NCBI GenBank assembly: GCA_029204225.1
Contig: CM055095.1
Location: forward strand, 68,222,755-68,286,754
Length of the DNA: 64,000 nucleotides
Direction of reading: 5' to 3'
From: Diphasiastrum complanatum
Taxonomy: Eukaryota; Streptophyta; Lycopodiopsida; Lycopodiales; Lycopodiaceae
Every line of letters begins with the position of its first letter. Position 1 is the stretch's first letter. Positions 1 to 64,000 of this stretch are shown here, one piece after another. The notes under the pieces are model-generated. The model worked only from the letters and a program-made list of their open reading frames with translations. It was not told the origin of the DNA and made no database searches. The translations under genes and the position numbers were made by a program.

Positions 1-1140
1 GTCGCATGTATATATACATAACAGCAACACACAATTCATATACATATGTTCTAAGTGAGATACATGAATGAATATAATCAGAGTCAATTTAGTGCAAGCG
101 TGATTTAGAGTTCTTTAGCGAATACATTGGTGTATTTCTACACCATCCAAGTGATGCTATTATCAGATAATTTAATGCTACAAAATAATATTCATTTCTT
201 ACCTTTAATATTAGTTGGAAACCATATTGTTCCATATCTAGACAAACCTTGATGATCTTGTGTTGACCCAAGGATTAAAATTGGAGGGTAGTTTGTATAG
301 GCTATATGCCTGAATACCCAACTATATCTAGTGCAATTTAAAGTTCTCAAAACAAGCTACGGCATGAGCACTATGAACACTTGAACCTTTAGAGTTTGCT
401 CATGGTTTGATTTACACAGTCGTACCTATTGTGTGTAACTTGCAAATGCAAGCAAAGACATCAGAAAACAAGGTAATCAATGAGTATAGATAAACATCAG
501 TACTATATATCTTTCAGTTGTTTATTAGTTGCAAAGAGATTAGTTGATTAGGTTTTTAGACATTGGTGTATGTATACACCATTATATAATATGCTATTGT
601 CAGCTATGATTATGTGTTTCAATGTTTGGACTAATTTGTTTTTAGAGCTGAGTTTCTACAACTTATGGCTAGGTATTGTTGGAAATAATGTCCAATACAT
701 CTTGGGATCTATGGGTCACGACAGAGTGTTGACATTATATGGGAATTGTAAATAGATGACAAATGACCACTTGAAGTATTTGTAATATGGTCACAAGTTT
801 AACTCAATGATGTTACAATTAGGTGACTGAGCAAAATAAGGAATCTTGGTAGACTCAGAGTGAGCTTTCTTGATAAGTGTTGTAAAGTTGTATATATATC
901 ATATTTTGGAATAGAGCTGAGTGTGTCTTGTTTTGGCCATTCTCTTGTTGTTTCTTTCTTGTTTTTCTTTTCTTTGCTACTATGTGCTTTCTTCTTTTAG
1001 CTTTTACTGCTAAGATTGTTGCTCTAGCATCAACATCTGCTCAAGCTTTGACAACGTTTTCCTTCAAAGGTCACGGGACCATGCATGCCCACACTCATTC
1101 TTGGCTATGTTAGAATAGTACTTGGTTGTCTTCTAGACTT
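1..1140. other. No gene recognised
   Basis: AT-rich DNA with only short open frames on both strands, none resembling a known family. I see no promoter, RNA gene or repeat that I could support. Confidence 0.5.
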
Positions 1141-1141
1141 T

Positions 1142-1860
1142 CTAAGGTAATTTTGGTTGTGAACAACGGGAGCTACATTTGAACATGAGCAGTGGAGGAT
1201 GCAATGAGAGAAGAGATGAAGTCCATTCAAACCAACAAGGAATGGAACCTAGTGCTCTTACCATGAGTGTCGATGAGTTTATAAGGTGAAATAGGGCTAT
1301 TTGAACAAGGAAATAACCGCTGAATCCATCCAAGAAGCTGAAAGCTTCATTTCCTGCCATTTCCTCTAATATCTTGGTCGTTAAGGGCAAGGGAAAATGG
1401 TCTTTCTTCGTAACCACATTAAGGTTCTTGAGGTCGACACAGATATGAAGCTTGCTGTTTTTCTTGGGTGCAATCACAATGGGTGATACCCAATTAGTAT
1501 GTTGGACCTCATAAATGAAGCCAACATCCAGCAATTTCTTTACAATAAGGTTTAGCCCTAACAGGCTTAGCATTGTCTTCTAGAGGAATCCAATGTACCA
1601 CTATTTCAGGGGGGATTCCTTTCATTTCGGTATAATTCCATGCAAATACATCTCTATATTTGTGTAATAAAGTCTCTAGATCAGACAGTTGGGTTGATGA
1701 CAGATGTGCACCAACATGAACTATTCGATCTATGTCCTCGTCAGGATCTTTAAAGTTTAGTGGAATTGTCGTAGTGGGTCCTTCAAAGGAATTGGAACTT
1801 GGTGTAAGTTCCCGATTGGCTGTGGTAACTAGATAACAACGTCATCCAGTGTAAAATCTT
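1142..1860 (-). pseudogene. Ty3/gypsy reverse transcriptase, N-terminal fragment
   Basis: Reading the minus strand gives the start of a gypsy reverse transcriptase. The segment at 1860-1573 carries a linker of the type L-x-K-Y-x-D-V-F-A-W, and 1573-1142 carries W-V-S-P-I-V-I-A-P-K-K-N, then C-V-D-L-K-N-L-N and F-S-F-L-D-G-F-S-G-Y. These are the fingers motifs expected before the YxDD active site, which is not present. A frame break lies near 1573. The family copies element RNA into DNA in the cytoplasm; this piece cannot. It lies directly downstream of the ORF at 1868-2506 on the same strand and probably belongs to the same element. Confidence 0.85.
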
Positions 1861-1867
1861 TGAACTT

Positions 1868-2506
1868 CTATGGAAGATCAAAAGGCGGATCCACAAAATT
1901 TTCTGGGACTTTGGGAATCATCTGAGTTGATTCACTACCGGATGTGGAAGCTTGGTCTGATTGTTTGGTGTCTGTCTCCTTAGACAAGGGCTTTATCGGC
2001 TGTTTAAGCTTCGCACGCATCTGTTTTTGACACTTGGTTAATTGTGTATCAATGATTTTATTTTTTTGTAATTGAGGTTTTTGCAGTTTTTGAGTGGGCG
2101 GTGTTGTTACCTCACTTATCATATCATCATTGATTGTATCCCAGACTTTGTCTGGATACACATCCCATGTATAAACTTTGAAATTGGGCCTATATGCTTG
2201 TGTGTTGGGTATTTTGGACGTCAGTTGGACATGAGCCAACGGTCCTGGAGTCTTGATCTCCTTAGGAATTGATTTTGGTGGATGAGGTTGGGCATCTAGA
2301 TAGAGGAGTACATGTTCATCCGTCATTTCTACATCATCTATAGAAAGAATACCTTCTTCCGAAACATGGGCGGTAGAGACGCTAGGTTCTCCTGGGCACC
2401 AAGCTATAGGAATCGAGTCAATCATCATAAGTGGGATGATGGGTGTGTCAATGTTGTAGAAGATGGGATAATATCCACATCTGCTGCAGCGGTTTCGATA
2501 CGACAT
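1868..2506 (-). pseudogene. Ty3/gypsy polyprotein segment between gag and RT
   Basis: A 212-codon open frame rich in Lys, Gln, Pro and Thr, with no recognisable enzyme motif. It lies immediately upstream (minus strand) of gypsy RT motifs, so its position is that of the gag-protease or protease-RT spacer. The N-terminal C-S-R-C pair is too little to call a zinc knuckle. The start codon is uncertain, and an upstream part may be lost because the flank at 2510-2640 is non-coding. Confidence 0.5.
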
Positions 2507-3640
2507 CGATTGGAATCCGCACAGTCGCCCTGAGTCGCAACCCGCACTCCCCTATAGTATTGGTGTGATTCGGCACCCCCCTCTCATACCAAGCACTCTA
2601 CCCAAGCTGGTAAAGCACATTTTTCTCTCTCTAGGATTTTCTCTTTCTAGAAAGTCATTTTCTCTCTCTAGATTTTATTGATCCCCAGGCTTCCTTTAAT
2701 CATGCCTAGATCGTGTGAGGTGATTGCACATCGATCTGAGCTCTCTGGACTCTGCTAGGACTGATCAAAGATTTTCAGCCATAGGAACTTGGTGCCGGCT
2801 GGATTTTGGTCACAGTGGCACCGGGAGCGGCGCCGACGTCGTTGGCGCCGGGAGCAGCAGGGGTGCTGCTCCCGCCGGGGACATAGCTGGCGCTGATGGC
2901 GCCGGAAGTAAAGCTTGTAAAGGTAGTTTTACAACAACAAAGCAGATTAGAGGAGAGAGCGGGGCTGGGCACAGCTCTACACAGAACGCAGGCAGGGTAG
3001 AAGGATCTCGACAGGGTAGCGGATCAAGCAGGGAGACCACATGTAGCAAGAATTGGGATGCACAGATTTGTTGGCCACAATCCGAGGCAGCAGGAACAAT
3101 GATAGCAAAGTGGGAAAAGCTTTTAAAGTTTTAACTCCCAATGGCTGTCTTGCAGGATACTGATCTGCTACCAGTGATCTGTAAGGTGTTGAAAACTCTC
3201 AAATGGATTCTATAGAGGGCAACAAGAGTTTCGATCAATTAATAACCAAATGATCATATAGTGAATAGAACTCTGGGTAAACCATCCCACAAACAAGCCA
3301 CAGTTCTCAAAAAGTGAATTAGCACTAAGGCTAGCAGGGTTCAACCATTAAATAAACTTTTGTGGCAACATACAAGATAGATAGAATGTGATTTCTTCTC
3401 TGAGTAATGAGTAATCATAACCAACTTCTCAGATCTTAATGTTTAACTAAATAGTCTGTTATAAAGCAAATTAAAAATCAATGATCCTCAGGTAGATGCT
3501 AAGCAACAAGCCCACAGTCTTCCACAGATCAAAAGCCTACAACCACAATGTTAGAAGCCACAAGAACCAACACCAAATCTGATCCAACAAAAGAAATGAT
3601 GATAACACAGTGCTAGAGATCAAAGCAGTGATTCAATAGC
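2507..3640. other. Non-coding retroelement DNA with a GC-rich core
   Basis: No supported gene. A short, strongly GC-rich stretch at about 2790-2915 repeats GGCGCCG and CGGGAGC words and contrasts with the AT-rich surroundings. Overlapping low-complexity Ala/Gly/Ser-rich open frames on both strands there are a composition effect. The remainder resembles untranslated leader DNA of a gypsy element. Confidence 0.4.
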
Positions 3641-5117
3641 AATGAAATATAGGCAGTTTACAGCAAAGACCAACAAAGAAGTTAGAGTGAAAGGCACCAA
3701 GCAGATCAGCCTTTTCTCCTTCCCTTCTCCCTTCCAAAGTGAGCAGTGTATAATGATGGACAACAAGATGAGACAGGCTGAGAGAGGAGTGGGAGGCACA
3801 GAAATGGGAGGCACCAAGCAAGGATCAAACAACCTTGCTTCTTCTCCTTCCCTCTTTCTTTTTCCACAAGCTCTCTCTTTGCACCTAGTTTCTCTTTCTC
3901 TCTCTCTCAAAAGTGACAATGGCTGAATGCTACGTAGAGGCTGGCCCCTTCTAATGCTAGAGAGAGTTGAGGCCCAAAAATGTGCACCACTTCATGAATG
4001 GGCACCAATAGGGGCTTCTTGACAGTTGGGCCCAAACTTAAGGGCTGAGCCCCAAGTTTGGTTTTAAATTCCTAAAGTGGCCCTCACTCTGATCAGGTTT
4101 TTTTGACAAATTTAATGGATTTAAACTTCGCTGAACTCTCAAACAGAGAATCTGACTCAGATAAATCTAGGGTAGAACTGGCGAAGGTTCCTAACACATA
4201 AAAATAAAATTTCTGTAGTTTGATAGAGATTTTCTGTGATCCAGACAAAATTAACATTCATCAAAATTAATAACCTACTATAAATAGAATAATCAAAAAT
4301 TCGGTGAAAGATTTGGCAAAAAATCAAGAGTAATAATGGTATTTTTGTAAAAAAATGTCTTTTTTGGCAAAAATAGGACAATATGACAACTGATCCTTTG
4401 GAAAACCTTCACCCAACTTACTAATTATCAAAGATATTAAGTGGGACTGACACAGATTTTGGCAGAGGTTTAGGCGAAGGTTCTTCTCAGAGAACTGATA
4501 TTTTTGTAGAAAGTTATGAATTTCTTACAAAAGGTTACCAACAACTGGATGAACAATCACTTTGGCCTTCTATTTTTGGTATTATTCTTTGTCGACTTGG
4601 CAGTAGATAGATCTGAATCACACCTATGCAAATGAATCAGACGAAGGTTCTTTTGCTGTATTTTTTAGGGTTTTGGTGATTTTTTGGTGTTTTTTCATAG
4701 TTTTTCTGATGTTTTTGGAAATCTGTTGGGAAGGAATGTTCACCCTTCAAACTGAAGGTTCTGTGATCAAAACCAAAGGTGCCTGCAAATCGGTGAACAT
4801 TTTCTGAACGAGGGTAAAAGTTATCAGCTCTGATGATGACAATTTTTGTGTCCTTTTGACCAAGATCTGGTAGATTTGACCGATTGTTATTTTTTTTGAT
4901 ATCTCAGATCCAAATGGATATTAAGATTGGTGATCTGAGTAGTTGTCCCTGTTCAACAATCAGATAGATTCCAAACAAGAAAATCCACTCAAATCAGGTA
5001 AAATCTCTTCCAAACTAACCCTAAATGCAGATTTAACACTATTCATGCCAAGACAAGATGCCTAAATGCAAGCCAACCATCCAACAAACATGCTGCAAAC
5101 TGAAAAATTGGCATAGC
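3641..5117. other. Gypsy leader-like non-coding DNA with repeated GAAGGTTC words
   Basis: No gene is supported. The word GCGAAGGTTC and close variants recur (near 4182, 4472, 4653 and elsewhere) and again at 8.9-9.7 kb, which ties the two stretches to one element family. The block ends at a primer-binding site at 5118-5135, so it is the position of a 5' untranslated leader of a minus-strand element. Confidence 0.5.
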
Positions 5118-5135
5118 TCCCCGGCAATGGCGCCA
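5118..5135 (-). other. Primer-binding site, tRNA-Asp type
   Basis: The minus strand reads TGGCGCCATTGCCGGGGA. Plant tRNA-Asp(GUC) ends in CCCCGGCAACGGCGCCA, so this is complementary to it with one mismatch. It sits four bases inside the LTR edge at 5140, as a retrotransposon primer site should, and gives the element's orientation as minus. Confidence 0.8.
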
Positions 5136-5139
5136 AAAA

Positions 5140-5920
5140 TGTAATGGGTTTTTGTCCTAGCCTATCCTCAACCCAAGATCCAAGCAATCTAGCATCAAGG
5201 AGATGAAGTTAGTTGTTACGCGTAGGTTCATTTTCATGAGAGCGATAGCATATCTCAGATTTCAGCATGAATGTAAGATCCACATATAACTCTAACATCC
5301 ATTAACCCTAAGCATTAACACTATGATCCACAATGAGGATAGCTTACTCTTTCTCTCTCTCCCTTTCTCTCTCACAAAAAGCATAAGAAATGACAATACC
5401 AATATTACTCAGATCCAACAATTAGCAAACACAATAAAAGTATGAGAGATGGAGGAAAAGTGATAGAGAGCAAGGACATTCACAAATCCATTTCACAAGA
5501 GAACCAATTTGCCTTTGGAAATGAGGATATGAACATGGTTTCCAAACTCGAGTTTGGCACTATTTATAGTAGAGAGGAGGGCTTGGCCTCAAAATCCTAT
5601 TGGCCCATAACTACCTCCCTAACTATTCAAACTTAGAAAAAGAGTGAGAACCCATTCAAAATTGGAAGGAACCAATTTGAATTTGAATTTGAATTTGAAC
5701 CAGTTTTGTTGGGGGTCTCAACTTTATTCACTAGCTTGACATTTAGGCCCTGCAACATTAAAAGTCCCGCAAAAAGGCCTAAAGTCCTTTTATTGACTTT
5801 CTAATTAATCAAATAACTATGTGATCATCGGGTTGAACTTTCACACATAGGAGGGTGCCAAATCCCTCTCGCTTATTCAATAGGATTAGGGTTGTCTTGA
5901 TATCCGTATACCCTCCAACA
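5140..5920 (-). repeat. Gypsy long terminal repeat (5' LTR, minus strand)
   Basis: The plus strand begins TGTAATGGG and ends CCCTCCAACA, giving TG...CA borders of about 781 bp, with a tRNA-Asp-type primer site beside the low-coordinate edge. The outer ~100 bp match the outer ends of the LTRs ending at 6887, 10398 and 45973. The matching LTR at the other end of the element was not found. Confidence 0.75.
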
Positions 5921-6731
5921 CTCAACCTGATCCACAACAAGAACATGCCTTGGTAGATGAAGCACCCACAATAAGGCACAAGGTCATGCCCAATGCACCA
6001 AGCAAGGATTTTCTTATATCTTAAGAGTTTGCCAAGAAGTATCCAATGTTAAAATTTCACAATTCTAGCTTGACCATTTTTTGGTCATATTGCTTGTAAA
6101 TTGTATTATGGTCATGTTGTGGCTTGTCACACATGCCAAATAGCATAGGATACTCTTTGTAGGTCTCATTCTTAACCTAGCATAAGAGTGGCACCTTTGG
6201 AATGAGTCCAAATAGTGCTTTGATTGGCTAGAGAGATTCTAGGAGCTAAAAATAACATGTTTTTCATTGTTTTAGGATGTCAAGATCTTGACTCCTAATT
6301 AGGGTGGAGCAAGTGGATATTTACGTTAGATACTAGGGTTAGGTTATGATGAATGCATAGAAGCCCTAATGTGCTCAGATCCGAGCTCTACATATATAAA
6401 TTTGTGATGGGATTTCCATCCAATAATGAGCAAAATTGAGATTTTTCTTCTTGACTAGTGGCTCCCTCTTATAGATTTTAGAAGTGCGCCTCCTTCACTT
6501 TGATTGGCCACTTCATTGAGGCAAGGATTCTAATCCAAGCCTTTCAAAAAAACTCAACTTAAATTTAATGGTAAGAAAACACAAGACAAGTCACATGAAT
6601 CATGTGAGTCTTACTTTGTGCAAATTAGATTCCTTATTTTTCAACTTGACTTTGTGAACTTGGGCCTCAAACTTATTTATTTACACCTAGGGACCAAGTC
6701 ACTAGAACACAACTTAATCTATTTAACTAGT
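5921..6731. other. No gene recognised; probably retroelement debris
   Basis: Short open frames only. The stretch lies between two LTR ends and may hold the body of the second LTR, whose start I could not locate. Confidence 0.35.
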
Positions 6732-6887
6732 GTGCTCATTGGGCTGGGCTTCTACACACAGAAAGCCAAGGCCTCACACTTATTGCTCTATTGTATTGTG
6801 ACGGGGCCCACTTGATAAGGCTTGGCCAACAGTAGTTTTAGTGGTGGGACCCACTAATTTATTATTGTATAGGAAATACTCACAACA
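6732..6887 (-). repeat. Conserved outer end of a second gypsy LTR
   Basis: About 155 bp that match 10241-10398 nearly throughout, including the words TTATTGCTCTATTGTA and GTGGTGGGACCCACTAA. They end in CACAACA, a normal LTR terminus. The inner boundary is not visible. The weaker matches to 5800-5920 and 45882-45973 show these are sibling LTR families. Confidence 0.7.
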
Positions 6888-7078
6888 AGGTCCTTGGCCC
6901 AAAGTAGTGTCGGTCCCTCGGCACTATGCCTGCATTTGTCGTGGAGGAGCATTGTTGTCAGTTTGTTTATTGTTGGGACATGGATGCTTCAGGAAAAGCG
7001 TGGATAGAATTCGCTTACGTAAAACCTGAGGCTTTATTTGATGATGGTGAACAGCAAGAACTCGGACTTGCCAGATTT

Positions 7079-7330
7079 TCAATAATACTCATAAGGGTCT
7101 GGTGGCCATTTCGGATAACCTTGTTCATCGACAAGTGGATAGTCGAGGCATTCCATCAGAATATCCCAAGATAAAACTTGCTGATATTGCTCCACATAGA
7201 TTGGCGCAACTGGTCCCAATGTCCTAGACTCTCCCAATTTGTCATGTGGATACGATGTGCTCATTTGACTACTTTGTCTATCCAGGTATTCGTGGTATGC
7301 TTGAACCTGATGACTTTCCTCCGCAGTCAA
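7079..7330 (-). pseudogene. Gypsy gag-like fragment
   Basis: An 83-codon minus-strand open frame rich in Tyr, Gln and Pro, ending W-P-P-D-P-Y-E-Y-Y. It is not diagnostic on its own, but it lies among minus-strand gypsy pieces, and its composition fits the N-terminal part of plant gypsy gag polyproteins. It has no zinc knuckle. Confidence 0.4.
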
Positions 7331-7424
7331 TTTTACAAATTGAGGACAAGGTTTTGTCGTTGTGAGTGCTGGTGCTTGCTAGACTGGAGGCCTATTCGGG
7401 CTTGGATTCCCTAGATTTGGCCTT

Positions 7425-8260
7425 TTGAGAATGGATATACCCGGATTTGTTTTGGTTATATCCTCTTGCATGTCACCGAACTCAATAGAGGACCACAATA
7501 GCCTTCCAGTTTATTTTGTGAAAGATCATAAGGAGAATCTATTACCAATGTATGCCTATAAACTTAGAGATGGTGTATTGCACTTGGTAAGATGCTCTGG
7601 ATGCGGAGGAAAACATCGTCGAGTCGAATGTCCACATCAAGGGGATCCATTAACATTCGAATCCTGTTGTACACAATGCAGAGTTAATCATCCATGCTGA
7701 GATTGCCCAATGAGAAATTCACAATTAGCTAGGAGGCATTTGGATTTATGTGAACCGACATGCACATGTGTTTATCAACCTACCTATCAATAAATTGCAC
7801 TATAAAAGAAAAATCCTAGTGCCACTGGGTTATGAAACTAGTGAGGAAGAAGACATTCTGACAAAAATCCCAAGGTATGCAGACACACCCACGAGAAAAC
7901 CAACAACAATATCACAGAAGCAAGAGCTGGTAGCATCCATCAAGCAATTGATAGCTGAGGAAGTCAAGATATTGGCAACCAAGGAATTCTGGCAGGTTCT
8001 ATCAGGGCTCTTAGCGCAATAATTGCACGGATTTCTTCATGATGAATTACAAAGGGGACCAGTGTCAAAAGAGCAAATTCAAACCAGCTCAGCATGAGAT
8101 CCAAGGGAAGGTGCAGTCACGCAGCCTTCAATTGGGAAGTGCAATGACCAGGGAAAGACTAAAGTTGATGATTGCCCCTCAACGAGCAAGATTCAACCAA
8201 AGACTCATTGTTCCACAATGCAGTAGCCCAAAGCTAGGAAAAATCCTTCATCCCGTGTGA
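7425..8260 (+). pseudogene. Cysteine-rich reading frame, unrecognised
   Basis: Three nearby plus-strand frames (7425-7700, 7750-8022, 8039-8260) read as one protein interrupted by a stop near 7698 and later breaks. The first part carries a dense Cys/His cluster: C-S-G-C-G-G-K-H ... C-P-H ... C-C-T-Q-C ... H-P-C, then C-P-M, H-L-D-L-C and C-T-C. The second part is charged, with a helix-like stretch. The Cys spacing suggests zinc binding. I do not recognise the family. It could be a gag-type nucleocapsid, a captured host fragment or an unrelated transposon protein. Confidence 0.4.
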
Positions 8261-8510
8261 GATTTCCATCATGGTAGCATCCTTATAGAGTTGTGCGAGT
8301 GACGCATAGGATGCTAATTCTGACATACCAGATCTGATCCTTTTGGGCAGTCCAACATAGTATTTTTCCGTGATGATCTTTTCAAGAATTGGACAATCCC
8401 TCACTAGATGGAAGATCCGATAGGTGTAGTCTCAAATTGTTTCATCAAGGAACTTCTTTAGCTTAGATAATCCTGCAATGGCAGTCTCCATAGCTCAGCA
8501 TTAAAATGTC
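8250..8510 (-). pseudogene. Gypsy gag remnant
   Basis: The minus strand reads a run typical of retrotransposon gag: ...L-K-K-F-L-D-E-T..., then Y-R-I-F-H-L-V-R-D-C-P, then Y-Y-V-G-L-P-K-R-I-R-S. Stops interrupt it. Gag forms the particle that packages element RNA. It continues the minus-strand gypsy material seen on both sides. Confidence 0.6.
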
Positions 8511-8699
8511 GCAAAGTAGTCGGTTGGTGGATTGCTTCAAGTTCCGCACAATGATGCTGGTGTTCCGACTTTTTCTTTTTTTTTTGGAGTAGAAGAAGAA
8601 AATAAAAGAATCAATAAAAGATGTGATGGATGGATGGTGGCTGATGTGGAGGGTACTAATCGTCTTAATCTGAGGTTCATTCACTTGGTTCAGTCAAGG

Positions 8700-9800
8700 G
8701 ATGTTGGATCTTAATGGATATTGTGACTGCAACCTAGATTTGACAAGATCTTATCAGTTTTAGTTGGCTAATAGTGTGATTTTAGCTCTTTTTCTTGGTT
8801 TTTTCCTGATATCTCTCTGATCTTAACTTTGATTGGCTTGAAATTTTCATAGTAGACAAATCTACGACAAATCTTTCCATTGATTCTATCTGCGAAGGTT
8901 ACTCAGTGCAAGGGTTGGTGATGTGAGGGTTCTTTGTACTGTTTTGCAGTCAAAAAATCACTTTTCTTGCAATCTACTGGGAACTCTCACCCTCTTAATA
9001 GTAGTTGGATCTGGGTCAGAGATCTAACTTGTGTGAAGCTTGCGAAGGTTCTTTCCCAGTGGTGCGAGAGTTATTCATGTCTGCTAAGGTTCTTTAGATT
9101 AAAAATTCACTTTTTTCCTTACAGATCATTCAATATTGGAAATTAAGTCTTGCAGACTTCATCACTGATGGAAAATAACATTCTAAAGATTATGGGATGG
9201 TCTGCGAAGGTTCTTTCTCAGTGGTGCGAGAGTTATTGATGTCTACGAGGGTTCATGATGACTTCTTGCCTCACAGAACAATCAATAATTCAAAATAATT
9301 CTCGCAGGCTCTTTTATGTCCTTGTCTCACTGATATGGAACCTCAAAATTCTCTACGAAGGTTAGTTGCCACAAAAAACCAAAATTTTGATGTATGCGAA
9401 GGTTCAGCCTGATTTTCTCGTCTTTTTTACCTTGGGAGCCTTTGCAAAGGCACTTTTTTTGGGATCTAACCTTTGCAGACTTCTCTGTGTCATGGTCTCA
9501 GTGAGATGGAACTTCAGAGGGCTCTGCAAAGGTTAGTTTTAAGTTTTGAATTGTTTTTTGATTTTTACAAGAGATTTTTGAATTTTTATGGGTTTTTCTA
9601 TGTTTTTTCAAAATTTGCTAGGAACTAACCTTCGCAGGCTTCTGTGCAGGTTGGGACAGTACTTTGGAGCTGTTGCCAGTCATGCGAAGGTTCATGCCCA
9701 CTGGTTTTTGAGAAATCAAAATCTGATGAGATTTTGGCTCTCTTTTTCCCTCGTTTTTTTTTCTAGATTTTATGGATTTTCATAGGTTTATGGAAGGAAT
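8700..9800. other. Leader-like non-coding DNA with repeated GCGAAGGTTC
   Basis: No gene. The word GCGAAGGTTC and variants recur many times (for example near 9045, 9205, 9395 and 9685), often with CTCAGTGGTGCGAGAG. The same words occur at 4.1-5.1 kb, so both are probably the untranslated leader of one gypsy family. Confidence 0.5.
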
Positions 9801-9957
9801 TGGGAGCTAGGAATTGAACCTCCCACCCACAATCTCTCCCTACATTACTTCCAAACAAAAAATCAAGACAAAAATGGCAAAATTTTAAGAAAACCGCAAA
9901 ACTAACACTAAATCACAGTAATCTAACCTAAAAAAATCCGATTTTTTGTGTGAAAAA

Positions 9958-9962
<5 letters not shown>

Positions 9963-10051
<89 letters not shown>
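9963..10051. repeat. (GA)n microsatellite
   Basis: About 44 uninterrupted GA units. The Ser/Leu-repeat open frame on the minus strand here is only its translation. Similar GA-rich runs occur inside the LTR at 45.5 kb. Confidence 0.95.
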
Positions 10052-10055
<4 letters not shown>

Positions 10056-10240
10056 GCTATGCGACATGACGCTCCCTGACAAAGGCACCACTGTAGTGTC
10101 GTCTATGTAGCATAGGGGTTCATCGCTAGGAGCGTCGACCCCACCCTCACCTGCATAGTAAAAGGGAGAGAGGAGAGAAGAGGGAGGAGAGAGAGTGAGG
10201 GAGAATGCCTAGGTTGAGAACTCAAAATATTAAATTACTT

Positions 10241-10398
10241 GTGCTCATTGGTGGGTGGGCTTATACACGCAAAAAGCCAGTGCCTCGCACTTATTGCTCT
10301 ATTGTACTGTGACAGGGCCCACTTGGTAAGGCTTGACCAACTATAGTTTTAGTGGTGGGACCCACTAATTTATTATTGTATAGGAAATACCCACAACA
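10241..10398 (-). repeat. Outer end of a gypsy LTR inserted in RNase H
   Basis: Sister copy of 6732-6887, ending ACCCACAACA at 10398. A minus-strand gypsy RNase H frame stops at this border, so the LTR element landed inside an older gypsy copy. The inner end of this LTR was not located. Confidence 0.7.
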
Positions 10399-10563
10399 GA
10401 TCAATTGTCTACTGAGAAATTGGATTGGATAGTCCTTTTTGAATTCTTCCAGTTGGGTGAGCACTGCCCCAATGGCATACTTGGATGTATCGGTATGCAC
10501 ATGAAATTCCTTTGAGTAATCAGGAGCCCGAAGAATAGGTGCATTGGTGAGGGCTTCTTTCAA
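10399..10563 (-). pseudogene. Ty3/gypsy RNase H fragment
   Basis: The minus strand shows the usual pol order after RT: A-P-I-L-R-A-P-D, then F-H-V-H-T-D-T-S-K-Y-A-I-G-A-V-L, then P-I-Q-F-L-S-R-Q-L. The aspartate in H-T-D-T-S is the first RNase H catalytic residue. The frame is cut by the LTR end at 10398. Together with the RT piece at 10734-10946 it is one decayed element on the minus strand. Confidence 0.85.
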
Positions 10564-10733
10564 CTAAATGAACAAAACTCATTGTTCATCAGTCCATTTG
10601 GAAACAACGACCACTTTATAAGTTAATTGTGCTTTATTTGTGAAATCGAGAATAAAGCAGAGATAATAATGAATGTGGTCTAGAAATGAATAGACTTCAC
10701 GGATAGTATGTGGTTCCGGTAGATTTTGAATGA

Positions 10734-10946
10734 TCAAGACCTTGTCAAGTCAATTGGGATGCCATTTTTTGAAATGATATGCCCTAAGACGATGCCATGT
10801 GTTACCCAAATCTGACATTTTTCAAGGTTCAATGAGATTTCGGAGTGTTGACATTGAATAAATTTTTTTTCCAACATAGACAGATGATGTGTTTCTTCTG
10901 AATGTGCTCCTAAATCGTCCAAGTAAACTTCTAGGGTATCTCCCAT
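10734..10946 (-). pseudogene. Ty3/gypsy reverse transcriptase, palm/thumb fragment
   Basis: The minus strand carries E-V-Y-L-D-D-L, an RT active-site Y-x-D-D variant, then H-L-x-M-L-E, N-L-E-K-C and V-L-G-H-I-I-S-K-N-G-I. Those are the motifs that follow the active site in gypsy RT. The upstream part of the RT is missing: the frame ends at about 10946, where locus C begins, so locus C may have inserted here. Confidence 0.85.
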
Positions 10947-11030
10947 CTACTGAGAAAAAGGAGCTTGCATATAAATAGACTTTATTTGATACAATATTAA
11001 AATCATGTCTATTTTTGAAAAACTTTTTCC

Positions 11031-11038
11031 TATATAAG
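11031..11038 (+). promoter_or_regulatory. TATA box of the locus C P3-like gene
   Basis: TATATAAG lies 122 bp before the ATG at 11161. The same octamer precedes the H3-like gene of this locus on the opposite strand (13694-13701). Function is inferred from position and sequence. Confidence 0.5.
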
Positions 11039-11160
11039 ACCACTTTATCTCATTTTCAAGCACACATTTTTCTTGCTCTCTTGGCTTTCTTAGTTTCGAT
11101 AAATGCTTTGCACTTGCGCTCGTACTAATAGTCTTTCGTATTGTCTCATTACGTTCACGA

Positions 11161-12070
11161 TGCATCCTCCAAAGACAAAGTTGGCAAATCTATTGGCCGA
11201 CACAACATTTGCTGATCAAATAGATCGCATCTATGCTATGTTCACTGCCAGAATAGATACCCTAGCAACTCTACATGCGAATAGTAATGATTTCAGGTAT
11301 GTAAGTGAGTATATAGAAGAGAACTTAATGCCTTACTCAGTAAGAATACCTGGCTACAATATTTCTTGGATTTCGTATAGTTTGCTAACATATATATGGA
11401 AAGGAGATAGAGCTTTTGCTGTCCGACTCAACAGGTTTGTTAGCCACCTTGGGAACGAGCACTTTTTGGAGTTAACACGCGATCAACAAGTAAATTTCAA
11501 TCTCAAAAGTGCAGGAAACAAGTTCTTGTCAGGTGAAATTAGTGTGATTTTTTTGTTGAATGAATTTCCTAAAAATGTCGCTGAAGAAAAAAAGCATCCT
11601 AGCATGAACGTCAGCGAAATGGAAGAGCAAGAAGCAGAAGAGGAATTGACACCCGTGAAGGAAGCGGAGCTTGCACGACAGATGGCTTCAGTTGCATCAA
11701 CACCTACCCAACCGGAGACGTAGACGACTCCGATCACATGTTGCGAATACGTGACCTTGCCCCAATGATAATTAATGGGCAAGAGTATTTGTTTCTGCAT
11801 GACTTGCAAAGTATCCTCGACTTACGAGAGGATGAGATGTTGGCAGGATTAGTGAAATTGCAAAATGGCACCAACACCTTTGACCACTCAGTGCCAGACG
11901 ATACATTTCGACAGCTGATTGGAGATGACACAGATACTACTGAGCAAGCTCTAGCAAAATTTTTGTGTAAACTGAAGACTCTGGAGCCACCGGAGGTTGA
12001 GCATAAAAAATTTGGGAAATTACTGATTTCCACAACTGAGAGGCCATGGAATTGTGCTTGCAAAAAGTGA
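11161..12070 (+). pseudogene. P3-family protein of locus C (unknown function)
   Basis: Two adjacent plus-strand frames, 11161-11723 and a second entered by frameshift near 11720 that runs to 12070, read as one protein of about 300 residues. The C-terminal half carries I-N-G-Q-E-Y-L-F-L-H-D-L followed by L-D-L-R-E-D-E-M. Element A (38821-38910) shows the same pattern: V-N-D-D-V-Y-F-T-T-A-D-L then F-D-Y-H-K-D-E-V. The middle is acidic (E-E-Q-E-A-E-E-E). The pattern loosely recalls KilA-N/BRO-N DNA-binding domains, but I would not claim membership. An ATG at 11103 is an alternative start. It converges on the H3-like gene with about 175 bp between the ends. Confidence 0.55.
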
Positions 12071-12246
12071 GAATGAGGATGAAGGATCTCAGGCAAGTTC
12101 TTTGTCAACAAATACTCTCATCCATGCTTATTCCCATTTCTGAATCTGTCCATTGTAATTATAACATTCTTATATAATGTATTGCAGTATGTGGTGGAGA
12201 TTGACAGTTTTGCAATGAGGAGCAGAAAATTTGGAGTACATCGTTT

Positions 12247-13530
12247 TTAATTCCTCTCACGTCTTAGCCTTTTTGCCAACAACATGTCCTTTGGAAGTAT
12301 AGTAACTCTTTTACAATGGACAACACATAAAGATGAGTCTTCAAAAAAATTTGTGAGATACATTTCTGTCGCCTCTTGGATAGCCGATGCAGCCTCACCC
12401 GTAATTCTGAGCCCAAGGGAGAATTCGTCCATGATCTCCTTGATCGTCCGAAAAATGGAGCTCTCAATATGAGGAATTTTGTGGATTTCTGGTATTTTCG
12501 AATCTCCTTATATCAGTTCAAAATTCGGCTCTTCCTTCGGCGGCGTGGTTGCAGAGGCTGCATCCTTTTGAGGACCTTGCCTTGCCAGGGTGGTGGCAGT
12601 GTGGTTGCCCTTCTCCGTGTTGCCGGCTGGCTAGGTCCTGTCTCATCTTGCATGGGAGGGTCCTGTGGGGGTCCTGCGACACCTTTGGAGCTGGCTGATC
12701 TCGAGGCACCTAGGGAGCTTCCGGCTGCGGTTGTGCTTGAGAAATGGTCCGCGGAAGGCATCGAGGCTTTGAGCGATCTCTCTTTCGATGAACAACTTTA
12801 GATTTCGGTCATGATGTGGGTGTGACATGCTGAGAAGCCTCCCCAATGGCTTCTGCATTTGGTGTCTGGTCCGAGCTGACGAGCAAGGACATCATGGGCC
12901 CCATTACAGGCCCTTGCACATGTCCGAGTGATTGTGTTGGAGTGGAGTCCCCTGAAGCTGCTCCGACTCCTGATGAACCAACCGCAAAGCCATGAAGAGG
13001 CACCTGTTCCTAAGACCGTGATCGTCAAAGATCCCAAGGAATTCATTGGGAATCGGCCCGAAAGCAGCTACCTTACTGTCCAAAAAAGCCTGAGTGGTGT
13101 CACGCTGGCTCTGTGTTGGAGAGGGGCTTCCCAGCACTCACCTCACACCAAAATCATGCAGCAGGACATCGTCCATTGCTCTGGCTATATGCTGCTCATC
13201 CATAGGTGTTTGTTGCTACCCCTGCTCCTACCCCTGCTCATCCATTGTTGCTTGCTATTGCCCAAGCTCCTCCATTGCCACATGCTGCTACCCCTGCTCC
13301 TGCCCTTGCACCTGCTCACAATCCATGGGAACTTGCCCAAGATCATCCATTGCTGCCTGCTCATCCTGAGTTCTGTCCATTTCCTCCGCCACAGGTTCAA
13401 TGCTACTACTTTTGCTCCTACTCCTACTCCTCGAGCGCCTTTCCTGTGATTCTATTGCTTCTAAAGCGGCTTGGTGCAATAATGATGTTTCCCTTGGATT
13501 CTGCCTTGTTGTTTGTTTCGTACATGCCAT
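12247..13530 (-). pseudogene. Histone H3-like protein with long linker, locus C
   Basis: The minus strand starts ATG with M-A-C-T-K-Q-T-T-R-Q-N. Compared with the canonical H3 tail it keeps T3, K4, Q5, T6 and R8, while K9 is Gln. A long Gln/Glu-rich linker follows, then a basic stretch. From 12509 the histone core reads E-I-R-K-Y-Q-K-S-T, then A-S-A-I-Q-E-A-T-E-M-Y-L, F-F-E-D-S-S-L, H-C-K-R-V-T-I-L-P-K-D and R-R-E-R-N-stop. Helices alphaN, 1, 2 and 3 are all present. It is broken by a one-base loss near 12443, a TGA at 12513-12515, and several TAG codons in the linker where CAG-rich repeats predict Gln. A normal H3 has 135 residues; this would be far longer because of the linker. It ends straight after the core, without the protease seen in element A. 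Confidence 0.8.
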
Positions 13531-13693
13531 AAACTAGGTTGCCATGCAGATATAATAGAGTACTAATGTATAGGAATTGCAATAACGACACTAATTTCAC
13601 TTGTGTGAGCATAGCAGGATGATATCAACCTATGAAAAACAAAGGAAACTCTCTGACACTAAGGATGAAATGGTGAAAGGGGACCCACACCCC

Positions 13694-13701
13694 CTTATAT
13701 A
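13694..13701 (-). promoter_or_regulatory. TATA box of the locus C H3-like gene
   Basis: The minus strand reads TATATAAG about 165 bp before the ATG at 13530, identical to the box upstream of the convergent P3-like gene. Assignment is by position. Confidence 0.45.
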
Positions 13702-14036
13702 GTGTGCCATTCCAATTAAAGCAAGCATTCCAAAAAGATCTCTCGATTGTTCAGAAATAGTAAAGTAGTATATACACAATGAAATAATTCTATACATTTC
13801 CAAAACATGTTATCAACAATTTCTTATAGAAAATGTCTAGTCAAAACATTTACATTGCAATTGCATACCAAACCAAACCATAGCTAATGTTCTAACAAAC
13901 ATGGAAATGATAGAACCAAATCTCTGATGAAATCTCATCGGATAGATCAATGTTATTAGTTAAAGCTAGTACATAAATGCAACTCATAGTTCATGTATTT
14001 TTATGGTGACCGAATCTAAAAATGATGTGCACTTTT

Positions 14037-15226
14037 GGTCTCATAGGGCTTCTTATTCTTGTTCAGATTCTTCAGGTACATTCTCGTGTATCTGCACATC
14101 CCTTGAAAGAAAGGTCAGTGTTCATAATACCATCAAACATGGTCCATCGAAGATTCTTAGTTCTACAGGTGTCAATGCATGTTACTCAATTCATTAAAGC
14201 AATAAATTCATACAATATTGTAAAAGAATATTGATCATTGATAATTCTATATCATCAAAGTCTATTTGGGTTGGAAGCTGGGAAAGTCTTTATTTTCTTA
14301 GGAGCAATTTGTCTCTGCAAATTACACTGTATATCCATGCCAACAATTAAAACAAGCTCAAAAGTTGCAATGACGAAGAAATCTCGAATCCATCAGTGAA
14401 TGGAATTATAGATACACAACTCCAAGGACAAATGTCATTTTCAACGACAAACAATGGTGACTCTTTGAAAAATTGTACACTGAGCATTGGTTATGAACAT
14501 GTATAACACAACCCACAACATCTCTATCATCCCTTGTCCACACCCATTCCTTCCTGTTCCACCATATAATTCATCTTGAAGCTTCATCTCACTTTTCCCA
14601 TCCACGCTTCAAGACCTCCTTCCCACCCGATTGATCACTCTGAACTTGCTCTAGTTCTCAATTGCAGCACTTCGTGGAGCAGACAAGTCTACAACAACTA
14701 CAGCATACAAACGATGCCAAGTCAGAACTTTCGCTGAGCAAAGACAAGCATATTGACCTTGGAGATTTTTCATAAAAACAACAAGTGGTATTTTTGCAAT
14801 CAAAGAAATCGACAAGTTATTCACTTGTTGACTATTCAAAGGGCACTATGTGCATAATAGTAACAACATCTTGTTTCTTAGTAGATTGTTTTCCTGAACT
14901 TTTGATTTGACTTGAAACAATAATAATTATCGAGGATGGTGTAATTTGTAGAGACAAATTGCTCCTAAGAAATAAAGACTTTCCCAGCTTCCAACCCAGA
15001 TAGACTTGGATAGTATAAAATTATCAATGATCAGTATGCTTTTAGAATATTGTATAAATTTATTGCTTTAATGAATTAAGTAACAGGCATTGACACTTGT
15101 AGAACTAAGAATCTTTGATGAACCATGTTTGATGGTATTACGAACACTGATCTTTCTTTCAAGGGATGTGCAGGTACACATAAACGTACCTAAAGAATTT
15201 GAACAAGAATAAAAAGCCCTATGGGC
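14037..15226. mobile_element. Foldback / long inverted-repeat element
   Basis: Two arms of about 290 bp face each other: 14037-14330 and 14940-15226. The left arm runs from CATAGGGCTTCTTATTCTTG to AGGAGCAATTTGTCTCTGCA. The right arm is its imperfect reverse complement. The 610 bp between them holds no recognisable gene. The layout fits a MITE-like or foldback DNA transposon, or the two termini of a larger element that lost its middle. I did not find a clear target-site duplication. Confidence 0.7.
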
Positions 15227-15239
15227 TTAAGGACTGATC

Positions 15240-15560
15240 TCTCTTTGAGAAAATGTGCAGGTACTTGAGAAAGTGCCAAAAGAACAAGAATCCAATCAAG
15301 AAGCTTTCTAAGCTTAAAGACAATATACAAGATGGCTTTTAACAAAGTCTATAATGAAGGCTCAGTAGAGTCTATAAAGAAGGCTTATTTCTAAGTCTAT
15401 AATGAAGGCTCAGAGGAGTCTATAAAGAACAGGACAAGGCTTAGGGTCTGATCACCCTAGTGACTTGTTCCACCATGATTGAGGATGGGAAACCTCTAGA
15501 AAATAAGTGCCAATGATCATGACTGAGGATGGGCAACCTCTAGAAAAAAGGGCCTAGGAA
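15240..15560. repeat. Local tandem duplications beside the foldback arm
   Basis: 15241-15320 repeats, with changes, the outer part of the right foldback arm (GACTGATCT..., ATGTGCAGGTAC, GAACAAGAAT). After it, TCTATAATGAAGGCTCAG...TCTATAAAGAA occurs twice (about 15345-15430) and GAGGATGGG-AACCTCTAGAAAA twice (about 15480-15545). No coding capacity. Confidence 0.6.
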
Positions 15561-16245
15561 TTGATGGACATTATGCAAAAACAAGATGGGCATATACCTT
15601 GGCTCTTCCATAGGATAATTGCACTTGGGTGAATTTTCAAGTTGTAACCATGTAAAATTATATGTAATTAAAAGTCACAAGTTGGAACCTTGTACCACCT
15701 ACTTTTTCACATGCATTCTAGGCTAATTGACACCTAGAATGGGGCGCCCTCCTACACTCTCACTTCATATGCCAACTCACCATAATAACTCTCCCAAACT
15801 AGTACACATCACCCATTCACCTTCCCTAACTAAAACACCTCTTCCATGCACTCCACTTCTCCCTAAGTCCAATTGGAGTCTCCCTCACACCTCATACACT
15901 TGAACTTGATACCTCACTCACTTTTGAAGGCCTCTCCACTCTCTATATAAGTAGAAATGTGCCCCTCTACCAGGAGGATGAAGGGATAATGCATCCAGAC
16001 TCTGCCATTTTATTGTTTGTTGTGTACAGGTGCTCTGGAGAAGAGGATTGAGAGATTATCTCAAGGAGACTATGTCATTTTTGTGATTGCAGGATTAATT
16101 GGAGCTCAAACCCTCGGATTTCTATCTCACTCTCAGATCACCACACAAACACACACTCTCTCTCTCTCCCTCTCTCACTTTCACCTTCTTTCGAAACTAT
16201 GGTATGCTCTTGAAACTGTTACCCATATGTCAGAATGGCTGATCA
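15561..16245. other. No gene recognised
   Basis: AT-rich, with a short TC-rich run near 16158-16180. Only short open frames without family resemblance. Confidence 0.4.
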
Positions 16246-16640
16246 GTACTTTTGCATGTCATAGTATCTGTGGCCAATTGTCTATGCATGTCAGATCTAG
16301 AGCTTGCATGTCATAGCATCAGTGGCCTATTGTCTTTGCATGTCGGATCTAGAGCTTGCATGTTAGTTTGGAAGCTTGCATGTCATAGCATCAATGGTCT
16401 ATTGCCCATGCATGTTAGATCTAGAGTTTGCATGTCAGATCTAAAGCTTGCATGTCAGTTTTGAAGCTTGCATGTCACTCCATGCATTCCTGAAAGGCCA
16501 TGCATGTCACAGCAGTTGCATGTAAAGAATCTATGAACCCTTATGATTGCATGTAAAGAATCTAAGATCCATTGGGATCGCATGACAAGAATCTAAGATC
16601 CAACATGATTGCATGTCAGAAAGATTAAGACTGATGAAGA
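16246..16640. repeat. GCATGTCA-rich interspersed tandem repeat
   Basis: The core GCATGTCA/GCATGTTA occurs more than ten times, set in a longer unit of the kind GGATCTAGAGCTTGCATGTC. The repeat is irregular. Similar words recur at 17.77-17.94 kb, on the far side of the H3-like fragment. Confidence 0.7.
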
Positions 16641-17269
16641 AATTTCTATGGTTTTGTTAAGCTAGATATGAAATTAAGAACAAGGAATATGAACTAAGTT
16701 TATGTAAGTTGATGTTCTTACATCTGAGATCCCTATTGGAATCCATTGTATATGTAATTGGATTTGCATAATGATAAGAAAGCATCTTGACCCCTCAGTG
16801 CTTCCGCTATTGTGTGAATGAATCTATGTGATGTAATGTTTTTCGAGCTTTGATTTAAAATCTTAATTGATTTTCATTAAGTTGATTCAAGACTAGCTTC
16901 ATGTGAATGATAAGCCAATTAATTCTTTTGGCCTTTAAGAACTTAGAACAGGCCGTCACCCCTGGAGTTCACATACAGCTGGAAAAGCGTGAAATTTGTA
17001 TCGCTTACATAAAACCAACTGCTTATTGATTTTAGTACAACATGTATATATGCATTCAGAAATCAAAGTACATGATATCAATCCTCATGATCATCGAAAA
17101 TGTAATTGTAAGTATATCAAAACATATGCACTCTACATCAATCATAAGTGATTTTCTTTATTGATGCTCTTCAGATTATGATTTAAATGCTTCAACATTG
17201 TTATTTTCTTTCAGATTTATATCCATCATGCATAAGTGAATGGGAGCTAGCACAATAACTTGCAAGAAA

Positions 17270-17475
17270 ACAAGCTGACTAGGATTATTTCTAGTTATGT
17301 GGTGGACGACACGGTAGAATGGAGCTCTAGGAATCAGCAGAGCGATTGATCTTTGATACTTACGAATATCGAGAGCCACCTGCTACAAATGTGCCTTCTA
17401 GATCTAACTGGAGGAGTAATGGCAACCGCAAGGGCTGAGGATGAGCTAGCAGAAAAGAAATTCCTCTTCGTTCTC
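17270..17475 (-). pseudogene. Histone H3-like fragment D, close relative of element A
   Basis: The minus strand matches element A 37190-37400 at the DNA level. It reads F-F-S-A-S-S-S-A-L-A-V-A-I-T-P-P-V-R-S-R-R, then after a one-base loss near 17379 D-I-R-K-Y-Q-R-S, L-L-I-P-R-A-P-F-Y-R and H-I-T-R-N. This is the tail-proximal region plus H3 helices alphaN and 1. The match ends at CAGCTTGTT, exactly where element A also leaves the H3 alignment, which points to an ancestral exon end there. The first methionine is not conserved. No other element genes are seen around it. Confidence 0.75.
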
Positions 17476-17539
17476 TATGACAAGAGCACAATGGCATACA
17501 TCAGATGAAAAAATCTAATCCTCACTATGAGAAATGAAT

Positions 17540-18098
17540 GTCATAAATAATTCTAAGTGTTTAGTATGGAAATAAGAGGCTGCTCTCAAGTAGAGAGAGA
17601 AAATCAATCATGAAAAACTTGAGTAGAGAGAGAATGAGTCCAAAACACCAAAATCTCAATATTCATAATATGGCAAAACATGCCAAGCTTACCCTACACA
17701 AGAGAGACTCGAATTCCTACATTGGAGTTGCATGGAAAGTCCACTTAACTGAACTAATTCACCTACCATAGTTCCGCATGTGTAACTGCATGCATGTATG
17801 TTGCATGTACTACATGTCAACTCATAAAACTGCCTAGACATGTGTAGATCACAGAAACCACTTTGCATGTTGCATGCACTGATTGCATGTGGCTTGCATG
17901 CATATAGTATGACATTGCATGCTATCTAAACTTCTGCATGTCATCAAAATTGAATCTATCTAACTCAAATCCGAGCTATACTAGAAGGTTATGTGGTCAA
18001 TTCACATACCTTTTATGCACAACATGAAATCTAGTGGAATCACCATGGACATGGCCCCAAACTCGAGATAAGAAGATAATATTTTAATAATCTTCACA
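17540..18098 (-). repeat. Copia 3' LTR (inner boundary estimated)
   Basis: The minus strand shows a polypurine tract AAGGAGGAG (18099-18107) directly followed by TGTGAAGATTATT at 18098, the classic junction of a copia 3' LTR. The far end is uncertain; 17540 is an estimate. It follows the RNase H of the copia at 18.36-22.07 kb. I found no matching 5' LTR beyond 22.1 kb. Confidence 0.65.
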
Positions 18099-18359
18099 CT
18101 CCTCCTTAAAATTTATGTTCCTATCAACATAGACTTCAAAATTAGGTCAAGGTTAGACCTCATCTTTATAAAGACATGCTTGAGTAGAGGCTTGGTGAGA
18201 AGATCTGCAACACAATCTGAAGATGCAACATGTTCCAATGAGATCTCTCTCCCAATGACTTTTTCTCTTACAGGATGATGAGCCACTTCGATATGTTTGC
18301 TCCTTGCATGAAATACTGGATTATTTGCAAGAGACTAAGCAGAAATGTTATCATTCTTG

Positions 18360-19490
18360 ATAATTGGAAGATCTTCATCTGCATAACACTTTAGCTACAA
18401 AAGTAGTCTTTTAATCCATAAAACCTCCTTTGTTGTGGTTGTAAGAGATTTGTACTCAGCTTCACAGGATGATAAGAAAATAGTTGCATGCTTCTTTGAT
18501 AGCCAAGAAACCAAGTTCCCTCCAAGAAATATAGTGTAAGCACTTGTGGATTTCCTATGGCAACCTGTCTCCTGCAAAATCTGAATCTGAAAAAGCAATC
18601 AAAGTCAGATCTTCTCCTTTGTAGAATAATCCATAATCTAAGGTAGAAGATATATACCTCAATACTCTTTTAGCCAACTTCCAATGATACAACTTTGGAT
18701 CCTGCATGTGTTGACTTAGCTTATGAACACAGAAGCTTAGATTAGGCCTAGTCACTCTTAACCAAATAAGTGAGCCAATAAGACTCCTATAAAGAGTGAT
18801 GTCCTCGAACGATTTTTCATCATCTTTCATAGGAACTTTTACAATGTGCTCCATAGGTGTATCTATGCCTTTACAATTTTTCATATGGAATTTCTTGAGC
18901 ATGGAAAGTGCATATCTACTTTGGCTTATAAATGCATGACCTTTCCAAAAATCTATTTCAAGGCCTAGAATATAATGAAGAACTCCTAAGTCCCGCATCC
19001 TAAGCTCAGTACCAAGTGCTGCATGCTTAGTTTCTTCAACTAACTTCTCATTGTTTCCACAAAGAATGATACCATCTACATAGATGAGAAGAATAATTAC
19101 AAAGTTATCTACAAACTTATAATACAGTGAAGGGTCATATTCACTTAGACAAAATCTGAGTGATATGAGATAGGAGTTGAGCCTTGCATACCAAGACCTT
19201 GGTGCCTGTTTCAGTCCATACAGACTCTTGAACAAAAGACAAACTTTTGATTCATCACCTTCCTTCACAAAACCTGGAGGCTGCTCCATGTAAATCTCCT
19301 CCTCAAGGTAACCATTGAGAAATGCATTAGAAACATCAAGCTGGAACATACTCCATTTGTGAAAATAGGCAAGAGATATGAGTATTTGAATTGTTACCAT
19401 CTTTGCAACTGGTGCAAAGGTGTCTTCATAGTCAAGACCTTTGATCTGTGAGTAGCCTTTGGCAAAAGTCTTGCTTTATACTTACTGATA
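18360..19490 (-). pseudogene. Ty1/copia reverse transcriptase and RNase H
   Basis: Minus strand, two overlapping frames. RT at 19400-18555 has F-Q-L-D-V-S-N-A-F-L-N-G, F-K-S-L-Y-G-L-K-Q-A-P-R-S-W-Y and L-I-Y-V-D-G-I-I. The active site reads Y-V-D-G, where Y-V-D-D is expected, so the second Asp of this motif is missing. S-L-I-G-S-L-I-W-L and the C-terminal D-S-D-F-A-G-D begin RNase H. A frame break near 18560-18598 leads to L-V-S-W-L-S-K-K and S-C-E-A-E-Y-K-S-L of RNase H (18598-18395). The activity would be cDNA synthesis and RNA removal in the particle. Confidence 0.93.
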
Positions 19491-19918
19491 GATCCATCAT
19501 GATTATACTTGATTTTGAATACCCACTTACATCCAATCACATGCATGTTATTTGGTGGCTCCACAAGCTCCCATGTGTTGTTTGACATCAAGGCTTCAAA
19601 CTCTTGGGTCATTGTTTCAACCCACTCCTTGGATTGAAGAGCTTCTTGGACATCTTTAGGCTCTTCATCTGATATGAAGAGAGTATGATAGGAAGTTTCA
19701 CCTTCCACTTGCCTTCCTTCTTCATCATATCTGAGCCTCCTTGGCTCAAATCTTGCTCTTGTAGATCTTCTGGGTGTGGTAGCTTGAATTTGCTCCTCCT
19801 CAAGCCTCGGCCTCACCTCTTCTTGAGCAGCATCAAGATTGATGATTGTAGATCTTGCATGAGTCTCTTTGATCTGTGCATCATCCAAGTTAAACTTCTG
19901 ATCTTCATGGAAGATCAC
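19394..19918 (-). pseudogene. Ty1/copia integrase-RT linker and RT N-terminus
   Basis: Contains R-R-S-T-R-A-R-F-E-P-R-R, E-A-L-Q-S-K-E-W-V-E-T-M and E-F-E-A-L-M-S-N-N-T-W-E-L-V, then G-C-K-W-V-F-K-I-K-Y and Y-K-A-R-L, the motif run that precedes the copia RT core. Frameshifts separate it from the frames on both sides. It lies between integrase (20005-21129) and RT (below 19400), in the expected order. Confidence 0.9.
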
Positions 19919-20004
19919 ATCTCTACTAGCAATATTCTTGTCAGTAGAGGGTAAATAAACTTTGTATGCTTTTTTGGTAGATGCATATCCTACAAAAATT
20001 TCTT

Positions 20005-21129
20005 TTACAACATAGGATCTTCCTTCTTCCTAGTTTCTAGAGGCACATGCACAAAGCATACATAGCCAAAAATCCTAAGATGATCTACCTTAGGCTTTTT
20101 CTTATACAACATCTCAAATGGTGTCGTTCCTCCTATTGCAAGATTTGGAAGTCTATTACAAAGATAGTTTGTACATGCAACTACCTCTCGCCAAAATTTT
20201 TTAGGCAGAGAAGCTTCTAGCCTAATGGCTTTTGCACATTCACACAAAGTTCTATTTTTTCTCTCAGCAACTCCATTTTGTTGAGGAGTATATGAACAAG
20301 AAAACTCTCTTTGAATACCCTCTCTCTCACAAAAGTCTTTAAACTTATTGGAAGTGTATTCTCCTCCACTATCATTTCTCAAAGCTTTCAACTTGAAAGA
20401 AAACTGCTTTTCTACATAAGCTTTGAAAGCAAGAAAAACATCATAGGTCATGGCTTTAGAAGACAACATATAGATCCAAAAATATCTTGTATAATCATCT
20501 ACAAAAGAGACAAAGCAATTTGCTCCTACTTTTCTCTTACTTGATGAGAAATGAACATCAGAGTGCACAAGTTCAAATGGTTCCTTTGTCTTGATACTTG
20601 ATCTAGGAAAAGACCTTCTGTGTGATTTTGCCAGCACACAAGCTTCACAAGGTAGAAGCTTCTCTGACAATGTCTTTGGTAGTCCAACAACTTTTTCTTC
20701 CTTCACCATAGATTGCATGGCTTTGAAATTGGAATGTCCCAATCTCATATGCCACAGATCCTCCTGTAGAACCTTTGTCTCATAAGCAATATCTGAAATG
20801 TTAGCACTCTCCCTAGAATCTAGTTTGTACAACTTACCAATTCTAGATCCACTACCAATAACTTCATTTTCTCTTGAGATTATACCCTTGTCAACTTGAA
20901 ACTTGACATCCAATCCACTATCAAACAACTGTCCTACACTAATGAGATTATTAGTCAATCTAGGTACATACAATACATCATGTAAGCAAAAAGATTTTGA
21001 TGATGATGCATGCAATGGAATACTACCTATTCCTTCAATCCTACACTCTACATCATTAGCAGTATAGATTGATCTTTTTGCACCTAGATAAGGCATGAGA
21101 TTAGTGAAAGAGTTTCTAGAACTAGACAT
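20005..21129 (-). pseudogene. Ty1/copia integrase
   Basis: A 374-codon minus-strand frame. The zinc motif reads W-H-M-R-L-G-H then C-E-A-C-V-L-A-K-S-H (HHCC type). The catalytic core has H-S-D-V, then F-V-D-D-Y-T-R-Y-F-W, F-K-L-K-A-L-R-N-D-S-G-G-E-Y and Q-N-G-V-A-E-R-K-N-R. D, D and E of the DDE triad are visible in these. The GKGY-like end G-Y-V-C-F-V-H-V-P follows. It would join element cDNA to the chromosome. One of the best-preserved retroelement frames in the window. Confidence 0.95.
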
Positions 21130-21156
21130 ATGGGAACTAGCCCCACTATCTATCCA

Positions 21157-22073
21157 CTAGACTTCTCCAATCTTAAAAGGAAAAGATGAAAAAGTAGACA
21201 TCATTAATGAATCCTCTCTTTCACTCTCAACACCCTCACACTCATCCTCATTAGTAAGGTTAGCTTGCTTAGATTGGTTCTTCTTCTTGAAACAGCTTGA
21301 TGCATAGTGTCCTTTCTTGCCATAGAAAAAGCACTTGACCTTTGACAGCTTCTTCTTGCCATTGGATGTTGCAGCTTGTGAGGACTGATCCTCACCACCT
21401 TCTTTGGCTTTGTCCTTCTTGAAGTGTTGTTGTCCTTTGCCCTTGCCTCTTGACTTGTCTCTGATGAAGAGTGCTTTGTCATCTCCACCATCTTTCAATG
21501 AAAGTCTGTTGATCCTCATCATCTTGTTCTCCTGTCTGCTTTCTTCAGCAATGAGAACACCTTGCAGTGTGTCTCCAAGGATGGAAGATCCTCCCTGACA
21601 GCATAAGTTTGTACAATATTGTCATACTCATCTCTACTTGAACAAGTTCAGTGTTCTTAAGAGCATCTCCAATACCAACTAACTCTTGATGAAGATTCTT
21701 ACCTCTCATGACATATGATGAAGCACTCTCATCTACTCTCTGATAACTTAGAAATATTTGGTTTCTAAGTGTCAGCAATCTAGAAGTATTCTTGATTTCA
21801 TAGATTGTTTTAGAGTATCTTAAGCTTCCTTGGCAGTGGTGCATGTACTGATCTCTCTTAACACTTCATTGGTAACATTCATTTTTATAAAATGAAGGGC
21901 AATTTTGGTTCTTTTGTGGAATGCTGCAGCTTCATTAGGTGCAGCAGGTTCTTCTTCAGCTCCACTCACAATATCCATTACATCTTGTAGAATCAATAAT
22001 GATTCCATTCTAATCTTCCACATTGCATAATTGGAAGATGTTATTGGAATTGAGGGTTACCACCAATAGCCAT
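21157..22073 (-). pseudogene. Ty1/copia gag with zinc knuckle
   Basis: Starts near 22073 with M-A-I-G-G-N-P, then after a frameshift W-K-I-R-M-E-S-L-L (22023-21820), N-Q-I-F-L-S-Y-Q-R-V-D-E-S and the nucleocapsid knuckle C-F-F-Y-G-K-K-G-H-Y-A-S-S-C near 21320. The second knuckle Cys is replaced by Tyr (C-x2-C expected). Three frames are needed to read it, so it is dead. The layout matches the plus-strand copia gag at 62.05-63.03 kb. Confidence 0.9.
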
Positions 22074-22093
22074 TGATATCAATAAACCTCTAC

Positions 22094-22501
22094 AAATGTA
22101 AGACGACCACATCAATGTAGCACGACTTTATTATTTGGCAGCCCTCACTTCGACACTACACGTTGATATGGTAGAGCTATGGAAAATCCATGACTTTCTC
22201 TGGGGTATGCTCCACTACTACAAACACATGCCCTTCCTTAACAAACTACACTAGCAAATGATGGAAGACATCAGCAACAAAATTTACCAATCCCCACAAC
22301 AACAATGTCGTCTCCAAGAAACTCAAAAAATCGAGGACGAAAATGCTTCGATTGGTGTGGGACCGCCAATCCAATAAGGAGGGGGAAGATGTTAGCAACT
22401 GTGTAGCATAGTGAAAAAAATAAAAAAGAGAAATAACATTCTGTGTCATGTGTATTGTAAGCCCGCGTATGAGTATTTGTCAATAAACTTCCACTATGGC
22501 A
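22094..22501. other. Non-coding; expected site of the copia 5' LTR
   Basis: A weak TTGATATCAATGGC at the gag start may be a decayed initiator-Met primer site. I cannot match this stretch to the 3' LTR at 17.5-18.1 kb, so the 5' LTR is lost or very diverged. Confidence 0.35.
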
Positions 22502-23224
22502 TGTGTTTTGTAAGTCCATGGGTAAAAGCTTAAATAAATAAAATAACTTAAACTTAGACTTCGAACTTAGACTTAAGAAACTTAAGCTTAGAAAGATTCT
22601 AAGTTAGCTTAAGTTACAAAGTTAGAAACTTCTAAAGTTCTAATTTCCAAGTTAGAAGTCTTAGAATGGCTAGTTTAGAACTTATTCCATAAGCTAGTGA
22701 AAGCTGATGGAAGGCCCTCCTTGCTATAAGAGGAGAGGTATTTCCCATGTACACAACACTTTGTGATTAAGGAAAAATTACTATTGTGATTATCTTGCAT
22801 TTCATTGTGTTCCCATTGGAAGGTGCATAGCTTGAGGGAAGGTGCTCGGACCTCCTCTTGTCTCCTTTCATTGGCTTTTAATAATTGCATAATTTTATTT
22901 GCTTATTGCTTAGTTTAGCCGCAATTCTTATTATCTCCCTTTGGGTGTTAAAGTAGGATTTAGATTAAGCATCTTGCTAGTTGGGAAGCCCTAGCAAGAT
23001 CTTGACATTTTTGTTCACCTTTGCTAGTTGGGTACCGCCTTAGCCACACTACTTTATTCTGAGCACCAGTTGGGAAGCCTTGGCGCTCCTTCTGTTTATG
23101 TTTTTATATCACAGTTTTTAAAGCTTTGTAGATCTTAGAAGGTGGACGACCGATCTACCACTATACTACGCACTAACCTCTTCTTTAGACCTAGACACTT
23201 AGTGAAGTAGAAATATTTCCAACA
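22502..23224 (+). repeat. LTR-like segment ending at a primer-site motif (start estimated)
   Basis: Ends CCAACA at 23224, immediately followed by TTGGCGTCGGTGCCG (23225-23239), a plausible plus-strand primer-binding site. The start is a guess based on a TGTTTTG word. No gag or pol of the same element follows; a copia RT begins near 23.58 kb. Confidence 0.4.
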
Positions 23225-23579
23225 TTGGCGTCGGTGCCGCTTTTTAAGTTTATCTACATAGCTTTTTTGTTTTTCTTTTTGCATTTTCTAATGTGCTTGT
23301 GTGTATGCTTTTCTATTTCTTTTCTTCACACTCCAGCACAAGAATTTTCTTTAGGTCCCAAACAAGCTAGTGTGCAACCTATCAAGCCATAGCAAAGCAA
23401 CAAAATTGTCAACTTGGGCATATTCTCTGAAAGAAGTGACCCGAGTGACATTTTTTTTAACCAAACAAGTATATCAGAATTCGCCAAGCTGTCTGCAGCC
23501 ATAATAGGCCCTGAGCTTTCATTCTATCACCTCCATGAATTCTGAATCTACTCAGATTTTTTAAAAACAACCTGAGCTC

Positions 23580-24720
23580 ACAAAGCTCTGTATGATTTGA
23601 AACAGTCTCCAAGAGCCTGGTTTTAGAAAATAAATACATTTCTAATCAAGAATGATTTCATTCCAAACTTGGCAGACTCAAATGTTTATATTAAGTCTGT
23701 ATCAAATTCCTTCATAATCATCACTCTTTATGTTGATGACACATTTTTGTTTAGTAACAATTTAAATTTGTTGAAGGATACCAAATGCTTGTTAGCACAA
23801 GAATACAAGATGACATATATGGGTCCTGCACATTACTGTCTTGGCATTCAAATTTTCCGAATTCGACCCAGTAGGCATATTTTCATCAGCTAGTAGAGAT
23901 ACCTCACCAATGTGTTGAAGAAATATGGAATGGCCAAGTGAAAACCAAGCCACTTCCCACTCGACCCTGGTTTGAAGCCGTCAAAAGAGCAATGTCCAAA
24001 ATTTGAGTCAGAGAAGGAGGAAATGAAGCAATATCCATTTCACTCCATAATTGGTTCATTGATGTATGTTATGCTCTACACTCGACCCGACCTTGCTTAA
24101 TCAATCAGCTCTCTCAGCCAATTTCTTTCAAATCCAAGTCCAGTCCATTGGAAGGCTCTCATTAAAGTCATGAAGTATGTCCAGGCTACAAAACACCTTT
24201 GCATTTGCTATGGAGGTAGCCAATCTACCAACATTCTCGAAAGCGATACAAATGCAAATTGGACATGCGATATAGACACAAAACAATCGACATCTAGATT
24301 TGTGTTCTTGTTCAATCAAGGCCCAATTTCATGGACCAGTCAGAAATAGACCTCTGTAGCATTATCCTCCATAGAATCAGAATACATAGCTGCCACAAAT
24401 GCTACCAAGGAGGCAATTTGGCTGAGAAACCTGTTTGCAGATATCAAAATTATCCAGTCACATCCAACAACCCTCTACTGTGACAATCAAAGTGCCATTG
24501 CACTATCTCTGAATCTGAGATTCCACTCTTGAAGTAATCATATCAAAATCTGATATCACTATCTTAGAGAGAAAGTACAAAACAAGGAAATTTCTTTGGT
24601 TTACTACACGACAGAGTTATAGACAACAAATTACTTCACCAAGGCTCTAACAAAGGAGCATCATCTCAAATTTAACAACCTACCAAATCTGAAGATCAAA
24701 TTTTTTCAGGATCTACATTA
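23580..24720 (+). pseudogene. Ty1/copia RT-RNase H remnant
   Basis: Plus strand with many stops. A-L-Y-D-L-K-Q-S-P-R-A-W at about 23585, T-L-Y-V-D-D-T-F-L-F-S (RT active site YVDD intact) at about 23730, G-S-L-M-Y and T-R-P-D-L-A, then the RNase H stretch E-S-D-T-N-A-N-W, S-S-I-E-S-E-Y-I-A-A and L-Y-C-D-N-Q-S-A-I-A. It runs into a polypurine tract AGAGGGAG at 24721, so this is the 3' half of the element. Confidence 0.9.
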
Positions 24721-24728
24721 AGAGGGAG

Positions 24729-25455
24729 TGTTGTAATTCATGCTCAAGCCAATTTCATTAGGTAATGAGCATCTTGAAATCTGTTCATACCTATTCGAAA
24801 AAAAAAGTACACAAAACTATGAAGACTTGAAATTTTAGCAAAGGATCGAAAAAATCCGAATCAAATTTTTTCAACCCAAGACTATTTTTCGACCCAGTGT
24901 CGTTCTTGTCAAAGAGAGATTTTTTGACCTTGGGTCAGGTCGAATCGATTCCAATTTTTTAGATTATGGATTGGATCGGGTTCGATAAATTCGAGAGTCT
25001 TCGACCCTGGATCGAACAGGTCTAATAAATCTAGCTCTCCTCTTCCAATTATCCATTGAGAAAAGCATTAGTCACGTCAAGTTGAATATCTCTTAGGGCT
25101 TTAATACACTGTTCATCTAACAGGCATCTTGTGTATCAATGTACAGGTAATATTCTGCAATGATGTTCAGTGACTATGTAGGCTTATGTAGAATTAGTTA
25201 GTTGTTAATTCTAATTATCTAGCTATCAACAATTTCAGCTAAAGATCGATTGAGCGCCCTATTGTTTCGCGGCCAACTTCAAGCTTCTGTACTCACATTT
25301 ATGATTTTCTCTGAGTGCATTTTTGTGTCTACATTATTGTTTCCATTGCGCATTGCAATATTCGTTTCATCTTGAATTCATAGTTGGTAACTGACACACT
25401 ACCGATCTATCTCCATCTGCTCACCACTTCTGCTGCACACCGCGTTTCCATCAAA
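24729..25455 (+). repeat. Copia 3' LTR (end estimated)
   Basis: Begins TGTTGTAATTCATGC straight after the polypurine tract, the standard 3' LTR junction. The distal end is not certain. No partner LTR was found in the window. Confidence 0.6.
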
Positions 25456-25517
25456 ATCTGATAGGTGAAGCATACTTACTACACACTAGATGAGATGCCA
25501 CCAATATATGATGGAGA

Positions 25518-25766
25518 TTGTTTATTGAACATCCCTGTATTGAGGACAAAAATTCAACGTCTGGGATGGAAGCTAAATATGATGGATGTGCTTGGACTGA
25601 ATATGTCATTACAAAAGCAAGTTTCTCTGGCGTTGTTCGAAAAGAAAATTGTGCAAGTCACTTGATGTGCATAAATGATTTATGTCTCTTCAATATAAGA
25701 TTTGGACAAAGAAATAAAAAGAATGGAGAGGTAGAATTGCCAAGATACAATAAGTTGGAGTGGTAG
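25518..25766 (+). pseudogene. Unrecognised Cys/His-containing frame
   Basis: An 82-codon plus-strand frame with E-N-C-A-S-H-L-M-C-I-N-D-L-C, a C-x3-H-x2-C-x4-C arrangement. It vaguely recalls the zinc cluster of some MULE-type transposases (WRKY-GCM1 group), but nothing else of such a protein is visible nearby. The start codon is arbitrary. Confidence 0.3.
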
Positions 25767-26382
25767 GAGAAGAATATGGATCTTTGGTCATGCATTGTTT
25801 TGATAGCCCACAATGCATTGCTTTATGCTATTGATGTGTATATTATTGTTTGTCTAGTTGTTGGACCCTTTCCATGACTCCCTAATCGGATGGATCTAGA
25901 GGGCAAAGAGGGGGTTTTATGGATCTAATCTGGGTGAGTATGGCTTGTAGTATCGGGCTTTGCTCCAATGGAGAGAGGGTAAACTACGAGATAGGAATGG
26001 GAATCTAAGCCTACTAAGGGTTTCAAGCTTAGTGTAAGATCTAAAAGTGGAACTACTTAAATCTAGGGGTGAGATTCATCTGTCTTTCTTCTTTTTTTTG
26101 GAGTTTTCTTGTTTCTACTTTTATCTTTTCTTGGATCTTGGTTGCCTTTGGTTTATCTAGGCATCTTTAGCTCTAGATCTTCTCCTCAAGAGGTAGATCT
26201 TCTCAAGGGAGGTGGAAAAGGGAACCTACCTAAGGATATTCGTGATCTCTCCAAAATGTGGATCTAACACCAATTTTTCTTGTGTGTTGATTTTGTGGAT
26301 TAGTTTTAGAGGGATAGATGGATGAATGCTTCTGCTAAAGTAAGACTCAACATCGAATGGAGGTACAAAATTGGTTATCTGA
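25767..26382. other. No gene recognised
   Basis: AT-rich spacer with short, family-less open frames. Confidence 0.4.
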
Positions 26383-27416
26383 CCATTCGGGCTTCCTATT
26401 TGTTCATGCAAGTTTCTCTCAACGTTTCCCATTGGTTATAATAGATAGCTAGGAAAACTTACTCCATTAAAAAAAATTGGACTATTGAACAAAAAACTAC
26501 AAAAGTAGTCTGGGCCCCATGCCCTAGCTACATTACTTGTGGGACAAAGAACATTTCTGAACAAACAACGTTGAATTTCAGTAGCATTGGTTGGGTCCAC
26601 GAACATGTGACCACCGTCTGTACAAAATTTTGAATGATTTCCGTCAAATTTGAAGGTCTTGACCAACAAACTAGCCCTTGTGCCCTTTCCCATGCTCAAC
26701 TTCAATAAAGGTCCCAAGTCACCTATCTGACCATTCGGTGTCTAGTCTATTCCTACTCATTTTTCTTGAAATTGCCCACTAGCTAGAATTGACAGTAGGA
26801 GAAACTGAAATGTTGAATGAAGCTCGTCCATATTGGGTCCACGAACCTGTGACTCCCTTCCATATGAAAAGTTGAATGATAGTCATTGAATCTGACCAAT
26901 TTCAGATCTTTACCGACTAACTAGCCTTGAATCCCTTTCCTGGTTTTTAAATAGAAATCCCAAATTAGCCATTTGACTATTCAGCATCTAGTCTATTTCC
27001 ATCTCTCTCGATATTGTCCATTGGTAACCAATTTTGGTCAGAGAAACTGGACCGTTGAATGTAGAATTGCAAAAGTAGTTTGAACCCCATGCTCTAATTG
27101 AGTTACATGTGGGATGAAGGGTATCTTTGAGTAAATGATGTCGTATTTGAGCAGCATTGTTTTTGTCCAGTCCATATTGGGTCCACGAACTTGTGACCAC
27201 CCCCTATTCAGAATTCCAAACAATATCCACCAGATCCGACTAATTCTAGATCTTGACCGGCCAACTATCCATGAAGCCCTTTCCTAGACTCAACTTTGAA
27301 CAGAGGTCCCAGATCACCTACCTGACTATTCCTATAGGTTCCTCTCAATGTTGTCCACTAGCCAGAATAGATAGCAGGAGGAATTGACCTCGTTCGAGAA
27401 AGTAGTCTGGGTCCCA
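26383..27416. repeat. Degenerate tandem repeat, unit about 360 bp
   Basis: Three head-to-tail units start with CTGACCATTCGG / TGACCATTCGGTGTCTAGTC / TGACTATTCAGCATCTAGTC: about 26383-26745, 26745-26980 (shortened) and 26980-27330. A fourth, cut unit ends at 27416. Shared landmarks are GGGTCCACGAAC-TGTGACC, AGTAGTCTGGGCCCCATGC and GACCAACAAACTAGCC. The last unit is interrupted by the LTR at 27417. The open frames in each unit are not convincing proteins. Confidence 0.75.
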
Positions 27417-28050
27417 TGTGTGAAGAAATATAAATCATTAAGATCCAATCTATTATCTTGATATTTGGTTTAGAAAGGCAACACAACCTACAACATTTGC
27501 AACATAGAAAATCAACATCCACTTAATGGAAGAGATGCAAACTCAACAAGATATTGATCAAACATCAAACATATACAAAATGAAGTTGCTTTCCATACAA
27601 AAATAGTAAGCTATTGTATTTCACACATGTAGATCCGAATATAGCATAATATGAGCATTCTACACACAAGAGTGCAAGTATTACCAATATAGTCCACCAA
27701 TGGATAGATGAACCCAAGAGAACTCATTTATAAGCATGAAATGAGATGAGAGAGAGAGAATGCTTCTCTTCCCATGTATGTACAACTATATATAGCAAAT
27801 CAATGTCTCATTAATAATCTTGGTTTCCCTCCATATCAATAATGTGGACTAGATTCAATGTCTCCAACATTTTGAATCTAGCAAACTCGACCTCCTACTA
27901 TTTCCCTCACTTTCTAAAAGTGGTATCTCAAGAAAATTTGAACTAAAATATCTTTGAAATGACTATCTCTAAGTCTAAAATGTAAATGGACCTCAATTGC
28001 CAAATAAACAAATATGACCAAAATATCAAACTAGTTGACAATTTCTCACA
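27417..28050 (-). repeat. Copia LTR, minus-strand orientation
   Basis: Ends TGTGAAGAAATA (27417) and AATTTCTCACA (28050), a 634 bp LTR with inverted ends. Just outside lies CTCCCTCTTCAAC, the reverse of a polypurine tract GAAGAGGGAG, which makes this a 3' LTR. The LTR end and adjacent internal DNA match 45974-46230, a second copy of the family. Only about 70 bp of the element body remains. Confidence 0.8.
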
Positions 28051-28235
28051 CTCCCTCTTCAACTAGTTTTAGCATAGACTTTGAGAATACTCTAAGTGAA
28101 GTCCTAGACTACGACATGCTTATGTGGCAGACATCAGACCTATGCCATGCCTATGTGGCCTACCACGCAAGCCTATAGTAGGCCTGCGTGGCTTTTCACA
28201 TGGCAACTTTCGAGTCCAACTATCTCTCTCTCTCT

Positions 28236-28639
28236 CTTAAGTGTAGAACATACCTCATCTTGCTTGGATGGTCTTTAATTCCTTCTAAGATGCATCTCTC
28301 TTTTTTTCTACAAAAGCAAACAATGAAAATCAAATCATTCAATAACTTTGTTCTCAAAGAATCACTGTTAGATTACAAATTAATAAAAAAAAATGAAATG
28401 CACAAATGAAATGTAACCTACATCAATTTGAGATGTAGAAGATACTATGAAGTGCACTTTATGAATCAATTTTAATCTTGCAAAATTTAGGATGTATAAC
28501 ATACCTCATGTATTTGCTTGGATTGTCTCCTTTCCATCAAATTGCATCACTTTCTTCTACAAAAGCTAACAATGAACAATCATTCATTAATCTTGTTTTA
28601 AAATAAACATTGTTAGTTTAGAAAAACCAATAAACAATA

Positions 28640-28640
<1 letters not shown>
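28236..28640. repeat. Diverged duplication of about 250 bp
   Basis: 28236-28400 and 28486-28640 share CATACCTCAT, TTGCTTGGAT, TTCTACAAAAGC and ACAATGAA in the same order. No gene. Confidence 0.5.

Positions 28641-28641
<1 letters not shown>

Positions 28642-28714
<73 letters not shown>
28642..28714. repeat. (TC)n microsatellite
   Basis: About 36 TC units without interruption. Confidence 0.95.
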
Positions 28715-28717
<3 letters not shown>

Positions 28718-28979
28718 ATCTTCTCTTCAAACATCCCAAAAATCGATCTCCAAAAAGAGTCGGGGACACCCAAATTTTCATTTCGCGGGTTTGTTTTTTG
28801 TTCCTAAATTTTTGCGTGACAGTGCTACGCCAAAATAAAAAAAATCAGGACCTTTGCCACATGTGGAAACACTCTCTGGAAAATTTCTTGGAGATTTCCA
28901 ACCATGGCACAACCACATGTGGCAGATTTCTAGGTTTGCGTGGTAGTGCCACGCATATTCAAAATTCAAAGTAGCCCGA

Positions 28980-29010
28980 CCCCACCCCCCCCCCCCCTCC
29001 CCCCCCCCTC
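28980..29010. repeat. Poly-C tract
   Basis: Two runs of ten or more C separated by single T bases. The Gly- or Pro-rich frames over it are artefacts. Confidence 0.9.
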
Positions 29011-30355
29011 ACAAAACTGTTTGGAGGAAGGTTCGATGATGGAAAATTTTGACGGCATGGCAGTGCCACACGTCCATTGCCAAACGAGGGCCGATGGGTC
29101 AAATCTGGTCCCCATCTTATGTGTGTGGCAATGGGCTTATATTTGTAGTTGTCGAGGTAAATCATTCACAAGTAGTTTTTAGACCTTTGCACCATAAGCA
29201 ATGAAAGATTTGTTTTTCTAGCTATAGTCCTTTGGCTCTTTTTGACTACGTGCACCATTTTGCCAGCAAAATGGTATCTGCAGTCAATATTTCAGATATG
29301 ATTGCACGAGTTTTTTTGTTACTACAAACACCATTCTGCCGGTAGACTACCAACAAAATGGTGTCTATAGTCAAAATTTTTGCATTTGCACATTTGCACA
29401 TTTGCTAATAATCATGGAACTATCCTCAACTTATTGTAAAATATTTTTTGTTCGCCTTACAATAGTACCTCAAAATCTTTATGTCATCTTCTGTGAATGG
29501 TTGTAAGAACTGAAGGTGAATAATATTGAAGGCATGCTTGTTTTTCTCTATATGTTTTGCAGTTCAAATTACATAAATCAATTGCTATATATTGCTAAAG
29601 TTGTGATTTTAGCCTCTTGGTCTACCTTTTGTGCTTTCTCCACTGAAACAATGCTAAAAAAAAACGCATTTTCAAAATAGAGTTGGCATGTTTTGTTCAC
29701 ATTTAGCTATGCGTACTCACATTCAAAGGAAAATTTTTCTTGATGTTGTCTTGAGTTTCACTCTGTTGGAGATTAAGCTCACAGTTTCCTCCATGGTGTT
29801 TGAATATCATTCAAGACTCTTCTAGCACATTTTTTTGATCCTTGAATTAAATCATTGATCGAGGATTAGATGCAACCTCTTTAGGCTTCTGTCTACTCAT
29901 TTGATACTTGTAGAAATCATAGTTTTCTGTGTTGCTATTTTGCATATTTAGTCGTGTTTCTTAACACAGATCGCAGTACCTACACAACGACTTTCATTTT
30001 GTGTGCAGAGCAATGCCTGGTAAAATACATGGGTTTCTGTGTAGCAGTTCGACACCTGCAACTTTCTACATAGAATCGAATCAACTGAACTATTCGAAAG
30101 ATGAATACATCGACCTTCTGGCTAATTCTCATCTTTGGAGAAAAGGGTTTCCATTTCCGTCAATCTCTACATTCGAATGTCATTTCAAACCATTTGAAGA
30201 AGATCAAAGACCTGATTGATTACAGTCTCTCAATTGCTTTTCTCAGCTCGTTCATGACTCCTTTAAAATTCAAGCAGACGACGACTGTCTCTGATGCCTG
30301 AGGAACGAACACTATCTTCCTACACTAACCTAACCTCAAAGACCATACATAAGCA
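29011..30355. other. No gene recognised
   Basis: AT-rich. A pair of related words with inverted parts, ACCATTTTGCCAGCAAAATGGT near 29250 and a variant near 29330, can form small hairpins. The frames at 30001-30301 have no family resemblance. Confidence 0.4.
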
Positions 30356-30775
30356 TAAACGGGCTATAATTGGTAGCCGAATGCTTACTACTATTATTGG
30401 CAAACTTGATCAATGGAAGATACTTCTCCCAATCATATTGCCGTTGGGAAGCATATGCTCGTAGCATTTGTTCCATCGTCTGATTTGTTCTCTCCTGTCT
30501 GTCCATCCGTTTCAGGATGATCAGAAGAACCCAAGCTTAGAGTTTTTAGTTTAGCAAACAGCCGACCAAAAGTGACCGGTGAACTTCGGATCGCGATCGC
30601 TCACAATACCACTTGGTAATCCATAAAGTCTAAACGTACGCTCTACAACTACTTGAGCAAAATCAGATGTATTTTTAGCGGTCATTACGCAAATAAACAT
30701 AGCTGATTTGGTAGGATGGCTAGTCAAAACCAAAATTCCAGTATCATGTTTATTCATCCGGGGTAGTCTTACCAT
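30356..30775 (-). pseudogene. Ty3/gypsy integrase fragment
   Basis: The minus strand carries V-V-E-R-T-F-R-L-Y-G-L-P and I-V-S-D-R-D-P-K-F-T-G-H-F-W, the second Asp region of the gypsy integrase core. Further down, W-T-D-R-R-E-Q appears across a frame break, the usual Q-T-D-G-Q-T-E-R-x-N region. An isolated fragment upstream of the GRAS gene's 3' end. Confidence 0.85.
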
Positions 30776-31513
30776 GATCTAAGTCCTTTGTTATTGATCT
30801 GATATATTATAGAGTCTAAGTTATGATTCTCCAATCACAACTCTCCAAATTTCCGAGACCATACCATATCATAAGAGTGCATCACAATTCTTAGAAGACA
30901 CATGAGTTGTTGAGCAAAAAGTCCTTTCCATCTGGAAAGAGTATATTCCGAGGTCATCTGGAAAGTGCATATTCCGAGGTCACTGGACTAACTCTAGGCT
31001 CAAGGGTTCCACTTCCTCCGTGCCCCATTTTTTATTCTATCTTACAAAAAAATGCCCAAGAAAACTGTTTAAAATAGCGCATCTTATTGTAGTGATGAAG
31101 AAGCCATTTGGCTTAGAACATTATTCTTAGATTTGAAAGTACGAACTTTTGAAGACATAAAAGATTCAAGCGATTCTGATATCAAATGCTTTGACTCCCG
31201 AGCTCGGCAGCAATGCATTCAGCATTACTGGAATCTGAGAACTAAGCTTTACCAACAAAAGCCTAATATGCTTGGAACAGATATGTTGTACGAATGAAGA
31301 TAACAAGTAAACTCTTCTACCTTTATTTAAGTGAAATTTTCAATAAATGGAATTTACTAGGCTTATCATAGCTCGCCTTTTTATGACTTTCTAACACTAC
31401 TTAATTCAGATTCTCCAGTTCGTACTGAAAGACATTTCCAGTCATCGTGAATCGAGTACAAATATCAAAGCAAAGACAAGTTTAATTACAGCATACATGG
31501 CAAAAAATCGGTA
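30776..31513. other. Downstream region of the GRAS gene
   Basis: AT-rich non-coding DNA between a gypsy fragment and the GRAS stop codon. It should contain the 3' UTR. No single clear polyadenylation signal can be preferred. Confidence 0.4.
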
Positions 31514-33292
31514 TTAACAGCTCCAAAATGACGCAGACACTAAAGGTTTGCACTTCCATTTCAACAGCAGTTTATTCTCATCTTGATCCAATCCATACTC
31601 ATTTGTAAACATCCCCAGAAGAAGCTTTGCTTGTCTACGATTGTAACCGCTTACCGCAGCTTTCCTGAATGTCCCTGCGAGTATAAGTTTACGCCAAGTA
31701 GTTCCAGTGAAGTCTCTGTTTTGAACAAGTTGGCCTTGTTGTCGGTAAGATGAATTGGTTAGAGCACTGTATATTCTATGAGCAAGATATCTACCCTCCG
31801 CAAGAAATTGGGTTGATTTGCAAGAGAATATGGCGTCCAGTGAATCGAAGATGGTATAGTAGTGCTCCAGCGTTTCGACGAAGTACCCCACAAACGTATG
31901 TGGTATGGACGTCGTCAGCTCTTCCTCCACTAAGGCAATCAATTTCGGAGAAAGCTTCTGCATGGCATTGAAAAAGGAGGAGACTGAAGCTGATGAGATG
32001 GGGGAGGCGTGCAAGAGATGGAGCATGCAATTCACCACCAGAGGCTCCCTATCTACCACGTTCAACCCCACCACGAGAAACTCGTCATCCTCCTGCTGGA
32101 TTATCGCCTGCTGGAATGAGAAGGGCAGATTGAGAGCAGCTGCACAGCGCGAGAGATTTTCTCCAGCTTCATCAACGCTGACAAGACCTCGTGGGAATTT
32201 ACAAGGGCGAGTCAAAGCTGTGATGCGTAAGTATGGAGGGCCCTCAGGCCGTGCTGCGAGATCTTGCATCAGCGATGGCCACTGCAATCCTTCCATTACG
32301 TCATAGTCAATAATGTGGAGTCTTCTTTCTCCCTTTGCAACCTCTAGGATAGCTTGATTTGCAGAAAAATAGCCGAATTTGGCGTAGGGAAAAAGATTCT
32401 GGAGCGCTTCGAAGGCGCAGAGAGATCCACCACTGCTGGGGAGGTCAGGAGCTGCTGGACTTATCCCATCAACGAGGAACTGCATGGCGTCGCAGAAGTA
32501 AGCCGCCACACGTTGGATGGTGTTGCCGGATAGGGACACCATCTCTCTGAGCCGTTCCAATATCACCGCAGTGACATCACTACGTGAAGAGGAGGAGAAG
32601 GACACTGCACTTGCGAGGAGTAGATGGATGAGCCTGAGCTCGGTGAGGTCCTCCTGGGGAAACAAACCCGCCACAGCTTGGAAGGGAAATTGAGGTAGAA
32701 GCTCAGTTTCTGCCAGCACCTCAGTGTTCACTTGTGTTGCCGTTGGCTGCAGCATAACGTCATCGATGTCAATTGGGTTTGGAGCAGAGATGTCTCTATC
32801 CATGCTATCTTGCATTTGTACAGACATAGCCTCCTGAACGCGGGATGGATCGTCTGAGGAGGTGATGCATTCCCCAGAAGAGATGGAGACACAACGTGGC
32901 GATGGAATTGGTGAACTCTGCAATCTCCCATAGTGCATCTCCAGGAGAATACTCTCCATCAAATCTGAGTTCTCTTCTGCCCGGAGTGCCTGATCCGAGT
33001 AACCAAATGTGTCGTAGGTCGAATTGGAGGCGTCACTACCATCAAATTCGCCAAAACAATCCATCCAATCATGTCCTTGCCAAAGCTGCATGGATGAGCT
33101 GCTCTTGAGCGAAGACCCGCAGCTCAAGCTAGGCAAAGAAGGCAGAGACGACTCCGTTATGGGGAAAGACTTGTTAGTGCTGCCGTTGATAGAATAACAC
33201 ATGGCTGGGCTATCTGAAAGATGGATCGCCATGATTGAACTGCTAGTACCACTGAGAGCTCTAGCTTCTTTCTGCCACACTTTACTGCCCAT
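31514..33292 (-). CDS. NSP2-like: GRAS-family transcriptional regulator, NSP2-like
   Basis: An intact, intronless protein of 592 residues from ATG at 33292. An open frame extends five codons upstream to a TTG, but the ATG in M-G-S-K is preferred. The first ~215 residues are Ser-rich and variable. The GRAS domain follows: leucine region I with L-R-L-I-H-L-L-L-A-S-A-V, a VHIID motif as L-H-I-I-D-Y-D-V then E-G-L-Q-W-P-S-L-M, a PFYRE-like V-E-T-L-E-H-Y-Y-T-I-F-D-S-L-D, and a SAW region ending W-K-C-K-P-L-V-S-A-S-F-W. The D-Y-D-x-x-E-G-L-Q-W-P-S wording is typical of NSP2. In legumes NSP2 works in the nucleus with NSP1 in symbiotic and strigolactone-biosynthesis gene control; whether this copy does so is inference. 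It is the only clearly functional gene in the window, and mobile DNA lies within about 1 kb on both sides. Confidence 0.93.
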   Translation of the reverse strand: MGSKVWQKEARALSGTSSSIMAIHLSDSPAMCYSINGSTNKSFPITESSLPSLPSLSCGSSLKSSSSMQLWQGHDWMDCFGEFDGSDASNSTYDTFGYSDQALRAEENSDLMESILLEMHYGRLQSSPIPSPRCVSISSGECITSSDDPSRVQEAMSVQMQDSMDRDISAPNPIDIDDVMLQPTATQVNTEVLAETELLPQFPFQAVAGLFPQEDLTELRLIHLLLASAVSFSSSSRSDVTAVILERLREMVSLSGNTIQRVAAYFCDAMQFLVDGISPAAPDLPSSGGSLCAFEALQNLFPYAKFGYFSANQAILEVAKGERRLHIIDYDVMEGLQWPSLMQDLAARPEGPPYLRITALTRPCKFPRGLVSVDEAGENLSRCAAALNLPFSFQQAIIQQEDDEFLVVGLNVVDREPLVVNCMLHLLHASPISSASVSSFFNAMQKLSPKLIALVEEELTTSIPHTFVGYFVETLEHYYTIFDSLDAIFSCKSTQFLAEGRYLAHRIYSALTNSSYRQQGQLVQNRDFTGTTWRKLILAGTFRKAAVSGYNRRQAKLLLGMFTNEYGLDQDENKLLLKWKCKPLVSASFWSC

Positions 33293-34372
33293 CTCTACAG
33301 ATTCCAAGCTTCAGGGCCGGCAATCATCACGTGGAGGAAATTGTTCCAAACAAGCTCATTACCTCCCTTAAACTCAACGCATGCATCTGCAACCTTCACA
33401 TTGCACAAGGTTATAAGGTGCTCCAATCACAAAAGACATTATCACTCAGAAAAGACACGCACAGAGACACAGATGCGACACAGATGCAGCAGTAGTAGCT
33501 GGCACGTTGATGCTGCATGCCCGAGAATTTCAAGCCATATTTTGTCTCAAACTAGCGGCCATTCTTGAAACTTAAGCCCAGGAAAGACATCACGCAAAAT
33601 GGGCAGTTGATCCACTATATATTATCAAACCTCTTGCTACAACCAAGCTACATCATCCAATTTCTATCATCCACTTTTATACAACTCCACCAGAATATCT
33701 CCGAGTGTGAGGTAAGGGCCATTCGCGTGGCTCTCCGCGCCTCTTTGGCATCGGTCCCATGCCCTCGAGAAATCTCATGCGTCGCATCTTGCAATCGCCA
33801 GTGCGGAGTAGACAAAAGAACAGCTGAAAAGAAATGCAGGCGGCTATTGTGCCACCCGCCGATCTTGGACCGCGTCCCTCGCTCTCCTCTCACTCATAGG
33901 AACGATCATCCATCCATCCATCTACCGTCTTCCCTCCCCCCAATCCCTACTTTTCAAGGTTTGGCAGTTTCAAGATTATTTAGGGTTCAGCTAAATGTGT
34001 GCACATCTCTAATTAGCAAACCTCAAACTCAATCTTTGAGCCAGCTTGAGCTCGTAACACTAACACACCTATTACAGGAGTTTCGAGCACCAAAAAGGCC
34101 TTTTGTTAAGATGTTGTTTTTGACTTTTTAACTATTCGACGTACACTTGGCCCAATTATATATTTACACCTGTGAAAGACCGTAACGTTGTTTGCCGATC
34201 GAATTTTTCTTGAAACTTTTCGATCATATTTTTATACAATTCAAAACTCCTGCCGGGCATGGTCTTGACTTGTGATTGGACCGTAATCACTGCCCGTGAG
34301 TTTCCTGAGTGTTCGGGACCTAACACTTGTGGTTAAAGTAAGTCTATTTTGATCTAACTGTAGTTAGAGTAT
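33293..34372. promoter_or_regulatory. Upstream region of the GRAS gene
   Basis: About 1.1 kb without a gene, partly GC-richer than the surroundings (33700-33890). On the minus strand TAATATATAG at 33615-33624 could be a TATA box about 320 bp before the ATG; this is weak. The plus-strand frame 33565-34131 shows no family resemblance. Confidence 0.35.
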
Positions 34373-34484
34373 ATGATTTATGAAAGACCGCTAGCATTTA
34401 TTACAAATTTGGTTTTTTATTTTCATACTGATTCATCTACTTTTAGTTTCAAACTCTATTGTTCATCTTCTTTTAACTTTGCAA

Positions 34485-35796
34485 TGGCTTCCGGAAGCCG
34501 TAGACCACGAAGCAATATTGTCTCAGTTTCTGTTTGTAATGAAAAAGACTCTGATGGCTCTTGGATACCATGTATCTATAAAAAATTTCATGGTAAATTA
34601 AAAAGAGAATAAAAAATGGATTATAGGAGCTTTTGGAAAGGTAGAATTTTGAGTGGAAGGCGTAGGTTCAAAATGACAGACTCAAATGCAATTGTAAGTT
34701 TGGGAGAATTTTTTGCTTTGAGCTTTTCATCAATCATTTAGACGTGTATCTGAGTATTTAAATGATATAGAGTTTTATGGGTTTGTGCAGATTTGTACAT
34801 CAGGCATAATCGAATGGCAACCTATACAATCCCTTGTAAACATCATGGACGTTATTCATTCTGATAATGGTCTTCTACAATACAAGAACCACTCCACGAG
34901 GTCACTTTTGGATTCTTGTATTTTCTTCTATGATTCATCTTACACACCATCCAGTTTAGGTGGAAGATTAGAGACGATATCATTACCCTCTTTCTCAAGC
35001 GAAGAATAGATTCCTCTGGATTCCACCATAGCAGAGAGCTTTCGATCAAAGTTTTTTATGGACATTCAAAACTGTATGAAATGTAGCACAGGTTCAAAAA
35101 ACAATACATTGCACTGGTTTCTGCCTTTTGCGATGTTTGTAGATTTTTTTATTGTGTGTAATATTCGTAGAACAGCGACAATGTTTATTTGTAGTGATTT
35201 AACAGACGATATGTTATCAAGCCTCCTTGATGATCAATGGGATAAAAAGAGTAATGACAATATCGAGTGCATAGTTAATAAATCGTCAATGAAATTTAGA
35301 TATCTTATAGAAAAACAAATGCTTTCTTTAACATTTTATAATAGAAGATGGTCCAAAGTTGGCAACGAATGGAAAGCATTGGATCAGGATTTTACAGTGA
35401 ATCATCAAGATCAAATAGAAATCCAAGTGAAGCAAAATAATTCTACTATTACAACAATTGAGGTGGAGGAATATTGGACACTCGATCACATTCGATCAAA
35501 GCCTACCTTGCTGCAATATGAAATTCCTGAAAACTTATTTTATTTAGACTTATTTGAATGTTTTCGGTATTGCAAGATTGCATTTAAAATAATCTCAATG
35601 CTGATAATGTTTAACAAGTTTGTTTGATGTACAGGTAAGACCCAGACAAGAAAATCGCATACAGTGCAAGGATTTAAATAGAAGCGTCAAAAATTGTCGA
35701 AACTGCATAAACATTGGGATGGTAGACATGCAACAACAATGTACAATACTGTTAGGATCTAGTGCAGTATGCAGATCACATAATCAATCACCGTAG
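34485..35796 (+). pseudogene. P1 protein of element A (unknown function)
   Basis: Plus-strand pieces read as one gene: a possible first exon at 34485-34612 (M-A-S-G-S-R-R-P-R-S), a main part at 34785-35580 with a TAG/TAA break near 35008, and a last exon starting at 35635 (after TGATGTACAG) and ending at TAG 35794-35796. Landmarks shared with element B are F-F-Y-D-S-S-Y-T-P, I-R-R-T-A-T-M-F-I-C, I-E-K-Q-M-L-S-L-T-F, L-D-Q-D-F and V-E-E-Y-W-T-L-D, then R-P-R-Q-E-N-R-I-Q-C-K-D-L at the C-terminus. About 330 residues. No known domain recognised. It ends 45 bp from the convergent P2. Confidence 0.6.
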
Positions 35797-35841
35797 ACAC
35801 TCTTCAGAAGCTCTCAAAGATGGCATAGCAAAAGCTTTAGA

Positions 35842-37412
35842 TTACAAAGAAACACTGTTAAACTGCAAGATAGAACATTCATGTATTAGTAATGGCTAAA
35901 AACATCAACAAAATAGAAAACTAATCATGATTCCAAAAATAAGAATAAACAAAATTAATTACCTTAGAAATATCAACATCTTCCTGAAGGTTGAACCACT
36001 CAAAAAATAACTTTGCATTATATAATGTGTACCACCCATAACTGAATGAATCCTTTTGCTGGGGTGACTGCAAAAAAATTCAGCACACAAGAAATCAATT
36101 ATGAAATAGAATGAATTAGAATGAAACAAATACATTAGAATACTGATGTCAAAATGTTGTTAAGAAAGACATAATTTACCTCCAAACTAATGATCTGCCA
36201 GTCCACTGAACGGGGAACATCTGTTGGAATATATTTACTTAAACATGGCAAGTATATATCTACATCCTTATGCATATTGCTAGCCGAGTTCATCTTGAAA
36301 CAAAAACCTTTAGCAATATTATCTGCAGATCTTTTAATAGAGATCAGGTTTAAACTCCAGTGGTCACTGCAAAATAAGATAGAAATTTCATTAGCTGCAA
36401 TTCTAAGAACTTTTTTCATTTATAATGCCAATGATAAAGCATTTAACATGTACTTGGTATGATAAGGCACGACCAGGTATTTTGTTGCTGGTGTGAGTCC
36501 ACTAGTCAGACATTATGACAATGTGTCGTTATTCTCCTTGAAAGGCCTGAAGCAAAAAGTTACTGAGCACCAGCAATTCATTGGATGAATCTCTTGCAAT
36601 GTCATATTGCAAGAGTGTAATCCCAGACTCTATCACAGGATCACTAATAGAAGCCCGTCTATTTTTAAGATCCAAACAATCGATAACTCTATAATTTGTA
36701 CTAAAGTCAATTTCCTCTATTCTGAAACAAAATGGAGTACCAATTCTATCTACAGCATCGGCTATGTCCTTCTGAAATTTTAGATAATCATCGGAATCTA
36801 TATGTGTATAAAGATTTGAAGGAGCAAGAGGAGGTGGATGAGTAATATCTACAAGAATTACAGGAGTATCCAAAATCGATGTAGCTATATTTACAACCTT
36901 ATCTAGGGCAACATTATCTACATTTGCATCCGGGTTAGGCTTGGCAGAGTCGGTGGTATCTACCCTCCTTACTTTTGGGGCTCTCTTGGGGGTTGTCTAC
37001 TTCCTAGGACGCTTGGTAGGAAGATCAATCCTATCTAGAGGAACAGGTTTGGGAGCAGCAGGCTGAGATATGTGTAAATTGCAAAATCTCTCCCTCATTC
37101 TCATCAGTAACTGAAGGTCCTTAGGCATAATGGTGACTCTCTTAGAATGAATAGCAAGCAAAAATGGATCTTTAAAAGAATTATGAATCTAACAAGCTGG
37201 CCGAGATCATTTCTAGTTATGTGGCAGATGGCACGATAGAATGGAACTTTGGGAATTAACAAAGTGGTTGATCTCTGATACTTACGAATATCAGAGAGGC
37301 ATCTGCTGCTGTTGCGTCTTCTAGATCTAACCGGAGGTGTAATGGCAACCGCAGGAGCTGAGGATGAGCCAGCAAAGAAGAAATCTCTCCTTGTCTGCTT
37401 TCTCCTATCCAT
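35842..37412 (-). pseudogene. P2 of element A: histone H3-like domain fused to C48 (Ulp1-type) protease
   Basis: Starts ATG at 37412 with M-D-R-R-K-Q-T-R-R-D. Residues 41-66 match H3 helices alphaN and 1 (D-I-R-K-Y-Q-R-S-T, P-F-Y-R, H-I-T-R-N). After a gap and a frame change near 37190 the H3 end returns: A-I-H-S-K-R-V-T-I-M-P-K-D-L-Q. From there one frame runs through a basic linker (one TAG at 36999-36997) to I-L-D-T-P-V-I-L-V-D and the protease. Exons 36366-36180 and 36067-35963 carry D-H-W-S-L-N and S-P-Q-Q ... S-F-S-Y-G-W-Y-T-L-Y-N. C48 enzymes cut SUMO-like isopeptide bonds with a His-Asp-Cys triad; here Cys has become Tyr (codon 36040-36038), so it is inactive. Most of H3 helix 2 is missing, and a one-base gain near 36545 also breaks it. 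The last B exon is replaced by a short tail ending at 35842. Confidence 0.75.
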
Positions 37413-37599
37413 GGAAGTATACTCGGGGATATCGCACTTGTTCGTGACGATGAGGATAAGAAGGGGAAGAATATGAAGCGTTCATAGAGGAGCGATATGT
37501 ACGGTATATAGAAGAGAGGCAAGTCCAATATGAGGAGACACGCAGGTAGAAATATCGGACCTGTGCACATGGAATGCAGTAAGCAGAATATCGATTACG

Positions 37600-38208
37600 A
37601 AGGGGGCGCACAAGTGCGATATGCAAAGCGAAAAAAAAAGTGAAAAAAATTCATCGGAGTTTGTGATTTTATATCACGGTTCGCACGTGCGAAAGAACGT
37701 CATGTCACACGTGCGAGTTGTCTAGTCATCAACACGTGACAACAAGTCAGCGAATGATCATTTGACACATGTCAGATTGTCATTTCACATGTGTGGGATT
37801 GTACGACCAAATGCGAGAGCGACACGTGTTGTCCATCCGACTAATGAACACGAGGCATGTGTCCTTGTGTCATTTCACACGTGTCCAGGTGTCACCTCAC
37901 ACGTGCTAGTGCATGCAGACCAATAAAAAATGAACACATGTCTGTTGACCGTTGACCATGCGTGTGAAAATTCAGTATAAAAGGCACGAAACCAGATTAA
38001 TTTTTTACTTTTTTCTTTCTCAAAATTCACATCATATCGCTCTTGTGTGCGCGCTTTGTTGTCCATTTTATTCATCAATCCTACTTGCGCACAAGTGCGA
38101 TATTCAGTTGCTACCTGCTATACATATCCCTCTTGTGCGCGATCTTTACAGTTAGTTTTATTTCATTTTGTCTCCCTCGTGCACAGGTGCGATCTCTGTC
38201 GTAGTGCC
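37600..38208. promoter_or_regulatory. Divergent P2/P3 promoter region of element A
   Basis: About 600 bp between the P2 and P3 starts, crowded with CACGTG and CACATG cores (about ten between 37680 and 37940, many as CACACGTG). Copies of a palindrome-like GCGCACAAGTGCGATAT flank it (near 37607, 38088 and others). Element B has the same arrangement at 56260-56700. CACGTG is the plant G-box bound by bZIP and bHLH factors. A pair TTGACCGTTGACC at 37943-37955 matches W-boxes. Alternatively these repeats could be transposase-binding sites. Confidence 0.5.
37976..37983 (+). promoter_or_regulatory. TATA box for P3 of element A
   Basis: TATAAAAG lies 226 bp before the P3 ATG. Element B keeps TATAAAT at the same place (56483-56489, minus strand), followed in both by GGCACGAAA-like DNA. 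Confidence 0.6.
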
Positions 38209-39777
38209 ATGGCCTCTTCCTCAAGATCCACACGAGATTCGGGCCTAAGTTTAATTTTTATGGAATTTGAGATTATTGAATATCTAGACTACTTCCATAG
38301 TCTATTCAGGCCATATTTACATGTTTTTAAGATTGCACAACCAAATGTTGACGTATTTTATGAACATTATGTTAGATTCTATACTCAGTAAGCTTGTTAT
38401 CTTCATAGATTCACTCTCGTACATGCATTATACTGATCTTGTTCATTTCTTCCCAGCTTTCAAACATAGACTAGATAGAATGTTCACCAAATTGTTTGAT
38501 CTTTTTAAAAGCAGTTCAATGTGTCCTTCTTGCAACAAGAAATGTCAATTGGTTGAATACCAGAGTGGTTTTGGACTTTTCATGTTAGTTCAGATCCTGG
38601 ATGATGAGGAAGTTTCTGTTGCTGACCCTCCTATTGCATCATCCTCTATTCAGTCAGCTATTAAGGATATTAGTCACTTCCTAATCGACACCCATGATAA
38701 GGATAGTGACTTTATTGATGTAAATACTGATGTGCTTCGGGATTCTTTTATTGGCCAAAATACATTTGCTGATGAATTGATCCCTATAGAGGAGTCAAAA
38801 TGTCTTTTCAATTTGCCAATATATTATGTAAATGATGATGTATATTTTACTACAGCTGATTTATGTCAATTTTTTGACTATCATAAAGATGAAGTTCTAC
38901 GTTTATTATCCGGCACAATTTCTGAATTCTTCGACTTTGTAGATTTTGAAACAGATGACCTTGTTGTTGGAATTGATTATGATGATGAGGAGGGACTTAT
39001 GACTGGTGAAGAGTGATTGACTAAGACTTTATCAAATATTGCGGAGGATGGACGAGACAGACCATCCAATGAAAAAATTAATGGACGAGACAGACCATCC
39101 GATGAAGAATTCATGACATTTCAATCCCAGATGGGCTTCCCTCATCTATCATTAATGCATTTTACAGATGATTCCACTTCAGTAGGTGGTCATTATATTG
39201 GTCATCCTGATCTGGTTGCTGCTGATGATGAAGAATGTGTAAGTGTTTAAACTTCCTTGCATTAGAATGTTCTTAACTACTGAATGTATTTTTTCTAATA
39301 TATTTCTTATTGCAGGATGCTCTCATAATTCATGACTTTGCTGCGAAACGAGGTGGTTGCAGACAATATGCATCCTCGTTCCAGAGAGATAGTGGACTTG
39401 GCCACTGTCTTAGGCATTTCTTGAAGAATGAGATCTATATTGCTCATTCGAAACTGAGCATAGTTGGGGAGAGTCTGATAATGGTAGTTAAAGCTTTATC
39501 ATTTTATCTAGGAGGACATAAATTTGTTAAGAAAAATAAGATCATTTTCGTCAAAAGATCTTATGTTTTGAACATTCTAGGTTTTACTGATGGGAATGTT
39601 CCTTTAAGGAGCTCTCATTATTCATTGTACTCTACTTATATTGAACTTAGTAGAAATAAGAATAATGCACATCTATTAGATGCATACTCTAGAAGAAAAT
39701 TTTTTCATGACAATACTACCATAGAATCTATCACACAAGCTGATGATGAATGGTGGACACTTTGTATTTTGTTATAA
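38209..39777 (+). pseudogene. P3 protein of element A (unknown function)
   Basis: ATG at 38209 (M-A-S-S-S-R-S-T-R), shared with element B. A frame break near 38390 joins the second frame (to 39016), which carries a C-P-S-C-N-K-K-C zinc-ribbon-like pair, an acidic region and V-N-D-D-V-Y-F-T-T-A-D-L-C-Q-F-F-D-Y. Exon 1 ends at 39238 (GT donor). Exon 2 runs 39316-39777 and reads D-F-A-A-K-R-G-G-C, F-Q-R-D-S-G-L-G-H-C-L and I-I-F-V-K-R-S-Y-V-L. About 500 residues. The F-T-T-A-D-L region also occurs in locus C. A stop at 39014-39016 and a tandem 33-bp duplication (about 39046-39111) are private to A. It converges on P4. I cannot assign a function. Confidence 0.6.
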
Positions 39778-39965
39778 TACAATTGATACATTTACATTGA
39801 GTATTTCTCCTCTCTCTTGTTCCATGAATTTGCATGCAATTCTGAACATGTCACACTTTTACATTGAGTATTTCTCCTCTCTTGTTCAATGAATTTGCAA
39901 GCAATTCTGAACATGTCATAATTTGATGACAATGATGATTGAATGTCTTTGTTATCTTCTGTATG

Positions 39966-42500
39966 TCAAATCTGAACTCTACGGTAGAACCACTGAAACA
40001 ATTGACAAATGTAGTTTCGTTTTTCATTGGTTCCTCCATGTTGTGTATTTCGATGAAATGCTGCTCGTGCTTGCCCATGCGACTTCTCCATCCCTTGTGA
40101 TGACCATACACTCAACCTTCCATATGTGTTTGCAAAAAATGTTGTATGATCTCTTAGTATGTGCTGCATATGTCAAAACCATAATGTTAGTCTATGTTTG
40201 AATCTAAATATGTATGGAAAATTGAAAGCATCTTGAAGAATTTATACTAACCATGTAATGAGTGATGTAATCTTCTCCCCATGCTTTTGATACTGCATTA
40301 ACAAACTCGACACAAGTCCTTTGTACAACTTTCTTATCAATATCAAAGTATTTATCTTTTTTTAAAATAGCAATCATACTATCAAGCTTCTTCCATACAT
40401 CAACTTTTAGTACTCTGGTTTTGCCGTCTTTCTCAAAGTCCTGAGTGGCACCAATAATATTTGTCCAGACTGAGTGTTGAATATTAGAAGCCTTACCAGT
40501 ATGATTTGATAGAAAATGACGTGCTTTGGCTCCTCTTGTGCTTGGCTTAGTTGGCATGTTCCCATTCTTTCCTGAAAGCTTTTCATCTTTTTGAATTTTG
40601 ACATGTCCCTTATGAAGTATTGCTTTTGATAAAACATCTTCTAATCGAGAGATAGCTTCCTTTGCTAATGATGTTGGCTTTGTATTCCAAGCAAAAACAA
40701 TATGAAGATAAATGATCTTTTCTATTCATCTAACTTCTGCATGAAGAGTACAAACATGCACATTTTTCAAGGGGATAGGCAGCACAGGCTTCCAGTTTGG
40801 ATCTGCATATTCTCTAGTAATTCCTGTACTCCTAGTAACATCTTTTGCCATTTTCATGCAGTACAAACAAGGGTGTTTTGATGTAGCACCGTGAGAGACA
40901 TTATACATACATTTCAATGCTTTCAAATCACCTGCTAAGTGTCATTCAACATTGAAGTCTCCAACTCCTGGAACATTGAGAAGTTCTCCATCCATATGGT
41001 CCTTGATGATCCTAGGATAAGATGTCCTTTAGAATATCCATGATAATATATCATGATCCTCCTTCAGCACCTGTCCAAAGAATTAATCAGACTTAGTTAT
41101 CAAAGAATTAATATTATTCAATGAATGTAATGTAATAATGAGGCTAGTTACCTGAAACGCTGCCAACCACCATATATCATTTTCTGACTGGACACTGAAT
41201 CTAAAATTTTCTTGGTCCTTTGTTTGTGATAGTGCACCATTCGTGAGAGTTATACTAACCTTCTCCATCTTTTGCCCTTTCACAATTTCTGACTATAATT
41301 ATTTTGTCATTCACCTTTTCAAAGGTTATATTATAGAATGTGACGATGTATCTCAGCAAGTAATTTAGATCAACAAATAAGTTGTTTGATGAATTATAGA
41401 ATATTGATCTTCCATCAGTTTCATACACCACCTCAATATGAAATGGAGTTCCAGTGATCTTATGCATACCTATGTTTAATGTATCCATCTCTTTCTTCAA
41501 GTGATATGTCCTAGGGATTGGGACTTTTCTAATTTGAACTTGCTTAAAAGCTTCTCTAATGAGTTTAAATATTGTTGCATATGCTTCCTTGCTAATACCT
41601 GCAAAATCACAAGCACCTTGAACTATAGTCTTATCTAAAAGAATTTGAATGTCCACCATCAAAGACTCTGTTATTTTACACTTTACATTTGAACTCCTAT
41701 TGTTCATCATGATACGCTCAGTGGATTTGCCTGTCAATATTGTGCCCAATGACATTTCTAGTGAAGCATTGTCTTTAATATTCTGAGGAGCTACTAATGC
41801 AGATAGTTAACAGAATATCACCATAGCTGAAATTAAATCCAAATGTCATTGAAAAACCTACAAAAATCAGAATATGCTTACTTGAATACACGGTTCCTTC
41901 TATTTCAATAACCTCCTTTTGAAAGCATTTGAATATCCTTGCAACTTTGTCGCTTTCACTTCTTACTTTCAGCTTTTTTATTTGCCAATTCCACATCCTT
42001 CAATAATTGTAAGTTTTCAATACGAATAGATTGTAAGATTGATTGCATTTGCTCTAGTTCTGATTTGATATTGATTGTTATCTTCTGTAATGATTCATTA
42101 TTTTTTTTAAGTTGTTCATTTTTTTCTAACGTCTTTTGGAGATGACAATCTCTCTTCTGACAATAAGAGGATATCCGAATCAACTCACCTTCTAAAAAAT
42201 GAACTTTATTCATATAAAGTTGTTTTCCGTGGTTCTACAATCTTTCACAATATCCTAGTAATTCACTATGTCCATTGCATATCCATGTAACTAAATGAAT
42301 TATTGAGGAGAATGTGGGATGTGTCAAAGTGCTTGGATCTTGTGGATATAATGTTCCATCTATCCACAAATCCAAGTTTTTCTTTCCTTCTTCTTTGTAA
42401 CGAGAATGATCCTCAACAAATATTTGAATTCTTTTGCCTCCTCTTCTCTGCAAAGGTGCCAAATCAATAGAGAAACCAAATGTAGATCATACAATGTCAT
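39966..42500 (-). pseudogene. P4 of element A: DDE-type transposase
   Basis: Minus strand, about four exons. The first (42500-~41910) is basic with a coiled-coil-like Glu/Lys/Asn stretch. The second includes I-R-E-A-F-K-Q-V-Q-I-R-K-V-P-I-P-R-T-Y. The third ends at 40252 and carries A-G-D-L-K-A-L-K-C (Asp codon 40929-40927), K-H-P-C-L-Y-C and V-H-V-C-T-L-H. The last (40163-39966) reads V-W-S-S-Q-G-M-E-K-S-H-G-Q-A-R. An Asp, CxxC, HxxxxH, Glu series is the layout of DDE transposases with a zinc insertion, as in RAG1/Transib. The first Asp, present in element B, is removed here by a 17-bp deletion near 41293. Stops occur near 40726 and 40955. It would cut and join the element's ends in the nucleus; this copy is dead. 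Confidence 0.7.
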
Positions 42501-43080
42501 CATCAGGAAAAACAATAGAGTAATCAGTTGTGTCAAAGTACTATGACCAAATTCTATGTAACAAAACAAAATACTCATCTTTGATTATATTATATACGCT
42601 ATACGATCAATCCAATCTCCATGCTTGTATGCTTGATTCAAATTTGGAAATGCCGCTCATTTTTTCATTCCAATAGGTAGTTGGCGCTCATATTTCCATT
42701 CCAATGTAAAGATGACATTCATAATTGGAGATGGCACCCATATTTTCATTCTCGTGGAAGGAATGCATATGTAAACATTTTGCTATTTTTTCTGATTCGG
42801 ATTTGGGGATGGTGATCATATTCTAGATCTAGTGAAAATATTGCCCTTTTCGTAACCAATGGAGGGACTATTTTTGAATTTAGTCAAGTTATACTGCGAA
42901 CTGTTTATAGTTCTTAACAGTGACTATAGACACTGTGGTTAGATCATTGGGAGTTGGGGAGGCCTCGGGAGTGGTGGGGGCAAGCAAATAAACAATATTG
43001 TTTTTTTTATTTTGATATTTTTCTATATCTTACATGGCATTCCTTAAAGGGTCTTTTTGATATTGAGAACTCCTCTAATG
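42501..43080. other. Subterminal region of element A, transposase side
   Basis: Non-coding but closely matched by 52829-53350 in reverse orientation. Recurrent words are CATTTTTTCATTCC, GGCGCTCATATTTCCATTCC and GGCACCCATATTTTCATTC, a possible set of subterminal repeats. The match ends at the shared CTTAAAGGGTCTTTTTGATATTGAGAAC. Confidence 0.55.
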
Positions 43081-43082
43081 TC

Positions 43083-43260
43083 CACTAAATGAGGAACTTA
43101 TGCCTATAAGGTAATCCCATTTGGTCTTTACAATGCCCCTAGTACCTTCCAGCGAGTAACGCAAGCGGCATTCAAAGAGTACCTAGAAAAGTTTCTGTTT
43201 TCTTGAATGATCTATGCGTGCACGGACGGAACTTTGAACATCGATTCAATTTGGAGAAAG
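43083..43260 (+). pseudogene. Ty3/gypsy RT fragment flanking element A
   Basis: Plus strand: G-T-Y-A-Y-K-V-I-P-F-G-L-Y-N-A-P-S-T-F-Q, then F-K-E-Y-L-E-K, the RT motif just before the active site. It abuts the inferred end of element A within a few bases, so A probably inserted into a gypsy copy. Confidence 0.8.
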
Positions 43261-43446
43261 TGTTAAAGCCATGTCGCTAGTATTCAAGATATTCTTGGTA
43301 ATAGATGGAATGAACAAAATATCCTCCGAGTGAACATTCCTATTTGTAGAGAGAGAAATAGGAATTGTGCCAATCCCTTTGATTGCACACTCATCATCAT
43401 TGGCCATGTAGATCACCCTCTTATCATCCCCAAGTGTTTGTTCCAA
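43246..43446 (-). pseudogene. Ty1/copia protease-integrase spacer fragment
   Basis: The minus strand reads V-I-Y-M-A-N-D-D-E-C, I-K-G-I-G-T-I and F-I-P-S-I-T-K-N-I-L, the typical stretch after the copia protease (compare Y-T-A-N-D-V-E-C and Y-V-P-R-L-T-N-N-L in the copia at 21.1 kb). Isolated fragment. Confidence 0.75.
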
Positions 43447-43924
43447 AATACTAAGGTTTGGTATGAAATATCTAACAATAGTGGACGTTTGTCAACCCAA
43501 GTCAAAGTTGGTCAAAATTGATCAAAGCCAGCCAAATTTTGGTGTCATTGACTTCTGCTAGGTTAGATAAACATGCCTGCAAATTTTCGTGTGGTGTGGA
43601 CTTGAAACGAGGAGAAATTTTAGTTTGAGAATTTTTATCAAATCCCAATCTTTTTCAGAAACATGAATATTTTCAAAACTTCTCAGAATCATCCGAATTT
43701 AGGCTGGTTGGGTGGGGCTGAGTGTGTTGAGATAGAAGGTACTTGATTTGTTCAATTTGGCTAAGTAGTTTATCCAAGTCTCAATTAAAAAATTCCAAAT
43801 TTTGTATCCGAATCTAGGTCCAAATGAGGACACGTCCGAGTGGGTCGTTTACGTCCGATGAGGGAAGGGAAGGACATCTGGTTGCAACCGACAGAGAAGG
43901 GAAGGCAAGGAGGGGGCGTCCGAT

Positions 43925-44190
43925 GGCTGTTTATGGCCGAAGGCCTGGTCTATTGCATCCGATAGAGGAGAGAAGGCTATTTATAGCCAGACATGGTTTA
44001 TTGCATCCGATAGAGGAGAGAAGGCTATTTATAGCCAGACATGGTTTATTGCATCCGATAGAGGAGAGAAGGCAGGAAGGGACGTCCGAAGGCTATTTAT
44101 AGCCAAAGGTCTGGTTTATTGCATCCGACAGAGGAGAGAAGGCAGGCAAGGGTGTCTGAAGGCTGTTTATGGCCGAAGGCCTGGTTTATT
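43925..44190. repeat. Minisatellite with GGCTATTTATAGCC palindrome
   Basis: Five units start with GGCTATTTATAGCC or GGCTGTTTATGGCC, continue with ...TGGTTTATTGCATCCGATA, and end GAGGAGAGAAGG. Unit length alternates between about 50 bp and about 67 bp (the longer carry an extra GGACGTCCGAA-type insert). The open frame across it is a consequence of the repeat. Confidence 0.85.
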
Positions 44191-44199
44191 GCGTGCAAA

Positions 44200-45024
44200 T
44201 CCGGGGCGTTCAATCCGATGGAGTTGGGTTTCGCAGGTCAGATCCCAAGGAGAGTGTTCTAAAGCCTCTCAGATCCGACAACTTTGGACTGGAAGGTCAG
44301 GTCCGACAGTTTCTTTTTTTTTTGGTTTACCACAACCACTCGACCTCCTTCCCCATTCTATCCTCACAGGAAAAAGATATCTGCAATCGGGTAGGTAATT
44401 TTTCTGAGTCCTCCAATCTGAACCCAGATTCAAACGGAGGCAAACATCCTATTCATATCGTCAGATACAAATAGGAAAGACAAACAAGGAAGAATCGCTC
44501 AGTTAAGCTTCAGTCAAAGCACATGATCAAATTTGTAACATCAATAGCATCTGATTCGACCACTAACTTCATGCTTGCATTGATTTGTAGCTTTTTTTAT
44601 TCATGAACAGATGAATAAGGTAGAACAACAAACAATGTTCTAGCCAAAAAACCTGTAACCCCTTAACTCCACAAACAGGATCATGTCTCAAACGTTTTGA
44701 TTTCCACATGCACTCAACTATTCCAAACAATCATTTCTAAGGATACTGCTGCAGGAACAGAACCAGCTGACTAACATATTTTGGTAGCTATCCAGGTTCT
44801 CCAAGTTCAAGAGCGAGTTCAAAAGGAGAACAATTTCTAGTCGTAGTATTTTTTGTTGAATCCTGCAATTATATTTAAACGTTTTTTTACATTTGTGGTT
44901 CCACGCAGATATTGGTCTACGATTACAACTGGCTAGTTCTCATGCAGTGTGGTTCTGAAGTAGAATCTATTGCTTTCAAATTTGCTCTTGGTTGTTTTTC
45001 TGTTGGGGGCAGCTACAAGCTCGA
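44200..45024. other. No gene; probably gypsy leader
   Basis: Non-coding DNA next to a minus-strand primer site at 45025, so it holds the untranslated leader of that element. Confidence 0.4.
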
Positions 45025-45035
45025 CAATGGCGCCA
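45025..45035 (-). other. Gypsy primer-binding site
   Basis: The minus strand reads TGGCGCCATTG, one base inside the LTR edge at 45037. It shares its first eight bases with the tRNA-Asp-type sites at 5118 and 59598, but the following bases diverge (TCGAGC). Confidence 0.6.
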
Positions 45036-45036
45036 A

Positions 45037-45481
45037 TGTTTGACGATTCTAGCACATGTCAGAATTTGTTTTTCTCTCAACCACTCATCCCATCCTGTTG
45101 TAGTATAGTTCTCTTTCACCTTCACCCTTCCCACCGAGCTCGAACCTAGGCTTGCAATAATGATCCTCAACCCAAAAACCAATCAAGAAACCAACCCTTC
45201 AAGAATCCAACAGGAAACCAATCAAACAAGAACCCAAAACATGCAAGAAATCAAAAATTAAAGAGCTATTTACAACAAAGAAATGCTAAGAAAGACGAGA
45301 ACACAAAGCATAAAGAGCAAAACTTATCTACAATATTTACGTTTCCAAACAAGAACACACAAAGAAGTACATCTTAACTTCTAACTTACAAAACATTAAA
45401 ACATCATCCATATCTATGCTAAATCATCAACCATCTACATTAACCTTTTATATATATATATATATATAGATATATATATAT

Positions 45482-45512
<31 letters not shown>

Positions 45513-45973
45513 ACCAAGAAGTAGAGAGGGAGAGAAAGATGGAGGAGAGGGGAGGAGAGGAGACATGAGAGAGGAGAGGCACCAAAGTTGAGTAGAGTTT
45601 CCTCTATTCAAAATAGTATATTAAAAATGGTGTACAATAGGTGTCTTTTTATCTTTGGGGTGACCCTTGCCCCTTGCTTCCTATTGGCTACTTGCAAAGA
45701 GGTGGGATTGAAATCCACACCCTTCACAAGAAACACAAACTAATCTAAGGTATACAAAGAAGCACATTCCACCTAACTACAAAATCTTAGGAGCTTAAGT
45801 TTAACTTAAACTTTGGCCTTTTAATATTATTTTAATCACATGGCCCAAAGTCTAGTTTATTCCAAAATAGATTATTTACAAGTGCTCATTGGGTCAAGGG
45901 CTTATGCACGCAGGATGCCATGACCCTCACAACTTATTGTTAATTAATGTTGGCCTTAAGGAATCCGCCAACA
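45037..45973 (-). repeat. Gypsy 5' LTR, 937 bp, inserted in a copia LTR
   Basis: Borders TGTTTGACG (45037) and CCGCCAACA (45973). The outer 90 bp (GTGCTCATTGGG...) match the LTR ends at 5920, 6887 and 10398. The sequence to its right (GGACTAGATTC...) continues a copia LTR, so this element inserted into that LTR. It contains the simple repeat at 45448-45512. Confidence 0.75.
45448..45512. repeat. Compound (TA)n(GATA)n(GA)n microsatellite
   Basis: Runs of TA, then GATA/TAGA, then GA, inside the LTR. Confidence 0.9.
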
Positions 45974-46172
45974 GGACTAGATTCAAATGTCTCCACATTC
46001 AAATTGAATCTTTTAAAACTCGTGTATTACACTTTCAAAAAGTTTTTATTCAAATGATTTTAGACTAATATAACTTCTAAAATTTAAACTCTAAATCTAA
46101 TATGAAAGTTGGCGTCAATTGCCAAATATACAAATATGACCAAAATAGCAAAACTAGCTGAAATTTCTCACA
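45974..46172 (-). repeat. Truncated copia 3' LTR
   Basis: Matches the 3' part of the LTR at 27417-28050 and ends in the same CTCACA followed by the reverse polypurine tract CTCCCTCTTC. Its other part was separated by the gypsy LTR insertion. Confidence 0.75.
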
Positions 46173-46599
46173 CTCCCTCTTCAACTAGTTTTAGCATAGA
46201 CCTTGAGAATACTCCAAGTGAAGTCATATGCTTCATGAACAAGTCCTTTCCCAATGCTTTAAAGTAGAATCCATAATTGATATAAAGAATAGTGTCTACT
46301 TTGGATGCTTCACTATCTCTTACATCAATTTTACACATCAAGATGTAAATAGAACATGAAGAACCAAATAAAATGTAAATGAGATGATTACTCCATGCTA
46401 TAAACTTTGAACTCTCAGTAAAATTACAGTAACCAAACAATAAATGTGAGTGATAACCATTTGCTTGCTTGTATCCTCCCTCTTTGTCTTTTTTTTATAT
46501 GTCTTCACCATAAAACTCCATGAACGAGCCTCCATCTCCATCTTGCCACAAGATGCCATCATCACTTGATGACTTGATCATGAATGAGTGATATAATGA

Positions 46600-47075
46600 T
46601 CATCCAATAGCTTCATTTCCATCAACAAAATCATCCAAGAATGCTAGTACAACTCCAACATCAAAATGATACTCACCAATGTGCTCTTCAGTAGATAGAT
46701 CCAACAAAATTTACTAAAATCATCAATGAAAGTTACAGTATAAGGTAGTCTATGTGACTTTGACAAAGCACAAGACTCACAAACATGATTGATGCTAGTT
46801 AAGAATCATGAAAGACCAATCACAACTTGCTTCTTAGCCATTACCTCCAATGACTTGAACTTGAGGTGCCCCATCCTTTTATGCCAAACCTCTTGAATAA
46901 GTATTTGCTCAACCAAATTGGTTAGAAATAACACAAGCATCTAGTTTGAACAACTTCCCTTGACTTTTATATTTTGCAATAAGATATCCTTCATTATGAT
47001 CATGCAAGCATCTCCATCAAACTCGACTTTGAAACCTTTACTTAGCAATTTACTCACACCAAGTACGACAGTCAA
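46600..47075 (-). pseudogene. Ty1/copia protease-integrase fragment
   Basis: Across frame breaks the minus strand reads K-L-F-K-L-D-A, V-W-H-K-R-M-G-H-L-K-F-K-S-L and C-E-S-C-A-L-S-K-S-H-R-L-P-Y, the HHCC zinc domain of copia integrase, then F-I-D-D-F-S-K-F-C-W of the core. It is separated from its 3' LTR by about 400 bp of deleted-looking DNA with frame 46168-46440. Confidence 0.8.
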
Positions 47076-47084
47076 GTAGACATT

Positions 47085-47758
47085 TTGTCAAGCAGTAGTC
47101 ATTCCGTTATAAGCAGTTCTGTACATATTCATTTTGGCAGTTTGGTACTTTCGCGGGAAAAGACATTATTTTTCGTTCAAATTTCGTTCAAAATCTTTAT
47201 GTTAAAAAACAATTTTTTTAGATTTTCAGCTCGTTACTGTAAAGAAATAACCCTACGTAGTAATTCAGAAGAAGATACAAAGTTAACTTAGGAGCTGTTT
47301 GATGGAACATTGCTCCCGGTCAAGCTAGAAGAATTCGACAACTTACCAGTTGGCCGTTACACAAAATCAACAGAAGACTTGTTGTTGATCGAAGCTCAAC
47401 AAAACTTGGAGTTTGTTAAAAAATTATATGAAGAATTGAATTGCTCATGAATATTCGTTCATGTCTTTGTCGTGCTGATTTGTCTATGGGATGCTGAATT
47501 TTTGAAGTTTAAAGACGTTTTGAAGTTTGATTCCAGATTTTATCAACGATTCAAAGATCAACTCAAAAACAACCAATTCAATTAAAGAAACAGCAAGACA
47601 CATATTCTCTAAGACGAAAAAATATCTAAAGGACGAATAATATGAAGAAATATCTTTTCGTCTTAACGAACATCTGAAGAACAAAAATGTTTCTCGAATA
47701 ATCTTTGAAATAAAAATGATATGTTCACGAGGACGTTTCACATTTGAGAAAGGGGATA
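47085..47758 (+). pseudogene. Probable 3' part of a plus-strand gypsy element
   Basis: The plus strand reads E-L-F-D-G-T-L-L-P-V-K-L-E-E-F and a short C-terminal segment, then non-coding DNA that ends in GAGAAAGGGGATA, polypurine-like, at an LTR border. The polypeptide resembles the end of a gypsy pol but is too short to be sure. Confidence 0.35.
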
Positions 47759-48830
47759 TGTGATGCCACGAAATTGTTAAATATTGAATATCAACATAAA
47801 TATGACATGATATACTCGAAAACGAAGATATGAGCCGGATAAGTATAAATCATGAAGAGGCCTAAGTCATTTTTTGAGAGCCTTATAATAAAGGACAAGA
47901 CCTTTAAAAGGAAAGACATCGTCTTGGATAACCTTTATTAGGTCGTCCATACGAAACGACTAGATATGGAAAGACATGTTAAACTGGAGTAATCTTAACT
48001 CTTAGTTAAATATATCTTTCATGGTATAATTGAACGTATTTTCAATCTAATTGTTAACTCTACCCTTTCGCGGGAGCGACGCACCTATTCTTTTAGAGAT
48101 GTGTTTGTTCGTTCCGTAGAACATATATTGATCTCACACTTCAATCTCGAGCATCGAGAGAGAAGAGTTTATGCATATGTAAGAGGTTGAAGAAGTGAAT
48201 AGAGTTCTGTGAGTTATTCTCCCTTATCTCTGTTCTCCGCACTGCTAAGTGTGAGTGATCTTGAGTCTACTAGCAATCTCTAATGCATTACATGAATTAA
48301 TCTCTGATCAGACAGACACTCTAGTGCATTAGAGTCGTTTGTTGTGTATCCGTAAAGCATGCTCTAAAGAACTATCTTAAAACCATCTTATTTGTCTGTC
48401 GCAAATACTTTCTTTTCGGCACTCGAATAACAACTATCTTAGGTACAATCTAGCACGATCATTGAATAAAGTTGTATGTATACAAATCAGATGACAGTCC
48501 CTGTCTGAAGAATTGAGTCTTTGATCTGTTTTCCTGACTGTAACTGACATAAGTTTCTAACGTGTACTAAAACTATTCGTGTTCTTTAACCATTAATTTG
48601 GACTTTAGTTGTTGAGGACTTCTGTCTAGAAACAAACAGTTTGCGAACGCGATTAATTAATTGTCTACACAGTTGCGAATACATCGAACACTTCTTGATT
48701 CTCTGTTGACACCTCAATTAGCCAGAGTGTAGTACTGTTGTACTACTCTGATAACATCTCATCTGTAGAACGCGTTTTGTTCGATTTGATAGAGGCCAGA
48801 TTGTTGTTCTGAAATTATCAACACAACACA
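47759..48830 (+). repeat. LTR, about 1.07 kb, orientation uncertain
   Basis: Begins TGTGATGCCACG and ends CAACACAACACA. A GAAAGGGGA tract lies before it on the plus strand, but TTTGGGG on the minus strand at the other edge would also serve as a polypurine tract. It could therefore be the 3' LTR of a plus-strand element or of the minus-strand gypsy whose pol ends near 49.14 kb. Confidence 0.55.
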
Positions 48831-49139
48831 CCCCAAATATAAGTAATACTGGTTACTTTTTTATGTCTGTCGACAACCAAAATAACACTCGAAACCATTT
48901 GCCATAAATTGTACCAAATACATAACTTTCTAACACTGTCCTCTATGGGAACGACACTATTTACTACAAAATCTATATTAACCTTGTTGGTATAGTATGA
49001 CATATACCAGTTTTAAATTTTCTAGAAAAGATAAAGGAAAAGTCACGAAAAATATTAGAAAAGATAAATAAAAATTCACGATCAATTATAGAAAAATACT
49101 AGAAAAGAATAAGAATAAAAAAAAATCTAGTCAAAGGTA

Positions 49140-50111
49140 GTATTTCTTTAGTCTGGACCCATTAATACGTGTAGGTAACAGTTCACCTTCAAGTGATTGA
49201 AGTTGTACAGAACCATTGTCAAACACCTCTATAACTTTATAAGGTCCAAGCCATCGCATGTGGAGTTTTTCGGAGAACTTCTGATGTCGACTGTGTCCTC
49301 AGCGCTTAAGATCACATTGCTTAATACGACTGTCATACCTCTTCTTCCTTTGTTCCTGAATTTCCTCCGTTAATTTTTGTGATTTCTCAGGAGCTTCAGC
49401 TAGTTCTTCAATATTGGTCAACCTTTCGTTAATACAGTCTTCAACTATTCGTTGAGCTTGAATACGAAAAGTTTTCACCTCAAATTCAATAGGCAAAATA
49501 GGATGCATACCATACGTAAGAAAATATGGTGTTTGTTTAATCGTGATTTTTTCTGTATTACGATAAGCCCAAAGAACTGATGGTAGTTTTTGATCCCAAT
49601 CCGTTGCATGAGCAATAGTAATTTTGTTTAGGATTTCATATAAAATTTCATTAGCTCTCTCTGTCAACCCATTTGCTTTTGGATTATACGATGTATTTTT
49701 TCTGTGTTTAATCAGAAAATATGTTGTCAGTAACCGTATAGTGTCATTTATAAAATGTGTACCTCAGTCACTTACTAGTTCAAGTGGACAACCATATCTT
49801 GTGATTATACTTTTGAATAAGAACGTCGCGACGATTTTTGCATCGTTTTGTTTCGTCGCCTCTACTTCGACATTCTTTGTAGCATAATCCGTTGCAACTA
49901 GAATATAACGACATTTCGTATGTCGAGTCACAGGTTTGATTGGACCGACAAAGTCAATCCCCCACTTCTCAAATGGTGCAAAAGACAGGATTGGTGTCAA
50001 CGGCCAATTCATTGCTTTTGTAGGCTTGCCAGATCTTTGGCGTGGATCGCACGATCGAATAAAATTTGATACATCCTTGAACATTGTTGGCCACCAATAC
50101 TTGGTAGTCAA
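49140..50111 (-). pseudogene. Ty3/gypsy integrase
   Basis: Minus strand. 50111-49764 reads Y-W-W-P-T-M, F-E-K-W-G-I-D-F-V-G-P, I-L-V-A-T-D-Y-A-T-K and Y-G-C-P-L-E-L-V-S-D: the first two catalytic aspartates. 49667-49299 reads V-L-W-A-Y-R-N-T and the basic C-terminus. 49300-49140 continues V-Q-L-Q-S-L-E-G-E-L-L-P. A frame break near 49764 removes the segment with the catalytic Glu from frame. This is the 3' end of a long pol running 52.8 to 49.1 kb. Confidence 0.92.
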
Positions 50112-50159
50112 TATCTTATTAACTGTGCTCTTTAGGGCAAAGTGTCATGCAGCATCTTC

Positions 50160-51650
50160 TGAGTGCAAGCCTTTAATGACTTTTTAAATGTCTTCAATTT
50201 TGAGACATCTTCGTAGTTGATGGTCAGCACCAAGCTTGTACAGAACATTGTTAATAATCGTTTAAGGTGCTACCTTATATTGAAAAGCTGTCTTTTGCTC
50301 CAAATCATAACCATCCGGATATATATTTGATCCTTGAGATAAATAATGATATCAGAATATAGCAAATTTGTAGATGAAATCTCGAATAAATGTTCGTCTA
50401 GAAAATCATCATTGATAGGTTCTTCAATTTTTCTTGTGCTGAGTCGCGATAGATAATCAGCATTTGTATGATATTTTCCTTGACAAAGCTCTACTTGATA
50501 AGTGAATTCCTACAGAAGTAGAACCCATTGAGCAATTCGTCTTGATAGATCTGGTTTATTTACAAGATACTTAAGAGCATAATGATCCACATGAAAAATA
50601 AATACATATCCCAACAAACAATGTCGAAATTTCTTTACAGTGAAAATCATGCCAAGTGCTTCCCTTTCTGTAGCCGAATAATTCTTTTCTGAGGCACTGA
50701 GCTGTCGACTAACATAGTAGATGGGATGATCCTTCTTCTAGTCGTCCTTCTGGCTCAGACAGACGCCAATAGCAAATGTAGAAACATCAACATAACTATG
50801 AAATAAAATAGCCCAGTTGGGTGGTCTCAGAATAGGAGCATTGATCAACCTTTGCTTAAGGTCTTCGAATGCTTTCTGTTGTTCATTTGTCCACAAGTAT
50901 TCCACTTGTTTCTTCAGTAGATGTGTAAGAGAGGCAGCAATAGAAGCATGATTTTGAATATATCTCCGGTAATAGCCGACATGTCCTAAGAAAGCTCTTA
51001 GTTCACGTAAATTGATTGGTATCTGGAGATTCTTTATAAGTCGACTTTATCTTTGTCGACTTCTATTCCTCATTTAGATATCATGTGTCCGCTTCTTTCA
51101 TACCGAAAAAACATTGCTCTGGATGAAGGAAACACGTATCTCGACACCGTTGCAATGTAAATTTCAGCTTTTGCAGGTGTGTCTTGATATCACTATATAC
51201 ACAGAAATCATCAATAAATATTTCGAGAAAAGTCCTTAGGAAGGCAGCGAAATCATGATTTGCTGAAAAGTTGCTAGAGCGTTATAAAGACCAAAGGGCA
51301 TTTTGTTGTAGGCATAAGTGACTCAATCCGTAGTGAATGTGGTCTTTGAACGATCCTCCTTTCGCACTCCAGCCTGATTATATCCAGAAAATCCGTCACA
51401 AAAACTGTAACGCTCTTGACCAACAACCTGATCTAAGATAGAATTAGTGAAGAGCAGAGGATGATGGTCCTTCCTTGTGACAACATTGGCATATTTGTAT
51501 TTTTCCAGTCTTCTTCTTTGAGACGACAACAATGGGTGAAACTCATTCACTGCTTAAGACGGGATAGATAATACCTGCCTTAAGGTGCTTGTTGAGTTTG
51601 TCCTTAACCATGAGAGAGTACTTGGAATTGAGATGATATTGTCTCTGTCA
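50160..51650 (-). pseudogene. Ty3/gypsy RT and RNase H
   Basis: The minus strand holds V-T-R-K-D-H-H-P-L-L-F and Y-S-F-C-D-G-F-S-G-Y-N (51550-51323), the RT fingers. Then, across many stops, come K-T-T-F-T-T-D, the palm, and RNase H down to about 50.3 kb. Only short pieces remain open, so this is heavily decayed. It sits between the protease segment and integrase in the standard gypsy order. Confidence 0.8.
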
Positions 51651-52288
51651 AACAGGTACAGCATCTTCCTTAAGATCAATACGCTGCTCTTCAAATTCTA
51701 CATGTATATCTTTCAAATTGTCGAGCGACCAGGTGAAAACATCTTGATACTCCTTCAATAATTCAGTGAATTCCACCAACTCCGATTCTCCAAGTGACTT
51801 TGAAACATGCACAAATTTTCCAGGTGCAAGTTCAATTAGTTCAGTAGAATCTGATAATATGATACCTTGTGTCATACTGGCCTTGGTATGGCCATGAATT
51901 TTGCGCATGGTTGACTCCATAGATGTTTTCTTGTCGTCAACCTGATTCTTGTTACCAAATTCATGTTTAGATTCGTCACTCGAATCATCAGACTCTTTCG
52001 AGTTCGTGTCTGCAACTTTTATTTCTTCATAGAAACATCCGCTTCAGCATTGCAGGCATCAAAGAATTGTTCTTCGTCAGCATTCTCATAACATTCGAAA
52101 TATTGAACTTCAACGTCAGATGCGTTAGAAAAAATATTTAAGGCATAAGAAGATTTCTCTGATGTAAAACTGGTGTCTGAAAAAGGCGTTTTACCTTCAT
52201 ATTTGTCCTGACTCCAGGTGATTATTTGTTCTGCTGGCTTACCATGATTATTGGTCTCACCAGAAATCTTAGCTCTCTGGATTTTCAA
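51648..52288 (-). pseudogene. Gypsy pol: protease-RT linker
   Basis: Two frames, 52288-52019 and 51920-51648. The second has L-L-K-E-Y-Q-D-V-F-T-W-S, the conserved stretch that precedes gypsy RT (the same place as K-Y-R-D-V-F-A-W at 1.6 kb). The first is Glu/Asp-rich spacer. Confidence 0.8.
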
Positions 52289-52828
52289 TTAACACTTGCG
52301 TTTGATTGATTAAGCCAAGGTCGTGCAATCAGCACAGAATAAGATGACAAACCAAGTGGTTTGATAACTATGAAATTCATTGTCAATGGTTTGGCTTGAA
52401 TGTAAACAGTGACATCCTTCAGTTCTCCAACAGGTTTTTGTCGCGTCGAATCAGCTAACTTGATGTTTCGCTGGGTCGGTTGAATGTCAGTTAGCCCCAA
52501 AGCATAAGCTGCGTCTTCTATTATTATGTTTACATTGGAACCAGAGTCAATTGGCACTTTTTCGATCAGGCATCCCACAATGGTAACATCAATTTCAGGT
52601 GCATCGAGATCACCTAAATCAATAGACAAAACGCCAGCATCTAGTAGAGAAACTTTTTTCTTCTTTTTAGGTACAGAAAGATCTTTTAGTTGCTTTCTGT
52701 AATAAGTGTTATCTGCCAACAACTATTCAAAAGTAATGTTCGGACGAAGAGAACCAATATCAATCATGATGTCATAGTCTTTCGTCTTCGATTTCGAGAT
52801 TGGCTTATCAATAACAACACTAGACAAT
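52285..52828 (-). pseudogene. Ty3/gypsy aspartic protease
   Basis: The minus strand 52722-52285 reads V-P-I-D-S-G-S-N-V-N-I-I, a retroviral-type aspartic protease active site (D-S-G), with A-Y-A-L-G-L-T and F-I-V-I-K-P-L-G further on and Y-S-V-L-I-A-R-P-W-L-N. It matures the element polyprotein. The frame continues upstream to 52828 (I-D-K-P-I-S-K-S-K) with one stop and is then cut by the end of element B, which evidently inserted into it. Confidence 0.9.
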
Positions 52829-53356
52829 CATTAGAAGAGTTCTCAATATCAAAAGACCCTTTAAGGAATGCCATGTAGGATATACAAAAATATCAGAATA
52901 AAAAAAACAATATTGTTTATTTGCTTGCCCACACCACTGCCAAGGCCTCTCCAACTCCCAATGATCTAACCATAGTGTCTATAGTCACAGTTAAGAACTG
53001 TTAACAGTTTGCAGTATAACTTGACTAAATTCAAAAATATTCCCTCCATTGGTAACGAAAGGGACAATATTTTCACTGGATCTAGAATATGACCGCCATC
53101 CCCAAATTCGAATTAGAAAAAATTGCAAAATGTTTACATATACATTCCTTTCACAAGAATGGAAATATGAGCGCCAACTACCTATTGGAATGAAAAAATG
53201 AGCGGCATTTCCAAATTTGAGTCAAGCATACAAGCATGGAGATTGGATTGATCGTACATAGTATATAATATAATCAAAGATGAGTATTTTGTTTTGCTTC
53301 ATAGAATCTGGTCATAGTACTTTGATGCAACTGATTACTCTATTATTTTTTTGATA

Positions 53357-54965
53357 ATGACATTATATCATCTACATGTGGATATCCTTATTGATTTGGC
53401 ACCTTTGCACAGAAGAGGAGGCAAAGGAGTTCAAATTTCTACTGAAGATCGTTCTCGTTACAGGGCAGAAGGAAAGAAAAACTTGGATTTGTGGACAGAT
53501 GCAACATTATATCTACAAGATCCAAGCACTTTGACACATCTAACATTCTCTTCAATAACTCATTTAGTTACATGGATATGCAATGGGCATAGTGGATTAC
53601 TAGGATATTGTGAAAGATTGCAAAACCATGGAAAACAATTTTATATGAATAAAGTTTACTTTTTAGAAGGTGAGTTAATTTGGATATCCTCTTACTGTCA
53701 GAATAGAGATTGTCATATCCAAAAGACGTTAGAAGAAAATGAACAACTTAAAAATAATAATGAATCTTTACAGAAGATAACAATCAATATCAAATCAGAA
53801 CTAAAGCAAATGCAATCAGTCTTACAGTTTATTCGTATTGAAAACTTACAATTACTGAAGGATGTGGATTTGGCAAAGAAGAAGACTGAAAGTAAGAAGC
53901 GAAAGCGACAAAGTTGCAAGAATATTTAAACGCTTTCAAAAGGAGGTTATCGAAATAGGATCCGAGCATTCAAGTAAGCATATTTTGAATTTTGTAAGTT
54001 TTTCAATGACACTTGGATTTAATTTCAGCTATGGTGATATTCTGTTAACTATCTGTTTTTTTTGCAGATCTGCATTAGTAGCTCTTCGGAATATTAAAGA
54101 CAATGCTTCACTAGGAATGTCATTGGGCACAATATTGACTTGCAAATCCACAGAGCGTATCATGATGAACAATAGGATTTAAAATGTAAAGTGTAAAATA
54201 GCAGAGTCTTTGATGGTGGACATTCAAAAAAATTTAGATAAGACTATAGTTCAAGTGGGTGCTTGTGATTTTGCGAGTAATAGCAGGGAAGCATATGCAA
54301 CAATATTTAAACTAATTAGAGAAGCTTTTAAGCAAGTTCAAATTAGAAAAGTCCCAATCCCTAGGACATATCACTTGAAAAAAAAGAGGGATACATTAAA
54401 CATAGGTATGCATAAGATCACTAGAACTCCATTTCATATTGAGGAGGTATATGAAACTGATGGAAGATCGATATTCTATAGTTCATCAAACAATTTATTT
54501 GTTGATCTAAATTACTTGCTGAGATACATCGTCACATTCTATGATATAACCTATGAAAAGGTGAATGGCAAAATAATCATAGTATTTAAGTTAGATGAGT
54601 CAGAAATTGTGAAAGGGTAGAAGATGAAAAGGGTTAGTATAACTCTCATGAATGCTGCTCTATCACAAACAGAGAACCAAGAAGATTTCAAATTCAGTGT
54701 CCAGTCAGAAAATGATATATGGTGGTTGGCAGCGTTTTAGGTAACTAGCCTCATTATCACATTACATTCATTGAATAGTATTAATACATTGTAAACTAAG
54801 TCTGATTAATTCTTTGGACAGGTGCTGAAAGAGGATCATGATATATTATCATGGATATTCTCAAGGAAATCTTATCCTAGGATCATCAAGGACCATATAG
54901 ATGGAGGACTTCTCAATGTTCCAGGAGTTGGAGACTTCAATGTTGAATAGCACTTAGCAGGTGAT
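53357..54965 (+). pseudogene. P4 of element B: transposase, N-terminal two thirds
   Basis: Matches A P4 from M-T-L-Y-H-L to A-G-D-L-K. The coiled-coil-like region (E-E-N-E-Q-L-K-N-N-N-E-S) ends in basic K-K-R-K-R. An exon boundary lies near 53975 (AAGTAAGC), with an acceptor at about 54068. The first catalytic Asp is preserved in F-K-L-D-E-S-E-I-V-K-G (codon 54594-54596). The second Asp (G-D-L-K, about 54967) is the last shared residue. Beyond it the CxxC, HxxxxH and Glu parts are deleted. Stops at about 54179, 54618 and 54738 break the rest. Confidence 0.65.
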
Positions 54966-54969
54966 TTGA

Positions 54970-56256
54970 AAAAATTTATGTCCTCCTAGATAAAATGATA
55001 AAGCTTTAACTGCCATTATAAGACTCTCCTCGACTGGGCTCAGCTTGGAATGAGCAATACAGATCTCATTCTTCAGAAAATGCCTAAGATAGTGGCCCAG
55101 TCCACTGTCCCTATGGAACGAGGATGCATATTGTCTGAAACACCTCGTCTCACAACAAAATCATCTATTATGAGAGCATCCTACAATAGGAAATATGTTA
55201 GCAAAAACACACTCAGTGATTGAAAACATTCAAATGCAAGGAATATTAAACACTTACACATTCTTCATCATTAGCAGCAACCAGATCAAGATGATCAATA
55301 TAATGACCACGTATTGAAGTGGAATCATTAGTGAAGTGCATTAATGATGGATGAGGGAAGCCCATCTAGGATTGAAATGTCGTGAATTCTTCATCGGATG
55401 GTCTGCCTCGCCCATCCTCAGCTATATTTGATAAAGTCTTATTCAGGCATTCTTCACCAGTCATAAGACCCTCCTCATCATCAAAATCAATACCAGCAAC
55501 AAGGTCATCTGTCTCAAAATCTACAAAGTTGGAGAATTCGAAAATTGTGCCGGATAATAAACATAGAACCTCGTCCTCACGATAGTTAAAAAATTTACAT
55601 AAATCAGCAGTAGTAAAATATACATCGTCATTAACATAATATATAGGCAAATTGAAAAGACATTTCGAATTTCCCATAGATTTGGATTCATAATCAGATG
55701 TATTTTGGCCAATGAAAGAATCCCGGAGATCATCAGTATTTACATCAATGAAGTCACTTTCTTTATCAGGAGTGTCGATAAGAAAGTAACTGATATCCTT
55801 AATGGCTGACTGAACAGAGGTGAAAAAAGAGGGTCAGCAACAGGAACTTCATCATCATCTGGGATCTAAACTAACAGAAAAAGTACAAAACCACTCTGAT
55901 ATTCAACCAATCGACATTTCTTGTTGCAATACGGACACATTGAACTACTTTTGAAAAGATCAAACAATCTGGTGAACATTCTATCCAGTCTATGTCTAAA
56001 AGCTGGGAAGAAATGAACAAGATCAGTATAATGCATGTACTAGAGTGGACCTATGGAGAAAACCGGCTTGCTAAGCATATCTTTGAATCTGACATACTGT
56101 TCATAAAATACGTCAGAATTTGGTTGTGCAGTCCTGAAAACATGTAGATATGGCCTAAATAGATTGTGAAAGTAGTCTAGGTTTTCTAATAATTCCACAT
56201 TCACTCACAAATGAGCTCAAGCCTGATTCTCACGAGGATGATAAGGAAGAGGCCAT
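54970..56256 (-). pseudogene. P3 of element B (unknown function)
   Basis: ATG at 56256 (M-A-S-S, then a stop eight codons in). It shares with A F-R-P-Y-L-H-V-F, Y-M-H-Y-T-D-L-V-H-F-F-P-A-F, C-P-Y-C-N-K-K-C and V-N-D-D-V-Y-F-T-T-A-D-L-C-K-F-F-N-Y. Exon 1 ends at 55258 and exon 2 starts at 55180; both splice sites match A. B keeps about 20 residues in Y-V-R-F-K-D-M-L-S-K-P that A has lost. Exon 2 is cut by the deletion after about 210 bp. Confidence 0.6.
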
Positions 56257-56259
56257 GGC

Positions 56260-56697
56260 AGTAACGTGAATATCGCACTTGTGCACGCGGGAGAATTGAA
56301 CCAAAACTAATTATCAAAATGGCGTAGAAGATGGATATGTATGGCAGACAGATACAGAATATCGCACTTGTGCGCGAGTCGGTATAGTTGCAAGCAAACG
56401 GACAGCAATGAGCACGCACAAAAGCGATATGTCGCGAATTTCGAGAACTGAAAAGGTAAAAAATTAATCAGTTTTCGTGCCATTTATACTAAGCTTTTGC
56501 ACGTGTGGTCACGAGACTTAGGACACGTGTCTACTTTCAATTGGACAACAGACACATGCACGTGTGAGATGACACCTTCACACGTGTGAAATGGCACCTG
56601 GACACATGTCACGTGTTCATTCGATTGCTCAAAAACACGTGTCGCTCTCACATTCGATCGTACAAATTTCACTGTGACGCCTATCCCATAATCCATT
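56260..56697. promoter_or_regulatory. P2/P3 promoter region of element B
   Basis: Matches A 37800-38200: two copies of AATATCGCACTTGTGC (56268, 56356), TATAAAT for P3 at 56489-56483 (minus), and a run of CACGTG/CACATG cores at 56500-56645, including TTCACACGTGTGAA. The part closest to P2 was lost with the H3 segment. Confidence 0.5.
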
Positions 56698-57913
56698 GTA
56701 GATAACGCTGCTGTTGATAATGTTGTAAAGATAGCTACCTCTATTTTGGATACTCCTATAATTGTTGTAGATACTACACATCCACCTCCTCCTCCTCGTC
56801 CCAATTTTTATACATATATAGATTCGAATGATTATCTTAAATTTGAGAAAGACATATCGGATGCTATAGATACAATTGGTACTCCTTTTTGTTTTAGACT
56901 AGATGAACTTGATTTTAGTATAAATTTTAGAGTTCTAGATTGCCTGGATCTCAAAGACAGACGGGCTTCTATCAGTGATCCTGTGATAGAGTCCAGGCTT
57001 ACACTCTTGCAATATGACATTGCAAGAGATTCATCAAATGAGTTGCTGGTGCAGAGTAACTTCCTACTTCAGGCCTTCAAGGAGAACAATGACACATTGT
57101 CACAGTGTTTGACAAGTGGATTTACACCAGCAACAAAGTATCTGCTCATACCTTATCATACAAAGTAAGTTATATTAAATGCTTCTTGTTGTTTTATGCA
57201 TTAACATTGGCATTGTCAATGAAAATAATACTCAGAATTGCAACTAAAGAAATTTCAATCTTATTTTGCAGTGACCACTGGAGTTTAAACCTGATCTCTA
57301 TTAAGAGATCTGTAAATAATATTATTAAATATTTTTGTGTGAAGATGAATTCAGCGAGAAATACGCATAAGGATGTAGATATATACATTCCATATCTAGG
57401 TAAATATATTCCTACAGACGTTCCCCATTCCGTGGACTGGCAGATCGTCAGCTTGGAGGTAAACTTTGTCTTTCTTAATGGCATTTTGAAATCAGTATTC
57501 TAATGAAATATTTTTAATCTATCTCATTCTGTTTCATAATTGATTTCTTGTGTGCTGAATTATTTTGCAGTCACCCCAGCAAAATGATTCATTCAGCTGT
57601 GGGTGGTACACATTGTACAATGCCCAAGTTGTTTTTTGAGTTGTTCAACCTTCAACAAGATGTTAATATTTCTAAGGTAATAAATTCTGTTTATTCTTAT
57701 TTTGGAATCATGATTAGTTTTCTATTCTGGTGATGTTATTGGCCATTACTAATATATGAATGTTCTATTTTGCAGTTTACACTTCCTGAGTACACATCAA
57801 ACCAGGTGTACAGATTTAGACAAGAAATTATCCTGAGTATACTGGCTAGGGCAAGGCTTCAGCCTCCCGTTATTGATGATGGTGCAAAGGATGATGTAGT
57901 TGTACTAAATTAA
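56698..57913 (+). pseudogene. P2 of element B: C48 (Ulp1-type) cysteine protease
   Basis: Four exons with GT/AG borders: 56698-57164, 57272-57458, 57571-57676 and 57776-57913 (TAA). The first begins in frame V-D-N-A-A-V-D but has no start because the H3 part is deleted. It reads F-D-L/I-D-F-type and R-A-S-I-S-D-P-V-I-E-S stretches shared with A. Catalytic His is in N-D-H-W-S-L-N (CAC 57276-57278), the Gln region is S-P-Q-Q-N-D, and the nucleophile is in S-F-S-C-G-W-Y-T-L-Y-N (TGT 57598-57600), intact here. The acidic member is less certain (N-S or H-K-D-V-D). A one-base insertion in exon 3 shifts the frame after Y-N-A. Exon 4 gives F-T-L-P-E-Y and ends D-D-V-V-V-L-N. Confidence 0.75.
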
Positions 57914-58108
57914 GATCAGAAAAAATATAGATAGCATAGAACAAAAATACATGTATAGACTTCATAGAAAAATATACATTGATATATGAAATGGTGCTCC
58001 AGTTTATGAATTTGGAAGCACAAAATACATTTATAGATGCCCAACTTGGGCTTTCATTTATTGAATGCAAGAGTGTATACACAGACTTTTACTAAAGTTT
58101 ATTTGGAA

Positions 58109-59002
58109 CTATTGTTCTCCCACAATGGTGATTGTTGTAGGTAGATCTTTGCAGCACATTATCAACTCCTGTCTTTTTCGCATCTGTGACATGGCAAATA
58201 TTAGTGAATGTGCAATTGTAAATGATGATATTTTCTATTATTTTGTTCTATTTTGAAATGGCAATAAACATAAAGTACTTACAAGTCTTCCGTTGATGAT
58301 AAATCTGAAATATGTTGGTAGATTGGTTTGTAATAGCATGAGCTCTATTCTGATAAAATCAAGCTTCCAGTGCTCTTCCACCTCAACCATAGTCAAATAT
58401 TCCTCATTGTAGATAATGCTTATCTCCATTCGGTTTGTGTGACCATTTAGTTCAAAGTCTTGATCCAGTGGTAGCCATGTACCTTCAATTTTCTTGTATC
58501 TCTGGTAGCTAAATGTGAGACTGAGCATTTGCTTTTCGATATGATAATGAAAGATCATTGAAGACTTTTTAATCCTGCATTCTATGTCATTATTTGTTTA
58601 ATTATTCCAGTCTTGATCCATGAGATTTGACAAAATCTCATGTGATAAATCCTTGCAAACAAATAAAGTTGGTGTCCTACGAACACTAGCACTCGAGAAA
58701 AAATCAACAAATGTATGCAATGAGATAAACCAACTTAGGTGAACAATCTTCGAGCCTGTGCTTATCTTCATAGCAAATTTAATATCAATGAGTAGCTTGC
58801 ATCTCAAGGATTCAAAAACAATGCTGTCAGGAGTAGGCCACTCATCAGTTTGAAAACTAGGCAATGGAATTGCTTTGAGCTTGCCAAAACCTCCATCTAT
58901 TTGTGGCGTATATAAAGATTCATAAAAATAGAAACCACAATCTGCAAGTTCCTTTGGACTTTGTGATTGATTGTGATACTGTTCTGTTTGCATCACACAC
59001 AT
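58109..59002 (-). pseudogene. P1 of element B (unknown function)
   Basis: Minus strand. The main exon, about 59002-58283, has C-G-F-Y-F-Y-E-S-L-Y-T-P, R-R-T-P-T-L-F-V-C, I-E-K-Q-M-L-S-L-T-F, L-D-Q-D-F and V-E-E-H-W-K-L-D. A break lies near 58590. A GT donor at 58283 joins an exon 58183-58109 reading M-R-K-R-Q-E-L-I-M-C-C-K-D-L-P and ending G-E-Q-stop, equivalent to the last exon in A. The N-terminus is lost. It ends about 195 bp from the convergent P2. Confidence 0.6.
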
Positions 59003-59078
59003 TTCTTACGTTATACTGAATTTCAATTACTCTAACATGGATTTTTAGGCGACACCAGCAAGTAACAATTCTGACTAA

Positions 59079-59592
59079 TGTGTGCAAGGAATTAGCCGAA
59101 GCTGTTAAGCATAACCTTTAGCAGAACTTCCTTCAAACTCTGAATGAGCTATGTGTTCAGATAATGAGATTGTTTGATGTTTTGATTTGTTTGCTTTCTT
59201 CGATAAGAACTAATCCTCTGTGTTTGATTAAGAAGAATCCTTAGCCAATGTGATTCTGCTTGATGAATCTATTTGCTAGTTGTTGTCTGTTCTGATTGTT
59301 TACTTGATGTCTGAAGAGCCTGGAAGATAAAGTAAAATTTACAATTGCAGACCTTGACCAAATCGTTTCATCATTGATGTTCCTGGATGCCAATTTACCC
59401 AAATATCTTTGGATAACCAGTTATGTCGCTGTAGTATACATTGTGAATTATATACATTCTAGTCTGTTTACCATCATACATACATTTGCCATGCAAAGGA
59501 TGAGATTATTCTCTCTCTTGGGGAATGATCAAACCTTTTATACTACGTGATTCATCACTTTTGTGAAAATCTATAACGACTAGGTCACCACA
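59079..59592 (+). repeat. Gypsy 5' LTR, plus strand
   Basis: TGTGTGCAAGG to GTCACCACA, about 514 bp, directly before a primer site at 59598. The start is chosen as the nearest TGTG matching the CACA end. It adjoins the cut end of element B and may have caused that truncation. Confidence 0.6.
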
Positions 59593-59597
59593 TAATT

Positions 59598-59615
59598 TGG
59601 CGCCGTTGCCGGGGA
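59598..59615 (+). other. Primer-binding site, perfect tRNA-Asp match
   Basis: TGGCGCCGTTGCCGGGGA is exactly complementary to the last 18 bases of plant tRNA-Asp(GUC) as I know it. It lies five bases after the LTR. Confidence 0.85.
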
Positions 59616-59639
59616 GATGAATTCCACCTTTTGCGATAG

Positions 59640-60599
59640 TTTTAAGTGTATTACATCTACAAAAGCAACTATTCAGATACTCTCAAGCAACTATTGAACA
59701 GAAATGTTTAGAGCGTGCACAGCGATTAGAAGCATATAGGAAGTCTAGAGATTTGTATTTGCAGAATTTGCAAAACTCACCAGTTAGAGCAAGATTGACA
59801 CCTGAAGCGCTTAATGATCTTCTAAACGCTACTACGGCATTTGTAGATTAATTTGAGGAAAGATATGTAGAAACACCAAGTTCTACAGATTCACCTGAAT
59901 CAGATTCGTCTGATTCTACTTCTGAACCAAGTTTAGAATCTTTGTCCGAGCAAAGTTTAGATTCAGATCCTCCAAGTCCATCTCGTTCACCACCATCTGT
60001 AAATATGGCTAATCCAGCGCCACCCACATCTACAAAAAATCAAATACGATTTCTTTAAGAGATCATCATCTGAAGATGCGGATAGTTATTTGTCGCAATT
60101 TGAATCCATTACCATAGCAAACAAAGAGCAGACGGACGAGGATAAAGTTAGAATTTTGTCAGGTCTTTTGCGGAAGCAGACTAGGATTTGGTACAGTCAA
60201 TTAGTACCGAAAACGGTTAATACTTGGAACGCTTTATAAGCAGCATTCCTTAAACAATTTAGGGAAATAGGATATTCCACTAGATTGTTGGCTCGGCTTA
60301 ACTTTGTTGAGAAAAAGCCAAAGGAATCACTTAGGAAATATACTCGTAGGGTTAAGAATTTAATAGGAAAGTTAGGAGCCCAATATCCAGTTCCTATGCA
60401 AAATGAATGGTTCTTGGGTGGTTTGCCTAAGAAAATAGATCGTTATTGTTAATAGGGTTTGATGATTTCTTTGGAAGATGTCATTGCCTCTGCCGAGAAT
60501 TACAAAACCTCTCGAATTTCTCGCAGACGGAGAAATGAAAGAAAAAGTAGTAAAAAGCACAAATTTAAACGAACAGAAGAATCTGAAACATCTATTGAG
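59640..60599 (+). pseudogene. Ty3/gypsy gag
   Basis: The plus strand reads a Ser/Asp/Glu-rich N-terminus (S-D-S-T-S-E-P-S-L), a frame change near 60040, then the retrotransposon gag domain: D-A-D-S-Y-L-S-Q-F-E-S, W-Y-S-Q-L-V, F-L-K-Q-F-R-E-I-G and S-L-R-K-Y-T-R-R-V. It ends in a basic R-R-R-R-N-E-R-K stretch. Several stops (59849, 60236, 60450). It is interrupted at 60600 by a copia LTR. Confidence 0.85.
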
Positions 60600-61454
60600 T
60601 GTTGAAAATTGTCACTTCTCACTTGACATTGGTTAGTGTAAATATTGATCAAACATTAGAATAATGTGATGATCTAATTTCACACGTGTGGAGCCTGTTT
60701 CCACATGTGAAAGGATGTACTTTTCATGCTTGTATATATCTAAATTGATTTTGTATCAATCTAGTTAGTGTGAACATCATATGACTAGTTTTTTAGTCAA
60801 GTTGACTAGTCACCTAAAAATTAGCTTTTCCTTGCATGTGCATAAGTAAATGCTCCCACATGGCAAGTGGATGTTCACACGTGTGTATAGAGTACTAGAA
60901 GATAAGAGTTGACCATTTTCCTTAGATCCTATTTTGTAGGAAATAATTCTAGGAGACTAGCTTTTTGGATTTTAGCCATATTCTAGAAGGTCAACTATTG
61001 GATAAGGATCAAGGATGAATCAAATGGATAGATCTGAGTGATGTGGCACTCTTCACACATGTGAAGACCTGTTGGACTGTACCAGACTCATGGATGTACT
61101 TGATCCATAAAAGGATCATCATTTTGCTAGGAAGATTGATGAGACTTTTGCATTCTACACTTTTGTGAGGTTCTAGTCATTTGTCTTGTGATTTCTATGA
61201 ATGATTGCTATCTAGGATGATTATACTTGTTGTTTCAGGTGTAGGCCATACTGTGGATAGTACTCCACACGTGTGAGGCCACTCTCACTAATTAATGATG
61301 TGTTGATCCATTGCTCTTGCTTAAATCCAAGTGTAGTGAATCTAGATCAAGATCTAATGTGTAGAACTTGATAGATCCATTGATTAGACAACCAACAACT
61401 CTCTATGATTGTAAAGTACAATCATTATTGTCCTAAAAATTGTAAAATTTATCA
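60600..61454 (+). repeat. Copia 5' LTR, plus strand
   Basis: TGTTGAAAATTG to TTTATCA, 855 bp, followed by an initiator-Met primer site. It contains several CACACGTGTG or CACATGTG palindromes (near 60682, 60705, 60879, 61057 and 61267), possible G-box control elements. It is inserted in gypsy gag. Confidence 0.8.
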
Positions 61455-61466
61455 TGGTATCAGAGC
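61455..61466 (+). other. Copia primer-binding site (initiator tRNA-Met)
   Basis: TGGTATCAGAGC, the standard plant copia site, directly after the LTR. Confidence 0.92.
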
Positions 61467-62049
61467 TACGTAAGAGAGTGATCATTGAATCATAAATCTT
61501 GTAAAGATCATTGGCAAAATTTGTTTCTGGCCAATACTAGTGAGGGCGAGTTCATCTAGAGTGATAGCTTGTAATCATTTGGATCAAAACTACTTGGAGG
61601 CTGTGTATGTACTTTTCACACGTGTGAAACCGTACAGCAACTTTCATTTCAAGATACTTGTGTTTGATTGGTCCCAAAATCACAATACTAGTTCATTATT
61701 TGTGCTTTTTGAAGCATAATATTGATCTAGATTCAATCTAGCTAATGCCTATGACCAAAAAGAGTTTTGAATCATTGAAGCATTTCTTTTTAGAGTCTAA
61801 GATCAGATCTTAGAGGCTGATTTGTTCAGATCCTTAGTTGAAGTGAAATCTCTAAGAAAAGTGTAAAGCAATTTTTTTTTGTGAGAGTGAAACCTAGGAA
61901 TTTTTGGCAAGATCTTTGTGTATCATTCAAGCTTGTGTGCTAGTTTGATAAAGACAAGCCTATAGGCATTCTTTTAAGCTTTAGAACCTTCATAGATCTT
62001 TTAAAATTCAGAAATCTTTGTGATTTTTAGAAGAGCATTCATTCTACAA
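61467..62049 (+). other. Copia untranslated leader
   Basis: Non-coding stretch between primer site and gag ATG at 62050, with one more TTCACACGTGTGAA near 61617. Confidence 0.6.
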
Positions 62050-63033
62050 TGTCATCCATGGGTGGATATTTGACGGAATCAAGTGAGAGACTCACTTCCA
62101 CAAATTATTCCATTTGGAAAGTGAGGATGGAATCACTCCTAGTGATCCATGATCTATTTGACATAGTTCAAGGAGTTGAGGAAGAGTCTCAAACTCCCCA
62201 AGAACAAGCCAAATACAAGAAGAGAGCAAGATTAGCTCTACATTGCATAAAGTTAAATGTATGCAATGACCTCTTGAGAGGTATCTTCTTGTACCTCATC
62301 CAAAGAGGCTTGGGATTCATTAAAGAGCATCTATGAATCCAATAATACTTCAAGAATCCTCATGCTAAGAAATCAAGTTTTCCAAAGCATGAAAGGAAGT
62401 GGAGAGAGTGGATAAGAGTATGTCCTTAGGATCAAATCTCTTAACAAGGAGTTAAGTTCAATAGGAGAGAAGATCCAAGATCAAGAGCTAGTACAAATCA
62501 TCTTGAATGGTCTAGGTGATGAGTTCACCAACTTAGTCCAATCATTTGCCATTCAAGACACTCTTCCATCCATTGAAAAGTTGCACAATGTTCTTGTGGC
62601 CGAGGAGAGTAGGCTTCTACACCTCAAGACAAGAATGGATAGCATGTCACTTAATGGAGGAGAGGAGAAAGCTAACTTTACATCTAAAGGCAAGAAGAAG
62701 CAACATCCATTCAAGAAAAATCAAGGCAAGGAGGCCGAGATGAAGAATGATGGATCTACTTCCAAAGGCAAAGTGAAAAACAAGGCAAAAATCAAGTGTT
62801 TCTTTTGTGGAAAGAAAGGACACTTTGCCTCAGAATGCTACTTGAAGAAGACTCAACAAGCCAAAGGATATCAAGGGAACATTGCTCAAGAGGAAGAAGA
62901 AGAGGATGGATTCAACACATCCTTAATGGTTGCATCTACACCAACTTCAAGTCAAGACATATGGTGGATAGATACTGGGGCTAGTTATAGTGCCTGGACA
63001 GCAGATCAATATTTGGTTATATTTTCAAACTAG
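62050..63033 (+). pseudogene. Ty1/copia gag and start of protease
   Basis: ATG at 62050 (M-S-S-M-G-G-Y-L), then N-Y-S-I-W-K-V-R-M-E-S-L-L, a frame break near 62290, N-G-L-G-D-E-F-T-N-L-V, and the zinc knuckle C-F-F-C-G-K-K-G-H-F-A-S-E-C at about 62800. It ends at W-I-D-T-G-A-S, the protease active site, after which the sequence leaves the family near 62990. The element is therefore cut inside the protease, by deletion or by the edge of older DNA. It is a relative of the copia at 18.4-22.1 kb. Confidence 0.92.
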
Positions 63034-63613
63034 TAAGAGCTGTTCTCGTTAGTTATGAGAAGCACTAGAGGAAACTTCTTTGTAAGTGCTTTTTCTGTCC
63101 ATTTGTTTCTCAACATGTGGTGGAAGTTACTTGTGATGAGTAAGTAGCAATATGCTCAAGTAGCTTTGGAATGGTATTAAGCAAAATGGTGATGTCATAA
63201 TAAAAGAGTCTACTTTAACTGAAATTTTGGAATCGTGCATCTTGGATTTCTAATAATCAAACCTGTTTGTCAATCTTTTGTGAAGAGTGAGGCGTTCCCA
63301 TTCCATGCACAAGCATGAGCACCAAGTATATGCTTGTGTACAGATGAGACCTAAGCAGTGTTGGTTGGCTAAAATTAATTGTTTTTTGAATTCTTTCTAC
63401 TTGTTTATCATGGATCCTTTGACTTTTTCTGTTGCATTTGAACTTTTTATAAGCTTACCTTGTGAAATCACTGACTTGTCAAATTAAATCTCTGAATTTG
63501 GATATGTTCCAATCTCAGAAAATATATATGCTTGTGGCCTTTTGTACATGTTGTGTTGTTGCATATTCACATCAGTTATTAGTGATTGAAGTTGTCATGT
63601 TATACGAATCCAG
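63034..63613. other. Probable intron or spacer before the terminal exons
   Basis: AT-rich, no retroelement motif. A T-rich stretch and ATCCAG precede the exon at 63614. Confidence 0.4.
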
Positions 63614-63709
63614 GGCTACCTTATTTATGTAGTGAAGCAAAAACTGAAAGCAGAATATGTTGGTCTTCCTGGAGATGAAATAAAGAAGCTGAAATTTTCT
63701 GGAATAGTG
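63614..63709 (+). CDS. Candidate exon of an unrecognised host gene (first)
   Basis: 96 bp bounded by ...ATCCAG and GTCCGC, open in one frame for 32 codons: G-Y-L-I-Y-V-V-K-Q-K-L, Y-V-G-L-P-G-D-E-I-K-K-L. The length is a multiple of three, and it pairs in phase with the next exon. I do not recognise the protein. Confidence 0.5.
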
Positions 63710-63835
63710 GTCCGCATCTGTTTCTATATCTCAAGCTTAGTTGCTCCCTTCTATATTTCCTTTATAAGTAGTGCTTTTTAAAGTTGTGGGAACCCCAGTA
63801 TACTACTAGCTCAGGGAGTCACCCTATTGTTGCAG

Positions 63836-63946
63836 ATTACTGATGTGATCAGGTCTCCAGAAGTTGCTTTTACTGGAGACACAATGGTTTTCATTGTAGA
63901 TGAATCCAATCTTGATGTGCTCAGGGCAAAGGTGCTCATCATGGAG
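63836..63946 (+). CDS. Candidate exon of an unrecognised host gene (second)
   Basis: 111 bp between TTGCAG and GTAATAAG, 37 codons: I-T-D-V-I-R-S-P-E-V-A-F-T-G-D, V-F-I-V-D-E-S-N-L-D-V-L. Phase 0 on both sides, as for the preceding exon, so the two join cleanly. The gene would continue past the window edge. Confidence 0.5.
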
Positions 63947-64000
63947 GTAATAAGTTTTATGTTTTGCTCAACTATTCTCCTTGAAAATTTTGATAATAAA

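Follow-up and report, generated by a model that had tools for sequence, protein, structure and literature searches.

A four-gene DNA transposon of Diphasiastrum complanatum with a histone H3–Ulp1 protease fusion, a predicted RAG1/Transib-like transposase and insertion without target-site duplication

Copies of the element in the window

The window, that is, the whole stretch of 64,000 nucleotides of Diphasiastrum complanatum DNA that was analysed (contig CM055095.1), contains two inverted copies, A and B, of a DNA transposon, together with a remnant, D, of the same family. In both copies the genes have split coding regions and follow the order P1> <P2 P3> <P4, as the initial annotation had proposed, and A and B share 72–93% identity over the matching blocks.

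34071–43080, no strand assigned: copy A; homology to genomic copies from 34071, right end sharp at 43080
34484–35543, plus strand: P1 of A; about 47% amino acid identity with P1 of B
35963–37021, minus strand: C48 (Ulp1) part of P2 of A; PF02902 match of a composite with C48 from B
37022–37412, minus strand: N-terminal H3 part of P2 of A; PF00125 match of the composite; full-length in locus L031 and many genomic copies
38209–39774, plus strand: P3 of A; two exons, CxxC...C cluster
39969–42468, minus strand: P4 of A, predicted RAG1/Transib-like DDE transposase; several exons, nine homologs, fold match of a homolog
43046–43080, minus strand: right terminal inverted repeat of A, 35 bp; 35/35 repeat match, CATTAG... 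on the minus strand
52829–59035, no strand assigned: copy B, inverted; right end at 52829, other limit from the initial annotation, P1 match stopping at 59002
52829–52862, plus strand: right terminal inverted repeat of B; 94% of 35 bp
53390–54971, plus strand: P4 of B; C-terminus deleted
54972–56195, minus strand: P3 of B; incomplete
56662–57910, plus strand: C48 part of P2 of B; DHW and QNDSFSCG motifs, H3 missing
58289–59002, minus strand: P1 of B; homology match
17032–17474, minus strand: remnant D; left-part sequence (17032–17268) fused to an H3 N-terminal piece (17269–17474)

The right ends first given for the two copies, 43080 and 52829, stand, whereas A starts further left than had been thought, at 34071. 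The left part of A represents a second P1 subfamily and lacks the left terminal repeat, and a search inside the window copies found no terminal repeat pair, because the left end is missing from both. The H3 and C48 motifs that had been attributed to P2 in both copies are present in A, whereas in B the H3 part is deleted: A 36947–37799 has no counterpart there, positions 56665 and 56672 of B being adjacent at this point. A second deletion in B removed the segment matching A 39528–40921, with the C-termini of P3 and P4. Copy A is also damaged, with H3 helix 2 missing or frameshifted, the protease Cys replaced by Tyr, and stops interrupting P3 and P4. A GRAS gene adjoins copy A. A further locus, C, is not claimed as a family member, its P3 similarity being weak (E 0.13). 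P1 and P3 are putative accessory proteins; the predicted structure of P3 (mean pLDDT 33.5) was unusable.

Ends, gene linkage and abundance in the genome

The element extends beyond the window as a DNA transposon of which the window copies are decayed representatives. Its termini, read from genomic copies, are perfect 35-bp inverted repeats, CATTAG...CTAATG, and three end pairs are separated by 9.3–9.45 kb. The left repeat was located in genomic copies outside the window, and the same right end occurs in copies E1, E2, E4, E6–E10 and B. The exact 45-bp end sequences occur 367 and 465 times genome-wide and the reversed control not at all, so that the repetition of the ends goes beyond chance; in the 1.74-Gb genome, exact ends number in the hundreds and first-look candidates in the thousands. 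Chimeric or truncated copies are common, and among the copies read over their full length none carries the complete set of four undamaged genes. Left ends are clustered within parts of C1 and C3, where two C3 places have common flanks and an inverted duplication accounts for one pair in C1. A larger element of 32 kb, considered from the spacing of left ends, was rejected for the single site read, which consists of the element and its flanks duplicated in inverted orientation. Searches of a viral collection gave 20 pattern matches, none of them to a relative, and a plasmid search matched nothing.

The H3, C48 and P4 segments travel together elsewhere in the genome, the opposite of what the initial annotation had named as its refutation. 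Independently obtained lists of H3-C48 and P4 matches coincide on the same strand, 4.26–4.80 kb apart, in at least eight places, and five of ten loci chosen by P4 alone carry both H3 and C48. Locus L031 contains C48, H3, P3, P4 and a piece of P1, flanked by inverted repeats.

Insertion without target-site duplication

A target-site duplication was sought by comparison with empty sites, and its length was 0 bp in all three cases. When the two flanks are joined, those of C2:29743085 and C1:48368841 align with uninterrupted sequence at many places with no net gap, and those of C4:68089672 at one place, a diverged paralog. A TCA direct repeat at C1:48368841 was discarded as a duplication, since the best uninterrupted place (98% identity) covers the same 100 bases, and the repeat was therefore not made by the insertion. 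No target consensus was apparent by eye around eight insertion points. The absence of a duplication is most simply explained by two strand transfers directly opposite each other.

The P4 transposase

The assignment of P4 as a DDE transposase was borne out by its catalytic triad and by the RNase-H-like fold predicted for a homolog. Nine homologs were found (E 1e-106 to 5e-68), and in all nine, as well as in the window composite, the D residues of KLDE and A[GA]DLK are invariant. The E of WSxQGME is present in both of the two homologs that reach that far, and seven matches to this motif, including A, were found among the examined loci. The cysteines of a CxxC motif lie at D+20 and D+23, both being kept in six of the nine homologs and one being changed in P0003, P0006 and P0011; HxxxxH occurs in the two homologs long enough to include it, and reads HILRDH in P4 of A. 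The spacing of D, D, CxxC, HxxxxH and E is nearly RAG1-like, and for a relative with 38% identity, whose structure was modelled at low confidence, matches to RAG1 and Transib scored well above other folds.

This fold match, taken together with the motif spacing, places P4, on predicted structure, in the CACTA-Mirage-Chapaev-Transib (CMCT) group, as a lineage for which no name was found. The relationship is claimed for the transposase and not as membership in a named CMCT family, the target-site duplication being 0 bp. At the sequence level, no Pfam transposase model matched P4 (E≤5) or its nine homologs (E≤1), and neither RAG1 nor Transib appeared at E≤10 among the chains matched by a profile of the nine homologs, only two of which reach the E residue.

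The H3-C48 fusion protein

P2 is a single protein in which an H3 histone fold continues in frame into a Ulp1/C48 protease. A composite of the H3 part of A and the C48 part of B matched Histone (PF00125, E 7e-13) and Peptidase_C48 (PF02902, E 1e-9) in Pfam. With the whole fusion as query, which demonstrates many fusions and not their share among all copies, 142 of the 142 best genomic matches covered both domains, and 40 of these were stop-free; the Pfam score and the genomic fusions rule out a chance motif or an oddity of the window. Purifying selection on the H3 fold is clear (dN/dS about 0.13), and the reading of H3 as a passenger was rejected on the dN/dS values; C48 is also under selection, with values of 0.30–0.44.

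H3 chains in the PDB match over residues 4–89 (E 2e-22), and the best 60 matches listed are to H3, not to CENP-A. Compared with canonical H3, loop 1 has one extra residue, a longer loop 1 being a trait of CENH3, and the position of the domain in an H3 tree is unsupported (support 0.12). In the protease, the His and Cys motifs DHW and QNDSFSCG are present; Cys and the Gln motif are intact in four of six copies, with Tyr in place of Cys in the other two, and His is kept in ten of twelve. No clear candidate for the catalytic Asp was seen by eye.

Proposed role and alternative explanations

Taken together, the data are probably best explained by a cut-and-paste, four-gene transposon with CATTAG ends, measuring about 9.3–9.45 kb where both ends are intact, and a RAG1/Transib-like transposase, inserting without duplication, in which the fusion protein most likely serves anti-silencing. 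P4 would bind the CATTAG ends, excise the element and join it to a new site; the H3 part would most likely be incorporated into nucleosomes, or join an H3-H4 complex, at the element or its target, and the protease would remove SUMO from silencing proteins there, helping the element to remain expressed and to reach its high copy number. Our best guess for H3-C48 is thus a chromatin-tethered deSUMOylase that counteracts silencing. A bolder version is put forward tentatively: a RAG1-like plant lineage may build its own H3-SUMO-protease into nucleosomes at its copies, unlocking chromatin and escaping SUMO-dependent silencing, with a blunt, duplication-free joining for which the searches made revealed no RAG1/CACTA-type parallel.

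It is rather doubtful, although conceivable, that H3-C48 takes part in the transposition reaction, where it would be a nucleosome-like partner that shapes the ends or steers insertion to certain chromatin, much as the PHD finger of RAG2 reads H3K4me3 (PMC8355894, excerpt). The RAG1/Transib-like transposase, the RAG2 precedent, the constraint on H3 and the left-end clusters in C1 and C3 agree with such a role; however, these clusters may be segmental duplications, in view of the shared C3 flanks and the inverted C1 duplication, the eight insertion points have no consensus by eye, and the protease would be unexplained.

An ordinary CACTA/EnSpm element with captured pieces of host H3 and Ulp1 as passengers is unlikely. 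CxxC, HxxxxH and mostly CA..TG ends are indeed shared with the CMCT group (PMC12730594, excerpt), and gene capture is frequent in plants (PMC13317346, excerpt). Nevertheless, the missing Pfam transposase match of P4 and its homologs and the 0 bp found at three sites, where CMCT elements would leave 2–5 bp, argue against it, and a passenger would not keep the dN/dS of H3 or 40 stop-free fusions. In favour of CACTA it should be added that, to our knowledge, the PDB holds no CACTA structure, so none competes with RAG1 in the fold match.

A dead or structural C48 half is likewise improbable; here P2 would act solely through H3, as a histone decoy, for example, or a centromere-type histone. The unclear Asp, the Tyr in two of six copies and the longer loop 1 would fit; against them stand the retention of Cys, the Gln motif and His in most copies and the dN/dS of C48, while the domain has no supported place in the H3 tree and its best 60 listed PDB matches are to H3, not CENP-A. 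Finally, an artefact of recombination between copies, suggested by the many chimeric or truncated ones, is a very improbable source of the missing duplication, as an exchange between copies would not bring back the uninserted sequence left and right of the junction, which refutes it for C2:29743085 and C1:48368841, and C4:68089672 also has its one uninterrupted match, in a diverged paralog.

Comparison with known systems

The supposition that the family was undescribed can hold at the level of the lineage, no catalogued family carrying H3 having been found in the papers searched or in Pfam; it does not extend to the transposase, whose predicted affinity is with the known CMCT group. Enzymes of chromatin marks are known transposon cargo, whereas no core histone cargo was found in the literature searched. 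A selected H3-SUMO-type-protease in a high-copy element makes it testable whether silencing can be defeated by a self-supplied part of the nucleosome, and the presence in a plant of a RAG1-like transposase that inserts without duplication would widen the range of the ancestral enzyme family of V(D)J recombination.

CACTA/EnSpm elements have CACT(A/G) termini and a 3-bp duplication, in contrast to CATTA and 0 bp here. With the CMCT group as a whole, including Plavaka, ESTA and Lanisha, the element shares the DDE triad, the C(2)C and H(3-4)H motifs between the second D and E (here CxxC and HxxxxH) and termini of the CA..TG type, which most members have, and some members likewise bear epigenetic cargo, TET/JBP in fungi; it differs in the histone-protease cargo, the lack of a Pfam match and the 0-bp duplication, which in CMCT elements is 2–5 bp (PMC12730594, excerpt). 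The likeness to RAG1, RAG-like transposons and Transib lies in the predicted fold, an alpha-helical insert in the DDE domain, a CxxC that follows the second D, an HxxxxH ahead of the E, and the CA...TG ends. In contrast, no sequence match was obtained at E≤10 with the homolog profile, no RAG2 was seen, the host is a plant, there are four genes, the duplication is 0 bp instead of the 5 bp of Transib, and the copy number is high, autonomous Transibs typically being present in one or few copies in animal genomes (PMC4411706, excerpt).

VANDAL and Kaonashi MULEs are likewise plant DNA transposons in which an accessory protein contains a Ulp1 domain, and anti-silencing is known for VANC proteins; however, these MULEs lack TIRs and use a different transposase, no MULE transposase was detected by Pfam in P4 or its homologs, and the excerpted sources describe no histone domain for them. 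Spy elements, relatives of PIF/Harbinger, also perform cut-and-paste without target-site duplication (PMC4482050, excerpt), but belong to another transposase group and target AAATTT, a motif not seen here. Those KDZ, Harbinger and MuDR elements that contain TET/JBP or SET genes resemble the present element in carrying chromatin-acting cargo (PMC12730594, excerpt), which in their case consists of enzymes and not of a core histone.

Structure of the element in the window

A GRAS-family gene and a copia-like retroelement integrase mark the window as plant DNA, and within it the two inverted, decayed copies of one DNA transposon (A and B) are accompanied by two more places with H3-like coding sequence (remnant D and locus C).

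11160-13533: locus C, H3-like gene at 13533-12250, minus strand (PF00125, E 6e-27 over the fold)
17032-17474: remnant D, two parts of the same element joined
31517-33310: GRAS-family gene (PF03514, E 3e-82)
34071-43080: copy A
52829-59035: copy B, inverted relative to A

Blockwise identity between A and B is 72-93%, and tblastx and tblastn place the genes of A in the order P1 (+), P2 (-), P3 (+), P4 (-), with B in mirror order. Of the two copies only A has the H3 part of P2, B being without a counterpart of A 36947-37799; the stretch corresponding to A 39528-40921 is likewise missing from B. Because its left part (34071-35744) is built from a second P1 subfamily (~47% amino acid identity to the first), present also in the joined, reverse-complemented loci L013/L014 (1591-3174), the copy appears chimeric between two subfamilies. 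Units of ~48 bp (AGGCCTGGTCTATTGCATCCGATAGAGGAGAGAAGG) form a short tandem array between A and B at 43941-44154. The H3-like gene of locus C, with the N-terminus MACTKQTTRQ and a long low-complexity stretch containing stops, faces a plus-strand frame with weak P3 likeness (E 0.13), and the locus may be an older relative of the element with a stand-alone H3.

P2 as a histone-protease fusion

The H3 part is interrupted in A; a composite that takes H3 from A and C48 from B matches Histone (PF00125, E 7e-13) and Peptidase_C48 (PF02902, E 1e-9), and other genomic copies carry H3, a basic linker and C48 in a single frame or nearly so, with a frame shift after the linker in L031, a locus chosen by its left end. 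Among the copies examined that possess the N-terminal C48 part, H3 lies next to it in A, in the loci chosen by P4 exon E3/E5 (one duplication), E4, E7 (twice) and E8, in L031, and in both arms of an inverted duplication; B lacks H3. When the genome was searched with 271 residues covering H3, linker and C48, all 142 scored matches (the best of 8955 first-look candidates) cover both H3 and C48 (query start 1-7, end 270-271), which attests many fusions, not their share among copies, as a fused query by its nature ranks whole fusions highest. By hand count, in which a few contigs are possibly duplicates, 40 of the 142 are stop-free, their open frames running to 307-448 residues.

Against the PDB, the H3 fold hits H3 chains at E 2e-22; its loop 1 is one residue longer than in canonical H3. 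A 37-sequence tree, from which three proteins without the trimming motif were left out, does not discriminate between an H3 and a CENH3 ancestry of the domain. Of the six copies bearing the protease Cys motif, four retain the Cys and two (A, L031) have Tyr; the His is retained in 10 of 12 copies. These counts take E3 and E5, and likewise both arms of one inverted duplication, as separate copies. The Asp is not obvious.

Selective constraint

Pairwise dN/dS, medians (Nei-Gojobori; minimum of 60 shared codons; dS>0.05); values are rough, the copies being related and partly dead
Region; median; copies; pairs
H3 with tail and linker; 0.22; 11; 49
C48; 0.44 and 0.30; 11; 52 and 53
P3; 0.44; 11; 38
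P4; 0.55; 21; 187
P1; 0.62; 11; 23

Pooled over the six common elements (A, E4, E5, E7, E8, L031), the similarly rough dN/dS values are: H3 fold 0.13, H3 including its tail and linker 0.23, C48 0.39 and P4 0.49. The lower ratio of the H3 fold than of P4 comes from dS (0.59 versus 0.14), dN being similar (0.079 versus 0.071), and for this reason P2 may belong to older lineages or to recombined ones. Whichever reading of dS holds, codon comparison points clearly to purifying selection on H3 itself.

Association of the genes

The initial annotation made joint occurrence of H3, C48 and P4 in other genomic copies a test of its proposal, and the loci compared here bear that occurrence out. Five of ten loci chosen by P4 exon alone (E3, E4, E5, E7, E8, with E3 and E5 one duplication) contain H3 and C48; E10 has a C48 piece only, and the truncated or internally deleted E1, E2, E6 and E9 have neither. 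Among four loci chosen by left end alone, H3-C48 is found in L031 and the C1:21.36-Mb locus, L029 has P1 and part of C48 in the 10 kb examined, and L030 has none of the element genes within 10 kb. When the best 150 P4 matches and the best 142 H3-C48 matches were paired by eye, they coincided on the same strand, 4.26-4.80 kb apart, at at least eight places (C8 18.04 Mb, C1 60.1, C13 10.57, C5 33.24, C7 16.73, C19 24.03, C22 33.27, C9 2.78), a ninth being E7 on C13 with a spacing of 6.6 kb. Two end pairs enclose an H3-C48 match (C2:49368771-49378105, C4:23168740-23177510), and a P1 piece, C48, H3, P3 and P4 lie between both ends of L031; none of the copies read through from one end to the other retains an intact set of four genes.

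Termini and insertion

The right end falls at the identical base in A, B, E1, E2, E4 and E6-E10 (E3 and E5 are truncated there), and the left end is its mirror, L031 carrying a perfect 35-bp repeat, CATTAGAGGAGTTCTCAATATCAAAAAGACCCTTT, across 7756 bp. Exact 45-bp ends number 367 (left) and 465 (right) genome-wide, with 0 for reversed controls. Among the places listed (about the first 100 of each end), 11 pairs were matched by eye, four of them in one C3 cluster; the eight pairs whose ends were read span 1.2-11.8 kb (three of them 9.3-9.45 kb), and the C3 pair among these has flanks in common with L031. Left ends cluster at C1 64.97-66.68 Mb, C1 95.0-99.9 Mb and C3 57.59-57.92 Mb, the last of which looks like local duplication since two of its places share flanks. 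At C1:21359432-21391595 (L032-L035), a 95% inverted duplication ~33 kb across comprises one element together with the flanks outside it and has retroelements at its centre. Like its arms, A and B lie in opposite orientation, and such palindromes might arise by aberrant transposition.

At seven of the eight pairs read, the flanking sequence shows no direct repeat of 2-12 bp; the eighth (C1:48368841) is flanked by a TCA repeat. Joined 100-base flanks were compared with uninterrupted paralogous places. For C2:29743085, 38 of 40 scored places (the best 40 of 336 candidates, 86-92% identity) match the full flanks, bases 1-100, over a length of exactly 100 bases; another matches bases 3-100 over 98, and the last shows a 1-base net gap. 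For the TCA site, the best place has 98% identity over exactly 100 bases; excluding the element's own two flanks, 13 of 27 places cover at least bases 1-98 with no net gap, seven have net gaps of 1-4 bases (four of these at 73-75% identity) and seven are partial. The C4:68089672 flanks align gap-free at the junction to window ~8050-8155; this paralog is diverged, and the alignment has a gap of 6 bases farther to the right. At a fourth site, C1:20721697, the left side rests on 7 bases. Because uninterrupted places match the joined flanks, insertion at the tested sites neither duplicates nor deletes bases. Comparing the insertion points of eight element sites by eye showed no consensus. The element at C4:68089672-68090887, 1216 bp with the same ends and too short for the gene set, has flanks that fit duplication-free insertion.

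Comparison with known systems

The literature searches turned up no transposon-borne histone, and H3-C48 queries against the protein database gave no H3-C48 fusion among their 2 and 36 hits, which were H3-type proteins matching in the H3 part; this database apparently holds many plant sequences as unspliced frames only, so that absence of the fusion elsewhere is weakly indicated. Spy elements, which share the absence of target duplication with this element, belong to the PIF/Harbinger group (PMC4482050).

The sequence data establish the ends, the gene set, the fusion, the constraint and the lack of target duplication at the tested sites. P4, with its predicted RAG1/Transib-like fold, would cut and join, and H3-C48 would act on chromatin. 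A direct role of the fusion in transposition complexes or target choice, for which RAG2 reading H3K4me3 offers a comparison (PMC8355894), is less favoured. Anti-silencing by a histone-tethered deSUMOylase is favoured over it, on the analogy of the VANC/Ulp1 proteins that VANDAL and Kaonashi MULEs carry (PMC13317346).
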